Position numbers and translations under genes: made by a program. A stretch of DNA of 64,000 nt from Watersipora subatra (Eukaryota > Bryozoa > Gymnolaemata > Cheilostomatida > Watersiporidae), in contig NC_088708.1 of the NCBI RefSeq assembly GCF_963576615.1, positions 68,096,672 to 68,160,671 on the forward strand. Reading direction: 5' to 3'. The notes below the pieces were generated by a model. The model ran no database searches. It was given only the letters and a program-made list of their open reading frames with translations, and was not told the origin of the DNA. This document shows positions 1-64,000 of the stretch, in pieces. The first letter of the stretch is position 1. Every line of letters begins with the position of its first letter.

Positions 1-448
1 GCAACTAATCTAGATTCAATATCCATATTTCTTTGCGTATGACACCTTTGCTATTATGTAATCCGCAATGTCGTAAATTAAGAAATGCAGAGCTCACCTT
101 TCAGAGAATAAAGAAACAACATTGGAATGAAGGCAGGAGGCGAGTACAAAGCGCGTTGCTTATAACTGTCAATTCACACGGATTATTGATTTAACGCTAG
201 CAAGAATAATAAGGCCTCTCTGACGTAGCATAACACACTACTTCCACTACTTAAAATCTTCACTCACAGCTCAGTGTTGGGGTTGTGAGGATGGTGCGAA
301 CATGCTCAGCGCTGATTGTAACGCAGGTCTTTCTCGGATGTTATAAAGTGTCTCCGGCTCGTCGCTAATGGCAGTTGTGGCCAGCGCTAACTTCGGTTTA
401 CGCTCATCGCGATACGACTTGACGTATGATAGGTGTGCTATAGCGTGC
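1..448. other. upstream flank of PDE4 first recognised coding exon
   Basis: I recognise no gene or repeat here. The frame of the first PDE4 coding exon stays open back to an ATG at 368, so translation could start at 368 instead of 449. Promoter or 5' untranslated sequence is likely, but no clear TATA or initiator element was found. Confidence 0.3.
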
Positions 449-3400
449 ATGTCGTCTAACACTTTAGAAATTCCTCATCGAGGAATCAAGCGATCAGCGA
501 CTCCGCTGCGAAACTACCGGAGCTCATTTTTCAACAGCGGCATCGATGAGAGTGACTCTAGCTATAACCCAGGGTAAGGCATCATACAGTCAGTCAAGCA
601 TTTATATACGATGAGCTACTCCAACAGGGAGATAACTCTCAAAGCTTGTCTAACTTGGACCAAACCTAATTATCAGGTGTAGAAGTTTATATTGTTTGGT
701 TTTTAATTTTAATAATGTAATAGTGATGGTAAGCTCTCCTGATGCTATGACAGCAGTAAGCTTTCCTGCTGACTCTAAATTAAAAATTCTTAAACTCGTA
801 TACTTAGCTCACCACAAGTCTATGGTCAGTATACCCTGCATACACCGTATTTGCTGTACGATTCCGGAATTAGCACATACATGTATTTACACTGTCTGCA
901 AACTAGCTGACAACTCTGTGAATCATAAAGTATGCAGAGATTCTAAAGATAAAGAATAGATAAAAAGGTACTCATGCTTGTACAAGTTCTCAACATTATG
1001 ACGAAAAATCTTGCATATCAGTTTTAAACTTGTACTTGTTTCTCCGTTTGGTTAGATTTAATAGCGTAAATCTGAAGCAACCACAAAAAAAAACAAAGAG
1101 TATCATTAATTGCTTACCAGGTGTGCTTATAATTCACCGTGTTATTAATCACTGTTTGAAATACATAGGATAAACCTTCATCAAAGTTACAGTAGAAATA
1201 CCATTGCAAAACTTCACTTTTAATGAAAGCAAACTATAAATTACTCAAAAGATTGTATGCACGTGTAAATATTTTTGAACAGAAAGATTCCTTGCTTTCT
1301 ATTTTTTCAAATTAATAAAATGATTAGCTGTAATTTGTTAATAAAAATTTAAATACTACAATTATACTTGTTGTTGTAATTTGTCTAATACTCAACTGGG
1401 ATGTGAGATAACAAGAAATCACCTGTCATCACCTGTCATCTTTTACCATCGTCTGCCGTCACCTGTCATTGTTCGCCATGAAATGTTTTTCCTCCCCATT
1501 TTCTTGTCTAATTCCTTTTCCTCCCTTGCAAATTTATGTTGCTCTTTATTTCTATTTTTCCCTTGCTGTTTCAATTGCTAGATGTTCATGCTGCTGTCCC
1601 ATGTATGAAAGATTACTATTGTAGACACGAAGATGTCATTGTCACACCATTCGCCCAGATTCTCCAAACACTGAGAACTGTACGAAGCAACTTCATAAAC
1701 ATTACCAAGATTACCAATGCTAAGTAAGTGATTATATTACCGATCTCAAAAAAACGGTCGATGTTATGATGCTACTGTACATGACAGAAATTTAATCGGC
1801 AAAAGATCATTAAGGTAAAAGGTCGATAAAAATGTAGCCATGAATCATAATGATCAACAAAAATTACATTAATGTAATCAAATCTTTAATCTAATCAAGG
1901 AAATTTCGCTTCTTGAAGAAAATCAACTCTTTAAAATTGTTCTGACTGGGCCCAAGCGGAGCCATAAAGTCGCACAGTGATATATATAGTCAAATATACT
2001 GACATTCAAGGCTGAGTAAGCTAACATTCTTGCTGACCTTGGCACACCAATTGCATATTCACTGCGACAGCGATCATTACATCAAATGAAACACATTGCT
2101 TTAATCAAATATGACGTTTCATGGGCCAACCAAAAAACATAAACTTTGCATTTTAGTAAAATCGGTCTTTACAAAGCCTAATCAAACTTGGGCTGATGGC
2201 TAATTACAAATCTCTGCAATGCAAGTCACATGTTGTTTTCAATTTAAAACGTACATGTAGTTTGGTTTTTTGGTAACGTAATATACAAAAAAAGTTTTAC
2301 TAGGGTTAGTGCAAAAACAATCCTTCGTTTTTTCATGACGTCATTTTATCATTGTCGGTCATCTTTATAGACAACTTTTATCGTTAAAAACGTGAAGCTT
2401 TTGCAATGAATTTTGGAAAAGGATGCTTTTGTTTGCCTTTTTTTTATTAAAGTGTCTAAACAACATCAAAAAATACTATTAAATAAAAGAGTAACGATCG
2501 TTTTCTACAAATATGGCCGCTTTCCGTGAACGAGCACATGTGCAAACGGCTTGATGACGTCAAAAAAACGATGAATAGGTAATTATTTGCTGTCATAATT
2601 ATTAGTAGTCTGCTGCTCTATGGACCATAATGGAAATTGCGGCAGGTAGACAACCACGTCAGAGTCAACCAAGCAAGCTAGTTATTATCTGGTGCAGAGC
2701 TTTTGTGACATCGTTAGCGCGAGATGGTTGGAATGATAGGCATGATAAACAAATAGCTGTTCCTAAGGGAAACACATCAACTGATGCTGCGCTCAAGCGC
2801 TGTCTGACGCAACAAAGGTCAAGAAACCTTCCCTTTAGAGGTCACTGACCATAATATAATTTATGCAAACAAGCTAACGCTCGTTGTTCTAATGTTGATA
2901 TCCTGAAAACCTTGCCGTTCTTCTGTCTCAACATAAGCCAATTATTGCGAAGTATTCAAGGGAGGCAACTTACTTCAAAGCTTCTACCATGATTAAAGTT
3001 AGCAAAAAGTGTAGCTTTTACATATATTATTTTGTTACGTTATGTGATCATTCCTGATAACATTGTAGAGGCAGTCGAGGCTCAACTACTCCCCAGCCTA
3101 GCAACTCTCTTGCTAACAACATGAAGCATACAATGGCAGGTGAGACCGTTTGCTGTCCTAAACTTAGCCTCCTTCTGTCATAGGTTCTGTATAATTAGTT
3201 TTATCTATTTTTATAGTGCTACATCAGACAACAGAGCCATTTCTTCTGAACCTCCTCGCATAATTGTAAGATCTAGTAATATCTAAATTAACTCTATGAA
3301 TGTATATAAAATAATTCCTCTCCAAGTTTTTTTGGTGGATCTAGATCAGAGCTCCCTGACATAAAGTCAGAAGACAAGCACTTGTTATAGTTGTCAGAAT

Positions 3401-6400
3401 ACACAGACATACTTGGCACACAGTAGCGCTGGGAGTGCTATGCTATACTGTCTATAGCAAGCTTTTAATTGGTCAACAAAGGTTATTGTCTCTTTAAGGT
3501 TTACTTAAGCTAGTGGCACGGATTAACAGTTATGAGTGTTATGCGAGATGACGTAGGCTCTGCAATGAAGCTCCCTTGAGAACGCACGACCTTCTCCACG
3601 CTAAGAAAGCTTTGCCACATTAGCAGCAGCATTAGCAGCTGCATTAGTGGCAGCGAGTGCTAATTCAATATTGTATGTTGTAGTGAATTCTCATTATACA
3701 GCTTGTATCCTTCGTAAAAGCTAGCTAACGTAAAAGCTAGCTAACGCAAATTGTTTAGTTAATTCTGCTAATTGCCTAGGTTCTGCTCAGAGGCAGCAGT
3801 TAAACTTCTCTAGAATTTGTGTTCTATAGCAACAAGAAAAAACAAACTAGCTAACTGTAATTAGACGCTTGATGTGCCACGTGACAGTTCCTGTGAGCCT
3901 CTTCTATGCTGATGAAAATAAAAGGAATGCTTTTTAAAAATGTTGTAACGTGGTACAGACAGCTTCGCAACAGTGTGCGGCAAGCTTGTAAAGTAGCTAT
4001 ATAACTTCAATATGTTGGTTGTTGGCTATTGACTGGGTTAGGTCATTTCCTGAGAGTTTAACTGCCTATTTTCAATGTGACTTTTTTATTACTGCGCTCT
4101 TGTAATAAATAATTTGGTAAGTAAACTTTTCGGTAGTTTTCAATACGCAGTCTAGCGTCGTACATGCATAGGGTAGAAGTTAATTTGTGAAACTCTGGTC
4201 ATACATTGAACCTTGTGAGCAGGAAGTAATAACAAGGGGAGAGTAATAATAATAACACAGAATAATAATATATATCATGATAATAGCGATCGATGGTATA
4301 TCATTACCAGCAAATCAGTTAAATTTTTGATGTGTTTTGGACAGAGGATGAAAACCAACAAATAGCAAGGACTACCTTGGAGGAACTAGACTGGTGTTTG
4401 GACCAGCTAGAGACAATGCATACCCACAGGTCTGTCGGTGATCTGGCTTCCACTAAGGTAATAAAACAGACATGATAGCACACATAGTAATAATCACCAT
4501 GTTTCTCAATGAGGTTAACCTGCAAGTTTGAGTCATCTGCAATATCGGTAAAAACCCGCAAGTCAATCGAGTTTTGTTACTCGATTCCCTTGCCTTGCGA
4601 GTTTGATTTGACTTGATTGACTTAAATTGTTACTCGCAAATTTTTATTGAATGTTTCTTGCTTGCAAAAGAAGAAAAAAGGCCCTTGCGAATAATGCACA
4701 AAAAATGCTCCACAAGACATTCCATTTTAAATATTTTCCACTCTTCAGCCACTCCTATTTCACAAGCAAACTGCTAAGTGAGACAAGAACTTATAGCCAT
4801 GACCTCTGGCATTGAATTCCTTATCTTCTTCAACAAAGCCCCTGCATTATCACATGGGAACACCATGTGCACACAATTCCAAATTTGCATCATCTGTACA
4901 ATGAAAACAGGGTGTATTAATCCACACTAAACTCTGCAAAGAATGTGATTTGATCATTCCAACTGGCTATATTATAATCATACATATGTGGCTGATTGAC
5001 TCTGAAAGCTTTACGATAACTTTTTAACAAACCAATAAATTTATCCGTTTTCTTTTAAAAGTGGGTAGCTTAACCAAGACTGATTTGGCATCTGTATTTG
5101 CCATATTGTTCACGTAGCTTGTTTGCATTTTTTATCGTCTGTTCAATATCGCATTCTGCAAAGTTTTGATTGGTTTCAGTTTAGAAAAATGCTTGGAAAA
5201 GAGCTATCAGCTTTCGAAGCTGCCAGCAACAACGTAGGAGCAACAGGAAACAGCAGAGTGTCTGAATTCATTATAAATACCTACCTTGGTAAGTCTCATG
5301 TTAGATCCCATCATTATAAATATTTGCTTACCTTGGTAAGTGTCGTGTTAGGACCCATCCTTATAAATACTTACCTGGGTAAGTAACATGTTAGGTCCAA
5401 CCAATACTCTCTATTTATTGGAACAAATACTCAAGGCTAGCCTGTGCCCCACTTGATTTACCAGCCTCTCGCGACGATCTATTGACTGTTTAGATAAAGA
5501 GCAGGAACTTGAACTGCCTTACCCAGAAGGTTCAGGAGGCGGCAAGTCAGCTCCACAGGCCGCAAGTAGCTCAGAGTATATACAGACAGAGGCTATTCAA
5601 CCCAAGGTATGGCTCATTCCTTTGTTTCACTTGAAAACCCTTTTAAATGAATTAAACACAAAACAGTCTTCGATTCGTGGCGTGTTCACATCTGCCGCCA
5701 AGTAATCTATTTACCTATTGTTAATATTTACAAAAGATTTATTCTTTGAAAGTCATGTAAACCATAAATCTAATATTTAGTATATTTTAATTTTGTGAAC
5801 TCTCAGAATACTAGAGCCTTCTACATGTAGCAATCTCAGAACAAGCCTTGACCTTGAAAGGTCGATGATTCCATGATCGTTGCTCAGATACATAGAGAAC
5901 TGCCTGTTGCGAGTTCTTATGATGTCAGACAACTCTTCTAGCCGACTAGAAAACTGCCTCTGTCTTAAGCAACCGATCAATAAGCAATTAGCATGAGTCA
6001 GCACTGACGTCATTGCATCATGCTTGATTAGCCCGAGACCAATTACAATGCAAACAGGAGTATTGACCTGAGGCATGGCTTTCAGCTTATTGGATTCAAG
6101 ATATTCTTAACCTAACACCTGACTTGGGTTTTTATTCATTGCAGATCTCTCATAAGGTTCTTTCCAAAACTAGCTCGGCTAGCTGTATCCCAGAATGCCC
6201 AGAAGATATTCCAGTCTCTGGTGTGACAACTCCATCAGAGCCAGAGCTTATGCAAGTAAGTATTTCAATATGAAACATCAAACAACGCTTGGTGCTGGAG
6301 GTGACATTTCAGACAATTCATGCGTAAAAGGCATAATTTTAAGCAATCTGTTTACTGGCAGTGAAAGATCAAACAATTTGTATGTCAATAGCATAGCTTC

Positions 6401-9400
6401 AAGTGATTATATACTAAAGACATAGCTTCAAATTATTATGTACCGAGAATTTAAATTCCAAAGTTCTATTTATAGGCGGTATAGCATCTAAAAAGCACAA
6501 TATTGAGTAGCTAATATACAAGAAACGTAGCCTCAAACAAATGCAAAACAATAAGCATAGCCTCGGAATCAACTAAGTAGAAAGGGAACATGTTGTAATA
6601 CCCAAACATAAATAGGGAAATTGTAAGCAGTCAAAATGAATGTAGTCTAAATTAAAAATCTCTTTCAACTAGCTTCCAGAGGTACACACTATTATAAAAC
6701 TAAGCTTATGCGTAATTCCGTATATAACATACGGATAACGTGAAGACATGTTACCTTTACAGCAATGCCATAACAAAAACAATCATCCAAAGTCAGCCAA
6801 AGCGTGCCTATTTTTATTGAAACGCAAAAAACTTATAAAGCATTTCAAAGAATGTTACGTGCTATGCGCATGTGCAAATGACAAAACAACTTGATCCTAG
6901 AGAATATGTAAAATGCTATTCTAATACCAACTAGAAGTTCTGCGAGAAGTTTCTATACTGTGGGAAAGCTATGAGTTGAAGATAATGTTGATAGTAGGGA
7001 GAACAACAAACAATGAAAGTAGGAAACATTACTTGAGTCTCTGAGAGCTCTCAGGATTTTTACTGTCTAAGAGCCTATGATAACACTGGAAAAAGGGTGT
7101 AAAGTTGAAGTGGGACCTGCGACCTTGATTTGTCGTTGTATAGATGGCTCATGAAAGCAGTGGATTTAAAATTGTTTAATACACTAAAACAGTTTTTGTA
7201 ATGAATAAAAAAATTTAGTTGTTCAAAAAATTATATTTATTCATAATTGAAAACATATCAATGCATATACTTGTGCGTACTTCTATCAACGCATATACTT
7301 GTGCGTACTTCTATCAATGCATATACACATACCTTCATGTATATCTATCATTGTTTCACTGGTGAATTTATCCACAATATTTGTCTCAGATAACTACTGT
7401 ATGTTAGTCAATCTATTAAGCAATAGACAAGAAAGACCAGAGTTACATAACAAACTAATGACCTTGTGGCAAGGTCATTATTCACACTTAAATCTGGATT
7501 TATTTTTGCACGCAAATGTCCACGCATGCGAAGTACTTTATGATTTTTTATTACAGCACCTAGAGAAGGTAGACGACTGGGGAATAGACGTATTTAAAAT
7601 AGCTCAACTCTCTAATGACAGACCTCTTACCTGCATTGCCTACACAATTATGAAGGTATTGGGTTACTTACTTCCTTCCAACGACCTGCCACCTGCGTGT
7701 TATGTCTTGTAGCAACTTAGCTGAATCATCTTTTGGCACATTAGAGTCAGCGGTTCGATGGTAGGCATCGTCTTTCTTTTCTTTGTGACTGCTATTTGAT
7801 AAATAGTCGGTGTTCATTCGTCTACAATGATGGTGATTGTGCAAGATTTACACTCTATGAAGAAAGATGATGAATGCGCTAGTCGCTTCAACTACCTTGA
7901 CTTGGCCTGATGTCAGCAGACTTTTTGTGTCTATTGAGGGCTTTAATCTAATCGCTGAGAGCTTACATGGCTCTGGTTTTGGATGCCTAAGAAGGACAAG
8001 CTGAGAAATATCACTTCAACAATTGTTCTGCAGCTACTCAAAATCGCCTGCTGCCACCTGTATTAACTTTTATCCGAGGTCTCAATATGTCTTTTTAAAG
8101 TTGTCTATTAGAAAATCTTCAATGAAAAACTAACATTTTAGCGTATTACAAAAAAATGTCGATTGCAACATTTTTGTCGGAAAGTTGACAAGCTAAACAT
8201 CATCGTTAAACTGATCCTCTAACGATGCCTTAGTCGTATTTAATGCTACAGTATTACAATATTTTTAGTTGCTTCAGCTATTCTATCAAAGAAACACGTA
8301 TTCTTGTAGTTATCATTTATTGCTATCAACTCACAGATCGTAAAAAGAGGTTGGATGGAAATCGCAAAAATCTTAACTGAGTACATTCAAATTTGGTAAA
8401 AATGGAGTATAGACTTTTTATAGGTCGAAAAATTACATAATTGATTGTTAAGAATGTAAGCTAACTTTTAAGTATACTAATTTTAAAAGTTGTCCATGTT
8501 TCCAAAATTATTTTGTACAAAACATTTAAAAATGTTCATAAACACAGTTTTTTTAAAGTTGTATGACTGATTTGTGTTTTACTTCACTCTGGCAAAGATT
8601 GCATAGATTTATCACATCCTTGCATAGATTTATCACATCCTTGCATAGATTTATCACATCCTTGTATAGATTTATCACACCCGTAGCACAAGTTCTCTTC
8701 TAGCTTTGAGTTGCTAACAAGCTATTCATTTCTCTTGTAGAAGAGGAATCTACTCAACTTGTTCCAGATAAATCCACAGACTCTTGTCACTTACCTCATG
8801 CACCTGGAGGCGCACTATCACACAGATGTGCCCTATCACAACAACATGCACGCTGCCGATGTCGTACAGTCAGCTCATGTTCTACTTAATGCACAGGTAT
8901 TGAAGGTTGGTTGCTGCTTCAGCTAGTCTCTGTTGCCGAGCTCGTACTGTCTCCCAGGTGTTTCTCTGCTAAATTACCGTATATGGTATGCTTATCGCAC
9001 TACACAACATTCGTTTAGTTGCCTAATCTTGTATGCTGACACTGTAACAAATTATTTAATCTCTTGCCTTATACGGTATGTCTAAACAGCTCTTCCTAAC
9101 AGACTATTTACTCTGTAGCCTTATATAGTATGTTTAAACATATCTTGCTAAATTGCCCTATATGGTACGCTTATACCATTGCACATTCTTTATTGAGTTA
9201 TCCTAAATAGTTGCTGGTTGCTCTACAAACCAGGATAACCCTACATGAACTTTTTGCAGTGTAAAATGCAATTTAAAAAAATATTTGAAAAAATCTAATT
9301 GCGAACTACAAGAATATATTATTTAGAATTTATTAAAAAGCAATGATTATTCTAGAAAATAAGTTTGTATATTCAGTTGCTAAAAGTACAAAATGAAATT

Positions 9401-12400
9401 AATTAATTTTGACATTCCAGTTTGATTATTTTGTAACAAAAATAATGACAAATTTTTATCATACTTTCTGTTCATATAAAATTGTTGGTAGATGAGTATT
9501 GCATAAACATGATAGAAGTTATTTCCTGCTATGACTTGAAGTCACTCTTTTAATTAATTGTTTTGTGTAATAATGTAGGTTTTTATGATTTACTAAAACT
9601 AGCAGCAATTTTGAACACTACATACAATAAATATTTTCAAATATGTGCAGGTGGCAATAAAAACTTTCACACAGTGTTACTAGCAAGATTGTTATAGATA
9701 TTGTAACAATTGACTTGCAACATAAATATGCAAAGAATTTTCTTACAGAGTGTTTTTATTGATGAGAAGCATAGCCTGTGCTCCTAGTTACTCTATACAA
9801 TACTATATTTATAAAATGTCTTAATTGGAAAACAAATCATTTAGTAAATATCCGGTAGTTTTCTGAGCCCTTAGGAAATTCTTGTGTAAAGTCGTATCGT
9901 AGTAAAAGTCATATCAAAATCCTCTACAACTCCCCAGTCTAACATTTCATTGAAGCAAGGTTATGACAATCGTAGAAGTTTGTGACTATTGTAGAAGGTT
10001 ATGACAATCGTAGAAGTTTGTGACAATCGTAGAAGGTTATGACAATCGGAGAAGATTATGACAACTGTAGAAGGTTATGACAAGCTTTGCGCAATCACGC
10101 AACGACATTATCAAAGAAATACATAATTGTACCTTTGAGGGCAACAAAACTATGTTTAGAAAAAAATTGCTTATTGATATGCGGGGTGACTGCACTGGTC
10201 GATATAGAGAAACTAGAACTCAAGGCTTGCAATGCCGATATATCAATATGTGTCATACACTCCTCAAAGCAGCTTTTACAATTGTAGTTATACAAATAGC
10301 TTGGCTATTATTGGCTACAAGCAATAGTTAATTTTATGCTGCTTGAGGCAGTGCAAGCAAGATATTAGTTTAGTGTACCCGCTATATCATCAAACCATTA
10401 TTTGTTCCTCTAGAAATTAATTGCGTCATCGAGTGACTAGGATTTACTAAACAATTATTTGCTAATTACTAATGCTAATTACTTAATATATTATTTGCTT
10501 GCTTTTATGTTATACTGTTTCACTCGGCAAGTGTCGCAATATGTTGAAGTAGCAACCACTTGCTAGCCCTTGCCATAAAACGCTTTATTCAATGGCAACG
10601 CTCACTGACTGGTAAATGTCACAAAGCTATGCATTCAATATGCGGGCAAAAGGTGCTGAAGTGCTATATCTGGTGATTATATATGTTGCTTGCGGTCAAA
10701 CTGCTGGATTATGAACACCTGTTTGTTCGTGTCAAATATTTCCCATGTCTCACATATGGCTCCAATAGCTTTTTTTACTGCACTTTAGACAATTTATACT
10801 TTATTAAATTGTGTTATATTTAATAGCTTAACTATCACATGTAGCACATTGTCTTGCAGCCGATATTTAATGATTTGGAAGTGCTAGCCACATTATTTGC
10901 CTGTGCTGCACATGATGTCGACCATCCTGGAGTTTCCAACCAGTTTCTGGTTGTTACAGGTAAATATATGGAGTATTCAAACAGACAGCTAAAATTCTCT
11001 GGCATCCATCAAATGTCAAACATCTTTAAAATTAAAATAAATTAAATTTTTATTGCTAGTTGATTGAGGTGGTCTTTTAATTTATTCAGAAATTTTAGGT
11101 ATCATTCAAGGCTTGAAACATTTATCATGGACTTCAAATATTTTTAGACTATGAAATACAGCTCTCTAATTAAAATAATGCGTTTAATGTTATGAAATAT
11201 TTGACTAAAATAAACATACTTGAATTAATAACAAAATGAAATGCTTAATAATAAGAAAAAATTGATTATATTTGTTTTTGTGTCACTATATGTGACACAC
11301 TTTTTCTATAAAAATGATTTATTGAGCAGTCTATAAAGTATAGATATATATTCTAGATTTAGAATAAAATAAATACCAACTACATCTGCTAAGAATATCC
11401 TGATCATATTCAAATTTTCTGTTTTAAACAATTCCGTAAACTCAATATCCAATTATAGTGATGAGGGGTTTATCTGTAAGTAATTATCTAATTAATAAGT
11501 AATTTAATCATTAATTACGCTAGTTTAAATACATATTTTATATATAAAAATAGAATAAGATTTAGCATTTAACTTGTCTGATTCCGAGCAGTTGCATTCT
11601 AATAAATGTGGAACTATGTTCTCCAAGAAACCAGTGTGTACCTATTTCATGTGTTCTTACTTGCTTACCTCTGTATAGTTATCAGAGATTTGACATCTGC
11701 AGCAATAACATGGTTTCCCTGCTTTTTCACTAATGATAAAGCAGGCCAAACACATCTGTTGCGCATTGCAGAGGCGGAGTTAGCCTATCTCTACAATGAC
11801 GAATCTGTCCTTGAGAATCATCACATAGCACTTGGCTTTCAGCTACTCAAGGACGAAGGGTGCAATGTCTTCTCCCAACTCACCCCTAAGCAGTGGAAGA
11901 CTGTAAGAAAAATGGCTATTGACATGGTGAGCAAAGAGTAAGAGATAAATAAGCTTTATTCAGTCAGCTGGCTGTGAAGTTGCTGATGGCAGCTAGTCTC
12001 AACTCAATTCAGACTATACAAATAGTTGACCAGCTTATTCCTAATGGGTGAAGACAACTCCTATTTAGTTGGTAATCATGGTTCTAGCCTTTGGTGTTCC
12101 TGGTTTCCCTGGTGCTTCTGTTTTTTTTTGTGTGACTTGAACGAATAGTATTTTGAGTGGTTTGAAGTGAGGTAAATTTTTGTCGGAGTCATTTCACCAC
12201 AAGCTGCTAATGCTTCTTCCTGCTTGAGCTTTTTGAATGCAGCTAAAAGTTTAGTACCCTTTGACTGCCACTGCATACAACCAATCCCCGATATATTCTA
12301 TATATCATTAAATCTCTGTACATGAATAGTTGGGAACACAAACTTATTACATAAATACAAAGAATTAGAGAGGACTAAGGCTATTATTTCTAGTGTAATC

Positions 12401-15400
12401 TACGCTAGATAAACAAGTGACTCTGTCAATATTTACTTAGAATTCATAGTATTCAATTTCTGCTTGAGCTCATTTCTCTCAGGCAATGGGTATCTAAGCC
12501 GTTGAGGTGAGAGTGCAATGCTATCAACGTTGCCTAGGACGGATGATGTCAGTATAGAATATAATCTCCTTGTTCTCAGCGGACTGAGGTGTGTGGTCGC
12601 TGTCGGCAGCGAACAAAGACATGAACTTCAGAGATTCGTGTTTAGATAGCGTATTTAAAAGTAACTAAAGCATTGTACTAGTGTTTGCATATGATGACAG
12701 AGTTTCATATTCTGAATTACAGCAGTATGCATGACTTAACGTCCTGAAGCTTAACATATAGACTTACTAGAGTGTGTGGTTTATCTCACCTTGTCATTTT
12801 TAACATATACAAGTAGAATTCCTTTTAATCACAAATTGTTTAGAGTTATCGGTGCTTCGCATAGATTATTTATTGATTGTCAGCCCATCTTATTGAGAAG
12901 GTCTAATCCTGGGAAATATTAATCATAAATTATTTGCTAGCTAAGGGGGGCGTGAGTGGGTGAAAACCAGGATAGCTAAGGCCGCCCCCAAAGCCCTTGA
13001 TGATTGACAACAAAAGACTTTTCTTCCATATTTGTTAAGATTGACGCTACCTGAGGCTATCAAATTTGTCTGTCATTGTATTGTTATATTGAGCAATGCT
13101 CCTGCTGAATATCAGATCAAAATCTATGATAATCTTCAGATCAGTATGATCAGCGGCTAGTCTAGTATATCGTGAAAGGACAAACACAAAAGGCAAGCAT
13201 CAAAGGTGATGATTTACAGAAAATAATAAATTGTCACTAAGCAAAAGTTATAATGGCCATAGGAAGGTTTAGGTTTTAATAAATGGCGTTATGATAATTA
13301 TATAGAATGATATTATAATTGTATCCCAATATTAGTCTATACTTGCCAAACACGCAGTACCAGAGTTTAACATCACAACAATATACTAAAACTCTGCGAT
13401 GCACTTTTATGTTATTGAAAAGTAAAAAAAAAAATTATTGTATTACTAGGTGCTAGCAACGGATATGTCTAAACATATGGGTCTGTTGGCGGATCTGAAG
13501 ACGATGGTGGAGACGAAGAAAGTAGCCGCTGCCTACGAGTTGAAACTAGACAACTATGCTGAAAGAATACAGGTGTGTAAAAGTAATGGGACAAGCAGGT
13601 GCCAAAGAGCTGCTAAACTATTGCTATTTGCTGTTGAAGAGTCATTGACAGTAGTAGACAGGTACCTGAGAATAATTGGTTCAGTCTCGAACTAATTGAA
13701 CTGTCTATATTGTCAAAGGATACAGGTGCTTCTAAACAACCAAGCTGTTATTAGCTTACATGGGATATCATTTGTTGCAGGTTTTACAAAACCTCGTTCA
13801 CTGCGCTGACTTAAGCAATCCAACTAAACCACGAAACTATTACAATCAGTGGACAACACGAATCACTGAAGAGTTCTTCCGACAAGGCGACAAGGAGAAA
13901 AAGTTGGATATAGCGATAAGCCCGATGTGCGAGAGACCAAACAGCGACATGGAGTACAATGAGTGTGTAGCCAAAACTCAGGTAAGCAGAGAAATAGCTT
14001 GGGATTCTCACCTTGAAGTGTGTTGTAATTTTGGAAAACTCGAAAACCACATGCTAATTCAGAGTGTAATAAAATAGACAGAGTCGATATACTTACAGAG
14101 TATGATTGGATCTACCAGCAAGATAAATTCTATTTTTAATACAAATTATGGCAACAACATTTATAGCTGAAAACAAGGAGAAAACTGTAGCAAATTTAAA
14201 ATATAAATGAATGGCTGATAGCTATTAATTGTTGTAATACTAGCAGCCAAGCTTAAATCTATGACTTGCTGGTGAAAAGTAAGCTTGAGAAACTCTCCTC
14301 ATGCCTTCACCAGAAGATCAAAGAGCAAACATGAAAATTGGGAGAACTGCTAAAAACTGAAGCCATTTGAGAGCATTGGGATTCTAGAATACACAATTGT
14401 AGTCTTTGGTGGCATGCAATATATATATTTTTCAAAGTTTGTGGGTATGTGTGTGGATTCATCAAGAGCTACAATATTAAAATCTTCACATAAATTAAAG
14501 TGTCACATACTGATGGATTTGAACTCACAACAAATGCATCTGCAAGTTGTTTGTCCAAGCACTCTACCACTGAGCTACAAATAGCATCTTAATATATGAT
14601 GTTATTATATTCCCCATATCATATTCACGCGTTATCATTACTTTAACATTGTGCCCACGCGTTACGATGCTTTTGTTAATAAACAATTGTCGTAAGGTTC
14701 AATTACTATATTTGGGGTCAAGGCCAATTCTTCTTTTGTGGACAATTATATTATCTCCGTAGTAAGAGCCTCGAAATTTTCTTTCCTTTCTGTCAGACAA
14801 TGACAGTACAATTTCATTTTTACATTTGTACCACTATCGTTGTATTCAAAGTTTTGATGGATAGCTTCTGGTGGAACAGTAACTTTTTTAAACACACAGA
14901 CTTCTGTGCAAGAATTGTTATTATTAATTCAACATATTCAGGAGTTTTATTGTTTTCTATGTTCGTATTAATTGTATCATTACCGATTCATCTTTTATTG
15001 TAATCGTAGCAAAACAGACTTAATTTAGCTATTACTTGTTAATTATTTCACATTTATATTTAAAACCTTTAATAGTGGTTTTATTTATTTTTTATTTATT
15101 TGACCTGCACAAAACATTTTCCTCATCACATGAAGTTTGAAAATTAGTTATTTGACAAGGTATGAAAACCTTTACAGTTGTTTTTATTTTCTCTCTTAAT
15201 TTTTTTCAACTACACAAAAATTTTTCTCATGATACGTAGTTTGAAAGTTAGAATGACAAATGTTGTTATATTTTAAATACAAATCAATTTTCTGTCGAAA
15301 GGCTTTTTATTACTCAAGCAACGCCGGGTGGCACAGCTAGTTGGTTATATATTACTAATAGCCACTCTATTACAATTGCAAAAATTCAAGGTTACCCAAC

Positions 15401-17180
15401 TATAGCTAAGCTACTGGTCTCTCTTAACTTCAGCTCCAGACATTTGCTGAGCTTTGGTTCTGAGGCTACAATCACTTCAACCTCTAGACTAGATTTATTC
15501 CTCATGTAGTTTGGGGCAAATTAGGACAACCTATTAACCTTTTGTACTATGAGAATGTGGGACTTTATTCAACACTGGACTCAAGGCTAATTGAGCAGAT
15601 CCATTTATTTAACAAACTTCTCAAGATGTTAACCTCATTAACAGTTGATATTTTTAATTCTTAATATTGCTATGGGTGTTAACGAGAGACTGGTAGATTC
15701 CAGATGATACAGTAAAAAAAGATGTTATTTTACCTATGTGCCTCATCGCTAGTTTTACTATCAAAAGCTTGTGCTGATGTCATTTTAAGAGGACAAATTA
15801 TTTTTAAATTTTCTATAAATGTTTGGTTTGTGCGATCAATTAGCAGATGCTAGCTTTTAGGCTCCTTGGTCTTTTATTAAGATTGAAACTATATGTACTC
15901 AAGGGGAGAAATTATGCCATTGTGTGGAAGGTCAACACTCATTTACTCACCAGAATCCACAGATTATAGATGCTTATAGATGGCTCATGAAAGCAGTGGG
16001 TTTAAAATTGTTTAATACACTAAAACAGTTTTTGTAATGAATACCAAAATTTAGTTGTTCAAAAAATTATATTTATTCATAATTGAAAACATATCAATGC
16101 ATATACTTGTGCGTACTTCTATCAACGCATATACTTGTGCGTACTTCTATCAATGCATATACACATACCTTCATGTATATCTATCATTGTTTCACCGGTG
16201 AATTTATCCACAATATTTGTCTCAGATAACTACTGTATGTTAGTCAATCTATTAAGCAATAGACAAGAAAGACAAGAGTTACATAACAAACTAATGACCT
16301 TGTGGCAAGGTCATTATTCACACTTAAATCTGGATTTATTTTTCTGATCAGTGAATTTTTCAATGATGCTGATTACCTTTCAATCCTTGTGTTTCCATGC
16401 TTCGAATGGGTTTGAAGTTGCCACTGTCGACGAATTCGCACCCTACCATTTCAGTGATTTAGGGTCGCACTCTATAGGTCTTTTTAAAGATTTGCGATGT
16501 ATCCTTCAAAACAAAGAGCTTGCTAAAGTAGACTCGCCTTCGGGTCACAGTTGCATTTCAATTCATGCGTAGCAAATCACCGAATCTAAAAAGTAATTAT
16601 TTCGTTAGCCTTGTTCGAGCAATTTATTCTTGGCATGTGAATGTTAAAGTAAAAACAAAAGTCAAACAGAAAAAGTACGAGTAGCAGTAAAACGATTTCG
16701 TAGCAGAGAACCACCGGGTTGTGTGCTGAAATTTTTTACCTCCACTGGTGAGAGCTTAGCTGAGTATTATCTATTCATATCGATCAGCAGTGAGCATTTC
16801 TCTGATGTCAAATAGTATTCCCGCAGCAAATGCCTTCACGCAAATTTAGCGAAGCGAAATAGCGTAGATTGCTTTCGGATTTTTCCATTTTAAAGATTTA
16901 GAGTGGAAGCAACTCCGAACCCAATTGAAGCGTCGAAACACACTGAATGTGTTTGTAGTCATGTGGAATGTCTGTTATTTAGGTTGGCTTCATAACCTAC
17001 ATAGTACATCCCCTGTGGGAAACATGGGGAGATCTGGTGAGCAACGCTGAGGTTCAGCTCGCCCACCTTGAGGAAAACCGTGATTACTATAACCGAGTCT
17101 ACCAAGAGTGCTTAGAAAAAAGAGATGCGACCTCAGCGGCTGATGAATCGGAAGGGGCTGCTTCAGCCAAAAGCAAATAA
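449..17180 (+). CDS. PDE4: cAMP-specific 3',5'-cyclic phosphodiesterase, PDE4 family (long form)
   Basis: Hydrolyses cAMP to AMP. Coding exons are 449-573, 1625-1723, 3069-3139, 4345-4457, 5180-5288, 5494-5606, 6145-6255, 7557-7655, 8741-8896, 10860-10959, 11772-11926, 13450-13572, 13781-13981 and 16983-17180. They total 1773 nt (590 aa) and every phase closes. Exon 2 carries UCR1 ([18 protein letters not shown]). Exons 4-5 carry UCR2 ([19 protein letters not shown]). The catalytic domain has the metal ligands HNNMH (H313, H317), HDVDHPG (H350, D351) and [11 protein letters not shown] (D468), and the purine clamp Gln525 and Phe528 in TQVGF. It ends after VHPLWETW with a short acidic tail, so it lacks the long vertebrate C-terminus. 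UCR1 plus UCR2 mark a long isoform. The start at 449 is a choice; an in-frame ATG at 368 would add 27 residues. Exon boundaries match those of vertebrate PDE4 genes as I know them. The vertebrate PKA site RRESF is only loosely kept (YRSSF). Confidence 0.95.
2336..2562. promoter_or_regulatory. two palindromic CRE sites in PDE4 intron 2
   Basis: The full cAMP-response element TGACGTCA occurs at 2336-2343 and at 2555-2562. Both lie in the intron between the UCR1 exon and the linker exon. Vertebrate PDE4 genes start short, cAMP-inducible isoforms from intronic promoters, so an internal promoter here is plausible. An ATG at 2630 followed by a possible donor (GCAG|GTAGAC) would join exon 4 in frame. 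The flanks of the two sites are partly inverted copies of each other, so a transposon hairpin is an alternative explanation. Confidence 0.4.
5268..5400 (+). repeat. tandem triplication of the PDE4 exon 5 splice-donor junction
   Basis: About 20 nt of exon 5 end (CATTATAAATACCTACCTTG) plus the donor GTAAGT and about 20 intronic nt are repeated three times. The donors fall at 5289, 5336 and 5379, giving periods of 47 and 43. Only the first gives the conserved junction into exon 6. The two downstream copies are diverged but keep GTAAGT. Confidence 0.85.
7139..7507 (+). repeat. 369-bp dispersed repeat, copy 1 (PDE4 intron 7)
   Basis: This is nearly identical to 15975-16343 and has exactly the same length, with only about five or six substitutions seen. 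It contains a short internal direct repeat (GCATATACTTGTGCGTACTT) and an 8-bp perfect hairpin, ATGACCTT-GTGGC-AAGGTCAT. No terminal inverted repeats were seen. The element type is unknown; it may be a non-autonomous transposon or a recent copied segment. Confidence 0.8.
8600..8682 (+). repeat. 21-bp minisatellite, about 4 copies
   Basis: The unit GCATAGATTTATCACATCCTT is repeated head to tail in PDE4 intron 8, about 60 nt before exon 9. The copies are nearly identical. Confidence 0.85.
8975..9175 (+). repeat. diverged ~60-bp tandem repeat in PDE4 intron 9
   Basis: Three to four degenerate copies are built around the motif TATATGGTATGCTTA, followed by variable sequence. The array starts about 80 nt after the exon 9 donor. 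Confidence 0.45.
9958..10082 (+). repeat. ~19-bp minisatellite, about 6-7 copies
   Basis: The unit is GTTATGACAATCGTAGAAG with variants (GTTTGTGACAATCGTAGAAG) in PDE4 intron 9. The reading frames crossing it have no resemblance to known proteins. Confidence 0.75.
14418..15340 (+). mobile_element. Helitron-like non-autonomous element, copy 1 (PDE4 intron 13)
   Basis: The left end has an AT run then TTTTTCAAAGTTTGTG. The right end is CAACGCCGGGTGGCACAGCTAG, followed by T. Three copies in the window share this order of left end, reverse tRNA-like module, AT-rich body and right end. A 3' end of type CTRR followed by T fits a Helitron inserted between A and T. The reverse tRNA-like module at 14513-14578 carries box-A-like TAGCTCAGTGG and box-B-like GAGTTCAAATCC. 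No transposase is present. A composite tRNA-derived SINE is the alternative. Confidence 0.5.
15975..16343 (+). repeat. 369-bp dispersed repeat, copy 2 (PDE4 intron 13)
   Basis: This is the partner of the copy at 7139-7507, in direct orientation 8.8 kb away and about 98-99 percent identical by eye. It lies 640 nt before the last PDE4 exon. The stretch that follows (16344-16982) shows no recognisable element. Confidence 0.8.
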
Positions 17181-18390
17181 TCTCTCTACAAGTTGCCACA
17201 CGCAGCCATTTTACGCTGGTTGCCACGCGCAGCCATTTCACACCGCTTGAACACTGCCACCTACTAGCCTGGTCTTGCAGTATTTATTTACATCAATGAC
17301 AGTGTACATGTACAGTATTCAAATCGTTCACAGTATGTAGATGTTGACAATACAAGATATGCTTATAGCAAATGAGATTAGTAACTATGAGCTTTAGTGT
17401 ACAACAGTGGTTGACATGCAGCTATGTAAATGGATGCTTTTAACATTCTTTGTCCATTGCTTAAAAAATTGCCAAATAAAATAATATTGTGTTCCACTCA
17501 GAAGCTCGCACTGCAGCAGACATCGTCAACTCATTTCCTAAAATAACTCTGTTCCAGTCTTGAAATATTGCTAGTTTGCCTTTCTATTTCTATCTTGATA
17601 TCAGTCATAAATATTGTACTAGCCTTATCGCTTTGTTGTCGTATTTTCCTAGCCTCAGTTCCCAGAGTCTATTTTTGCCTAATGTAATTTATGAACCTTT
17701 TCAAACTTGTATGTGCTGTGCAGCAAATGCCGCCTTTCATAGATGTTATTTTTTACCTCACGTAATACAATCAGTCACGTCATAGACATGAGCTATATAA
17801 TTATATGGTCTAATATACTGTTATATTATGAAATCCTAACTCGCTGTAGTCTTCGCATACGTAAAGTGACTTGTCCCACTGCACCATCATTTTACAGACG
17901 AAACGCAAAGGCTATCCCAAATGCACTGTTTTATTTTACAATTGACTAGACATCCGAGTAAAGAAGAGGTGGTAACAAACAACACCCATCTAGAGGAGAT
18001 TGTATGAGCAGGAAGGAGTGAAATATATAAGAACATCCAAAATTAATTTGCGAGAATAACAGCTAATAACAATGTAATAAATAGTAAAACAGGATAACTG
18101 GAGTTGCCCATCATTACAAAAAGTGTACAACTCCAAATATTACTAGCACGAGAATACTTCCAAGCGCAGTTGAACAAACTTGTCAAGCATACTACACACA
18201 GTGAGAAAATGAATAGATAATATTATATTAATATAAGCTGTGATTGTCCCAGTTAAATAAATTGATTAGTTCACGCCGCTGTGATGAAGGAAAGGTATGC
18301 CATGTGATAAACACTTGACGTTGGTGGTCCTGGTTTGAGTAAGCTGTGACCCGACATGGCCACAGATGCATGATGACGTCACAATTGGTG
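17181..18390. other. tail-to-tail intergenic region between PDE4 and Rab10
   Basis: This holds the 3' untranslated regions of both genes. A plus-strand polyadenylation signal AATAAA lies at 17475-17480, about 295 nt after the PDE4 stop. A reverse-strand AATAAA near 17930 could serve Rab10. Nothing else was recognised. Confidence 0.5.
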
Positions 18391-21300
18391 TCAGCAGCAC
18401 TTTTTTGATGTAGAGGTAGAGGTAAGATTCACGTCTGCACGATCGCCAGTAGCATTAACCTTCGCAGATTGCTACAAATGCATGGAACCAGCATTACTAG
18501 CCTTAATTTGAATTTGTCTAGCTAAACTTGCCTGCATTTATAACTATGGGATTTAAAGAAAAAATAAATTTGAGCGAGTGACTGAGAAGCTTCCCACAAC
18601 TGCTATAGGTCCAGTCAAAAATGGCTCAACCAATCAGCTTCCAAGTTCATTCGGTTTTAGAGCAAATTCCGCAGAGTTGTGGAGTTTAACATAAATCTAG
18701 CACAAGGAAAATATATTTTATATAACATACCGTATACAACATTTACCATTCTAACTTTTAAACTTCATATCATGAGAAAATATTTTTAAGCAGTTCAAAT
18801 GAATTAAGAGGAAAGAGAAAATGACTGTAAAGGGTTTCAAGCTTTTTCAAACAACTACAACCTTTACATTTCATATCATGAAAGAAGTGTTTTGTTGAAA
18901 TAAATTAGGAAGAAAAATATAACTGTATATGTGTTTAAATGTAAATGTGAAATAATTAACAATGGCTAAATATAATATGTTTAGCTATGACTACAATGAA
19001 AAATTATTTAATAAAGTAATAAAAAAGTCTATTTTATTTTTATACAATTATAATTTAGTATAATCAAGTATAATTTATTTTTATTTAACATATAACAACA
19101 TTTGCCACTCTAACATTCCAACTACAGAACCTCCCCTACTTACGAACATTCGAGTTACGAACAACGGTACATACGAACATGTCTGCACATGTCCGCCGCT
19201 GAAACCGACGCTATTGGTGACGGTATTACCGTCGAAAAGAGGCACTACTCGGAAGCACCACCCAGCATCCACCTTCCTCTGCCCAGTTCGTTGCAGTGCA
19301 TAAGTGCGTGAACGTATCTCCAGTGCGCAAAGAACTTTTTTTATTTTTACTGTACGTACTGTAAAGGAATTTGCCGGCTTTTACTTGGCACGATCTAAAC
19401 TAATAAATAAAGAGAAGAGAGTGCGTGTAGTTTCATTCAGCTTTTTATTAGCGAAGGAAATTTCACTAGCTGAGGAGCGTACGGCTATCTGTTCAACTAA
19501 GTGAGCGCACTCCTTTATATACAATAATATCAACCGTTCCGGCTAACGGCACACGATAAGAACACCAGCTAACAAGGTGAATACATAGGATCGCTAGTGC
19601 GTTGGTATGACAACAATATAAGTGACGATAAGTGATAGCATAACGTGTAAAACAACGATATAATAAAAAGGACAACACATACAATAAATAAGAAATGCCG
19701 TGTCATGGCCCGGCGTCCACCACAGTATTCTCTCCATTTTATTAACTGTTTTTTCAGTACAAACCAATACAGGTTACTTATACAAGCCTTTAACATACTT
19801 ATATAAACCTTCAATATACTTATATAGGCCTTGAACATAAATTATAATACAAAATATAGCACTGAAGCAACTTACGAATGAATTCACCTTACGAACGATC
19901 GTTCGGAACGTAACTCGTTCGTAAGTTGGGGAGCGTCTGTACATATCATGAGAAGTGTTGTGTGTAATTGAAATAAATGAAGAGAGAAAATAAAAACAAC
20001 TGTAAAGGTTTTTAAACTTTTTCTAACAACTGTAACTTTCAAACTTCATATCATGAAAAAAAGGTTTTGTGCAAGACAAATTAAAAATAAATAAAACAAC
20101 TGTAAAGGTTTTCAAACCACTTTGAATTTAAAATTGCATAACTTTCAGCGACATGTAAGAAGGTTGTTCGAAAACCGAGTTGTTCTAAATCCGAAACAAT
20201 TTTTCCCATTAAAATAAAACTATGCAAATTATGTAATCCGTTCTAAGGCAAGAAAACAACTTCGGTAAAGTATTTTTTCAACATTTTACACCATAAGCTG
20301 TACTGTATACTGCATGCTATAAATAGAAACGGGTAGATACAGATCGTGTTTAATTTTAATAAAAGGTTTTCAATTAATGATGATGGAAATAGAAAACAAG
20401 AGTAAACATTTTGTATGTTTGGCTCTTAAAACATCAAAAACATCAAAGGTTAAGATACAATTCTAAAAATGCAAAAAATGATAATGAAACAGCAAAAAAT
20501 GCAACAGATCAGTTACATAAAAAATCGTAGGAAAAAGAAAATATAAACAGTAGTGGCACGTTTACTTCACATCGTTAAAGGAAAATCCTTAAAAAAAATT
20601 TAGGGTAGCTCGACTGGAGGGGCTATATCCCAAGAAAATTTCTTCAGTAGAGGAGACGTCGTCCCAGATGGTTCCGCCCTTTTTGTAAAGAATTTATGCA
20701 TCGTAAAATGCTTCTCCGTTTGTTAGCGAATGTTTCCATGCGTTTCCGGAGCTTTTTCAATTGCAATGCGCATGCTCTGGTTTGGTCGAGAGCCGAATTT
20801 ATATTCGAGCTCGGAGACGACCGAATCTCAAAATCTTTGGTGAAAAACCCAAGGCTAAAATAATTAGCACACGCATGGATTATGTGGTATATGATAGCGC
20901 AACTGATCACTAAGTCGTGGTGGCTCAGTGGTAGAGCATACGCGTATGAACCTTGATGATGCATTCGTAGAGAGTTCATATCCATCAGAGAACAGAATTG
21001 TAATATTGAGATCTTAAGATCTATAATAGCTGGAGGGACAGACATACTTTTACATGTATATACATAATTCTCTGTCTTCATCTATCCAGTTATAGCGATA
21101 GTCTTAGCAACAAACAATCTCCTTTGTACTGGATTTGAACTCCCGACATTCAATTTGCAAGTCTCAATAAGTGAGCGTGTAATCACAAGACTAAGCGATT
21201 CTTATCACACCCATCGCTTTTGCCATAATTATACTGTATATATCCTTTTCACAATTGCGCACGCTAAATGCACACTTTTTATCATTAATAAATACAGTGC

Positions 21301-24300
21301 ACCCTCGGGTTACGATGCCCCTGTTATACGATTTTTTCATCTTACAAAGTGGAACATGATGTTTTTCCATCCTCGCCGTACGATGATGAAAATTTTTTTC
21401 GGCTTTTCTCCCCGCCACACGATATCAAAAAAAGTTTTCTTGAAATTAAAATTTGGTAACCGGTGTGCTAATTATGTCGAAATAACAAAGATGCCAATAT
21501 ACTATTTGCCGCAAGTCTGCACACAACGCTTAAAAGAGGTCCGATGCTCACTCGCCTCATCTCAGTTCAGCGTTATTCGTTATAAATCATAGTGAAAGCG
21601 AAAACAGATAGGCGATAAAATTTTAGCCAATGAAAAAGTTGAAGTTCAGTGAAATACATACTAAAACTTAGCGCTAAGTGTGTGTTTAATAAGCTAAATT
21701 AATTTAAATTAAATTCTACATTTATGTTATATGTCTGTCTTGAAGGTAAGCACTCCCTATGGTAACTTCCAATACTGCACATAGTACATTGTAATATTAC
21801 AGTTTGTCGCAGATCATAACCACTAAATACACTTAAGTAGGTAGAATTGTTATTATTAATCCAGCATGTTGATGATTTTTATTTTGTTTTCTCAGTTTGT
21901 ATTAATCATATCATTACCAAATCCTTTTTCATGCTAATTGTAGCAAAGCAGGCTTTATTTAGCCATTACTTGCTAATTATTTCACATTTACAATTAAACA
22001 CTATTATAGTTGTTTATTTTTTTTCTTAATTTATTTCAACTGCACAAACCACTTTTTTATGATATGAAGTTTAAAAGTTAGAATGGTAAATGTCGGATAC
22101 GTTAAGCAAAAAATAAATTTTCTGTCCAAAGACTTTTATTACTCAGGCAAACCGGGCATTCTGCTAGTACATGTGTATATGTACACATCCATGGTAGTGA
22201 CACAAGCTGTACCCTTTTTAGGACTTAAGACACCTCTACAACTGGTGTGAGAAAACTATTACAAAAATAAAAACACAAAGTAAATCCTGTAACCGCTGCC
22301 AAATACTGCGGCAGCACTTATAGTTATTTCCAAGTCTGTTGACAGAAATATGCTGTTGTTCAATTTAGGCCCTGATGCATAGGAAAACAGTTAGCCGATC
22401 GAGACATCTACAACGGTTGTAGTACCAACTAAATTGCTATGTGGTCAGAGAAGCTATAGCTTCTCAAAGGTCCTAGGTGGTGCTGTGCGATATGACACCC
22501 CATGCCAAAACGATATATTGGCCCTGTGAGCTATCAATATCATTCAGTATCGAAACTTTGGAGTTATGCTCTCTCGATATAAATTGTTACGTTTCACAAA
22601 AAACGGAAATACAAGGACAATAATGGTGTCCAAATACAAAAAAAATTAGGAGTTGTCTTTTCTCTCTAACTCTATTTAAGAAACTTTTTTCTACCTCGTC
22701 GGTCTGTTTCTAGAGAATTCCCAAAGAGAAAGGAAATCCGCGGGCTTGCAAATAAGTTTTCAGGAACTAGTGCTGTGCCGATATTGAGTCACAAAGGCCC
22801 ACGATAATCGATGTTGGTTCTACCAATTAAACACAGATATTTATAGTCTTGACATGATATTGAAAACGTCAATATACCCGATTACAGAATCGACCTACAA
22901 AACGCCTCAAAATGATATCGCCCCACACAAAATCGACACCTATCATGTAATATCGTTTTATCGTGCAGCACTAGACCTACGTGATCAGAACCTCAAGAAA
23001 TCTGGAGCCTTGTAAGCATGCAAACTATGGGAAAGTCTTCATAGCCCCCTACCTTGTTCATTTTCTCTAGGATGGTTCCTGCTAGTTTCATGAACGCCTC
23101 CTCCACATTCACATTCGTCTTGGCACTCGTCTCTAGAAATGTTATGGTGTGCTGCTTGGCCACCTGCAAGTGTTGACACTGAATGAACTGAGCCAAGTAC
23201 GAACAATGTATAAAACTGCATCTTGTTACAAACGGTGAACAGACGGACATCGCAAGACTAGAAACTGGGAGTTGTGACTAACTGCATCTTATGGATCAAA
23301 ATATTAGAATGGCAGATCTTCTAGAAAGTATACTGCTGCCTCAAAAAGGTTCAATGACACCGAGTTGAGCAATTATAATATAATAATATGTTGTAATAAA
23401 GCTATCCAAAGTAACCTGAATATAAAACTAATATTACCTAAATACAAACTAAAGCTATTAGCTATCTAATATGCTATGTAAGTTTGCAGTTACTTGAGAC
23501 AATCGACCAAGTTGCAGCAACATTTTAGTGGTCATCTCCATCTTGAACATAGACAATACAGGACAGTGATAATCACCTGGTCAACACTACAGCATTGTTT
23601 CAACTAAAATGCTAAAACAAGCATAGTCATTCACATAAAAACTTTGTTAATCTTAGACTGACACCAAAAATTTTACTCTCTGCGGCAAGCCATGAAAAAT
23701 CCACTATGAATAAACAAGTTTCTGGGGCTTTTGGACTATCTGCAACCCTGACCTTAGTAAAGTGTAATTTCACTGAAAAGAGAACGTAAGGTATCAAGTG
23801 ACTTATAAGTTGTACAGAAATAAACCGTAAATGAGACAATATATCAAGGAAAGTTAGTTGGTTTCAATGATATTATGTTATTTAAGGTATTTGAAGTGTG
23901 TATGATAGAAAATATTTGGTAACAGTACTGACAGCATAAAACTTGTTTGCATAACAATAATAATTGAATAATATTCATTTGTTTCAAAGAGTGTGGAATG
24001 TTTCCACCATTTTTGCTAGGTGTCCAAGAGCCACACCGCTGTTACAACAGGCAACGCAGTAAGTGGAGATAACACCTAATCAAATCACATTGTTTGCAAA
24101 CATTCATTACATTCAATAGATTAATGCTCTGAGTTAAATTCTTGGTTAAAAACATGTAAACTAGCTCATAAATCAACAAAATAGTATTATTATAATATTA
24201 ATATTGTTTAATCCAAGACTGGTAAACAGGCTATTCTATAAACCAAAACTGGTAAATAGTCTATTCTATAAACCAAAACTGGTAAATAGTCTATTCTCTA

Positions 24301-27300
24301 ATCCAAGACTGGTAAATAGGCTAATCTATAAACCGAGACTGGTAAACAATCTATTGTCTAATCTAAGACTGGTAAATCGGTTCATTCTGGTAAACGGTTC
24401 ATTCTCTAATTTAAGACTGGTAAACAGTCTATTCTATAAACCAAGACTGGTAAACAGTCTATTGTCTAATCCAAGACTGGTAAACGGTCTATTCTTTAAT
24501 TTTCTATTTCTCTAATAAACCAAGCTCCAACCTTTATTTCAAGTGCAAAGGCATTCACGACATTATAGAAACATTTAAATTTCACAATATTTCGTAAAAT
24601 AATTCATGGTAACTATAGGCCATAAAATTATTGATCAAAATCACTGTACACTGTTTATTCGACCTCTGAACCTGTTGAAATAGTTCCCAAACTGCTCGAA
24701 ACTGCAACGGTTTAGTGTTTATTTACAGCTGTTATATAATTACAGTAGAGGCTCCTATAATATATACCTTCTACAACGTAAATTCCAGAAAACGTAAAGA
24801 ATTTATGTGAAGTTTTTGCTTCGTTCTACGTAAAAAATTCCATATAACGTAAAGTGCCAATTCGGACGAGTTTTCAAAATCAATTTGAAGGTTAGTTCAA
24901 GTCGCTGCACTAGCTGAAGTAAAAAGACGTGCGTGTAGCGTTATGTATCCATTATGTTTAACTTTCGCGACATTCTAGTTGGTCGTAACAAATCGTCAAA
25001 TGTGTTGACAAAACATAGAACAGGATAGCTGCGCAAGTGTTCATAAATACTTACTGAAAGGCGATCAATTGGTGCAGGTATTACAGCGTCAGTCTACCAA
25101 TCCGAATGTAACGAGTTGGAGTATCGTCGAAAGTTATCTCTTGTTTTAACCTTAACCCTCTTGAAACAGATGAATGACGAACAAGTCGAACTGCTTTTTA
25201 TAGTAAAAATATTTTGCGTTTTGCCATATTGTAGATATACAAAATATTTGAAATTAGTTGTACCTTGCAGAATAGACTATGCTGTTCAGAAAAAATAAGC
25301 AAATCCGCGTATATGAACGTCGAAAATGTGCAGTCCTCAAACTTGTTGTAAAATTTCCACAATCATGGTCTATAAAACCAGTGAAATTTATTATAAAAAG
25401 GAGAAAAGTTGTTGATGCAAACCAATAATGCTGCAACTACGGTACAGCCCACCAATTAAAAGAGTTACATCAAGTATTACCTTTTGCAAGGCCAAAGGGG
25501 TGTGTTTGGAAAGATCTTAAAATGGATTAAGCAATTTACATGTATTTTACCGTTCTTATAACGTAAATTCCTTATAATGCCAACATTCCTGGAACGGATT
25601 AATTACGTTGTAGGGGCGCTTACTGTACAAGGTGAGTTAGCTGTATAATGCTGTATTTTATAACTTCCTTTCTACTAATAGTAAAATAATCGTTGATTTT
25701 AACGTATTCATGAATTTGTAAAAATATGTATTTTTCCAAATTATTCTATACAAATTATAATGCGAATAATGTGAACGCATTTTTGTTGTACTATATAAAT
25801 AAAAGTGCATTGATCAATTTTTTTCCGAAGTTGTAAACACCGTCTAACATTTACAAAATGGCTTTTGGACTTTTTGTCATGAAATGCAAAGTAAGTTTCA
25901 GCCTATAACAACCAAAATTTTTCAAAACAGTATCATTTTATGAATAAAAGTAACAGCGATGATAGAAATTAAATATAAAATGTAAAAATAAAACAATCTA
26001 CACCGTGTAAAATTATATTATATACAGTGTACTATATACAGTGTACTATATACAGTGTACTATATACAGTGTACTATATACAGTGTACTATATACAGTAC
26101 GATATACCGTACTTTTCGGACTATTAGCCGCTACTTTTTTCTGATGATTTGAGCCATGCGGCTTATATAAGGGTGCGGTTATTCTGTGGCTTTTTCTTTG
26201 ACTGCTAGGGCGCATTAACCATAATCTACGGTTAATGCACCTTAAGCGATGAAAGAAAATACGAAATAATGCCTCACGGTACTGTTCCGCTAGGCACTAG
26301 GTTAAAAAACGTCGGTTAATACGAAACGTGCCATTACATTGTTCCGTTTTAAACAGCAAGGTTGCTGCCGTGTTAAAAAGCACCGTCCTGAGTTCTGTGG
26401 CCTATACAAAGGTGCGGCCTATGTATTGTTTTATTATCGGTTTTTGGAAAATAAAGCAGATGCGGCTTATATAAGGGGTGCAGTTTATAGTCCGAAAAGT
26501 ACGGTACTGCATATATCTATTACGTACTCCACTATCGAACCTACACATTTCTGAGCCTACATTTCAGTTCATGTATCTCCATTGCTAATAGGGTATTGGC
26601 TTTAACTTTTGACAGTCGCAACTTAGGAAGCAAACGGCGGAATGGATTAACTTTGTATGTTGAGGTCTGACTGTTTTTTTTTCTTTCCTCAAAATCACAA
26701 TTAAGGAATTATTTAATTTTATCATGATAAATATTTGAAAATAAAATATACTATCTAAATAAAATACATCTAGGTAAAAATTTATTATACTGGAGCATGT
26801 TTCTATTTATACCATGTAAATGCTAAGAGAGAAATGATGGATGCCACCTAACAGAACAGTAATACCATAAACCTGTTAAGGGCGGTCTTTTTTAATTAAG
26901 AATTTAATGCAAATTCAACTATGTTAAAATAAAAAATCAAAGTGTTCGATGTTATGTAATTTCAGACTATATATGGCTTATAAGAGCCTATCTTAGAAAC
27001 AAAAAGCATCATGTAAAAATGGATAGACAGAAGCTCTCAACTTTAGCACATTAAACAATAAACTTGTAGCGAATTTTATACATGCAATACAAGCATTCAG
27101 ATAAATAGGAATGAGCCATGTTTCATGTTAGAGTACGGAGTATCCAAGGAAGCATTAATAACAAGAGCAAACAAATCCCGATGATTAAACAGGCAAGTAT
27201 AAGAAATTATATTCACAGCATCTAATCTCTAGACTGTTAACTGCATCTAAAATGTTCTTTTACACACAGAGAATAATGGGATGCTCATCATTACAAGTGA

Positions 27301-30300
27301 CAAATTCCAACTATGAGGAGGCTCATATGTTGTGTTGAAGAATCTGAAGCGGAAGACAATATAATACCACTATATACTACAATACCACCAATATAATACC
27401 CTACAGGATGAAAATATTCGTTGGTCATAAAAATTCGCGATTTCGCGAACAGTCAATACCGCGAATTATTAAATTCAGTGAATAATTAGTTTTATTTTTA
27501 ATCACAAGAGATAATAACTACTGCATAAAATTGAAAACTAGTCGCTAGCCTAGTTTTTAATGTAAATACTAAACGTAATTGAGTTTCAAAACATTTTTAA
27601 AATCATTGCCTGAGCTTTGAGCTAACACCATTGGCAATGCATCACATTTATTTACAAAATTATTCGAGGTTGCCACAAGATACGCAGAATGGCGTCATCG
27701 CAAAAATAGCCGCTAGGCAGAAGTACTAAACGGAGCCGAGTTCCAAAACTTCTTTAAAATCATCGCCAGGCTCCGAGCTTTATTGCCATTGCGTCAAACT
27801 TTACAAAATTATTCAAGGTTTTTACAAGTTTTTCGGCATGGCTTCAGCATAGCAAAAAAACTCTCCTAGTCTTTTTACATTAGAATCAACTCCATCAATC
27901 TCTAATACCGAAGTCAAGGACGATCATGATTCTGATCTGGACATTATGGTATGTATTTGATTCGCAGCGCAGATACGTTTTTCCATGATCAACTGCCTTA
28001 GTTAATTCTTTTGTTTAAAAACTGATCGCTTTCATCAAATACTTCAGCTATTGTTTTTGTACTTCCTCAACACTCCTTAATATTATCTTTTTTTTGTTTA
28101 CTGCAGATTGAGAATGAAACAACCTACTCCGATTACGAAAACTAAAGACAAGTAGTAATATTCATCAAGACAGGAATATTGGCAGAGAGGCAACCAGTCA
28201 ACCTAGACCCCTTCATCGACAACAACTCCTTGATATCGCTGTAGCAAACATGATTAAATTATATATTTTATTTCATGTATAGATATATTATAATTTATTA
28301 CAAACTTGAGTGTACAAATAAAATATTTCAAATACAAATAAAATTTTACAAACGATGAATGCAGTAAATATAAACAGTTTAGTCCATATGGCGGTTGTCT
28401 AGCAATAAAATTAAACTGGTACTCTTGATATGTGAATAATAGCGTGTAATGATGCTTTCTGACTAGTTATTTTGGTAATAGCAGCTCTGTCGCAGTCACT
28501 GTCTTGGGTAGGTGTTGCAGGCGATTCTCTCGCTACTACATGGCTGGTAAGGAAGTTATCATCAGAACTCTCCTCGTGGCTTACTATTGCAAAGTTCTGC
28601 CGGTTGGCCAAAGATTTGTGCTCGTAAAGGCGTTTTTGTTCCTTTTTTAAAAACAGATATATTCTTCTCGTAAGTAGCTGCGGTCACTTCAACCTCAATT
28701 TCCAGACCTCCCTGAATGATTAGTGATCTTCTAAGAATGACATCTACCAACCTTGCAATCATTGTTCTTCGGTGTATGATGAAAAATCTCTTTTTCACAC
28801 TAAAACAAATAATGAAGCGGTAGGGATGGAAAAAATTAGTATTGCGTTTTACCGAAGAATCAAAGTAAAATTCAACTAATTTAGTAAATGTAAAAAACTC
28901 ATTACTTACCACAAGTTGTTGGCTTATCAAAGGCATCCAAAGCAATGAGTATTCGTGAAAACCTCTGGACGCAGCAAAAATTGTCTACCGTAGAATAGCA
29001 CGATCGCCTCGCAGTTGTAAGCTAAATACAAACCGGAACACGCGGTGTGCGCAAACGTAGGAATAACTATTACTAGCCGCAATAGAGTTAACTTTTCATA
29101 GAGAGTGGCAGTTTTCAGCCGCGAGTAAATTCATCCGCGAATATGCATGAAAAGACAATTTTCGCGAAATATAACTCCGCGAATAAATTCATCCTGTAGG
29201 GTACTTACCATCATGGCCCTTTCCGTGCTGATCTGCCTCTTCTCCTCCATATCACATTTGTTGCCTAGTAACATTTTTTCAACATCCTCATTGGCATGCT
29301 GTAAGATATACCTTTACTGTTATCAAACAGCAACTAATATCCTATGGCCTCAAAATCTTCCATATACAGTGGAACCTCGACTTACGAAAGTAACTCGTTC
29401 TGGAAGCCTTTTCATAAGTAGAATAATTTACAAGTAAAAACCGATGTTACCAGATAAATTCCGTAATATGTTTCAAGCCTCCACAACGCCCAGATAAAAT
29501 ATCTGCACACATTATAAATACATGTAATGGTTAAAACCTGTAACAGATACATGTTAGAATTATATTGCTACACAGAATGGAAAAAGTAAAAAGCAAAAAA
29601 TGAAAAATCAGAAAAATAACTAATAAAAATTATAAATGATGTTTGTTTACCCTTGACGCTGGCCATCTAGGAAACTAAGCTAAGGAAAGGCTACAGAAAG
29701 TTGGAAGATGACGGCCAGAAGTGGTGAGTGTTGTATTGTTGTTTTGGTCAAAATAAGTGTTTTTAAAAACCCAAGTAGAAAAATGTTACATCGGCATGAA
29801 CTAAAAAACAAATTATACAGAAAATGAATTGGTAGGAACTGAAGTTGTCCCACCATGTATGCGTCATACGATAACTCCAATTCATATAACAAGCGAAAAT
29901 AAAGCACCTGTGAGTTACGAACTTTTGCCTGAAAAAAAAAAATGAGTGAGGTGCATTCCAAGTCGCACACATGAGAAACAAACAGCCAAGACATGGAACT
30001 AACAAACGGGCCAAAGCCCGAAAGGCTTTTCGGCCTATCGTATCTCGAGATATCTTTCAATAGTCCAACAAAATTTCTGCCAAAAGACGTTTCGTAACTT
30101 CAATATTTTCTATGTAGTCTTTTGTAAGTAGATCTTCCATTGTATACACACAAAAACATAACAACATGAATTGGTAAACACAAATAATTTGTGTCTTCCT
30201 AAAGAAATGCTATAAAGAATTACAAATGTAGGGCAACAACAAGTACAGTAAATACAAGCATGCCTTACTAGATAATACCTGCTGCAGGTCACACGTAAAC

Positions 30301-33300
30301 AGTCTCTGGTTGTGTTCCAATTTACATGAGAACTAAATTTAAGTGAACAAATGCCAGTGTTCCTGCTGCAGGTTATTCGTAAGTACGGCACCAGCTAAGC
30401 TCAGAGACAAAAGGAAACGCACCTCGTCTATATTGTGCAACCACTTGGAAATATTTTCAAAAGATCTTTGGTTGGTGACATCGTACACAAGCATAATTCC
30501 CATGGCTCCTCTGTAGTATGATGTGGTAATTGTATGGAACCTCTCCTGTCCAGCTGTATCCCTAGAATGTTCCATGTCTTACAGCTATATATCTCTATAT
30601 CAGAACAAAAGTATTTGCCAACTAGAAACACAATGCAAAAACTGCAAATGCGAGTGGAGTAAAATTAAAATCAATTAAAAAAATTTGCAGATGAACCTTA
30701 TTTAAAAAAATTATTTAATAACAAACATTCTACTGACACAGACTGCTATAACAGGCTACTATAACAAACTGCTATGACAGGCCACTATAACAACCTGCTA
30801 TGACAGGCCACTATAACAACCTGCTATGACAGGCCACTATAACAGGCCACTATAACAACCTGCTATAACAGAATGCTATGACAGGCTGCTGACCCAACAC
30901 TGCATCAAATGCCACACTCCAGCACTAGCAAAAGCTGCGCAATATTACTGGACAGAACTGCTTAAACAGAATGAAACTAAATTTACAACCAATAAATACT
31001 TCGTGACTACCATAACTGATGAAATGTGAGATACAGGGTAAGTAGTAGTTAATTGGGAGCAATGCAAGGCTCTGATATTATAAGCTTTGTGCTAACCATA
31101 TCTGCAGCTTTATCTTCTTTCCATTCATTTCTACAGTTTTTATCTTGAAATCTATTCCTAAAACACAACAAATGTGATAAAATCATCTTGAATTGAAATA
31201 AAAGAATGCACCAGCACCCTGAAATATGCATGAGCAGATGTCGACCTATGCTGCGTGACAACAATTTAATATACACGTATATATGGTATATGAAAATTCT
31301 AATTTTGGCAAGATCCTAAATATAATTACATACATGTATACACACTATTGTTAGATACACTAGTTTCATAAAACACAATAAAGAAAGAGCTCTCAATATA
31401 CTACGTGTAGAGTAAATCTATATATATATATTTTTCAAAGTCCGTGTGTCCGAAATCCGGCAATAGATCTTAAAAGAAATGTTCCACATCAAAGAGGATT
31501 CAATCTCGGACCAAGCCATTCACAAGTCATGCGCCTAACCCACTGAACTATGGAAGTCAAATTGCTAACCTGCCAATATACTGCGATATATCAGAGCAAT
31601 ACCTAACTGCTTTACGTATGACGCGGGTCATAGCATAACGTCACGAGAAGCTGTTCGCTCACATTATTAAACTGCCTAATAGCAAAACTCTCACTAGTTC
31701 TCATTGTTTATAAGACAAAAAACTTTACTCATGATATGTAGTTTGAAAGTTAGAATGGCAAATGTTGTAATATGTTAATTACAAATCAATTTTCTGTCCA
31801 AATACTCTTCTATTACACGGGCAACGCCGGGTGGCACAGCTAACTATGCCATAATAGAAAATATAGGAAGAACACAAGTGTTAGTCAATTCACTACAAAT
31901 CTGTTTTAAATAGAACTGCTCTTATCATATGATAACATACTATATACATGCAAATATATATATAGTATGTTATCGCCTGATAAGAACAGTTCTATTTACT
32001 AGAAATTCCCCTGTCATACAGCCCACGACCAAAGTGATAATGGACAAAGAAAGGGTACTGCCAGTTGAGAAATGCAATATTAGTAGTCAAATGACACTAC
32101 AGTGCAATATGAGAACCGCAATGGTAGCTGTAATGTACTGGGTGTTATTATGTACAACAAACAGCAATAATGAGAGGAAAAGATTATATGTTTATATATC
32201 TCCACCGCAATAGGAGAAATGCAATATTAGAAGTAAAATGGCAAGCTGCTGTGTAATATTGACAGACTGGGGGGGGGGCTGTATATCATTGGTCATAGCA
32301 ACCAATATCAAGTTGCGATATTTATCTAGACTTCTGTATTTATATCTAAAAATTATGCTGAAATTAAACATCCAAACAGACTTTAGCTGGTTGTCATAGA
32401 AATACATGTATATCTATAAGAAAATGTAGGCCTATTACTTAATTTTGCAGATATTAAAACGGCTTGGCAGTACCGCGATATTGGAAACAGCCGCAGTATC
32501 ATCAACAAAATCTTTAGAAAAATAATAACAGTAACATATTGCACACCATTGGTCACTATATACTTCGATCTTGTAGATTCGAATGATTATTCTTACAACT
32601 AAATCTTATAATAATGTTATAAAATCAAATAATTATTCTTACAACTAAATTTTGTAATGATTTTATAAGAATCGTTAGACAAATATTATCGTCATTTCCT
32701 TTACTTTCACTGCTGTGGACATCAGTTGGAATACCAAAGTACTCATTATAAGTGTCCAACATGTCAGAAAAGAAATGATTATTTTTCAGTACTACGTTTG
32801 TTACAGAAACCTTCGGCAATTGGACAATGCCATAGACTGGTGAAATGTGCACATTTTTGTGTGTGAAATTCGCACGCCTTAATGGTTCTACTCTCTGTCG
32901 CACAGCCTTATCGGCGTTTTGTTGGCCAGTTTTAATTTTGATTAAAAAGTGTTTGTCAAGTTTTAATGGCGATTTTAGGGCAAAATAATCTGTCTATTTA
33001 TGTATAATCCGATGAGATGGGTTAGTTTTAGGATATTGCATCAACTTTTCAAAGACTTGGTAACATATTTAAATAGGTTTATATGTGTTTTGTATTTTTA
33101 CTATACTTAGACAACTCTACACAAAAATGGTTACATTTTTTGATGGGATTTCGGTACAAGGGTTTGGTAACGGTCGTTGGCAGATAATTTTTCGGGAGTT
33201 GTGTGCGCATATGCATTTATCATAAACCTCCAAACAATCGCTTCGCTCGTGTTTGGTCGTGGGAAAACAAACGATATATGTTGTATATGTTAAAGGTTGA

Positions 33301-36300
33301 CTTGCAACAAAATTCACATTACAGGTATTTGGTATCAAAATGTTCACTATGTTTTACTCTGCTGCGTTGTAGGTTCAAAATATGTAGAAATGTGATTACA
33401 AGATCTTAAAAGCTAAAAAACAAATTTCTAAACGCAGCCGGCGTTTAGAAAACGCCGTAGATTGGAATTCATTTCCAAAACGGCTCAAATGGGACATAGT
33501 TAATAAGATGGCTTGCATTTACACTTCTATGCAACCCCATTAGTCGAAATATTTTCACAAATATACTTCACAAAAGCACCTGTGTTCTTCCTCTTATTAT
33601 GGTATTATTTACTCTACACGTAGTATATTGAGAGCTCTTTCTTTATTGTGCTTTATGAAACTAGTGTTTGTAACAATAGTGTATATATATATTTACATAC
33701 ATGTATATAGTTATATTTAGTATCTTACCAACAATAGAAGCTACAAGACTACAAAAAACAAATGTAATATATATATATATATAGTGCTGTTCTTAATAAT
33801 GGGACGCCTCAATGATTTGAGCATACGCATGCATACATAATTTCACCATAGCACGTGTATTTTTCTTACATTACCACATCACAACAATATATTTAAAGAA
33901 AAAGCTTGTATATACCTCTTTCGTTTGGTATACAAAAACTTGCATATATGCTAAACGGAAAAAAATCGGGCATAAAAACTAATAGATGTACTTTTTACGT
34001 AAATATTCTGATTTGATAACACAACTTAAGTGACCGTAGCAGTTTTAAAAACAGCTCTCGTATGCCAAAAGAAATGACTAAGTCAGAACAAAATCTATTG
34101 TAGGTTGGTGGCCCTGAAGAAGGTCGTTGGGGTATGTTTCTGGCAGCACTAGTACTTACCGTAAAAAATCTAATTGAACGCCACATCTATTTGAAAGCCA
34201 CCTCCAATTGACTGCCACCCTGAGAAAAAGGTTGAAAAGTAGACCGCCACTCTCCCATTGAACGCCACTTCCATTTGACTGCCACTTTGACATTATTTGA
34301 TCTTTCCGACCCATATTATCAACTGATCAGTAAAAAAGTGTACACAAAATCGTATTAATAATGAATCATTTATATCAATAACAGTTAATTCTCTCGATGT
34401 CCAATTCCAAAACTTTTTCGTTTTTGTCCTTAAAACTTTGAAAGCAACACCGTAGCAATAATCAATAACGGTATTAAGCTAGTAGTAGCTCTCTGTTTAA
34501 TGCAGTCTTTCTACTTCGAAGTAACCTACATATATAAACAACGGCTTAAATTTACGATGGTAGATGAACTTTCAAAGCAGCGCTTCAGAAATAATTAGTC
34601 TCAGGCTAGTAGTGGTTCCTTGTTTAACGCGGTCCTTATGCTTCGAAGTACATGTACATATATATAAAAATGGTTTAAATTTATGATGGTAGATGGAACT
34701 TGGAAAGCAACGCCATAGAAATAACTACTAACTATCTCAGGCTAAAAATCGTTCCTTGTTTAACGTGGTTCTAATATTTCAAAGGACATGCATATGAAAA
34801 CCGGCTCGCAAGTTTTGGACCAAAGGTTATACATTTAGCAAGCAAACTTTTAGCACTACATCAATGCTAAATGCAGCACGTGAAAGTTTTGCTCTGCCAA
34901 AAAAAATGTTTGGATGCTAATACTGACTAGTTCAGCAGTGCAGAAGAATAATTGAAGCTAGAAGATATTGTGGAAAGTATTGGACAACTTGAAGATGTTC
35001 ATTCCATCGAAAGTAACAATGAGAACGCAGCTATCCGAGCAATCAATAGAAATATTTTTTGTTTTAAAAATGTTAATTTTTGTTTCTTCATGTAATATAA
35101 GTGTGGTTCATTTATGTCACTTGTTCATGAATATATATATTTGTATCATGTAATAGATTAATGTTGTATAACTTATAAATATGCATATTTATAGCATGTT
35201 ATTTAATAGCATTTTGTGGCTATCATAACATGGCTTACAATGGATCGATGCTCATAACTCCACTTCTATTGCACATAAAAAGCTAGTTGTGGCTGCAAAC
35301 TGTAGCAAACATATCAGTGAGTGTAATGAGCTTTTACGCAAGATTGTTAAATATAAACATAAAATAAAAATATGTCTTCAACCTTGAAATAAAATAAAAA
35401 TTGAAAATGTCAACAAATTGCAAAGATGGACACAGGCGATATCATCGCAGGTCAATTGCAAGCGATAGATATCAACTGGTAGAGATATTTCTCGGTTTCT
35501 TGGTGGATATTTATTAAGAGGTCTTTGACAAACATTGACATGTTAGAGGTAAGTTAGCCTATTTTATGCATTCAAAATGTTTAATATCAGTCCACCAGAA
35601 AAAGAGGGCAAAATATAGATGACATTCGCTTCGCCGGTAATAGGGCTAAAATAATTTTCCGAAAATTCTGATAAGCTATTTGGAAAATACACTGCCAGCC
35701 TCTATTTGAACCGCCGCCTCCAATTGGCCGCCATCATAAAGGAAGGGTTGAAAAATAGAGCGCCATAGCGTTCAATTAGAGGTTTTACGGTAGTTGGCAT
35801 TCCTTTTCTTTTAATGACTGCCCTGCAGCAATGGGGCATACTTTCCATAGATATTCTTTTGTCACCACTCTGTGCCATGCCTTGATGCTACATGCAATCA
35901 AACTGACTTTAGAGGTTGGTTTGTCTTTGGATATTAAGAATCCAACCATCTGCCATAAGTTCTTTACTGGATTAAGATTTGGTGATCGTGCCGGCCTAAC
36001 ACTCGTGCCGGCTTAACACTTTGATGTTGTGATCTTTGAACCAACTTTTAATGACTTTTGGAGTGTGGCAAAGCGCATTATCTTGTTGAAACAACCTGTC
36101 TTCTTGGAACGAATTTCTTGCAGATGGAACAATTTTGTTTTCCGGCACTTCACCATACATTTTTGCATTCATGGTTTCCTCAACCACATGCAAATATCCT
36201 GGACCACTGGTAGCAAAACAGCCTCATATCATTACAGAGGTTGCATGCTTTATGGTTTGGAGAATGCAGTTTGGCTGGTATTCCTCACCTGGTCTTCCAC

Positions 36301-37644
36301 GACCAAAATTGTTGCCGCTGCGGTTTTGTATAGTGAAAGTGCTCTCATCACTAAACAGTACTCTTGCAAATGTGATTTAGTCTGAAACTGATGGTTTTTT
36401 GCCCAAAGCAATCTTGCTTTCCTCTGGAGCTGTCTCAAGAATTGTTTTCGTTTTGCTTTGCAGCCATAGAGACCATTTCTAAGAACGATTTTACAGATCT
36501 GTACAGGTGAATTTTGATGGCACACTTCTTACTGCCGAGATGTTTCTTCATCGTAGCAGTGTGTTACTGACAACTGTTGTTACATTCTCGCACATTTATA
36601 GCACCAAGTCATGTCTATGTGTAGCACATACTACCATCGGCATTGTTCTTCAACTGGATTTACCAAACTTGACAGCATAGAGAAAATTTCACTAATACAA
36701 AGAGGAAAAAGGAGAAAAAACCGGATTATTTCAGTTAATATGATCATGATTGGTTTTCAGTCTTACTAAAAACCTCATCAACTAATCTCAGTCAATTTTA
36801 AACCAGATAGAAGAGGAGAATGAGCTTTTTTTGCTGATACATAAATTTGATGAGGCATTACTATGAGAACATTTCAGAAATAGCGGCCAAAGTTTAAAGC
36901 ACAATTTTGCATGGAAAAACAGAAGAGTTTCATTATTTAAGAACAGCACTGCATACATACAATGTATATAAATTAGTAGAGAATTAGATAAAACACTTAT
37001 TTTGGTTAGATACTGTCAGTTTTGTGCTTGCACAGTCATCAGGCTGTAGATCTCAACCTAGAGTTGAGATCTACAGCCTGATGACTGCATGAAAGCCTGA
37101 TGACTGCACGAAAGCCTGATGAAGCACGAAACTGTCAGTAGCTAACCAAGATAAGCAAACTATCTAACTCTCTACAAATTTATACTGCTCCATTTTACGT
37201 TGAGCACTGATTTTATTTCTACTTATGATAAATTTCAATATATATATTGAAATTATCATATCATCACAATTATATTGAAATATATATTGAAATATACAGT
37301 ATTTATAATGTTACATCTTAGTCTAATATATTTACAAGCACAAATCATCCATTACCTTCAGAGTAATTCTTAAAACAGAGGTAGTAAGAAGTGGTCAGTG
37401 GAAAAGAGTAACCTATAGTAAATATAAAGGTGGTGTTGAAGAGTTACCTATAGTAGATATAAAGGTGGTGTTGAAGAGTTACCTATAGTAGATATAAAGG
37501 TGGTGTTGAAGAGTTACCTATAGTAGATATAAAGGTGGTGTTGAAGGCATCATCAGAAAATCTAAAAAGAAGTGCAGTTTTGCCAACGCCTGAGTCCCCA
37601 ATAAGCAACAATTTAAAGAGTAAATCGTATGTTTTCTTTGCCAT
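18391..37644 (-). CDS. RAB10: Rab10 small GTPase
   Basis: A membrane-traffic GTPase acting at the trans-Golgi, recycling endosome and ER. Coding exons on the minus strand are 37644-37518, 31157-31097, 30561-30423, 29298-29209, 23163-23053 and 18471-18391. They total 609 nt and 202 aa, against 200 in human. The N-terminus [19 protein letters not shown] is Rab10-specific. P-loop GDSGVGKT is at 16-23, switch [13 protein letters not shown] at about 36-47, DTAGQE at 64-69 with Gln68, NKCD at 122-125 and ETSAK at 150-154. It ends in a double cysteine (201-202) for geranylgeranylation. Ala24 replaces the usual Cys after GKT. The sequence TTTTCAG just before the ATG suggests a 5' untranslated intron, with its first exon near the DCTN2 promoter. 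Introns 1, 4 and 5 are large (about 6.4, 6.0 and 4.6 kb) and full of transposons. Exon 6 is short and low in identity; it is supported by phase, acceptor and the KKCC stop. Confidence 0.95.
18690..19123 (-). mobile_element. Helitron-like body fragments, inverted; resumes after the inserted element at 19942-20160
   Basis: The phrase CATTCTAACTTTTAAACTTC-ATATCATGA, seen here and again near 19085-20055, is the reverse complement of the 3' body of the Helitron-like copies at 14.4-15.3, 21.1-22.2 and 31.4-31.8 kb. At least two diverged tandem pieces are visible. One is split by the element at 19125-19939. Confidence 0.45.
19125..19939. mobile_element. Tc1/mariner-type MITE with TA target duplication
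   Basis: The 815-bp element begins CAGAACCTCCCCTACTTACG and ends as the inverted match (CGTAAGTTGGGGAGCGTCTG). It is flanked by TA on both sides. It interrupts the Helitron-like phrase between CATTCCAAC and CATATCATGAG. Short open frames inside show no transposase motif. Confidence 0.75.
20916..21197. mobile_element. inverted pair of tRNA-like SINE heads
   Basis: On the plus strand, GTGGCTCAGTGGTAGAGC at about 20920 with GAGTTCATATCC downstream mimics tRNA box A and box B. On the minus strand, 21197-21128 gives a second degenerate head with GAGTTCAAATCC. Their tails meet near 21055-21070 around ACATGTATATACAT. Neither folds into an intact tRNA gene. The plus-strand body contains the palindrome AGATCTTAAGATCT. 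Confidence 0.5.
21060..22167 (+). mobile_element. Helitron-like non-autonomous element, copy 2 (Rab10 intron 5)
   Basis: It shares with copy 1 the block around TTATTATTAATCCAGCATG and the 3' end AAACCGGGCATTCTGCTAG, followed by T. A segment starting CAGTGCACCCTCGGGTTACG at 21296 resembles a mariner-MITE terminus; no matching second end was found. The left boundary is uncertain because it merges with the tRNA-like pair. Confidence 0.45.
22472..22975. mobile_element. hAT-like MITE, probably nested or duplicated left ends
   Basis: The right end is ATCGTGCAGCACTAG. Matching inverted left ends occur twice, CTAGTGCTGTGCCGATATTG at 22767 and CTAGGTGGTGCTGTGCGATA at 22473. CAGTGCTGCACGATA-like termini are typical of hAT elements in animals. 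The inner pair delimits about 206 bp and the outer pair about 500 bp. No transposase was seen. Confidence 0.55.
24200..24505 (+). repeat. 30-bp minisatellite, about 10 copies (Rab10 intron 4)
   Basis: The consensus AAACCAAGACTGGTAAACAG-TCTATTCTAT is repeated. Because 30 is a multiple of 3, it leaves a plus-strand open frame of a ten-residue repeat. This looks like a by-product, not a gene. Confidence 0.85.
24743..25625. mobile_element. TA-flanked MITE, copy 1 of the GCTCCTA family
   Basis: Terminal inverted repeats CAGTAGAGGCTCCTATAA and CAGTAAGCGCCCCTACAA (reverse complement of the right end) bound 883 bp with TA on both sides. Subterminal sequence carries repeated AACGTAAATTCC motifs. A related copy lies at 62003-62830. 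Confidence 0.75.
26027..26100. repeat. 14-bp minisatellite, 5 copies
   Basis: The unit TATATACAGTGTAC is repeated perfectly and directly abuts the MITE at 26107. Confidence 0.85.
26107..26504. mobile_element. 398-bp MITE with near-perfect inverted ends and TA duplication
   Basis: It begins CCGTACTTTTCGGACTA and ends TAGTCCGAAAAGTACGG, an exact inverted match of 17 bp, flanked by TA. Subterminal GCGGCTTATATAAGGG motifs are also inverted. It is non-autonomous; the short frame inside is not a transposase. Confidence 0.85.
27399..29201. mobile_element. 1.8-kb TA-flanked DNA transposon beside the Rab10 exon 4 donor
   Basis: Terminal inverted repeats CCCTACAGGATGAA and TTCATCCTGTAGGG are perfect over 14 bp, with more TTCGCGAATA motifs inside, and TA flanks both ends. 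A possible plus-strand exon pair (DHDSDLDIM, then [12 protein letters not shown] and stop after a CTGCAG acceptor near 28106) and minus-strand frames near 28.4-28.9 kb are present. I cannot assign a family. The right end stops at 29201, with TA at 29202-29203 inside the intron 4 donor region. Confidence 0.8.
29366..30110. mobile_element. degenerate mariner-type MITE
   Basis: The left end CAGTGGAACCTCGACTTACG is a standard start for this type of element. The right end is poorly preserved (GTTTCGTAACTTCAATATTT). It lies in intron 3 of Rab10, just outside exon 4. Boundaries are approximate. Confidence 0.35.
30733..30890. repeat. ACTATAACAACCTGCTATGACAGGCC-type minisatellite
   Basis: About seven degenerate copies of a roughly 26-bp unit (CTGCTATGACAGGCC with ACTATAACAA) lie in Rab10 intron 2. 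Confidence 0.7.
31417..31843 (+). mobile_element. Helitron-like non-autonomous element, copy 3 (Rab10 intron 1)
   Basis: It starts TCTATATATATATATTTTTC, as expected for a 5' TC, and ends GGGTGGCACAGCTAA, a CTRR-type end. It carries a reverse tRNA-like module at 31494-31555 (TAGTTCAGTGG, GATTGAATCC). It is shorter than copies 1 and 2, probably through internal deletion. Confidence 0.55.
31908..31997. repeat. foldback palindrome, 39-bp arms
   Basis: The arms are AAATAGAACTGCTCTTATCA... and its inverted match ending ...TGATAAGAACAGTTCTATTT, with about four mismatches and a loop of about a dozen bases. It directly abuts the 1.26-kb dispersed repeat at 32003. Confidence 0.75.
32003..33264 (+). 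mobile_element. 1.26-kb dispersed repeat, copy A (Rab10 intron 1)
   Basis: It is highly similar to 41968-43255 over its whole length, starting AAATTCCCCTGTCAT and ending TTTGGTCGTGGGA. Near-terminal inverted repeats CCCACGACCAAA (32022) and TTTGGTCGTGGG (33252) suggest a DNA transposon. A poly-G run sits in the middle. No coding frame looks genuine. Just after it, 33291-33480 is a partial copy of the foldback element found at 58872-59748. Confidence 0.7.
33995..36525 (-). pseudogene. Tc1-family transposase remnant
   Basis: Minus-strand pieces show Tc1 DDE-domain landmarks: AKNHQFQTK, then [17 protein letters not shown] containing the second catalytic Asp, then [11 protein letters not shown]. 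In functional relatives the last motif is IENLW with the catalytic Glu; here it is Lys (codon 35964-35962). The frame shifts between the pieces, and the C-terminal part is separated by the 1.6-kb inserted element. It cannot encode an active enzyme. Confidence 0.8.
34159..35790. mobile_element. 1.63-kb TA-flanked transposon nested in the Tc1 copy
   Basis: The ends CCGTAAAAAATCTAATTGAA and, inverted, CCGTAAAACCTCTAATTGAA are flanked by TA at 34157 and 35791. Subterminal tandem motifs (TTGAACGCCAC, TTTGACTGCCAC) appear at both ends in inverted orientation. Inside, about 34430-34800 holds three diverged ~120-bp tandem copies. No intact transposase was found. Confidence 0.85.
36964..37186. ncRNA. 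palindrome made of degenerate hammerhead ribozyme units
   Basis: Two arms meet near 37057. The minus-strand arm (37045-37008) reads CTGATGA, then CTGTGC-AA-GCAC, then AAAA where GAAA is expected, then CTGACAG-TA. The plus-strand arm has three CTGATGA cores (near 37078, 37097, 37116), each followed within a few bases by GAAA. The last continues CTG-T-CAG-TA-GCT, so stem III and the GTA cleavage triplet are kept and stem I is AGC/GCT. Stem II is shortened in the plus arm. This is the layout of Penelope-like or retrozyme hammerheads, here probably mostly inactive. Confidence 0.55.
37405..37545 (-). repeat. 35-bp minisatellite built from the Rab10 exon 1 splice-donor junction
   Basis: Four copies start at 37411, 37446, 37481 and 37516 (plus-strand ACCTATAGTA), exactly 35 bp apart. 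Each contains, in gene sense, the last ~24 nt of exon 1 and the donor ATAG|GTAACT. Only the promoter-proximal copy (donor at 37517) keeps the reading frame; reading on through it meets TAG in the next copy. Confidence 0.9.
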
Positions 37645-39189
37645 CGTCTCTTATCGGTTGACCTGAAAATGGCACTTGGTACTGATAAATCTAATCTATC
37701 TATAACAAACATCTTTTCAAACAAGTTTACGATAATATAATGATAGCTAACCTCTACTGCAATCACACTTCCTGTCCAACAAACACGTACATTGTTCCAA
37801 CCCACATAGAAAGAAACCTGAACATTGTTAAACAAAACAGAGTCGTTACACCATAGGGCTCGATATTGATTTTCAGGTTCGGCATTGTTGCTTGACTTGA
37901 GCTAACATGTATTTGAGCAATTTGTTGAGCATTTGGCAATATACATCATTTTGCATGTTGTAGACAATTGTTTTCACAATAACGATCAAATACAAACAAT
38001 GCAACATGACCTGTGCCAAATTGAGGTCTGGAATGCTGAAATACTTTTTATTGAAAATTTAGACTATTTTTGAAAAATATTTTTGGAGAGAATATCTATG
38101 TAAATAGTGAGCCTTGACGGCAGTCTAGTTAAAAGCACATCTTAATACATAGTTCAAATCTAGCAAAATGTTAGTGATTATCGCTAATAAATGTTATGAC
38201 CAATCATGTTAAAATGGTCAAGGACATGCAAAGGTCATTCTCTAGTCTAAAAACTGTAACAAACCTACTGAGCTAATCATGTTAACAATTATCCATTCGA
38301 GATGATTTGCAAAGATTATGTGTATAAATACACTTTGTGAGCTATAGCTCTAAATCAAGTAGTAGTTAATTGAGAAAAAGCCGCCAAAAATAGATGCAAG
38401 TCTTCAAGGCAATGTGAAGATAAAAGATGATGGCCAACAAATCAACAAATAAATATATATACTGCTTGGACAATCCACAAAAACAGGTCATTCGGTCAAA
38501 GACTATCAACTGAAACTGATTTATCATTTCACTTGTAACAGTGTACAGTCAATTTAGAACAATTAATGATGAAGCAATTTATATAGCAATTCGTTCTGGG
38601 GTTTGCGTAGTTTTTTTTAAATTTGTAATAACAACTTAAATTACTAGTATGAATCATCAAACAGTAACTGCATTAATCACTTTGGATAGCAATGTGGCTT
38701 TTTAGAAATTGTAGATGCCCATCAGGTAAAAACCTTTGCAAGCATCACCGTTTAGTGCATCTCAATAGAACTACACCGATCGGTGTTAAAGGCGCCCCCT
38801 TGGTTGTGAACTCAATTAAAACATGCAAACTTAGGATGTTTTTTAGTGATATGACAATGATAAAATCCAAAAAAAGTCGTTACAATACCACCTAGTGTTA
38901 AAAATCCCCCAGCTTAGAACATTGCAGTGAGACCTTACCATATTGTTTTTAACAGTAGTTCATTTTAGATCTCGGGTGTATGTATCCTCAATCATATGAA
39001 TTTCTAGATACAAAATCTTCGTTATAGCAATAAAACATAGTAAAATGACACATTGCATATTTTTATTCTTTGATAGAAAAATTCTTCAGGAGTGCTAACA
39101 GCATACAATTACTCATTATGAAGGCGTTAAAACTACTATTAACATAGGAAAAATTGCTCATAATAGGAGAGAAAGAGAAAACGCAAAAT
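37645..39189. other. Rab10 5' untranslated/intron region
   Basis: A CATTTTCAG acceptor immediately upstream of the Rab10 ATG (at about 37663), together with a possible donor CACGTG|GTAGGT at about 39203, suggests one 5' untranslated intron filling this stretch. No repeats or coding sequence were recognised. Confidence 0.4.
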
Positions 39190-39324
39190 TTCCCTCGATA
39201 ACCTACCACGTGACATTGAAAACTATCTTGCTATTGGACGTTACCGAGGTAATATACTTATTAGATAAACCCATTGGGTGAATATTTCGGTAATGACCTA
39301 CAAGAGTTTCCGGTTAAGTTTGCA
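39190..39324. promoter_or_regulatory. probable bidirectional promoter of Rab10 and DCTN2
   Basis: The short interval between the DCTN2 ATG and the inferred first Rab10 exon holds an E-box CACGTG at 39207-39212 and two reverse CCAAT boxes (ATTGG at 39233-39237 and 39273-39277). No TATA box is evident. Head-to-head spacing supports shared initiation. Confidence 0.45.
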
Positions 39325-40575
39325 ATGGCTGACCCGAAGTATCAAAATTTACGCTATATAGCGGTAGGACAAGCGGATGTGTACGAAACAGGAGATCTTC
39401 CTGAATCCGATCAAGCGTTTTACGAAACAGACGAACACCAGGGAACGGTCGAAACACTTTTAGTTGATCCTAAAGATGCTATTAAACGTTTTAATAAAGC
39501 GACAATAGACAGTAGTGGGTCAAACTTCAGTGAAGAAGCTGTTGCTGGCAGAAAAGGTTACTCAGTGCATTATGAAATTTTTCCATCTGCACACAAGGAC
39601 GAGGAAACAGTATTACAGAGAGTTCAGCGTTTAAAGTACGAATTGAAAGAAGTCCAAGAAGCTGCTGGCAAGATATGTGACGACGAGGTAAACCCCACTA
39701 CAATTTTAACGGAAGTAGAAGAGCTTCAACATCAACTAGAGCTGTTCAGTACACACTCATCGGCAGTAGGAAACAAACAGGATGAAAATTATGGTCAACT
39801 ATTAAACCAACTTAAAGCTGGAGCCCCAGCAAGGCAGAGTCCGAAGAAGAGTAGCCAACCTACAACGAGTCATGACACTGAGCCTAACAAGACGGTATTC
39901 GAGCTACATATGAGTAGTACACCGCATGCTGAAAAGGAGGCACATCTTGAGGCTCGAATTAGTCAATTGGAGATGCTGCTAGGTTCTGCTAGTGATCAAA
40001 AGATGTTAGCTGAAAGTGTTGGAACCAATTCTCTGATGGACACACTTCAGTTATTGTCTTCAAAGATGCATTTGTTGGATGAAGATAATGTGAATAAAGT
40101 TTCAGCTCGATTGCAAATTCTATTGCAAACAATGTCCAAGGTAAAGTTGCCCATCTTGAATCGTCTGCACTGCCCAACTTGTTTTATATACCAGTGAGTA
40201 AAACCAACTGTTTGTTTTCTGAAAAATTCAAATTTGATTGTCTGTAAACAGGTAAATGAAAGCAGTGCGACAGAAAATGCCCAGGATATGGAAAAGGTGA
40301 ATGAACTATACGAGTTGGTAAAGAAGTGGGATTCCTGCGCCGATGCCTTACCAACAATAGTGGATAGGCTCTATACATTGCAAGAACTACACCAGCAAGC
40401 TATGGAATTCTCATCTAGCCTGAAGGCATTAGAAGCAGCCCAGAGTGAATTGTCTGCGAGTATGGGTGCTCATGATAAACTCCTCGTTGATGTTCAAAAG
40501 ACTTTCTCTGACAATGTGGACACCATTAAGAGTAATGTAGAGAATATGGAGAAGAGAATTAGTGCTCTCAAATAA
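39325..40575 (+). CDS. DCTN2: dynactin subunit 2 (dynamitin, p50)
   Basis: Dynamitin is part of the dynactin shoulder, which couples the Arp1 filament to p150Glued and dynein. Exons are 39325-40140 and 40252-40575, joined over a 111-nt GT-AG intron in phase 0, giving 379 aa (human about 401-406). The N-terminus MADPKYQNLRYIA and the DVYETGDLPESDQA segment match the family's conserved start. Later landmarks are HYEIFP, RVQRLKYELKEVQE, a central coiled coil, LMDTLQLLSSKMHLLD and the C-terminal coiled coil with LYTLQELHQQAMEF. The frame is open 17 codons upstream of the chosen ATG, but MADPKY is the family start. Having a single intron is unusual next to neighbours with 5 to 13. Confidence 0.96.
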
Positions 40576-41238
40576 TATCCTGCTATTGATGTTTTGTAAT
40601 GCTTTTTGAAATATTTAATTTTTTGCTGTTTGTAACTAGAAAATGATGGTGAACCTTTCGTGTATTTATTGTTTCAGCATTTACTGTCATCATGAATTCA
40701 CAATCAGCTTTTATTTCATTACAAAAATGATGAACTAGCTGGAGATGTTGACTAACAAATAAACATTGTTTCTAGCCATTTGACCTCTATAATGCAGTGT
40801 ATTTGACGAATGTATGTTTCTTAATTTAGGCTTAAAATCTCTAAATATCTGGCCAGAAATTTATAAAAAATATAGCATTTAATTGTAATGTGTTTTATAT
40901 GAAGGAAAGTAACTTGCGCTATCGTATAACATAGCTCTGTGAAGACACCCCCAGTATATATGCCAGCTTAAAGCAAAGCTGATCTTAATTCAGTCACTTG
41001 AGATGCTATGGAATATGAGAGGAGGTAACAGTACCATACAGGCCTTAAACAATCCACACATGCACTGTAAAAATAAATACTTTAAAACCTAATCTATTTT
41101 GTCTATGGAACACCCCAAGCCAGCCACATCAAACAGTTATTGAACACAACAGATGTAGTTTATACAGCAGTTGTGTGTGTGTGTGTGTGTGTCATCGGAG
41201 GTTTCCATGTAGCTAAAATGTGCATCTGAAGGGCTGAT
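40576..41238. other. tail-to-tail region between DCTN2 and CILK1
   Basis: An AATAAA signal for DCTN2 lies at 40758-40763, about 185 nt after the stop. A (GT)n microsatellite occupies about 41171-41192. Reverse-strand AATAAA motifs near 40665 and 40713 would serve CILK1 and would make the two 3' ends overlap. Confidence 0.45.
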
Positions 41239-44200
41239 TTACTTCAAGTACCTGCAACAGACAAGCACACCATGTAAGCGATGAGTCTAAACAGGTGTGA
41301 GCAACTCGTAGCAAAGTGCAACCGAGTGTTAGCGTCATATATACTATTGGTGTCATCTATACTGTAGGTGTTGTATATAGTAATGTTGGTGCTGTATATA
41401 CTGTTAGTGCCGTATATACTGTAGGTGTCAGATATACTGTAGGTGTCATATATACTGGAAGTGTCACATATACCGTAGGCGTCACATATACTGTTGGTTT
41501 CACATATATTGTAGGTGTCACATATACTGTAAGTGCCACATAAACTGTAGGTGTCACATATACTGTAAGTGTCACATATACTGTAGGTGTCACATATACT
41601 GTAGGTGTCACATATACTGTAAGTGTGACATATACTGGAGGTGTCATATATACTGTAGGTGTCACATATACTGTAGGTGTCACATATACTGTTGGTGTAA
41701 AATATACTGTAGGTGCCACATATACTGTAGGTGTGACAGATACTATGAGTGTCACATACACTGTTGTAACTTACTTGGCAGCCCAGTCAGTTCTTCCGAC
41801 GGTCACCCCAGTCTTAGCACTTGGCTGCTGTCCAGAAATAGGAGCCAACTTGGCTGCCTTCCAAGGCTGTGTGTCTAAAATACAAAGTGCATTTAATTAC
41901 ACGCCAAACAAATCATAGCCAACAAGAATTCTGAGAACTCCAAGACATTTTCTTTATGATATTAGTAAAAATTCCCCTGTCATGCAGCCCACGACCAAAG
42001 TGATAATGGAAAAAAGAAAGGGTACTGATGGTTGAGAAATGCAATATTAGCAGTCAAATGGCACTGCAGTGCAATGGTAGCTGCAATGGTAGCTGTAATG
42101 TACTGGGTGATATTATGTACAACAAACAGCAATAATGAAAGGAAAAGATTATATGTTTATATCTCACCCTGCAATAGGAGAAATGCAATATTAGAAGTAA
42201 AATGGAAAGCTGCTGTGTAATATACACAGACTGGGGGGGGGGGGCTGTATATCATTGGTCATAGCAACCAATATCAAGAGGTTGTGATATTTATCTAGAT
42301 TTCTGTATTTATATCTAAAGAATTATGCTGAATTTAAAAATCTAAACAGATTTTAACTTGTTATCATAGAAATAGATGTATATCTATAAGAAAATGGAGG
42401 ACTATTACTTAATTTTGCAGATATTAAAAACGGCTTGGCAGTACCGCGATATTGGGCACAGCCGCAGTATCATCAACAAAATCTTTAAAAAATAATAACA
42501 GTAACATATTGCACACCATTGGTCACTATATACTTCGATCTTGTAAATTCGAATGATTATTCTTATAACTAAATCTTATAAAATTGAATAATCATTCTTA
42601 CAATTAAATATTGTAATAATTTTACAGGTAATATTGTAAGAATCGTTAGAAAAATATCATCGTCATTTCGTTTACTTTCACTGCTTTGGACATCAGTTGG
42701 AATACTAAAGTACTCGTTATAAGTGTCCAAAATGTCAGAGACCCGTAGAATCAGCAAAAAAGAAACGATAACTTTTCAGTACTTTTACGTTAATTACAGA
42801 AACCTTCGGCAATTAGACAATGCTATAGACTGGTGAAATGTGCACGTTTTTCTGGTGAAATGCGCACGACTTAATAGTTCTACTATTTGTCGCACGGCCT
42901 TATTGACGTTTCGTTGGCCAGTCTTAATTTTGATTAGAAAAAGCTTGTCAAGTTTTTATTGCGATTTTTGGCCAAATTAATCTGTCTATTTATGTATAAT
43001 CCGATCAGATGGGCTAGTTTTAGGGTCTTGCGGTAACCTTTCAAAGACTTGGTAACATATTTAAATAGGTTTATATGTGTTTTGTATCGTTATTATATTT
43101 AAACGACTCTACACAAAAATGGTCAAATTTGTTGATGAGATTCCAGTACAAGGGTTTGCGACGGCCGTTAATGAATAATTTTCGGGAGTTGTGTGCACAT
43201 GTGCATTTATCATAAATCTCCCAACCAATCGCTTCGCTCGTGTTTGGTCGTGGGATTATACTTGCCATAGACTTACCTGTGCTACCGAAGGAGATATGTA
43301 TACTTTTTCAAGTATTATTCACAAGCCTTGAGGATTAATTTTTGAGGCTTTCATATCAAAATTTGCTAGATCGCTGAATATATACATGTACTACCCTCAT
43401 GCACTTTCAAAGGAAAAAGGATCAGTACCTTCTCTCCAATTTTATATTTCAAGCTCTTCAGGTGGCTAGTAAAGCGTGCCTAAATTTAGCACTTGAAGTT
43501 ATACACAAGTTAATCATTTCTTGTCACGATTGGCATCGAGGATTGTCAGAAAGTTGACCTGGTCTGGTCACATACTTCATTTTCGGAAATGCGGCATCTA
43601 ATCAAGGTCAGCATTTAAGGAGTCTATGTTTGTAATATTGTAAGTAACATGAAATAAGTTTCATTTATGGCTGACACATCTCACTCAGTAAAAGGTGGAG
43701 ACTTCTAATAACAGTGAATATCTGACTGACAGTTCATTTTCTCAATATTAAGTTTTTGAAAACTGAGTGTTTCAAAAATAGATGGCGGAACGCTTGCCCA
43801 TTTGAAACTGAAAATATTAAAAAAATTTTACACAAGTTTCGGCCATTGTTATTGCTTTAATCTGGTAGAGCTGCTAAAAACTATCGCTGCGTTGATGATA
43901 ACACGAGTCACAACTTTGATTTACGACTCCTAAGTACAAAAGTATCATTAATAAAGGGTGACAGCGTCATGTTCCACCTTGGTACATGCAAATAAGTATT
44001 TGCAAGAGTACCTCATCGACTTACTAGATGGCTTCTTGGCAGAGCCCATGAATGAGGAGACGTATCCTGCATTGTTGATGTTATTAATTTTAGCAGCTGG
44101 CTTGCCAAGGGTGATACCGGGAAGAGCTTGACCTTTGCCAAACGACGAGTTCCAATCACCGCCGTCTTTGGATTGCTTTGAGTTTATTCCTGCGATAGAC

Positions 44201-47200
44201 AATTACCCGTAGCTTCAGGGAGTAACAATTTGTTAAATAATTTCGTTATTCCAAGCTTATGAATGGCCAACAATGCTTTGAATAGAAACAGAGAAGTTCC
44301 TATGGTGACATAACGAGTTAGTTTTAGAATCAGAGTTAGTTAGACAGGAATCGTAATCACTATTAGAGTTTAATTGGAATACAAATTGCTAAATTTAAAT
44401 ATTTGAGTAAAATGATCGTTAAATTTCAGTTTTCAAGGTGTACTTTCTACCTTACTATAGATTATTAATTTCGCTTTCACAACTTGAAAGCGAGTCAAGG
44501 AATACTTACCAGGCATGTACCTAGCCTTATTCATGTAATGCTGCTTGGCAGAAGAGGCCGAAGAGCGTCCTGATGTGATAGAGCTACGACGATGTGAAGC
44601 ACCAAACATATTCTTATTGTTAAAGGATGGCTTGGTTGCACCACCGAAAGAACTGAAAAAAGAGAAAGCAACTCACCGAAAGGTCGAGCGACGCATCGCG
44701 GCGTTTGACAAATTATACACTTTGAGCAGCTGCAGTTTGGTAGGCTAGAATTGTTTGGTATGCTGAAGGAGTGCAGTTGGTTAGAAGAAATAAAACAGCA
44801 TGGCAGCAAGTTAACTGCTTTGGTTAATTGGTGCCCCCTGGTGGCAGTTTTACCTGCAGGACAACAGATTAAAGAATCGTCTTGCGTATGCCAAGTCAGA
44901 AGATGTGAGTAAAAAGCACTCACATAGAGGAAAGTTGAAAAGCTAGTGATTGTTAGGATGTAACATAGCCATATGAATAAGTATTTTTTAAAGGTTTATT
45001 CTTGATTGGCAGCATGTTGATCAGCTCTAGTAATTTTATTGAACTATTAGAATTTTGTATTGAGCCCTTTCTAGCAAATATTTATTTGTTAGAAAAAGTT
45101 CTGGCAAAAGAGAAGATTGTAAAATTGCTACCGAAAAACTGATGTTTAAAAAATAAAGATCTTTGCCAGCATGCAACCATAGACTGTATACATATTTTCG
45201 CATTGTGTACGTTATATAATTTTGTTTTGCTCCAAAATACCTCATTCTGCTTTTTACGTTCTACGTGAATTCAGTTATGATGTTATGATCACTGATGATT
45301 ATACGAATATAATTATTGCTAGCGCTGGGCCTGAGGCAGATGCGTGACTTCAACACCAAGCGAGTGAAAGTATTGCTAGCGCTGGGCCTGAGGCAGATGC
45401 GTGACTTCAACACCAAGCGAGTGAAAGATGTTTAAAAGCTGATGTTTTGCTGTAAGTTACATTCAGAAACTAAAAAACAAAGTAGAAATTTAATTAATGA
45501 AAAGTGTACGCATAACACAATTACATGACACAAAAATGACAAATTTATATAGCATCTACTATTCTTGAATGTGCTAACAAACAGTTATTAGTATGTTTGT
45601 TAACAGATACGGTATCTTAGTTTTTGCAAATTGGGCGTAGTGAGAGGTAGAACAAGAAAAATTGAAAACTCACATGTTGCATGCCCATAATAATAACCAG
45701 CTTTGCAAAAACCAGGTTTATACAAGGTAAGAAACTAGTAATAATATGATGTGATTATAAATGCAGAGTTGACTACAAACCCTAGACTCTGAAAATGGCC
45801 ACCTTCGTCTTACTCACTTCAAAAAATCGTCATCATCAAAATCCACTTTCTTGTTCGCCGGGGCTGCCATTTTAGGTTTTGTTGCTGCCGTGCTTTTGCC
45901 AAAGTCATCGAGACCAAACTCATCCCAGTCATCCCAGCTATCTTGTGCACCCCACCTCTTACGGGGTGCAGCAGGGGGATTGTTTGACTTGGTGGCCGCT
46001 GGAGGCTGTAACAACCATAAGAGCGATAATTAGTGTTTCTAAGCTACCCTAACACAACTCTAAAGTAGTACTGCGACTTTAGCCTTCATTACGAGAGGAA
46101 AGAGCTGCCCGGGTCGGAAGACGACAGCTGCCATTGTTATAGCTGCTGCCAATACCAATCATGCTGACAGAATATTGAGCGTGTCAGCATCTCCAAAGAG
46201 TTTTCAACAACATTCATGAGCCTCTCAGGCCTTGAGCTACTAATGTTTGGCGTAATGACATAAAATTCACACCTCGTCAACATGTTAGTCAGCATATCCT
46301 CATGTCTGTTTACACATATTGCGACTTTTAGTCACTTGCTGTTCATGTTATCACATGTGATAGAATTTTTACAGTGACATCAAGCAAATATTGACACTTT
46401 CAATATAAAATCGCAGCCTCACAATGTCACACGACTCTGACATTACGACATTACTAAGCCAACAACACTGACATACACTTGAATGACCCTTTTACATGAA
46501 GGTCGACTAAATGTGTGACGAGAATGTAAGACGATGCTGGTTGAAATGCAAAGAGATTTTTAAATCAAAGTTAGCAGTCTCCAGAAAAACAATGCTTAAT
46601 ACAGCAAGAAAAAAAGACTCTGACCTATTGACCTATACAGCAAATTAGCTTTGTAGTTTTCTTGTACTTTTATCTAATGCCCAAACTAGCATCTGGTATG
46701 TTTAAGATCGACTCTACATCACTTGTACACAGAGGTTGTTTCATTTTTCACCAAAAGTTTATTTTAACGAACTGCGCCAACCAAATCCTTTTTGACTTCG
46801 CCACCTTAACGACAAACGTAAAATTTGTCAGACCAACTGAGCAGACAAATAATCACTCAAAACCGATAAGCACAGCACAGGCAGAACTGAAATAGAACGA
46901 AAGTGCTTTCAATTTGTATAGCCTTCAATCATGAGGTTCTAAAACAGGTGCTTGACGGCAGGCCCTTACAAGTGACCTCTGATAGTGTGTTCTTGCATTA
47001 CCTTACTGCCAGCAGCCTTGCTAGGCTTGCTAGCCTTAGCTACACTATCTGCTTTATTGTCTTTCATTTGGGCCGTAGTTATAGCACCAGGTACTTGATA
47101 CTGCAATAAGCAGATACCAGCTTTAGATAAACAACAAAGCCTTTTATTTGTGACTACGTAATGCTACCGAGACACGGTGCAAGTACAAATTGAGAGCAGG

Positions 47201-50200
47201 AACCTTTTTTCTATCAGCAAATGAATATGTTTGCAACATGAGGTGTATCTCGGCAGTGGTTGCAAAATATTTTATTGTAGGAAATCTAATATATGACTCA
47301 TTAAGCTTCTTGGCAGCTATCCGAAAATCCTTACTCTTCTTGGCAGCCATTCAAAGAACCTTTATAAATTCAAACAATGTATTCTTAATGACTTTTCTGT
47401 TTGTTTGTACTGAATTGTTTATTTTAAATGCTTCTCACACCTAGTGAACTTATGAACTTTTTGAAATTACAAACAAAGTTAAGAGAATAGCTGTACAACA
47501 GCCTCATCACGTATCATTAACGTAGCTAGTCACCGCCTAGCAAAAACCTTCCTCCTACTTTAGAAATCAAAAAAGCAAAAAGAAGCATTCACCTTATATG
47601 TTTCATATTCCATATGAGGTTTTTTCTCAGGAACGATAGATGGCAAATCCATTTTGTTCTGCTGCTTGGTTGTGTCCGCAAAGGGCTGCCGTACTGGCTG
47701 AGTTTGCTTCAAAGCGGGCGCGAGAGATGTGTTGGAAGGCTTAGCACCAAGATTCTGGCCCACTGTGAAATAGGGACTTTTCAGTATCTGCAAAATAAGG
47801 TTACTGATATCAGATAGGCATGAAGACATTAGCTATGAACGAGACAGCACTATGAGACTGTTTTAGTGGAGCGATGTGAATGTATGACAGTGTTTGGCAT
47901 GACAAATATTTTGTCTGAACGAAAGATTCGTGTTTTGCGATGAAGCATTTGATTCTCATGTACAACATCATTGCATCACTTCCTCTGCGTGTCACAAGCT
48001 TAATGTACTACTTGCCTAATGTGTCACATTTCTAATAATTTTGGTACTAGTTTAATGTGTAGGTTCTCCAAAGTGCCACTGGCTGAATGTGTCACCATCG
48101 AAGTATATTTTTTGATGAGTTAGATACTTTCACAGGGATACTTCTCTGACGTGACAAGACGCACTGGAAGAAATCGAGGCGGTACATGAAATTGTAACAA
48201 GTAGGAAGTTGTACCTGTGCGGCAGTAGGCCTCTTCTTAGGATCCCACATCATGGTCTCTTTCATTAGCTGGATGGCCTCATTACCGGCATTCGGTATCA
48301 ACGTTCGTAGGTTTGTTTCTATACACTGAGGCCATCTGAAGTTCATAGCTGCGGCTAGCTGGTGGCCCTCTGGCCAAGTTTGCTGTAGCAACAGAGAAGT
48401 TATCATATCTTTCAGAACCAGTTGTAGATGAGATTTGAAAGTGACAGGAGGGGGCTACAGTTTGTGGTCATTTTATTAAGATGGTATTCAACCTCGAGAA
48501 GAGCACGATAATACTGTACATTAGCAGCTTTTTACATTTCAACAAACTAATTTAGTAATTTTTGGTACAGAAGTTGAACAGCCTTTTTTTAGAACTTTTC
48601 CAAGGTTCAATATTATTATTAGTAATAAATAAAAATCATAGATAGTGTGTTACAGAAATGTGAGAGCATTATGTAAGCTCATGAAATGACTTGAGCCAGA
48701 CATACTTGAGAAACTTAAAAGTTCAAGTGTTTACTTACTATATAATAACTTAGAACACACAAAGAAGCTGGGTACTTTAGGCTCTCAACAAATTGATCCA
48801 AGATTATATGAAAATAAGAGGGTAAATTAGGTCAAATAGAGCACAGTGGCGAGTTGACTGGTAGCAGACCATATAATAGTCATTCGCATTATACCAATGC
48901 TATTTATAGATTAATTGTCTTGTAAGTTAGGTGCAAAGACTATATATATATATATATTTGAAAAATTATTGTGAAAAAAGTAAACTTTTAGTATTTGCGT
49001 TACAAATTTGTTTCGTGCGGAGCACTCATCAGACGCGATTGTACTAAAATGAAAAGCTTTACCGAATTCGCATTATATATTAACTAAAAGCAAGTGCTAA
49101 AGCACTTGCTTTTAGTTAATATATATATATATATGTATATAATGATCAATAACCTTTGAGTTGTTTACTGCAATCGAAGACTACCGAGATTATACCGAGA
49201 ATTCTCATGTACGAATGTACATATATACATGTACGAATATACATATCTAGTTTTTTAAATATTTTCGGATAAAACCAGTTAGTCTATAAGTGAAGTTCAG
49301 AAAATAAAATATGTAATTTAGCTTCACGATGTCACATCTAAGAATAGCTTGTAGTTTTTAAAGATATGCTTAGACTTTCAGTGGTCCTACCTTGGCAGGT
49401 GTTCCAAGTACTGAGCATATTTTAAACAGTTGATCTATCTCACTGCTGCCGGGGAAGAGAGGCCTAAGTGTGTATAACTCCGCCATTATGGTGCCAACAG
49501 CCCAAATATCTATGGGGGAGTTGTAGTTGGTAGAACGTAGAAGAATTTCAGGAGCCCGATACCTGTGGCGACAAAGGTGACGGTCATACGTGAACTAATC
49601 AAGACGAATAATTACAAAGAAAATTAAAAAAACATAAAATATAATTCACTATTACAAGGCAAGTTAACAACAGCCTTCAATTAATATTCCACTCACAAAA
49701 ACATAGTAAAAGTATTCTTTAGTTTCAGTTAAACAGCCATAAATAATATAATTATATCATTATTTGTGTGTCACAAGAGCCACCACTGATGATAGAACTG
49801 AATATAATAGGTTGGGTTGTGAGATGGCTGCTAACGAATATCACTAGCGCTGTTAGTAGGCAATGTTAGTTAGTGCAGTTAGATTAGTGAGGAAGGTTGG
49901 TTACAAACCATCGGGTTGACACGTAGTCTGTGAATGGAGGCTTTGATCTTATCTCACGAGCTAAACCAAAATCTGCTAATTTGACATTGTCAGGCCCGCC
50001 GCAAAGCAGGTTCTCAGGCTTCAAGTCGCGGTGGAAATAGCCTGGCAAAAAGCAAGAGAGGATAATTGTTAGAATGAGTAGTGCCTGGCTAATTAAAGCC
50101 TGAGTGCAACAGAAATAAAGGTGGGTTAAGGGAATGCCCCGACATAGAAGAGCTCAGCCATATATGGTTAAAACACTATTCACAATGAAATAATTAGATA

Positions 50201-52573
50201 ATGCATGTGTGTTAAGCTTTTTTCCATGGAAGGGGCATTCACACTTCTATATTGTTAGCATAGTCATGGATTAGCCTGGCATCAAGACAAGCCCAGTCTC
50301 TTGACGAACCATCGAGTTGACACATAGTCTGTGAAGGGAGGCCGAGAGCGAACCTCCCGAGCCAACCCGAAATCTGCTAATTTCACGCATTGTACTCCGT
50401 CACACAGCAAGTTCTCAGGTTTTAAATCCCTGTGGAAAAATCCTGCAACAAGTATGGAGCACTCGAACTGCTGTAGAGCATGTGTACCCTGGTATACTTA
50501 CTATTGCATTGTTTGTATTTCTTAATATACTCTGTGCATCTTAGTTGTAGTCTAATCGGGGCATGAAACAAAAATTATAAAAAATGAAATAATTCAACTA
50601 TAAGTTCCTGGGTATAAGGGGTTCCTGTGGAGCCTAAAGCTAGACTGTTATGATAAGAGTTGATATATAGTGACACCATACTGAATATGATACTATATAA
50701 TAATCCATACCATTCTTGTGCATGAAAGCAAGACCCTGCATTACTTGATAGATGACATTCCTCACGGATGATTCCGGAAAGAGCTTATCTCTATAGAACA
50801 AAAGATTCATCTTAATAGATGGTACAAACACAAAAGTAATCAGAGATGCCACTGTTTCAGACATTTCACTCCAGTCAGTCTTATTTTGATTACTGTCAGA
50901 TAACCCTCGATAACGACTAGACCATCTTCAGCTACTATCCGACCAGCATGGAAGAGCCATGTAAATGCCGATTCAATTTATATCTTTGCGAAAACACATA
51001 AAGCACAATTTTTATGAAGCTAGTCGAAGTAACGTTTGCAAGGAGTTTGTTTCAAGCTGAACACAATCAAGTAAATCGACATTTCGTGTGACAAACACCA
51101 TTGGAAACAGAGAATCTTGGGAATAGATCTAGCCCTCAGATCAATTGGTCCCCGGTTTGTCTATAAATGGTTGAATAAAGTGATGCAACGTTGAAGAAAA
51201 ATGAGTCATTACAAAGAGAAACATACCTGTCCTTCATCATCTGATACAGATTCTCTTTCATGAACTCGAAGACAAAATAGAGGTTGTCATTTTCTCTGAT
51301 CACTTCTTTGAGTTTGACTATGTTGGCATGGTTCAGCTTCCTCAGGGACTGTCCAACAAAAACATAGAAAAGGTTCATATATTGTCAACTCTATGCGGTA
51401 TTCCCATCTGGCATGACTGGGCCTGCATAATGGCATCAATAGAGGCAAACAACTCATGCCTAAATACAATACAGATCAGTTGTGGCAACTTTATGTTTAT
51501 TTGGTCAATAGTTCATAATAGAGCGCATCAACATCAATAAAGCTGCTGCTTTCATGTAGCGATGGCATGCTGCAAATGCTATTATTCCTATATGGATTTG
51601 ATTTACCTATTGTATTACACATACAATGTGCATCATATTCCATGCTGTGTGAAAAATATTACATCAGCGATGAGCATATTGAATATTTTAGCGAGCTACT
51701 AGCCTGCTGTCAACGTCAGCAAACTTTGATTCTTGTGTTGTCGATTCTTCAGCATGCCGCCATCCAGCAAAATCAGAGTCGTTATTAGCAAAAGATAATA
51801 CAATATTATTCTTCAGCCTGATTAAGTGCAGAGAGCATCGCCCGCATTTATTGGTAATGACACTGACTTCAGTCATTATAGCTAGCTGCCGGACTCAATC
51901 AAACTGGCAGAATGGATAACTTATGAAGTTAAACAAAAGGTTAGTACAAACACCGAGACTCATGGAAGGCTGTTCACTTCATCGATTGGAACGACATGAA
52001 AGCGAAACATCTTCCCAACAATAATAACAAAACTATGCGAGCACCTGCTACCAGACCCTAGTGCATCAACACTAACCTGCTCACATTATCACACGCAACA
52101 GGTTGTATAGAGTGTCATTGACATAATGCCACCACACTCTAACAAAACTGTCTACATGTCCCATAGATGACACAGAGAGACAGGTTACTATCGAACATAA
52201 ATTACACTCCATGTTAGGTATACATCACAAGTTTTGTGCATGTTATCACTCACCTTGACTTCTCGTAGGTTGAGGCACTCGTCCCATGAGTAATATTTCT
52301 TTTTCATGCTGAAAATCAACAAAGGAATCAAATTTATCACAAAGAAAATTTTTTTTACAAAAAAATAGGAGTTGCCATGTATGACCGGCTTATCTACATT
52401 TAGTAGTTTATGCTTAGTGTCAATAAGCAGTTAGACAAGAATATCTCATGACCAACTAAAGCTGATACCAACCGTTTTATGGCGACCTTTTCATTAGATT
52501 CAAGGTTGACAGCCAAAAGGACGTTGCCATAGGTACCGTCCCCAAGCTGCTTAGACACATTATATCGATTCAT
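41239..52573 (-). CDS. CILK1: MAK/CILK1 (ICK)-type ciliary serine/threonine kinase
   Basis: An RCK-family kinase controlling ciliary length and intraflagellar transport. Exons on the minus strand are 52573-52473, 52308-52254, 51348-51227, 50790-50711, then either 50442-50310 or 50041-49909, then 49562-49391, 48382-48215, 47787-47593, 47100-47002, 46005-45818, 44652-44510, 44189-44025, 41874-41775 and 41251-41239. This gives 577 aa (human about 632). It has [20 protein letters not shown], Lys33 in VAIK, Asp125 in [11 protein letters not shown] at 143-145 and T157-D-Y159. RCK tail motifs follow: [37 protein letters not shown] and GRTDWAAKY. The last exon encodes only YLK after a split codon; it is supported by a good acceptor and the conserved DW..KY ending. 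Introns at 46006-47001 and 48383-49390 hold no other coding sequence. Confidence 0.95.
41328..41770 (-). repeat. 18-bp minisatellite, about 24 copies, in the last CILK1 intron
   Basis: The unit GTGTCACATATACTGTAG is repeated from next to the exon 13 donor (41774). Eighteen is a multiple of 3, so both strands carry long open frames of six-residue repeats (VYVTPT on the minus strand, VGVTYT on the plus strand). These are a by-product of the array. The minus-strand frame is in phase with the TAA inside the donor. Confidence 0.9.
41968..43255 (+). mobile_element. 1.26-kb dispersed repeat, copy B (CILK1 intron 12)
   Basis: This is the direct-orientation relative of copy A at 32003-33264, with the same near-terminal CCCACGACCAAA and TTTGGTCGTGGG. 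It is slightly longer owing to small indels. The remaining intron sequence, 43256-44024, shows nothing recognised. Confidence 0.7.
45314..45427 (+). repeat. perfect 57-bp tandem duplication with protein-like content
   Basis: Two identical copies, 45314-45370 and 45371-45427, lie in CILK1 intron 10. On the plus strand both read [18 protein letters not shown] in one open frame. Base composition is richer in GC than the surrounding intron, as in an exon. It is antisense to CILK1. I do not recognise the peptide. Confidence 0.7.
48997..49036 (-). ncRNA. type I hammerhead ribozyme in CILK1 intron 6
   Basis: Read on the minus strand from 49036: stem I GCGT, core CTGATGA, stem II GTGC-TCC-GCAC (four perfect pairs, 3-nt loop), core GAAA, stem III CAAATTTG (self-complementary), TA completing a GTA cleavage triplet, and stem I ACGC pairing with GCGT. 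All invariant core bases are present. The very short stem III is typical of hammerheads in Penelope-like elements and animal retrozymes, which tend to act as dimers. It is in the sense of CILK1 transcription. Confidence 0.8.
49073..49130. repeat. perfect palindrome, 25-bp arms, 2-nt spacer
   Basis: The arm ATTAACTAAAAGCAAGTGCT is followed by AA and its exact reverse complement, extended on both sides by TA steps. It lies about 40 nt upstream of the hammerhead in transcript sense and may belong to the same element. Confidence 0.85.
49909..50041 (-). CDS. CILK1 alternative exon 5b (catalytic and activation loop)
   Basis: This 133-nt exon is flanked by TTGCCAG| and |GTTTGT. It encodes [13 protein letters not shown], then GGPDN, then [18 protein letters not shown] and TDYVSTR. 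It is closer to vertebrate CILK1 (GPELVK, EIRSKPP) than its twin, so it is probably the ancestral version. Confidence 0.85.
50310..50442 (-). CDS. CILK1 alternative exon 5a (catalytic and activation loop)
   Basis: This 133-nt exon is flanked by GTTGCAG| and |GTTCGT and lies 268 nt upstream of exon 5b. It has the same phases (2 nt in, 2 nt out). It encodes [13 protein letters not shown], then DGVQC, then [18 protein letters not shown] and TDYVSTR. Seven of 43 residues differ from 5b. HRD, DFG and TDY are intact in both. Including both or neither would shift the frame. Confidence 0.85.
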
Positions 52574-54046
52574 GTTGTCTCACTCTATGCATGCATCTTG
52601 ATGGTTGGCAGTCACGTTATAACCATTTGAAGTTGACGCAGTCAATATCTTAAAGAAAACTCTGTAGAGAAAAAAGTCAATGGTATGTTAGATGAGAGTT
52701 TTAAACAAATAGTAATAGAACAAGCCTCGATTTGAGCTCTTACCGCAAACAGTACAAAACTTCATTTCAACTAATGATTATTATCTATGTGTAGAGATAA
52801 ATACCAAGTAAAAATTTTGTCAATTGTCCTATAGTTCAGGCAAGACAAATGAAGGCTACCAAGTTTTTAACTATGAAAACCAAATTGTCAGTTACAGTTA
52901 GAGTGTTTTCAAAAGATAATAGCAAACAAGGTATGAAAAATCATGTGATTAAAGCCTTCGGTATACCTCATGATACACGTTAAGAGTATGATGGAGCGAG
53001 GCCTATGCTGTAATCAATGACAACTCATAACATGCAAAGTAAAGAGCTTAGAGGTAAACTTATTGCATGGGTTGAATGGCCTGAACCACAAACGTGATCA
53101 AAGGGTTTTGCAGAAGTAAATGGATTGTGGTAATTTTTAATAAAGTTTTTCAATTAGTATTATTGAATGATTACCACCTTCATTGATGGAAACGTTTAAA
53201 CAGCTGAGAAGGTGTTTTCTTAATCAATTCATTACATATGTACATACTATTACACGAATAAGATTTGTTGTTGACATTTACCACCATGATATCAACTTTT
53301 TGTAATAAGTTTCTTATACACTGTTATATTAATTATGTAAAGCCATTATTCAGCCCAAATCTGAGTTAAAAAACTGATATGGTCAAAATTACTTTCAGAC
53401 TAAACAAAGAAAACTTTCGCAAACCTCGTATCTCTTAGAAGTCTGCTTACTCTAAGGTTGAAAACACAACCCAGAAGCTAACCGACTAACATGTGTGTGT
53501 TTTACCTTACGCTTTTAATACGTTTTACATATTAATGTAAGTGTGTATGCATAAAATAAATTAAAATAAAATTGGTAATAAATAATATTCCAATCAATGC
53601 ACTAAAAACATTTTCCTATCCATGAATGTAACGATGTTAACGTAAACTGAAAACAAGGTTGTAAAAATACTAGACTGCTTTTTGTGTTGCTTTAATTTGT
53701 AATACCCAATCTGATTAACCGCTACTGATAGATAAAAAAAACTACAGTAATATGTTTAAACTAACTAAATTATTCAATTAAACCTTCTAAAACTAAACAG
53801 CGTAGAACTACGATGTGCGTAGTCTAGGCTCAAATAATTTAGTGTTACAGAAGCAAACTAACTCAGAGATGCCTGAAACTGCAAATTTTATTCCTAAGCT
53901 AGCATAGTTAACAAAATACAACAAGCAGTTTAAAACATACAATAACATAACCGTCAGTCTGAGGAAGATACTTTTTATGATGGAAGTTTATAGCAATCAA
54001 CTGCAACGATTAATAATATTCTGATAGATACTTTGACTGACTTACT
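52574..54046 (-). other. CILK1 5' untranslated exon and intron
   Basis: A strong acceptor (CTTTTTTCTCTACAG) ends at 52662, so 52661-52574 is probably untranslated exon. A good donor, AAA|GTAAGT, at 54046/54045 could end a first non-coding exon. The intron between shows no repeats or coding sequence. Confidence 0.45.
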
Positions 54047-55580
54047 TTACGGCTCAAACAATTACAAATGTTGCTTTGCCCACTAAAAACAGAAGAATAT
54101 GAAGAAGAACGCGTAAAGAACTCCAGTAGATGCTCCTTTTCCGCTTTTGGATTCAACTTCAGTCGAGCAATGTGAATGTCAGCGTTGTCAATCGGCCATA
54201 TTAACCTTGCCTTTTATTATAGCAACCATTCACGCAGACTGCGCGACTCCAGAATACGAGATAGTTCGTCCTCTGAGTGACGGCAACTACTACTACTCAA
54301 CAATTTATGTTAAACGTGAGTTGTTTCCTCCGAACAAAAGAGTTACGCAACTCCAACAAACCATCACATTTTTATCATGCCGGAACTATCCGTTACCTTT
54401 TTGGACTTTCTTCATCCATCAATGTAATTTTGATGATCATTTGCTAAGAAGCAAGCAGAGTTTATGGTTAGGCAAGATTTTTTGTTGATATAACAGGAAT
54501 GACCATAAAATTAGTTATCTGGAAATTTGCTATTATAACCCGTCTTGTTTGTAATGACTGAAAGCACTACTCACTGTTTGTTTTTGCTTGCACGACACAA
54601 TCTAACATGCAACTGTTAATAAATCTGGCTATAATTGATATGCCAAATAGATCTAACAATTTTAATTTCTCATTTATCAAAGTATCAGAGGTAATGCTTG
54701 TACTTGTGCGTCTTTTACGTGTATTTTATTTTAATACCGCAAAGATAAAAGGCTAGGATAAAATGTATTATTATTATATATTTTGCAAACGCATCATCCC
54801 TACTATAATATGGCAACAAAAAAGAAGTGATACAGAATGTTCCACAAATGAATGCTTTGCTACACATAAAAGTTATTATATTGTATAAAAACTTGCACTC
54901 CAAGACAAATACATATATGCATATGAATGAATTACATGCATATTAGTTTATCACTGACTAGAGCTCGCTAGAGCAAAACTATCGAGAATATAGTAGTCAA
55001 TCATTATAACAGTTCTACCAAAATAAATAGATGGCTGGAGCAACATATATATGGACAGTTTATCAAAAATATCATTTCAGGGTCTCTTAAAGCACTTGCA
55101 CTGCGACTCAAAAGTCCTGAAATATAACCTATTACAAGTGAATGTGGTGAGTGTACATGTATATAAAAAGGCCAAAATGGCATGCGCACTTGACAAGGTC
55201 ATTGAAGTGACACACAGCTGGTGTCAATAGAAAAACAGTCCATGAACATTGAACATGGAAGGAGCAGCGAGAACATGATATCAAATATCTAAAACATTGC
55301 GAAGAATTATTAAATAACTAGCTGACGAAATAACAAATATGGCTGCTATACACTCGGCTGAGCAAATTTGAACAGGCTAAGCCAATAGAAGTCATATAAA
55401 AATAAAATCAATGTACACGAATGTTACAGAGAGCAAAAATGGACAAATAGTAGGACTAAGCATGAAGGAGGCAAAAGGAAGGCATCGGGGACTGAGAGAG
55501 TCGATTAGTGTGAGTTCTAAGCGCATCAACCCTAGAGGTAACTCATACTTAAATTGGCTAAGCCGCAAAAGGATTTGAGA
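54047..55580. other. intergenic region, CILK1 promoter side and DCLK 3' flank
   Basis: The likely CILK1 promoter lies around 54.05-54.3 kb, by position only. The open frame at 54147-54488 lacks any family resemblance. The rest is AT-rich and presumably holds the 3' untranslated region of the DCLK-like gene next to 55581. Confidence 0.35.
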
Positions 55581-58500
55581 CTATAGTTGGCTAGCGGACG
55601 TGTGGTAAACAGAGTTAGCGAACACGTAAGCTCGATTCTCCCGCCAGTCTGCTAGGTTTTTACGCCCTTTCGTCACCAACTCACTCCTAACATTGTCTTG
55701 GTAGTCCGAAAAGTTTGCAGGCAGCTCTTTTGATCCTCCGAGCGTTATAATCCAGCGATGGCACAAGAGATCTATAGCTGTAAATCGTACTTTCTTATCG
55801 ACGACCAGCAGATGGCTAATAAGGTCTTTGGCCTCTAAAAACACAAACAGTTTATCGACAGAGGTTAATATGCGGTATCAGGTAGCTGACTGCATTGAAC
55901 TCGTCCTATAAGCCAGCGCATTGAGCAGCGGTTGAGCTTGTATAAAGTTTCAAACCTTTTGAGAACACTTTTAAGGATTATTTTTACTTTTTACGATGAA
56001 AAAAATCTTAAATATCAAGAAACAGACTTCACCTTGGAAAATCATCAGATCTGAGTTCAAAACTTGAAACTTCAAACAAGTGAGAAACACGCTACTAGCT
56101 AACTATCATTACAGTGATAAAAAGATAAGTTTGCTTAAAAATGAAAACTGAACAATCTAACAAAGATCATTTGCCAATTTCAGGCCTAAAGCAGAAATAA
56201 GTCACTCTGTCCGACTACTAACAATAGCTACAGCCATAAACTACTCTGCTCTACTACTATAACCAATTACCCAAATATAGGTTCACTATTGTGTGACGGC
56301 TGTTTGTTCATGACATAAGCTAAGCCTCATTTACTACGAATTTTGTTTAGCAAAAATTTGGGACCTTGATACGTTATTAAATTGCCCTCTAATTTGATAA
56401 ATCCATAGCAATTTTATACCTCGTGGATGGAAATAGAAAGTCATCAAGTAGATGCTTAATATGTACATCTACACATATTACATGTATACACACATCTGCA
56501 CATACCATACATATATCTACACACATCTGCACATACCATACATATATCTACACACATCTACACATACCATACATATATCTACACACATCTACACATACCA
56601 CACGTATATCTACACACATCTACACATATTGCACGTAAGTACACTTACGATAGGCATAATTTTAGACATCAGAAAAAACATTAGCAGCCTTGCCGTAGCA
56701 GCAAATCTAAGTTCAGGTTTTATTGGTTAGTAACATAGAGCCTATCACAAATGATACCTGACCGAGGCTAAGTTACCTTATAAAATGACTATGTTGGTGC
56801 AGGCCAAAACCTAACCAGGACTTACAACAATTTTTTCTTACCTACTGACACGTGGTCCCAGTATGGGCTGAGGAACTCATACTCTCCCGCTTTTATGTAC
56901 TCAAACAGCTCTGTCTGGTTGTTATCGGATGATCGAAAAGGAGGAAATCCACAGAGAAAGATGTAAGTGATGATGCCAACAGCCCACATATCCACCTCCA
57001 GTCCATAACCTAACGATTGGTAACATACCGCATGACTATCAGGAAATAGCCCGTAATACCACTAGTTTATATATATATAGCCTAAAAAGGCCTGAGTAAA
57101 ACTAAAGCGAACGAGATGAAAGGCTATTGTAGCGATTTTCAAATCGTCCTTAAAAACCACCACCAAGCAATTAAATCGCCATATTGTGAAGCTCTACTCA
57201 AACTTTTGCATATGGACTCGTCTCTTCCTCTTTCGTCATTAGCTGGTTTTCGTATTTGTTAGATACCTAAGTAAAACCTAACAAACAAATACATCTGAAA
57301 AATCACATCTACATGTAGGGAAGTAACCGCCTCTTCTATGGGGAGGAACCGTCTCTCAAAGTTGGCAAGTCGTGCTATTTAAAATGCCAGAAATAAATAC
57401 AATAATGATAGCAGATAAAGTGAAGCTTCAAAAAGTCTTCTAAAACACTTATTAATAGAATAAAGTTTCCCAATTCAAAAAATAAAACCAGGCAATGACA
57501 GAATTAAAGATTTATATCTTACGCAGGCATAGATTGCTATGAATGATTTGAATTAGTCATCTATGACTTCAATTGTACTATGGCCACGATCTAAAGAGTA
57601 AAGTGCAATGAGAAACCCTGGTTAGACACAGTGTGCTGTCTATGTCTGTAGTTGTTACTATGGTTGCTGTCTAAAGGTTGTACCTATCTCGGAAAGGATC
57701 TCAGGTGCAACGTATGTAGGAGTGCCACAGATCGTGAATATCGGTACCTTCACCTCCACAGCCAGACCGAAGTCGCCTAACTTGAGAGAAATGGAGTCGT
57801 CTTTATTTCTCATCACCTGCATCAATTGAATAAGAATTAAAGTGAACAGCGCTAACCCGTTGTCTACCTAGCGGAGGCTGGCTCCATATGCTACACAGAA
57901 AACTTGAGCTAAACGACTAGTTCTGCTATGAAAAGTGAGATGCTGTTAATGACATATTAAAACATTAATACAGTATTTTTGATAAGCAAAGCTTAATTTG
58001 ATAGACCACTGTGTGAAGATGCAAAAATTTTTATTTTTAATGATGGGTAAACTTGATATTCGTAAAGACGATATTCCTCATGTCATGTTCAAGACATGGT
58101 TCCTCATGATATAAACAATTTTAACGGAAATCTCAGCCCCGGTGAGATTACTCAAACAGGAACAAGATGAAACACAGGTAATTATTTCCAGAGGGAATGC
58201 CAGGTGATCTTTATCGCGAGCAATAAATAAACCATACCTAATCTACTGTTATGTCAGTTTGATGAGTTGTTCTCTCCTGCCTCTTATAATGTAATCTCAT
58301 TCAGTAAGTAGCAAACCTCTGGTTACTCTAATAGCTTATCTTCAATCAACAAAAGCTGAATAACGAAATCGAGTAAAGACAACTCCGGAAGGTTTTACCT
58401 AAACGCAGCATGTGGCACCAGAATAAATGTGCACTCACCATAACATTCTCAGGCTTGAGATCTCGATGCACAATGCCTCGACTGTGCAGGTAAAACAGAG

Positions 58501-61500
58501 CGTTGGTCATATCAGTGGTCATCTGCGAGGCAACTGGCTCTGTAAATCTCACACTGTTTTTAATGGCGTCAAAAAGGTCTCCACCCTGTAATACAGAGCA
58601 TCGAGCAGCTTTAAGAGGCTGTGAAACAGGGTTATGAGCAGCACTTACGATGTATTTGACCAGCGAAGCCACTTTCATCGTGAAAATACAACCAATACGT
58701 TTCAGCCAAAATTTGAAAGTGATTCAATTTTATTTAGCCTTCACTAACCCATGGACACCATCACTTTTTGAAATGTACTTTTTTATTGGACCAACTGAAA
58801 AAAATTTGGTTTTCCAACTGCTACCTGAAGAAATCCAGAGGATAACCATAGCAACAGCCAGTAAACCTGGCTTAAAGGTTGACTTGCAACAAAATTCACA
58901 TTACAGTTATTTGGTATCAAAATATTCACCATGTCTTACTCTGTTGTGATGTAGGTGCCAAATATGTGGAAATGTGATTACATGGTCTTAAAAGCTCACA
59001 AACGAAAAGCCGCCTTAGATTGGAATCTCTTTATTTCGATGACGTAGCCATGAAAATTGGTTATTGTCTTGTCATATGATGTTCTCACGTGAATTGAAAG
59101 GCCAATAAAAAGCTTGATATAAAACTTATCGTATCACTAGTTTATGACAAACACTTTGGGTTTTACCGAAGACCCCGTATCAAATATAGATGCTCGCTAC
59201 TTTACAGTTTTGTTTCGGTTTGGTCTAATCGGCAAGTCGTAATCTAATCATGTGACTCAATACTTAGCAAATAATTTTTGCAGCACTTTTCGATTATCAC
59301 AAGTGACCAACAGGCTCGTCATGATCATCAGACAATGATATGTACTCCTTCAAGCTAAGGCTAAAAAATTAAACGAATTTTTACGGTAAGTTATAAGATA
59401 TCACTGCTAAAAGTGACAGCATTACGATGACGATAAAACAGACGCGTAAGAACAATAAACATGGTTTTGTTGAATGCGTGAAGCATATTTGTGAAAATAT
59501 TTCGACGAATAAGGTTGCATGAAAGTGTAAACAGAAACCATCCCTCACAACTACGTCACATTTGAGCCGTTTTGGACAGAGAATCAAAACTACGGCTGTC
59601 TCGTGTGGCTGCGATTTTCTGTTCGTTTTTTAGCTTTTGTAATCATCTTTCCACATATTTTGCACTTACAACACAGCAGAGTAAGACATGGTGAATCTTT
59701 TCATATCAAATAACTGTAATGTGAATTTTGTTGCAAGTCAACCTTTAAGAAACCTTTCATTCGATGGTAAAAACAGCAGGGGTTTTATAATAATTTGTTG
59801 ATAGCAAATAACAGTTTTCAACATTAAATACTTGTTAACCCCATTCGTTTGGATGCTAACAACTTTTTCAAGAAAAGATTTGTAGATGCAGTATAGATAC
59901 AAGGTTTTTGACTGTTAGAGTCAGCGGCGCTGTCGAACTCCTCCAAACACAACAAGCCTGGCAACATATTCAAGTGATTCGTTGAACCTACGAAGCTAAC
60001 AATTGTGTTTCTACAGAATCAATAACTAATTATCTGACACACGGTATGTTCATCCTTTCAACCTGCCACGGGCGCGTCTCGTATTCTAATAATCAATCTG
60101 AGATTACGCCATAAACCTGAGGCTATTTACTGGGACGGCAGTCGGTATTAAATACATATTTACACTGATATGATAGTGGCTTAATTTTTACCAATTTAAG
60201 CGTGTGCTCTGCTAAGTCTGAGCAAATCAATGTGTGAGCCTCAAATTATTTCCACTACTTATGTGAGCCAGTCAAACCAGGGTTTCTCAGTGCACTTTAC
60301 TCTTCAGACAGCAACCATAGTAACAACTACAGACATAGACAGCACACTGTGTCTACCCAGGGTTTTTTATTGCACTTTACTCTTCAGACAGCTACCATAG
60401 TAACAACTACAGACATAGACAGCACACTGTGTCTAAACAGGGTTTCTCATTGCACTTTACTCTTCAGACAGCTACCATAGTAACAACTACAGACATAGAC
60501 AGCACACTGTGTCTAACCAGGGTTTTTTATTGCACTTTACTCTTCAGACAGCTACCATAGTAACAACTACAGACATAGACAGCACACTGTGTCTACCCAG
60601 GGTTTTTTATTGCACTTTACTCTTCAGACAGCTACCATAGTAACAACTACAGACATAGACAGCACACTGTGTCTAACCAGGGTTTCTCATAGCACTTTAC
60701 TCCTTAGACAATAACCATAGTAACAATTACAGACATAGACAGCACACTGTCTACCCAGGGTTTTTTATTGCACTTTACTCTTCAGACAGTAACCATAGTA
60801 ACAACTACAAACATAGACAGCACACAGCATAGAGTGTCTAAACAGGGTTTCTCATTGCACTTTACTCTTCAGACAGCTACCATAGTAACAACTACAGACA
60901 TAGACAGCACACTGTGTCTAACCAGGGTTTCTCATTGGACTTTACTCCTTAGACAATAACCATAGTAACAACTACAGACATAGACAGCACACTGTGTCTA
61001 ACCAGGGTTTCTCATGGGACTTTACTCCTAAGACAGTAACCATAGTAACAACTACAGACATAGACAGCACACTGTGTCTACCCAGGGTTTTTTATTGCAC
61101 TTTACTCTTCAGACAGCTACCATAGTAACAACTACAGACATAGACAGCACACTGTGTCTAACCAGGGTTTCTCAGTGCACTTTACTCTTCAGACAGTAAC
61201 CATAGTAACAACTACAGACATAGACAGCACACTGTGTCTAACCAGGGTTTCTCATTGCACTTTACTCTTTAGATCGTGGCCATAGTACAATTGAAGTCAT
61301 AGACGACTAATTCAAATCATTCATAGCAATCTATGCCTACATAACATATAAATCTTTAATGCTGCCATTGCCTGGTTTTATTTTTTGAATTGAAAAACTT
61401 TATTCTATTAATAAGTGTTTTAGAAAACTTTTTGAAGCTTCGCTTGATCTGCTATCATTATTGTATTTATTCCTGGCATTTTAAATGGCACGACTTGCCA

Positions 61501-63533
61501 ACTTTGAGAGACGGTTCCTTCCCATAGAAGAGGCGGTTCCTTCCCTACACATAGATGCGATTTTTCAGATGTATTTGTTTGTTAGTGTTTACTTAGGTAT
61601 CTAAGAAATACGAAAAATCAGTTAATGACGAAAGAGGAAGAGACGAGTCCATATGAAAAAGTTTGAGTAGAGCTTCACAATATGGCGATTTAATTGCTTG
61701 GTGGTGGTTTTGAAGGACGATTTGAATATCGCTAACATTTAAAGAAATATCCCCAATCGTATAAACGATATAATTGTGTAATGACAATTTCTCTCACACC
61801 TGACGATTTTCAGAGTGAGTGATACTGGAACTAAAATACACGGACCTTCTAGTCATATAATAAGCTTATTCCATGGCCTTACTAGGCACACGGGCATCCA
61901 TGAAATAAATGTTTCTAATTATTATGAACAGAGAACAGCTTCTTTTTGAGTTAAAATATACAAAAAAACGAAAAAAATAATTTACAAGTTTTTTACATAA
62001 TACAGTAGGCGCTCCTACATAAATAATTTGTTCCAGGAACGTCTACATTATAGGGATATAAAAACAGTAAAATACTTGTAAATTGTCTAATCCGTTCCGA
62101 GATTTTTCCAAACTCACTCCTTTCGGCATACAAAAAGGAAAAACTTTAACTTTTTGAATTTGTGATCTGTACAGTAGCTGCAGCAATATTAGTTTGCATC
62201 AACGACTTTTCTCCTTTTTATGATCAATCTCACTGGTTTAATAGACCATGATTGTGGTAACTTTACAATAAGTTGATGTAGAGCGTACACCTTCGATCCT
62301 CAGTTACAATGATTTGCTTATTTTTTCTAAATAGTCAAGTCTACTCTTGCAAAGTAAAACGTGAAAGTAAAATAATTCAAAAAAAGTGGTACTACCTGTT
62401 CGTCATCTATCTGTATCCAGGAGTCAATATTAGGATAAAAGAATACATAAACGATACTCTAACTCATGACATTTGGATTAGTGGATCGACGATGTAACAC
62501 CTGCACCAATCGATTGCCTTTGTATTTATGAACAATTGCGCAGCTTTTCTATTCTCCGTTTTGTTGACACTTCTGACGATCTATCGCGATGAACTAGATT
62601 GTTGCAAAAGTTGTATATATAACAAATATAATGCTACACGCATGTCATTTTTTCTTTTGCAAGTACGGCAAGGTAAATTAACGTCCAAATCAAAATTGAG
62701 AACTCACTTGTCTTGACACTTTACGTTATATGGAATTTTGACGTAGTAGGAAGCAAAAACTTCACACAAACTCCTTACGTTATCTGGAATTTATGTAATA
62801 GGAAGTATACATTATAGGAGCATCTAGCGTAATAATATCACGACATCGCGAATCATATACATGTACATGTATTTGCAATATCGAAACATCTGATGATTTT
62901 TGGAAATTGTGAAGCTCTAGGTTTAAGTGCCTTGATAAGTATGTACCTCAAGTATATGTTTAAGCACCTTGATAAGCAAGTACCTCAAGTATATGTTTAA
63001 GTACCTTGATAAGCAAGTACCTCAAGTATATGTTTAAGTACCTTGATAAGCAAGTACCTCAAGTATATGTTTAAGTACCTCAATAAGTGCCTTAAGTGTA
63101 AGTACCTTGATATGTAAGTACCTCAAGTATATGTTTAAGTACCTTGATAAGTGCCTCAAGTGTAAGTACCTTGATAAGTAAGTACCTCGAGTATAAGTTG
63201 AAGTATCTTGATAAGTACTTTGAGTATACGTTTAAGTATGTTGATAAGTACTTCAAGTATATGTTTAAGTACCTTGATGTACTCGAGCACCAGGTAGATG
63301 TGCTCCCGAGTTTCAAACTCATCATAGAGCTGCACGAGGTTCTCCTGGTCACACGCCTTCATGATAGCGATTTCATTCTCTATCATGTGCTCTTTGCCTT
63401 TCAGCTTTGTCTTGTCTATGATCTTCATGGCATACCGGTGCCCCGTATCACGGTGCTGGCAAGCATTGACCACTGCGAAGTTGCCATCTCCTAATGTTGA
63501 ACCGATGTCAAATTTCTCCTTAATCTCATCGGC
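55581..63533 (-). CDS. DCLK: doublecortin-like kinase (DCLK), kinase domain and C-terminus; 5' exons outside window
   Basis: A CaMK-superfamily kinase related to DCLK1-3, which join microtubule-binding doublecortin domains to a kinase. Exons on the minus strand are 63533-63273, 58585-58439, 57816-57684, 57009-56842 and 55834-55581 (320 residues plus stop, phases closing). Visible are the glycine loop GDGNFAVV, Lys in YAMKIIDK, the alpha-C Glu in [30 protein letters not shown] in [24 protein letters not shown], the [25 protein letters not shown] block and [16 protein letters not shown] and GGDLFDAI are diagnostic for DCLK against other CaM kinases. A 48-residue C-terminal tail ends in SASQL. 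The acceptor before 63533 shows that coding continues to the right, so doublecortin domains cannot be judged. Intron 63272-58586 is filled with repeats. Confidence 0.92.
56485..56640. repeat. 31-bp minisatellite, 5 copies (DCLK intron)
   Basis: The unit CACATCTGCACATACCATAC-ATATATCTACA is repeated with a period of 31 (starts near 56491, 56522, 56553, 56584, 56615). Open frames across it are histidine- and threonine-rich by-products. Confidence 0.85.
57131..57680 (-). repeat. left arm of a ~550-bp inverted repeat, abutting a DCLK donor
   Basis: It is the inverted copy of about 61180-61733. It starts 3 nt after the exon 57816-57684 donor GT and includes one unit of the 79-bp repeat found as an array at 60.3-61.3 kb, plus about 470 bp that follows the array there. 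The arms differ by scattered substitutions. Confidence 0.85.
58872..59748. mobile_element. foldback element with ~140-bp terminal inverted repeats
   Basis: Both ends read TTAAAGGTTGACTTGCAACA in inverted orientation and continue through ATTCACATTACAG and GGTATCAAAA. TTAA at both ends could be a target duplication or part of the element. A partial relative sits at 33291-33480. It lies in the large DCLK intron. No coding sequence was recognised. Confidence 0.75.
60276..61260 (+). repeat. 79-bp minisatellite, 13 copies (DCLK intron)
   Basis: The unit begins CAGGGTTTCTCATTGCACTT and ends GACAGCACACTGTGTCTAAC. Two recurrent versions alternate (AGGGTTTCTCAT and AGGGTTTTTTAT). The last unit and the following ~470 bp form the right arm of the inverted repeat paired with 57131-57680. 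Confidence 0.95.
61180..61733 (+). repeat. right arm of the ~550-bp inverted repeat
   Basis: It matches 57131-57680 in reverse, including TTGCCTGGTTTTATTTTTTG and GACTTGCCAACTTTGAGAGA. About 3.5 kb separates the arms, with one DCLK exon (58585-58439) between them. Confidence 0.85.
62003..62830. mobile_element. TA-flanked MITE, copy 2 of the GCTCCTA family
   Basis: The left end CAGTAGGCGCTCCTACATAA follows TA. The right end reads as an inverted GATGCTCCTATAATGTATAC but its last bases are altered. It shares internal stretches (CTTTTCTCCTTTTTATGATC-like, CACTGGTTTA) with 24743-25625, in inverted relation. Confidence 0.65.
62921..63285 (-). repeat. 37-bp minisatellite built from a DCLK splice-donor junction
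   Basis: About ten units of AAGTACCTTGATAAGCAAGT-ACCTCAAGTATATGTTT (some 27 or 33 bp) run up to the exon end at 63273. In gene sense most units contain ATCAAG|GTACTT, the exact exon-intron junction of exon 63533-63273. The true exon unit is the last one in the array. Confidence 0.9.
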
Positions 63534-64000
63534 CTAAAATGGAGTCAGAGACGTTTACGAAGGAGAATTTGTCAGCAGAGAGACAACGACAAGACTCTAA
63601 GAAACATTCTTATATGGAATATTCTGTTACAATATTCTGTTACAATATTATGTTATAATGTTCTGTTACAATATTCTGTTACAATAATTTGTTATATGGT
63701 TATTGAGCTGAATCATGGTTATACAATGCTGCGTTCACAATTATGAAGACGTACAAGAGTCTGACAAATCCACAAAATCATGCATCAAAAAATATTACTA
63801 ACAACAAATATAGCTTGAGGGTTATACACAAGTATAGAGCTACAAATAGTTGTGATGTTATATAGAATCATAAAGTTACAAATAGTTGTGAAGATATACA
63901 GCAACATATAGTTGCAAACAGTTATTAATTTTAGGCTATATGGAAGCATAGAGCTACCAATAATTGTAATATCGTATAATTATCATTCATATATTAATTA
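63534..64000. other. DCLK intron upstream of the kinase-domain exon
   Basis: This is intron sequence to the window edge. It includes a short ACAATATTCTGTT repeat at about 63626-63690 and diverged TAGTTGTGA-TATA repeats near 63.8-63.97 kb. No exon was recognised. Confidence 0.5.

What the first reader, a model, noticed from the sequence alone, without database searches (positions are those of the whole stretch)
49909..50442. Mutually exclusive catalytic-loop exons in a MAK/CILK1 kinase
Seen: two 133-nt exons in tandem, same phases, both with HRD, DFG and TDY intact, differing at 7 of 43 residues, mainly D134/G, V136/P, Q137/D and C138/N. Skipping or double inclusion shifts the frame. Both donors are weak (GTTCGT, GTTTGT). 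I know of no description of this for the family. Inference: the gene makes two kinases that differ near the catalytic and activation loops.
Basis: partly seen in the sequence, partly recalled or inferred. Interest (0 to 1): 0.85.

Follow-up and report, generated by a model that had tools for sequence, protein, structure and literature searches.

The report
Twin alternative exons in cilia kinase
A bryozoan cilia-kinase gene carries two old, intact versions of the exon that encodes its catalytic core, so by reading one or the other it can probably make two kinases that differ mostly in one small surface loop; this still needs RNA proof.

Summary
A MAK/CILK1-type kinase gene on the minus strand has two tandem 133-nt exons (5B 50310-50442, 5A 49909-50041) with the same phases and with HRD, DFG and TDY intact. 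They differ at 35 of 133 nt but only 7 of 44 residues; dN 0.11-0.15, dS 1.0-2.4, so both copies have long been held under protein-level selection. Skipping both or joining both gives an early stop. Exon 6 is single copy and no third copy of the twin was found: an exon duplication within one gene. The genome matches Watersipora subatra (Bryozoa) by size. Mutually exclusive splicing is the best reading, but no RNA was available. Four of the 7 changes cluster in the beta7-beta8 turn, which in MAP kinases lines a docking groove; altered docking is the best functional guess, mere tolerance the main rival. It resembles JNK exons 6a/6b in kind but lies elsewhere in the domain. New member of a known kind; age and spread untested.

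The parts
50310..50442 (-). exon 5B (upstream twin), 133 nt, phase 1 in / phase 2 out; loop CDGVQC
   Evidence: query
49909..50041 (-). exon 5A (downstream twin), 133 nt, same phases; loop CGGPDN
   Evidence: 84% to 5B
50042..50309 (-). intron between the twins, 268 nt; branch-like CTAAC 27 nt before the 5A acceptor, 241 nt from the 5B donor; 11 other branch-like consensus matches
50443..50710 (-). intron before 5B, 268 nt; no convincing homology to the other introns
49563..49908 (-). intron after 5A, 346 nt
52473..52573 (-). exon 1 (start codon, glycine loop, VAIK)
52254..52308 (-). exon 2
51227..51348 (-). exon 3
50711..50790 (-). exon 4, ends in phase 1 before the twins
49391..49562 (-). 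exon 6 (YRAPE...), single copy in the genome search
48215..48382 (-). exon 7
47593..47787 (-). exon 8, end of kinase domain and start of tail
41774..46029 (-). probable tail exons: open stretches at 46029-45817, 44672-44436, 44202-43951 and 41896-41774 (last with GRTDWAAK, then either a stop or a GTAAGT donor); exact borders not settled
   Evidence: likeness to MAK/CILK1 tails recalled

Best explanation
One MAK/CILK1-type kinase gene carries an old tandem duplication of its fifth coding exon, and exactly one twin goes into each productive mRNA. Shown by sequence: two intact twins in the same phase, both under strong protein-level selection, and frames that make skipping or double inclusion destroy the protein inside the kinase domain. 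Inferred: regulated choice of one twin, with the wrong combinations cleared by nonsense-mediated decay. Also inferred: the isoforms are both active kinases whose main difference is the beta7-beta8 turn (GGPDN in A, DGVQC in B). In MAP kinases that turn forms part of the docking groove, so the most likely effect is on which partner or substrate binds, not on catalysis. The docking step is the least certain: I put it near 0.4 given that the twins are spliced this way.
For: Same length, phases and motifs. 35 nt but 7 residue differences; dN 0.11-0.15, dS 1.03-2.37 over four estimators. Drift test: 0 of 20,000 runs from each copy. Frame logic. Exon 6 is single copy (100%, next of 36 matches 63%); of 10 places matching the twin exon only two reach 84%, the third being a MOK-like exon at 59% (label recalled). 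Both isoforms score alike on Pkinase (A 249.2, B 251.4 bits). The turn of isoform A aligns without gaps to the same turn in CDK3. In MAPKs the hydrophobic docking groove lies between helices alphaD-alphaE and the beta7-beta8 reverse turn (passage of PMC4861982). MXE-specific residues are generally surface-exposed and near functional sites (abstract and passages of PMC7954323).
Against: No RNA, no relatives' genomes: exclusive use, both isoforms' expression and conservation are untested. Both donors score low. If the free copy took only 17 of the changes, 295 and 360 of 20,000 drift runs gave 7 or fewer residue changes, so that milder model is unlikely (1.5-1.8%) but not excluded by this test alone. 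The changed turn may simply be a tolerant place; the MOK-like and protist kinases differ there too, so relaxed constraint explains the cluster equally well. No clear steric, U2/U12 or RNA-pairing device that would enforce exclusivity was found. A MAPK-type docking groove has not been shown for MAK/CILK1 here.
Confidence: 0.8

Rival explanations
1. Both twins are used one at a time, but the protein difference is neutral; selection acts only to keep each a working kinase exon, and any benefit lies in regulation.
For: HRD, DFG, TDY identical; 3 of the 7 changes are mild (F/Y, V/I, R/K); the turn is variable in related kinases; both isoforms fit the Pkinase profile alike.
Against: Four changes in five residues, two of them losing Pro or gaining Cys, cluster in a window scan (p 0.035), which is modest.
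Confidence: 0.35
2. One twin is the coding exon and the other is mainly a poison exon: double inclusion or skipping is used to lower kinase output by nonsense-mediated decay.
For: Both wrong combinations give early stops, 122 and 108 nt before the end of their exon and with further exons after it; weak donors would allow leakage.
Against: A poison exon need not keep a kinase reading frame with dN/dS near 0.06-0.15, which the pair shows.
Confidence: 0.06
3. One twin is a dead relic of an exon duplication.
For: Low-scoring donors; no RNA evidence; the milder drift model is passed by 295 and 360 of 20,000 runs.
Against: No stop, no frameshift, splice sites kept, strong excess of silent change; 0 of 20,000 fully neutral runs from either copy.
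Confidence: 0.04
4. Assembly or haplotype artefact: two alleles placed in tandem.
For: The species' assembly is from one individual and was not fully phased, though one haplotype was deposited (abstract, passage of PMC12902671).
Against: The twins differ at 35 of 133 sites and global alignments of the three introns are no better than shuffles (68, 93 and 168 of 300 as high), far beyond allelic difference; exon 6 is not doubled.
Confidence: 0.01

Closest known systems
JNK1/JNK2 (MAPK8/MAPK9) alternative exons 6a/6b
   Same: CMGC kinase; alternative exons inside the kinase domain changing only 5-7 residues, with altered substrate binding (passages of PMC8699841, and PMC10887252).
   Different: JNK's pair lies between subdomains IX and X; here the pair spans the catalytic loop to the activation segment. 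The bryozoan's own JNK-like gene showed no second copy of that region in the one search made (15 matches).
MAPK14 (p38alpha) homologous exons
   Same: Homologous alternative exons in a CMGC kinase, listed with a structure for each form, one of them from salmon (passages of PMC4465641).
   Different: A different part of the domain (recalled) and a different kinase family.
FYN exons giving FynB/FynT
   Same: Mutually exclusive tandem duplicated exons inside a kinase (passage of PMC9741552).
   Different: Tyrosine kinase; exons cover the linker and ATP-site region.
MAK and CILK1 (ICK) of vertebrates
   Same: Kinase core, TDY motif and tail motifs (likeness recalled; no animal MAK sequence was in the collections used).
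   Different: No mutually exclusive catalytic exon pair seen in what my searches showed; known MAK splicing is a retina-specific exon outside the kinase domain (recalled).

Membership tests
Homologous mutually exclusive exons (criteria of PMC3228551, passages) | about the same length | tested here: met
   133 and 133 nt
Homologous mutually exclusive exons (criteria of PMC3228551, passages) | conserved splice-site pattern and reading frame | tested here: met
   AG/GT, phase 1 to phase 2 for both
Homologous mutually exclusive exons (criteria of PMC3228551, passages) | sequence similarity, internal and neighbouring | tested here: met
   37 of 44 residues identical; between exons 4 and 6
Homologous mutually exclusive exons | each transcript holds exactly one of the two | not testable with these tools
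   no RNA; frame logic only
Mutual exclusion by steric hindrance | donor to branch point under about 50 nt (PMC5740500, passage) | tested here: inconclusive
   12 branch-like matches by consensus only; the one fitting best lies 27 nt before the acceptor, 241 nt from the 5B donor; 2 of 12 lie 28 and 39 nt from the donor, but 9 and 8 AGs stand between them and the acceptor, which speaks against their use
Mutual exclusion by U2/U12 incompatibility | one U12-type intron | tested here: not met
   donors GTATGG, GTTCGT, GTTTGT are not U12-like by inspection; U12 consensus recalled
Mutual exclusion by competing RNA pairing | docker and selector pairing beyond chance | tested here: inconclusive
   intron duplexes within shuffle range, 26, 27 and 39 of 100 shuffles as strong; one genome only
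MAK/CILK1 (RCK) kinases | protein kinase domain with TDY activation motif | tested here: met
   Pkinase 249.2 and 251.4 bits; FTDYVSTRW in both twins; TDY as family mark recalled
MAK/CILK1 (RCK) kinases | placement with MAK/CILK1 rather than MOK in a tree | not tested
   a separate MOK-like exon exists (L011; label recalled); no animal MAK sequences at hand, and the best 60 of 2736 solved-structure matches hold none named MAK, CILK1 or MOK
JNK-type exon 6a/6b switch | pair lies between subdomains IX and X | tested here: not met
   twins run from HRD to TDY/STRW, subdomains VIb-VIII (subdomain names recalled)

The most novel reading that the evidence does not exclude
Bryozoan MAK/CILK1 is a switchable ciliary kinase: exon choice swaps the beta7-beta8 docking turn, giving two kinases with different partners, perhaps one for each kind of cilium on the tentacle crown, a convergent invention of the JNK exon-6 trick in a different part of the fold.
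Probability: 0.25. Interest if true: 0.75.

Novelty: new member of a known kind. Interest (0 to 1): 0.5.

Why it matters
MAK/CILK1 kinases set cilium length and intraflagellar transport turnaround (recalled). A single gene that makes two versions differing in one small loop is a natural loop-swap experiment: it would show which part of this kinase reads its ciliary partners, in an animal group whose feeding depends on several kinds of cilia (recalled).

Tried and rejected
Alleles or misassembly: rejected on divergence and single-copy exon 6. A second gene copy: rejected, of 10 matching places only the two twins reach 84% (the search scores best candidates only). Weak donors as the hallmark: rejected as unspecific; of the other GTs listed within 45 nt of each twin donor (4 for B, 3 for A) none scores better. 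Competing RNA pairing: not above shuffles; a whole-region fold gave nothing usable. A distant branch point near the 5B donor, as in OGDH (abstract of PMC7969005 in the listing): sites exist but 8-9 AGs follow them, so not favoured. Equal 268-nt introns as traces of the duplication unit: local score 25 against 18.6 +/- 2.4, 2 of 200 simple shuffles as high, but the global test with dinucleotide shuffles gave 68 of 300, so not taken as homology. Gene conversion of the exon ends: silent changes 2 of 8 against 17 of 29, p 0.12, not shown. Orthologues for dating: none of an animal found. The scan of prokaryote genomes gave 18 loci; of the 3 opened, L019 looks like a eukaryotic contaminant with a MAK-like kinase, and L020 and L021 look like bacterial-type kinases; the other 15 were not opened. 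No scan of viral contigs was made. Which twin is ancestral: A 30 and B 29 of 45 to L019, A 27 and B 26 of 45 columns to the MOK-like exon, undecided. COX1 search found nothing, as expected if the mitochondrion was left out. Rfam found nothing in the window. No structure prediction was run, since spliced proteins are not contiguous in the window.

Full report
What is there. On the minus strand the window holds a MAK/CILK1-type kinase gene. Its kinase domain is spread over exons 1 to 8 (52573 down to 47593), and probable tail exons run to at least 41774, where a GRTDWAAK motif is followed by either a stop or a GTAAGT donor (the likeness of core and tail to vertebrate MAK/CILK1 is recalled). Between exons 4 and 6 lie two tandem 133-nt exons, 5B (50310-50442) and 5A (49909-50041), with the same phases (1 in, 2 out) and with HRD, DFG and TDY intact. 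They differ at 35 of 133 nt and at 7 of 44 residues: F/Y121, D/G134, V/P136, Q/D137, C/N138, V/I150, R/K153 in B/A order.

Is it more than chance. Four estimators give dN 0.11-0.15 and dS 1.03-2.37; the spread of dS shows that silent sites are near saturation, so the estimate is rough. Letting one copy drift freely to 35 differences never gave as few as 7 residue changes, 0 of 20,000 runs from each copy. In a milder model where only 17 of the changes fall on the free copy, 295 and 360 of 20,000 runs did. Both exons have most likely been kept as protein-coding for a long time. Exon 6 occurs once (100%, next of 36 matches 63%), and a genome search with 5B gave 10 places, of which only the two twins reach 84%, the third being a MOK-like exon at 59% (MOK label recalled). 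So this is an exon duplication inside one gene.

Which animal. The window's genome (783,720,542 bases in 239 contigs; C1 79,350,317, C3 75,923,518, C4 67,125,504 and C7 66,307,180 bases) matches the published assembly of the bryozoan Watersipora subatra: span 783.70 Mb (783,752,486 bp in a figure legend), 240 scaffolds, chromosomes 1, 3, 4 and 7 of 79.35, 75.93, 67.13 and 66.31 Mb (passages of PMC12902671; taxonomy). Only 4 of 11 chromosome lengths were at hand; C3 is off by 0.01 Mb and the totals differ by about 32 kb, part of which would be the 14-kb mitochondrion. The identity is inferred from sizes, not from a sequence comparison.

How it most likely works. Either exon alone keeps the frame. 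Skipping both puts a stop in exon 6, and joining both puts a stop in 5A, in each case inside the kinase domain and before the last exons of the eight-exon model. Decay of such mRNAs is expected from general knowledge, not shown. The branch-like site that fits best for 5A lies 27 nt before its acceptor and 241 nt from the 5B donor; two of 12 consensus matches lie 28 and 39 nt from the donor, but 9 and 8 AGs follow them before the acceptor, so a steric block is unlikely though not excluded. The donors are not U12-like (consensus recalled). Pairing between the introns is no stronger than in shuffles (26, 27 and 39 of 100 as strong). The choice is thus probably made by splicing factors, with the frame as backstop. 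[quoted passage not shown] The twin donors are the two lowest of nine scored, but exons 1 and 7 are almost as low (matrix recalled), so donor weakness says little.

What the two versions would do. Both isoforms fit the Pkinase profile alike (249.2 and 251.4 bits). Four of the 7 changes fall in five residues, 134-138. A scan over all 5-residue windows gives p 0.035; the Fisher test on that window gives 0.0012 but the window was chosen after seeing the data. The stretch of isoform A aligns without gaps to the turn between the catalytic and DFG segments of CDK3 (with one residue missing elsewhere in the query), the beta7-beta8 turn. In MAP kinases the hydrophobic docking groove lies between helices alphaD-alphaE and this turn (passage of PMC4861982). 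Docking is therefore the best guess. Against it: the turn also differs in the MOK-like and protist kinases, so mere tolerance explains the cluster too, and no docking groove of this kind was shown for MAK/CILK1 in anything I read.

Comparison with what is known. JNK1 and JNK2 have alternative exons 6a/6b that change 5-7 residues and alter substrate binding (passages of PMC8699841 and PMC10887252); p38alpha and FYN are further kinase cases (passages of PMC4465641 and PMC9741552). The bryozoan pair is of the same kind but lies in a different part of the domain. The bryozoan's JNK-like gene showed one copy of the JNK exon-6 region among 15 matches, so nothing suggests a shared origin. In the library searched I saw no report of such a pair in MAK, CILK1 or ICK. 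The searches were 2 papers; 2; 25,923 papers, 15 listed; a poor query, since 'mak' also matches 'make'; 22, 15 listed; 48, 10 listed; 5. Most of these papers were seen as listings only, and supplementary gene lists could not be read.

Verdict. Real, and most likely a true pair of mutually exclusive exons; the use of both and the effect are not shown. It is a new member of a known kind, worth a quick look at existing RNA reads.

Noticed in passing
39265-40572 (+): Dynamitin (dynactin subunit 2) reading frames lie beyond the 3' end of the MAK-type gene, on the other strand; Dynamitin 135.6 bits for 39265-40191.
   Followed up: partly
58349-63533 (-): A second protein kinase gene in pieces upstream of the MAK-type gene, DCLK-like by recall (Pkinase 67.7 bits for 63162-63533 and 52.7 bits for 58349-58723).
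   Followed up: partly
11606-11938 and 13736-14074 (+): Exons of a cyclic-nucleotide phosphodiesterase (PDEase_I, 60.3 and 67.2 bits).
   Followed up: partly
7251-7508 and 16087-16344 (+): Two copies of one stretch, 96.5% alike in translation over 86 residues, on both sides of the phosphodiesterase exons; perhaps a recent partial duplication.
   Followed up: no
60271-61273: An 80-bp minisatellite, 12.5 copies at 90% match, within the stretch of the second kinase gene.
   Followed up: no
41334-41764: An 18-bp repeat, 23.8 copies, directly after the GRTDWAAK stretch of the MAK-type gene, open in long frames on both strands; intron or region beyond the gene.
   Followed up: no
49075-49098 and 49101-49124: A perfect 24-bp inverted repeat with a 2-bp spacer beside TA repeats, in the intron after exon 6; looks like a small mobile element or hairpin.
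   Followed up: partly
50042-50309 and 50443-50710: The introns on both sides of exon 5B are both exactly 268 nt, with no convincing homology; probably coincidence.
   Followed up: yes
G000 C5, about 21.7-26.8 Mb: 8 of the 36 matches to the exon 6 peptide lie in this stretch of chromosome 5, a sign of a local family of kinase genes or pseudogenes.
   Followed up: no
L019 (JAGOVS010000236.1): A contig filed under a Bacteriovorax MAG carries a MAK-like kinase in two open pieces and other reading frames that look eukaryotic; likely eukaryotic contamination of the bin.
   Followed up: partly
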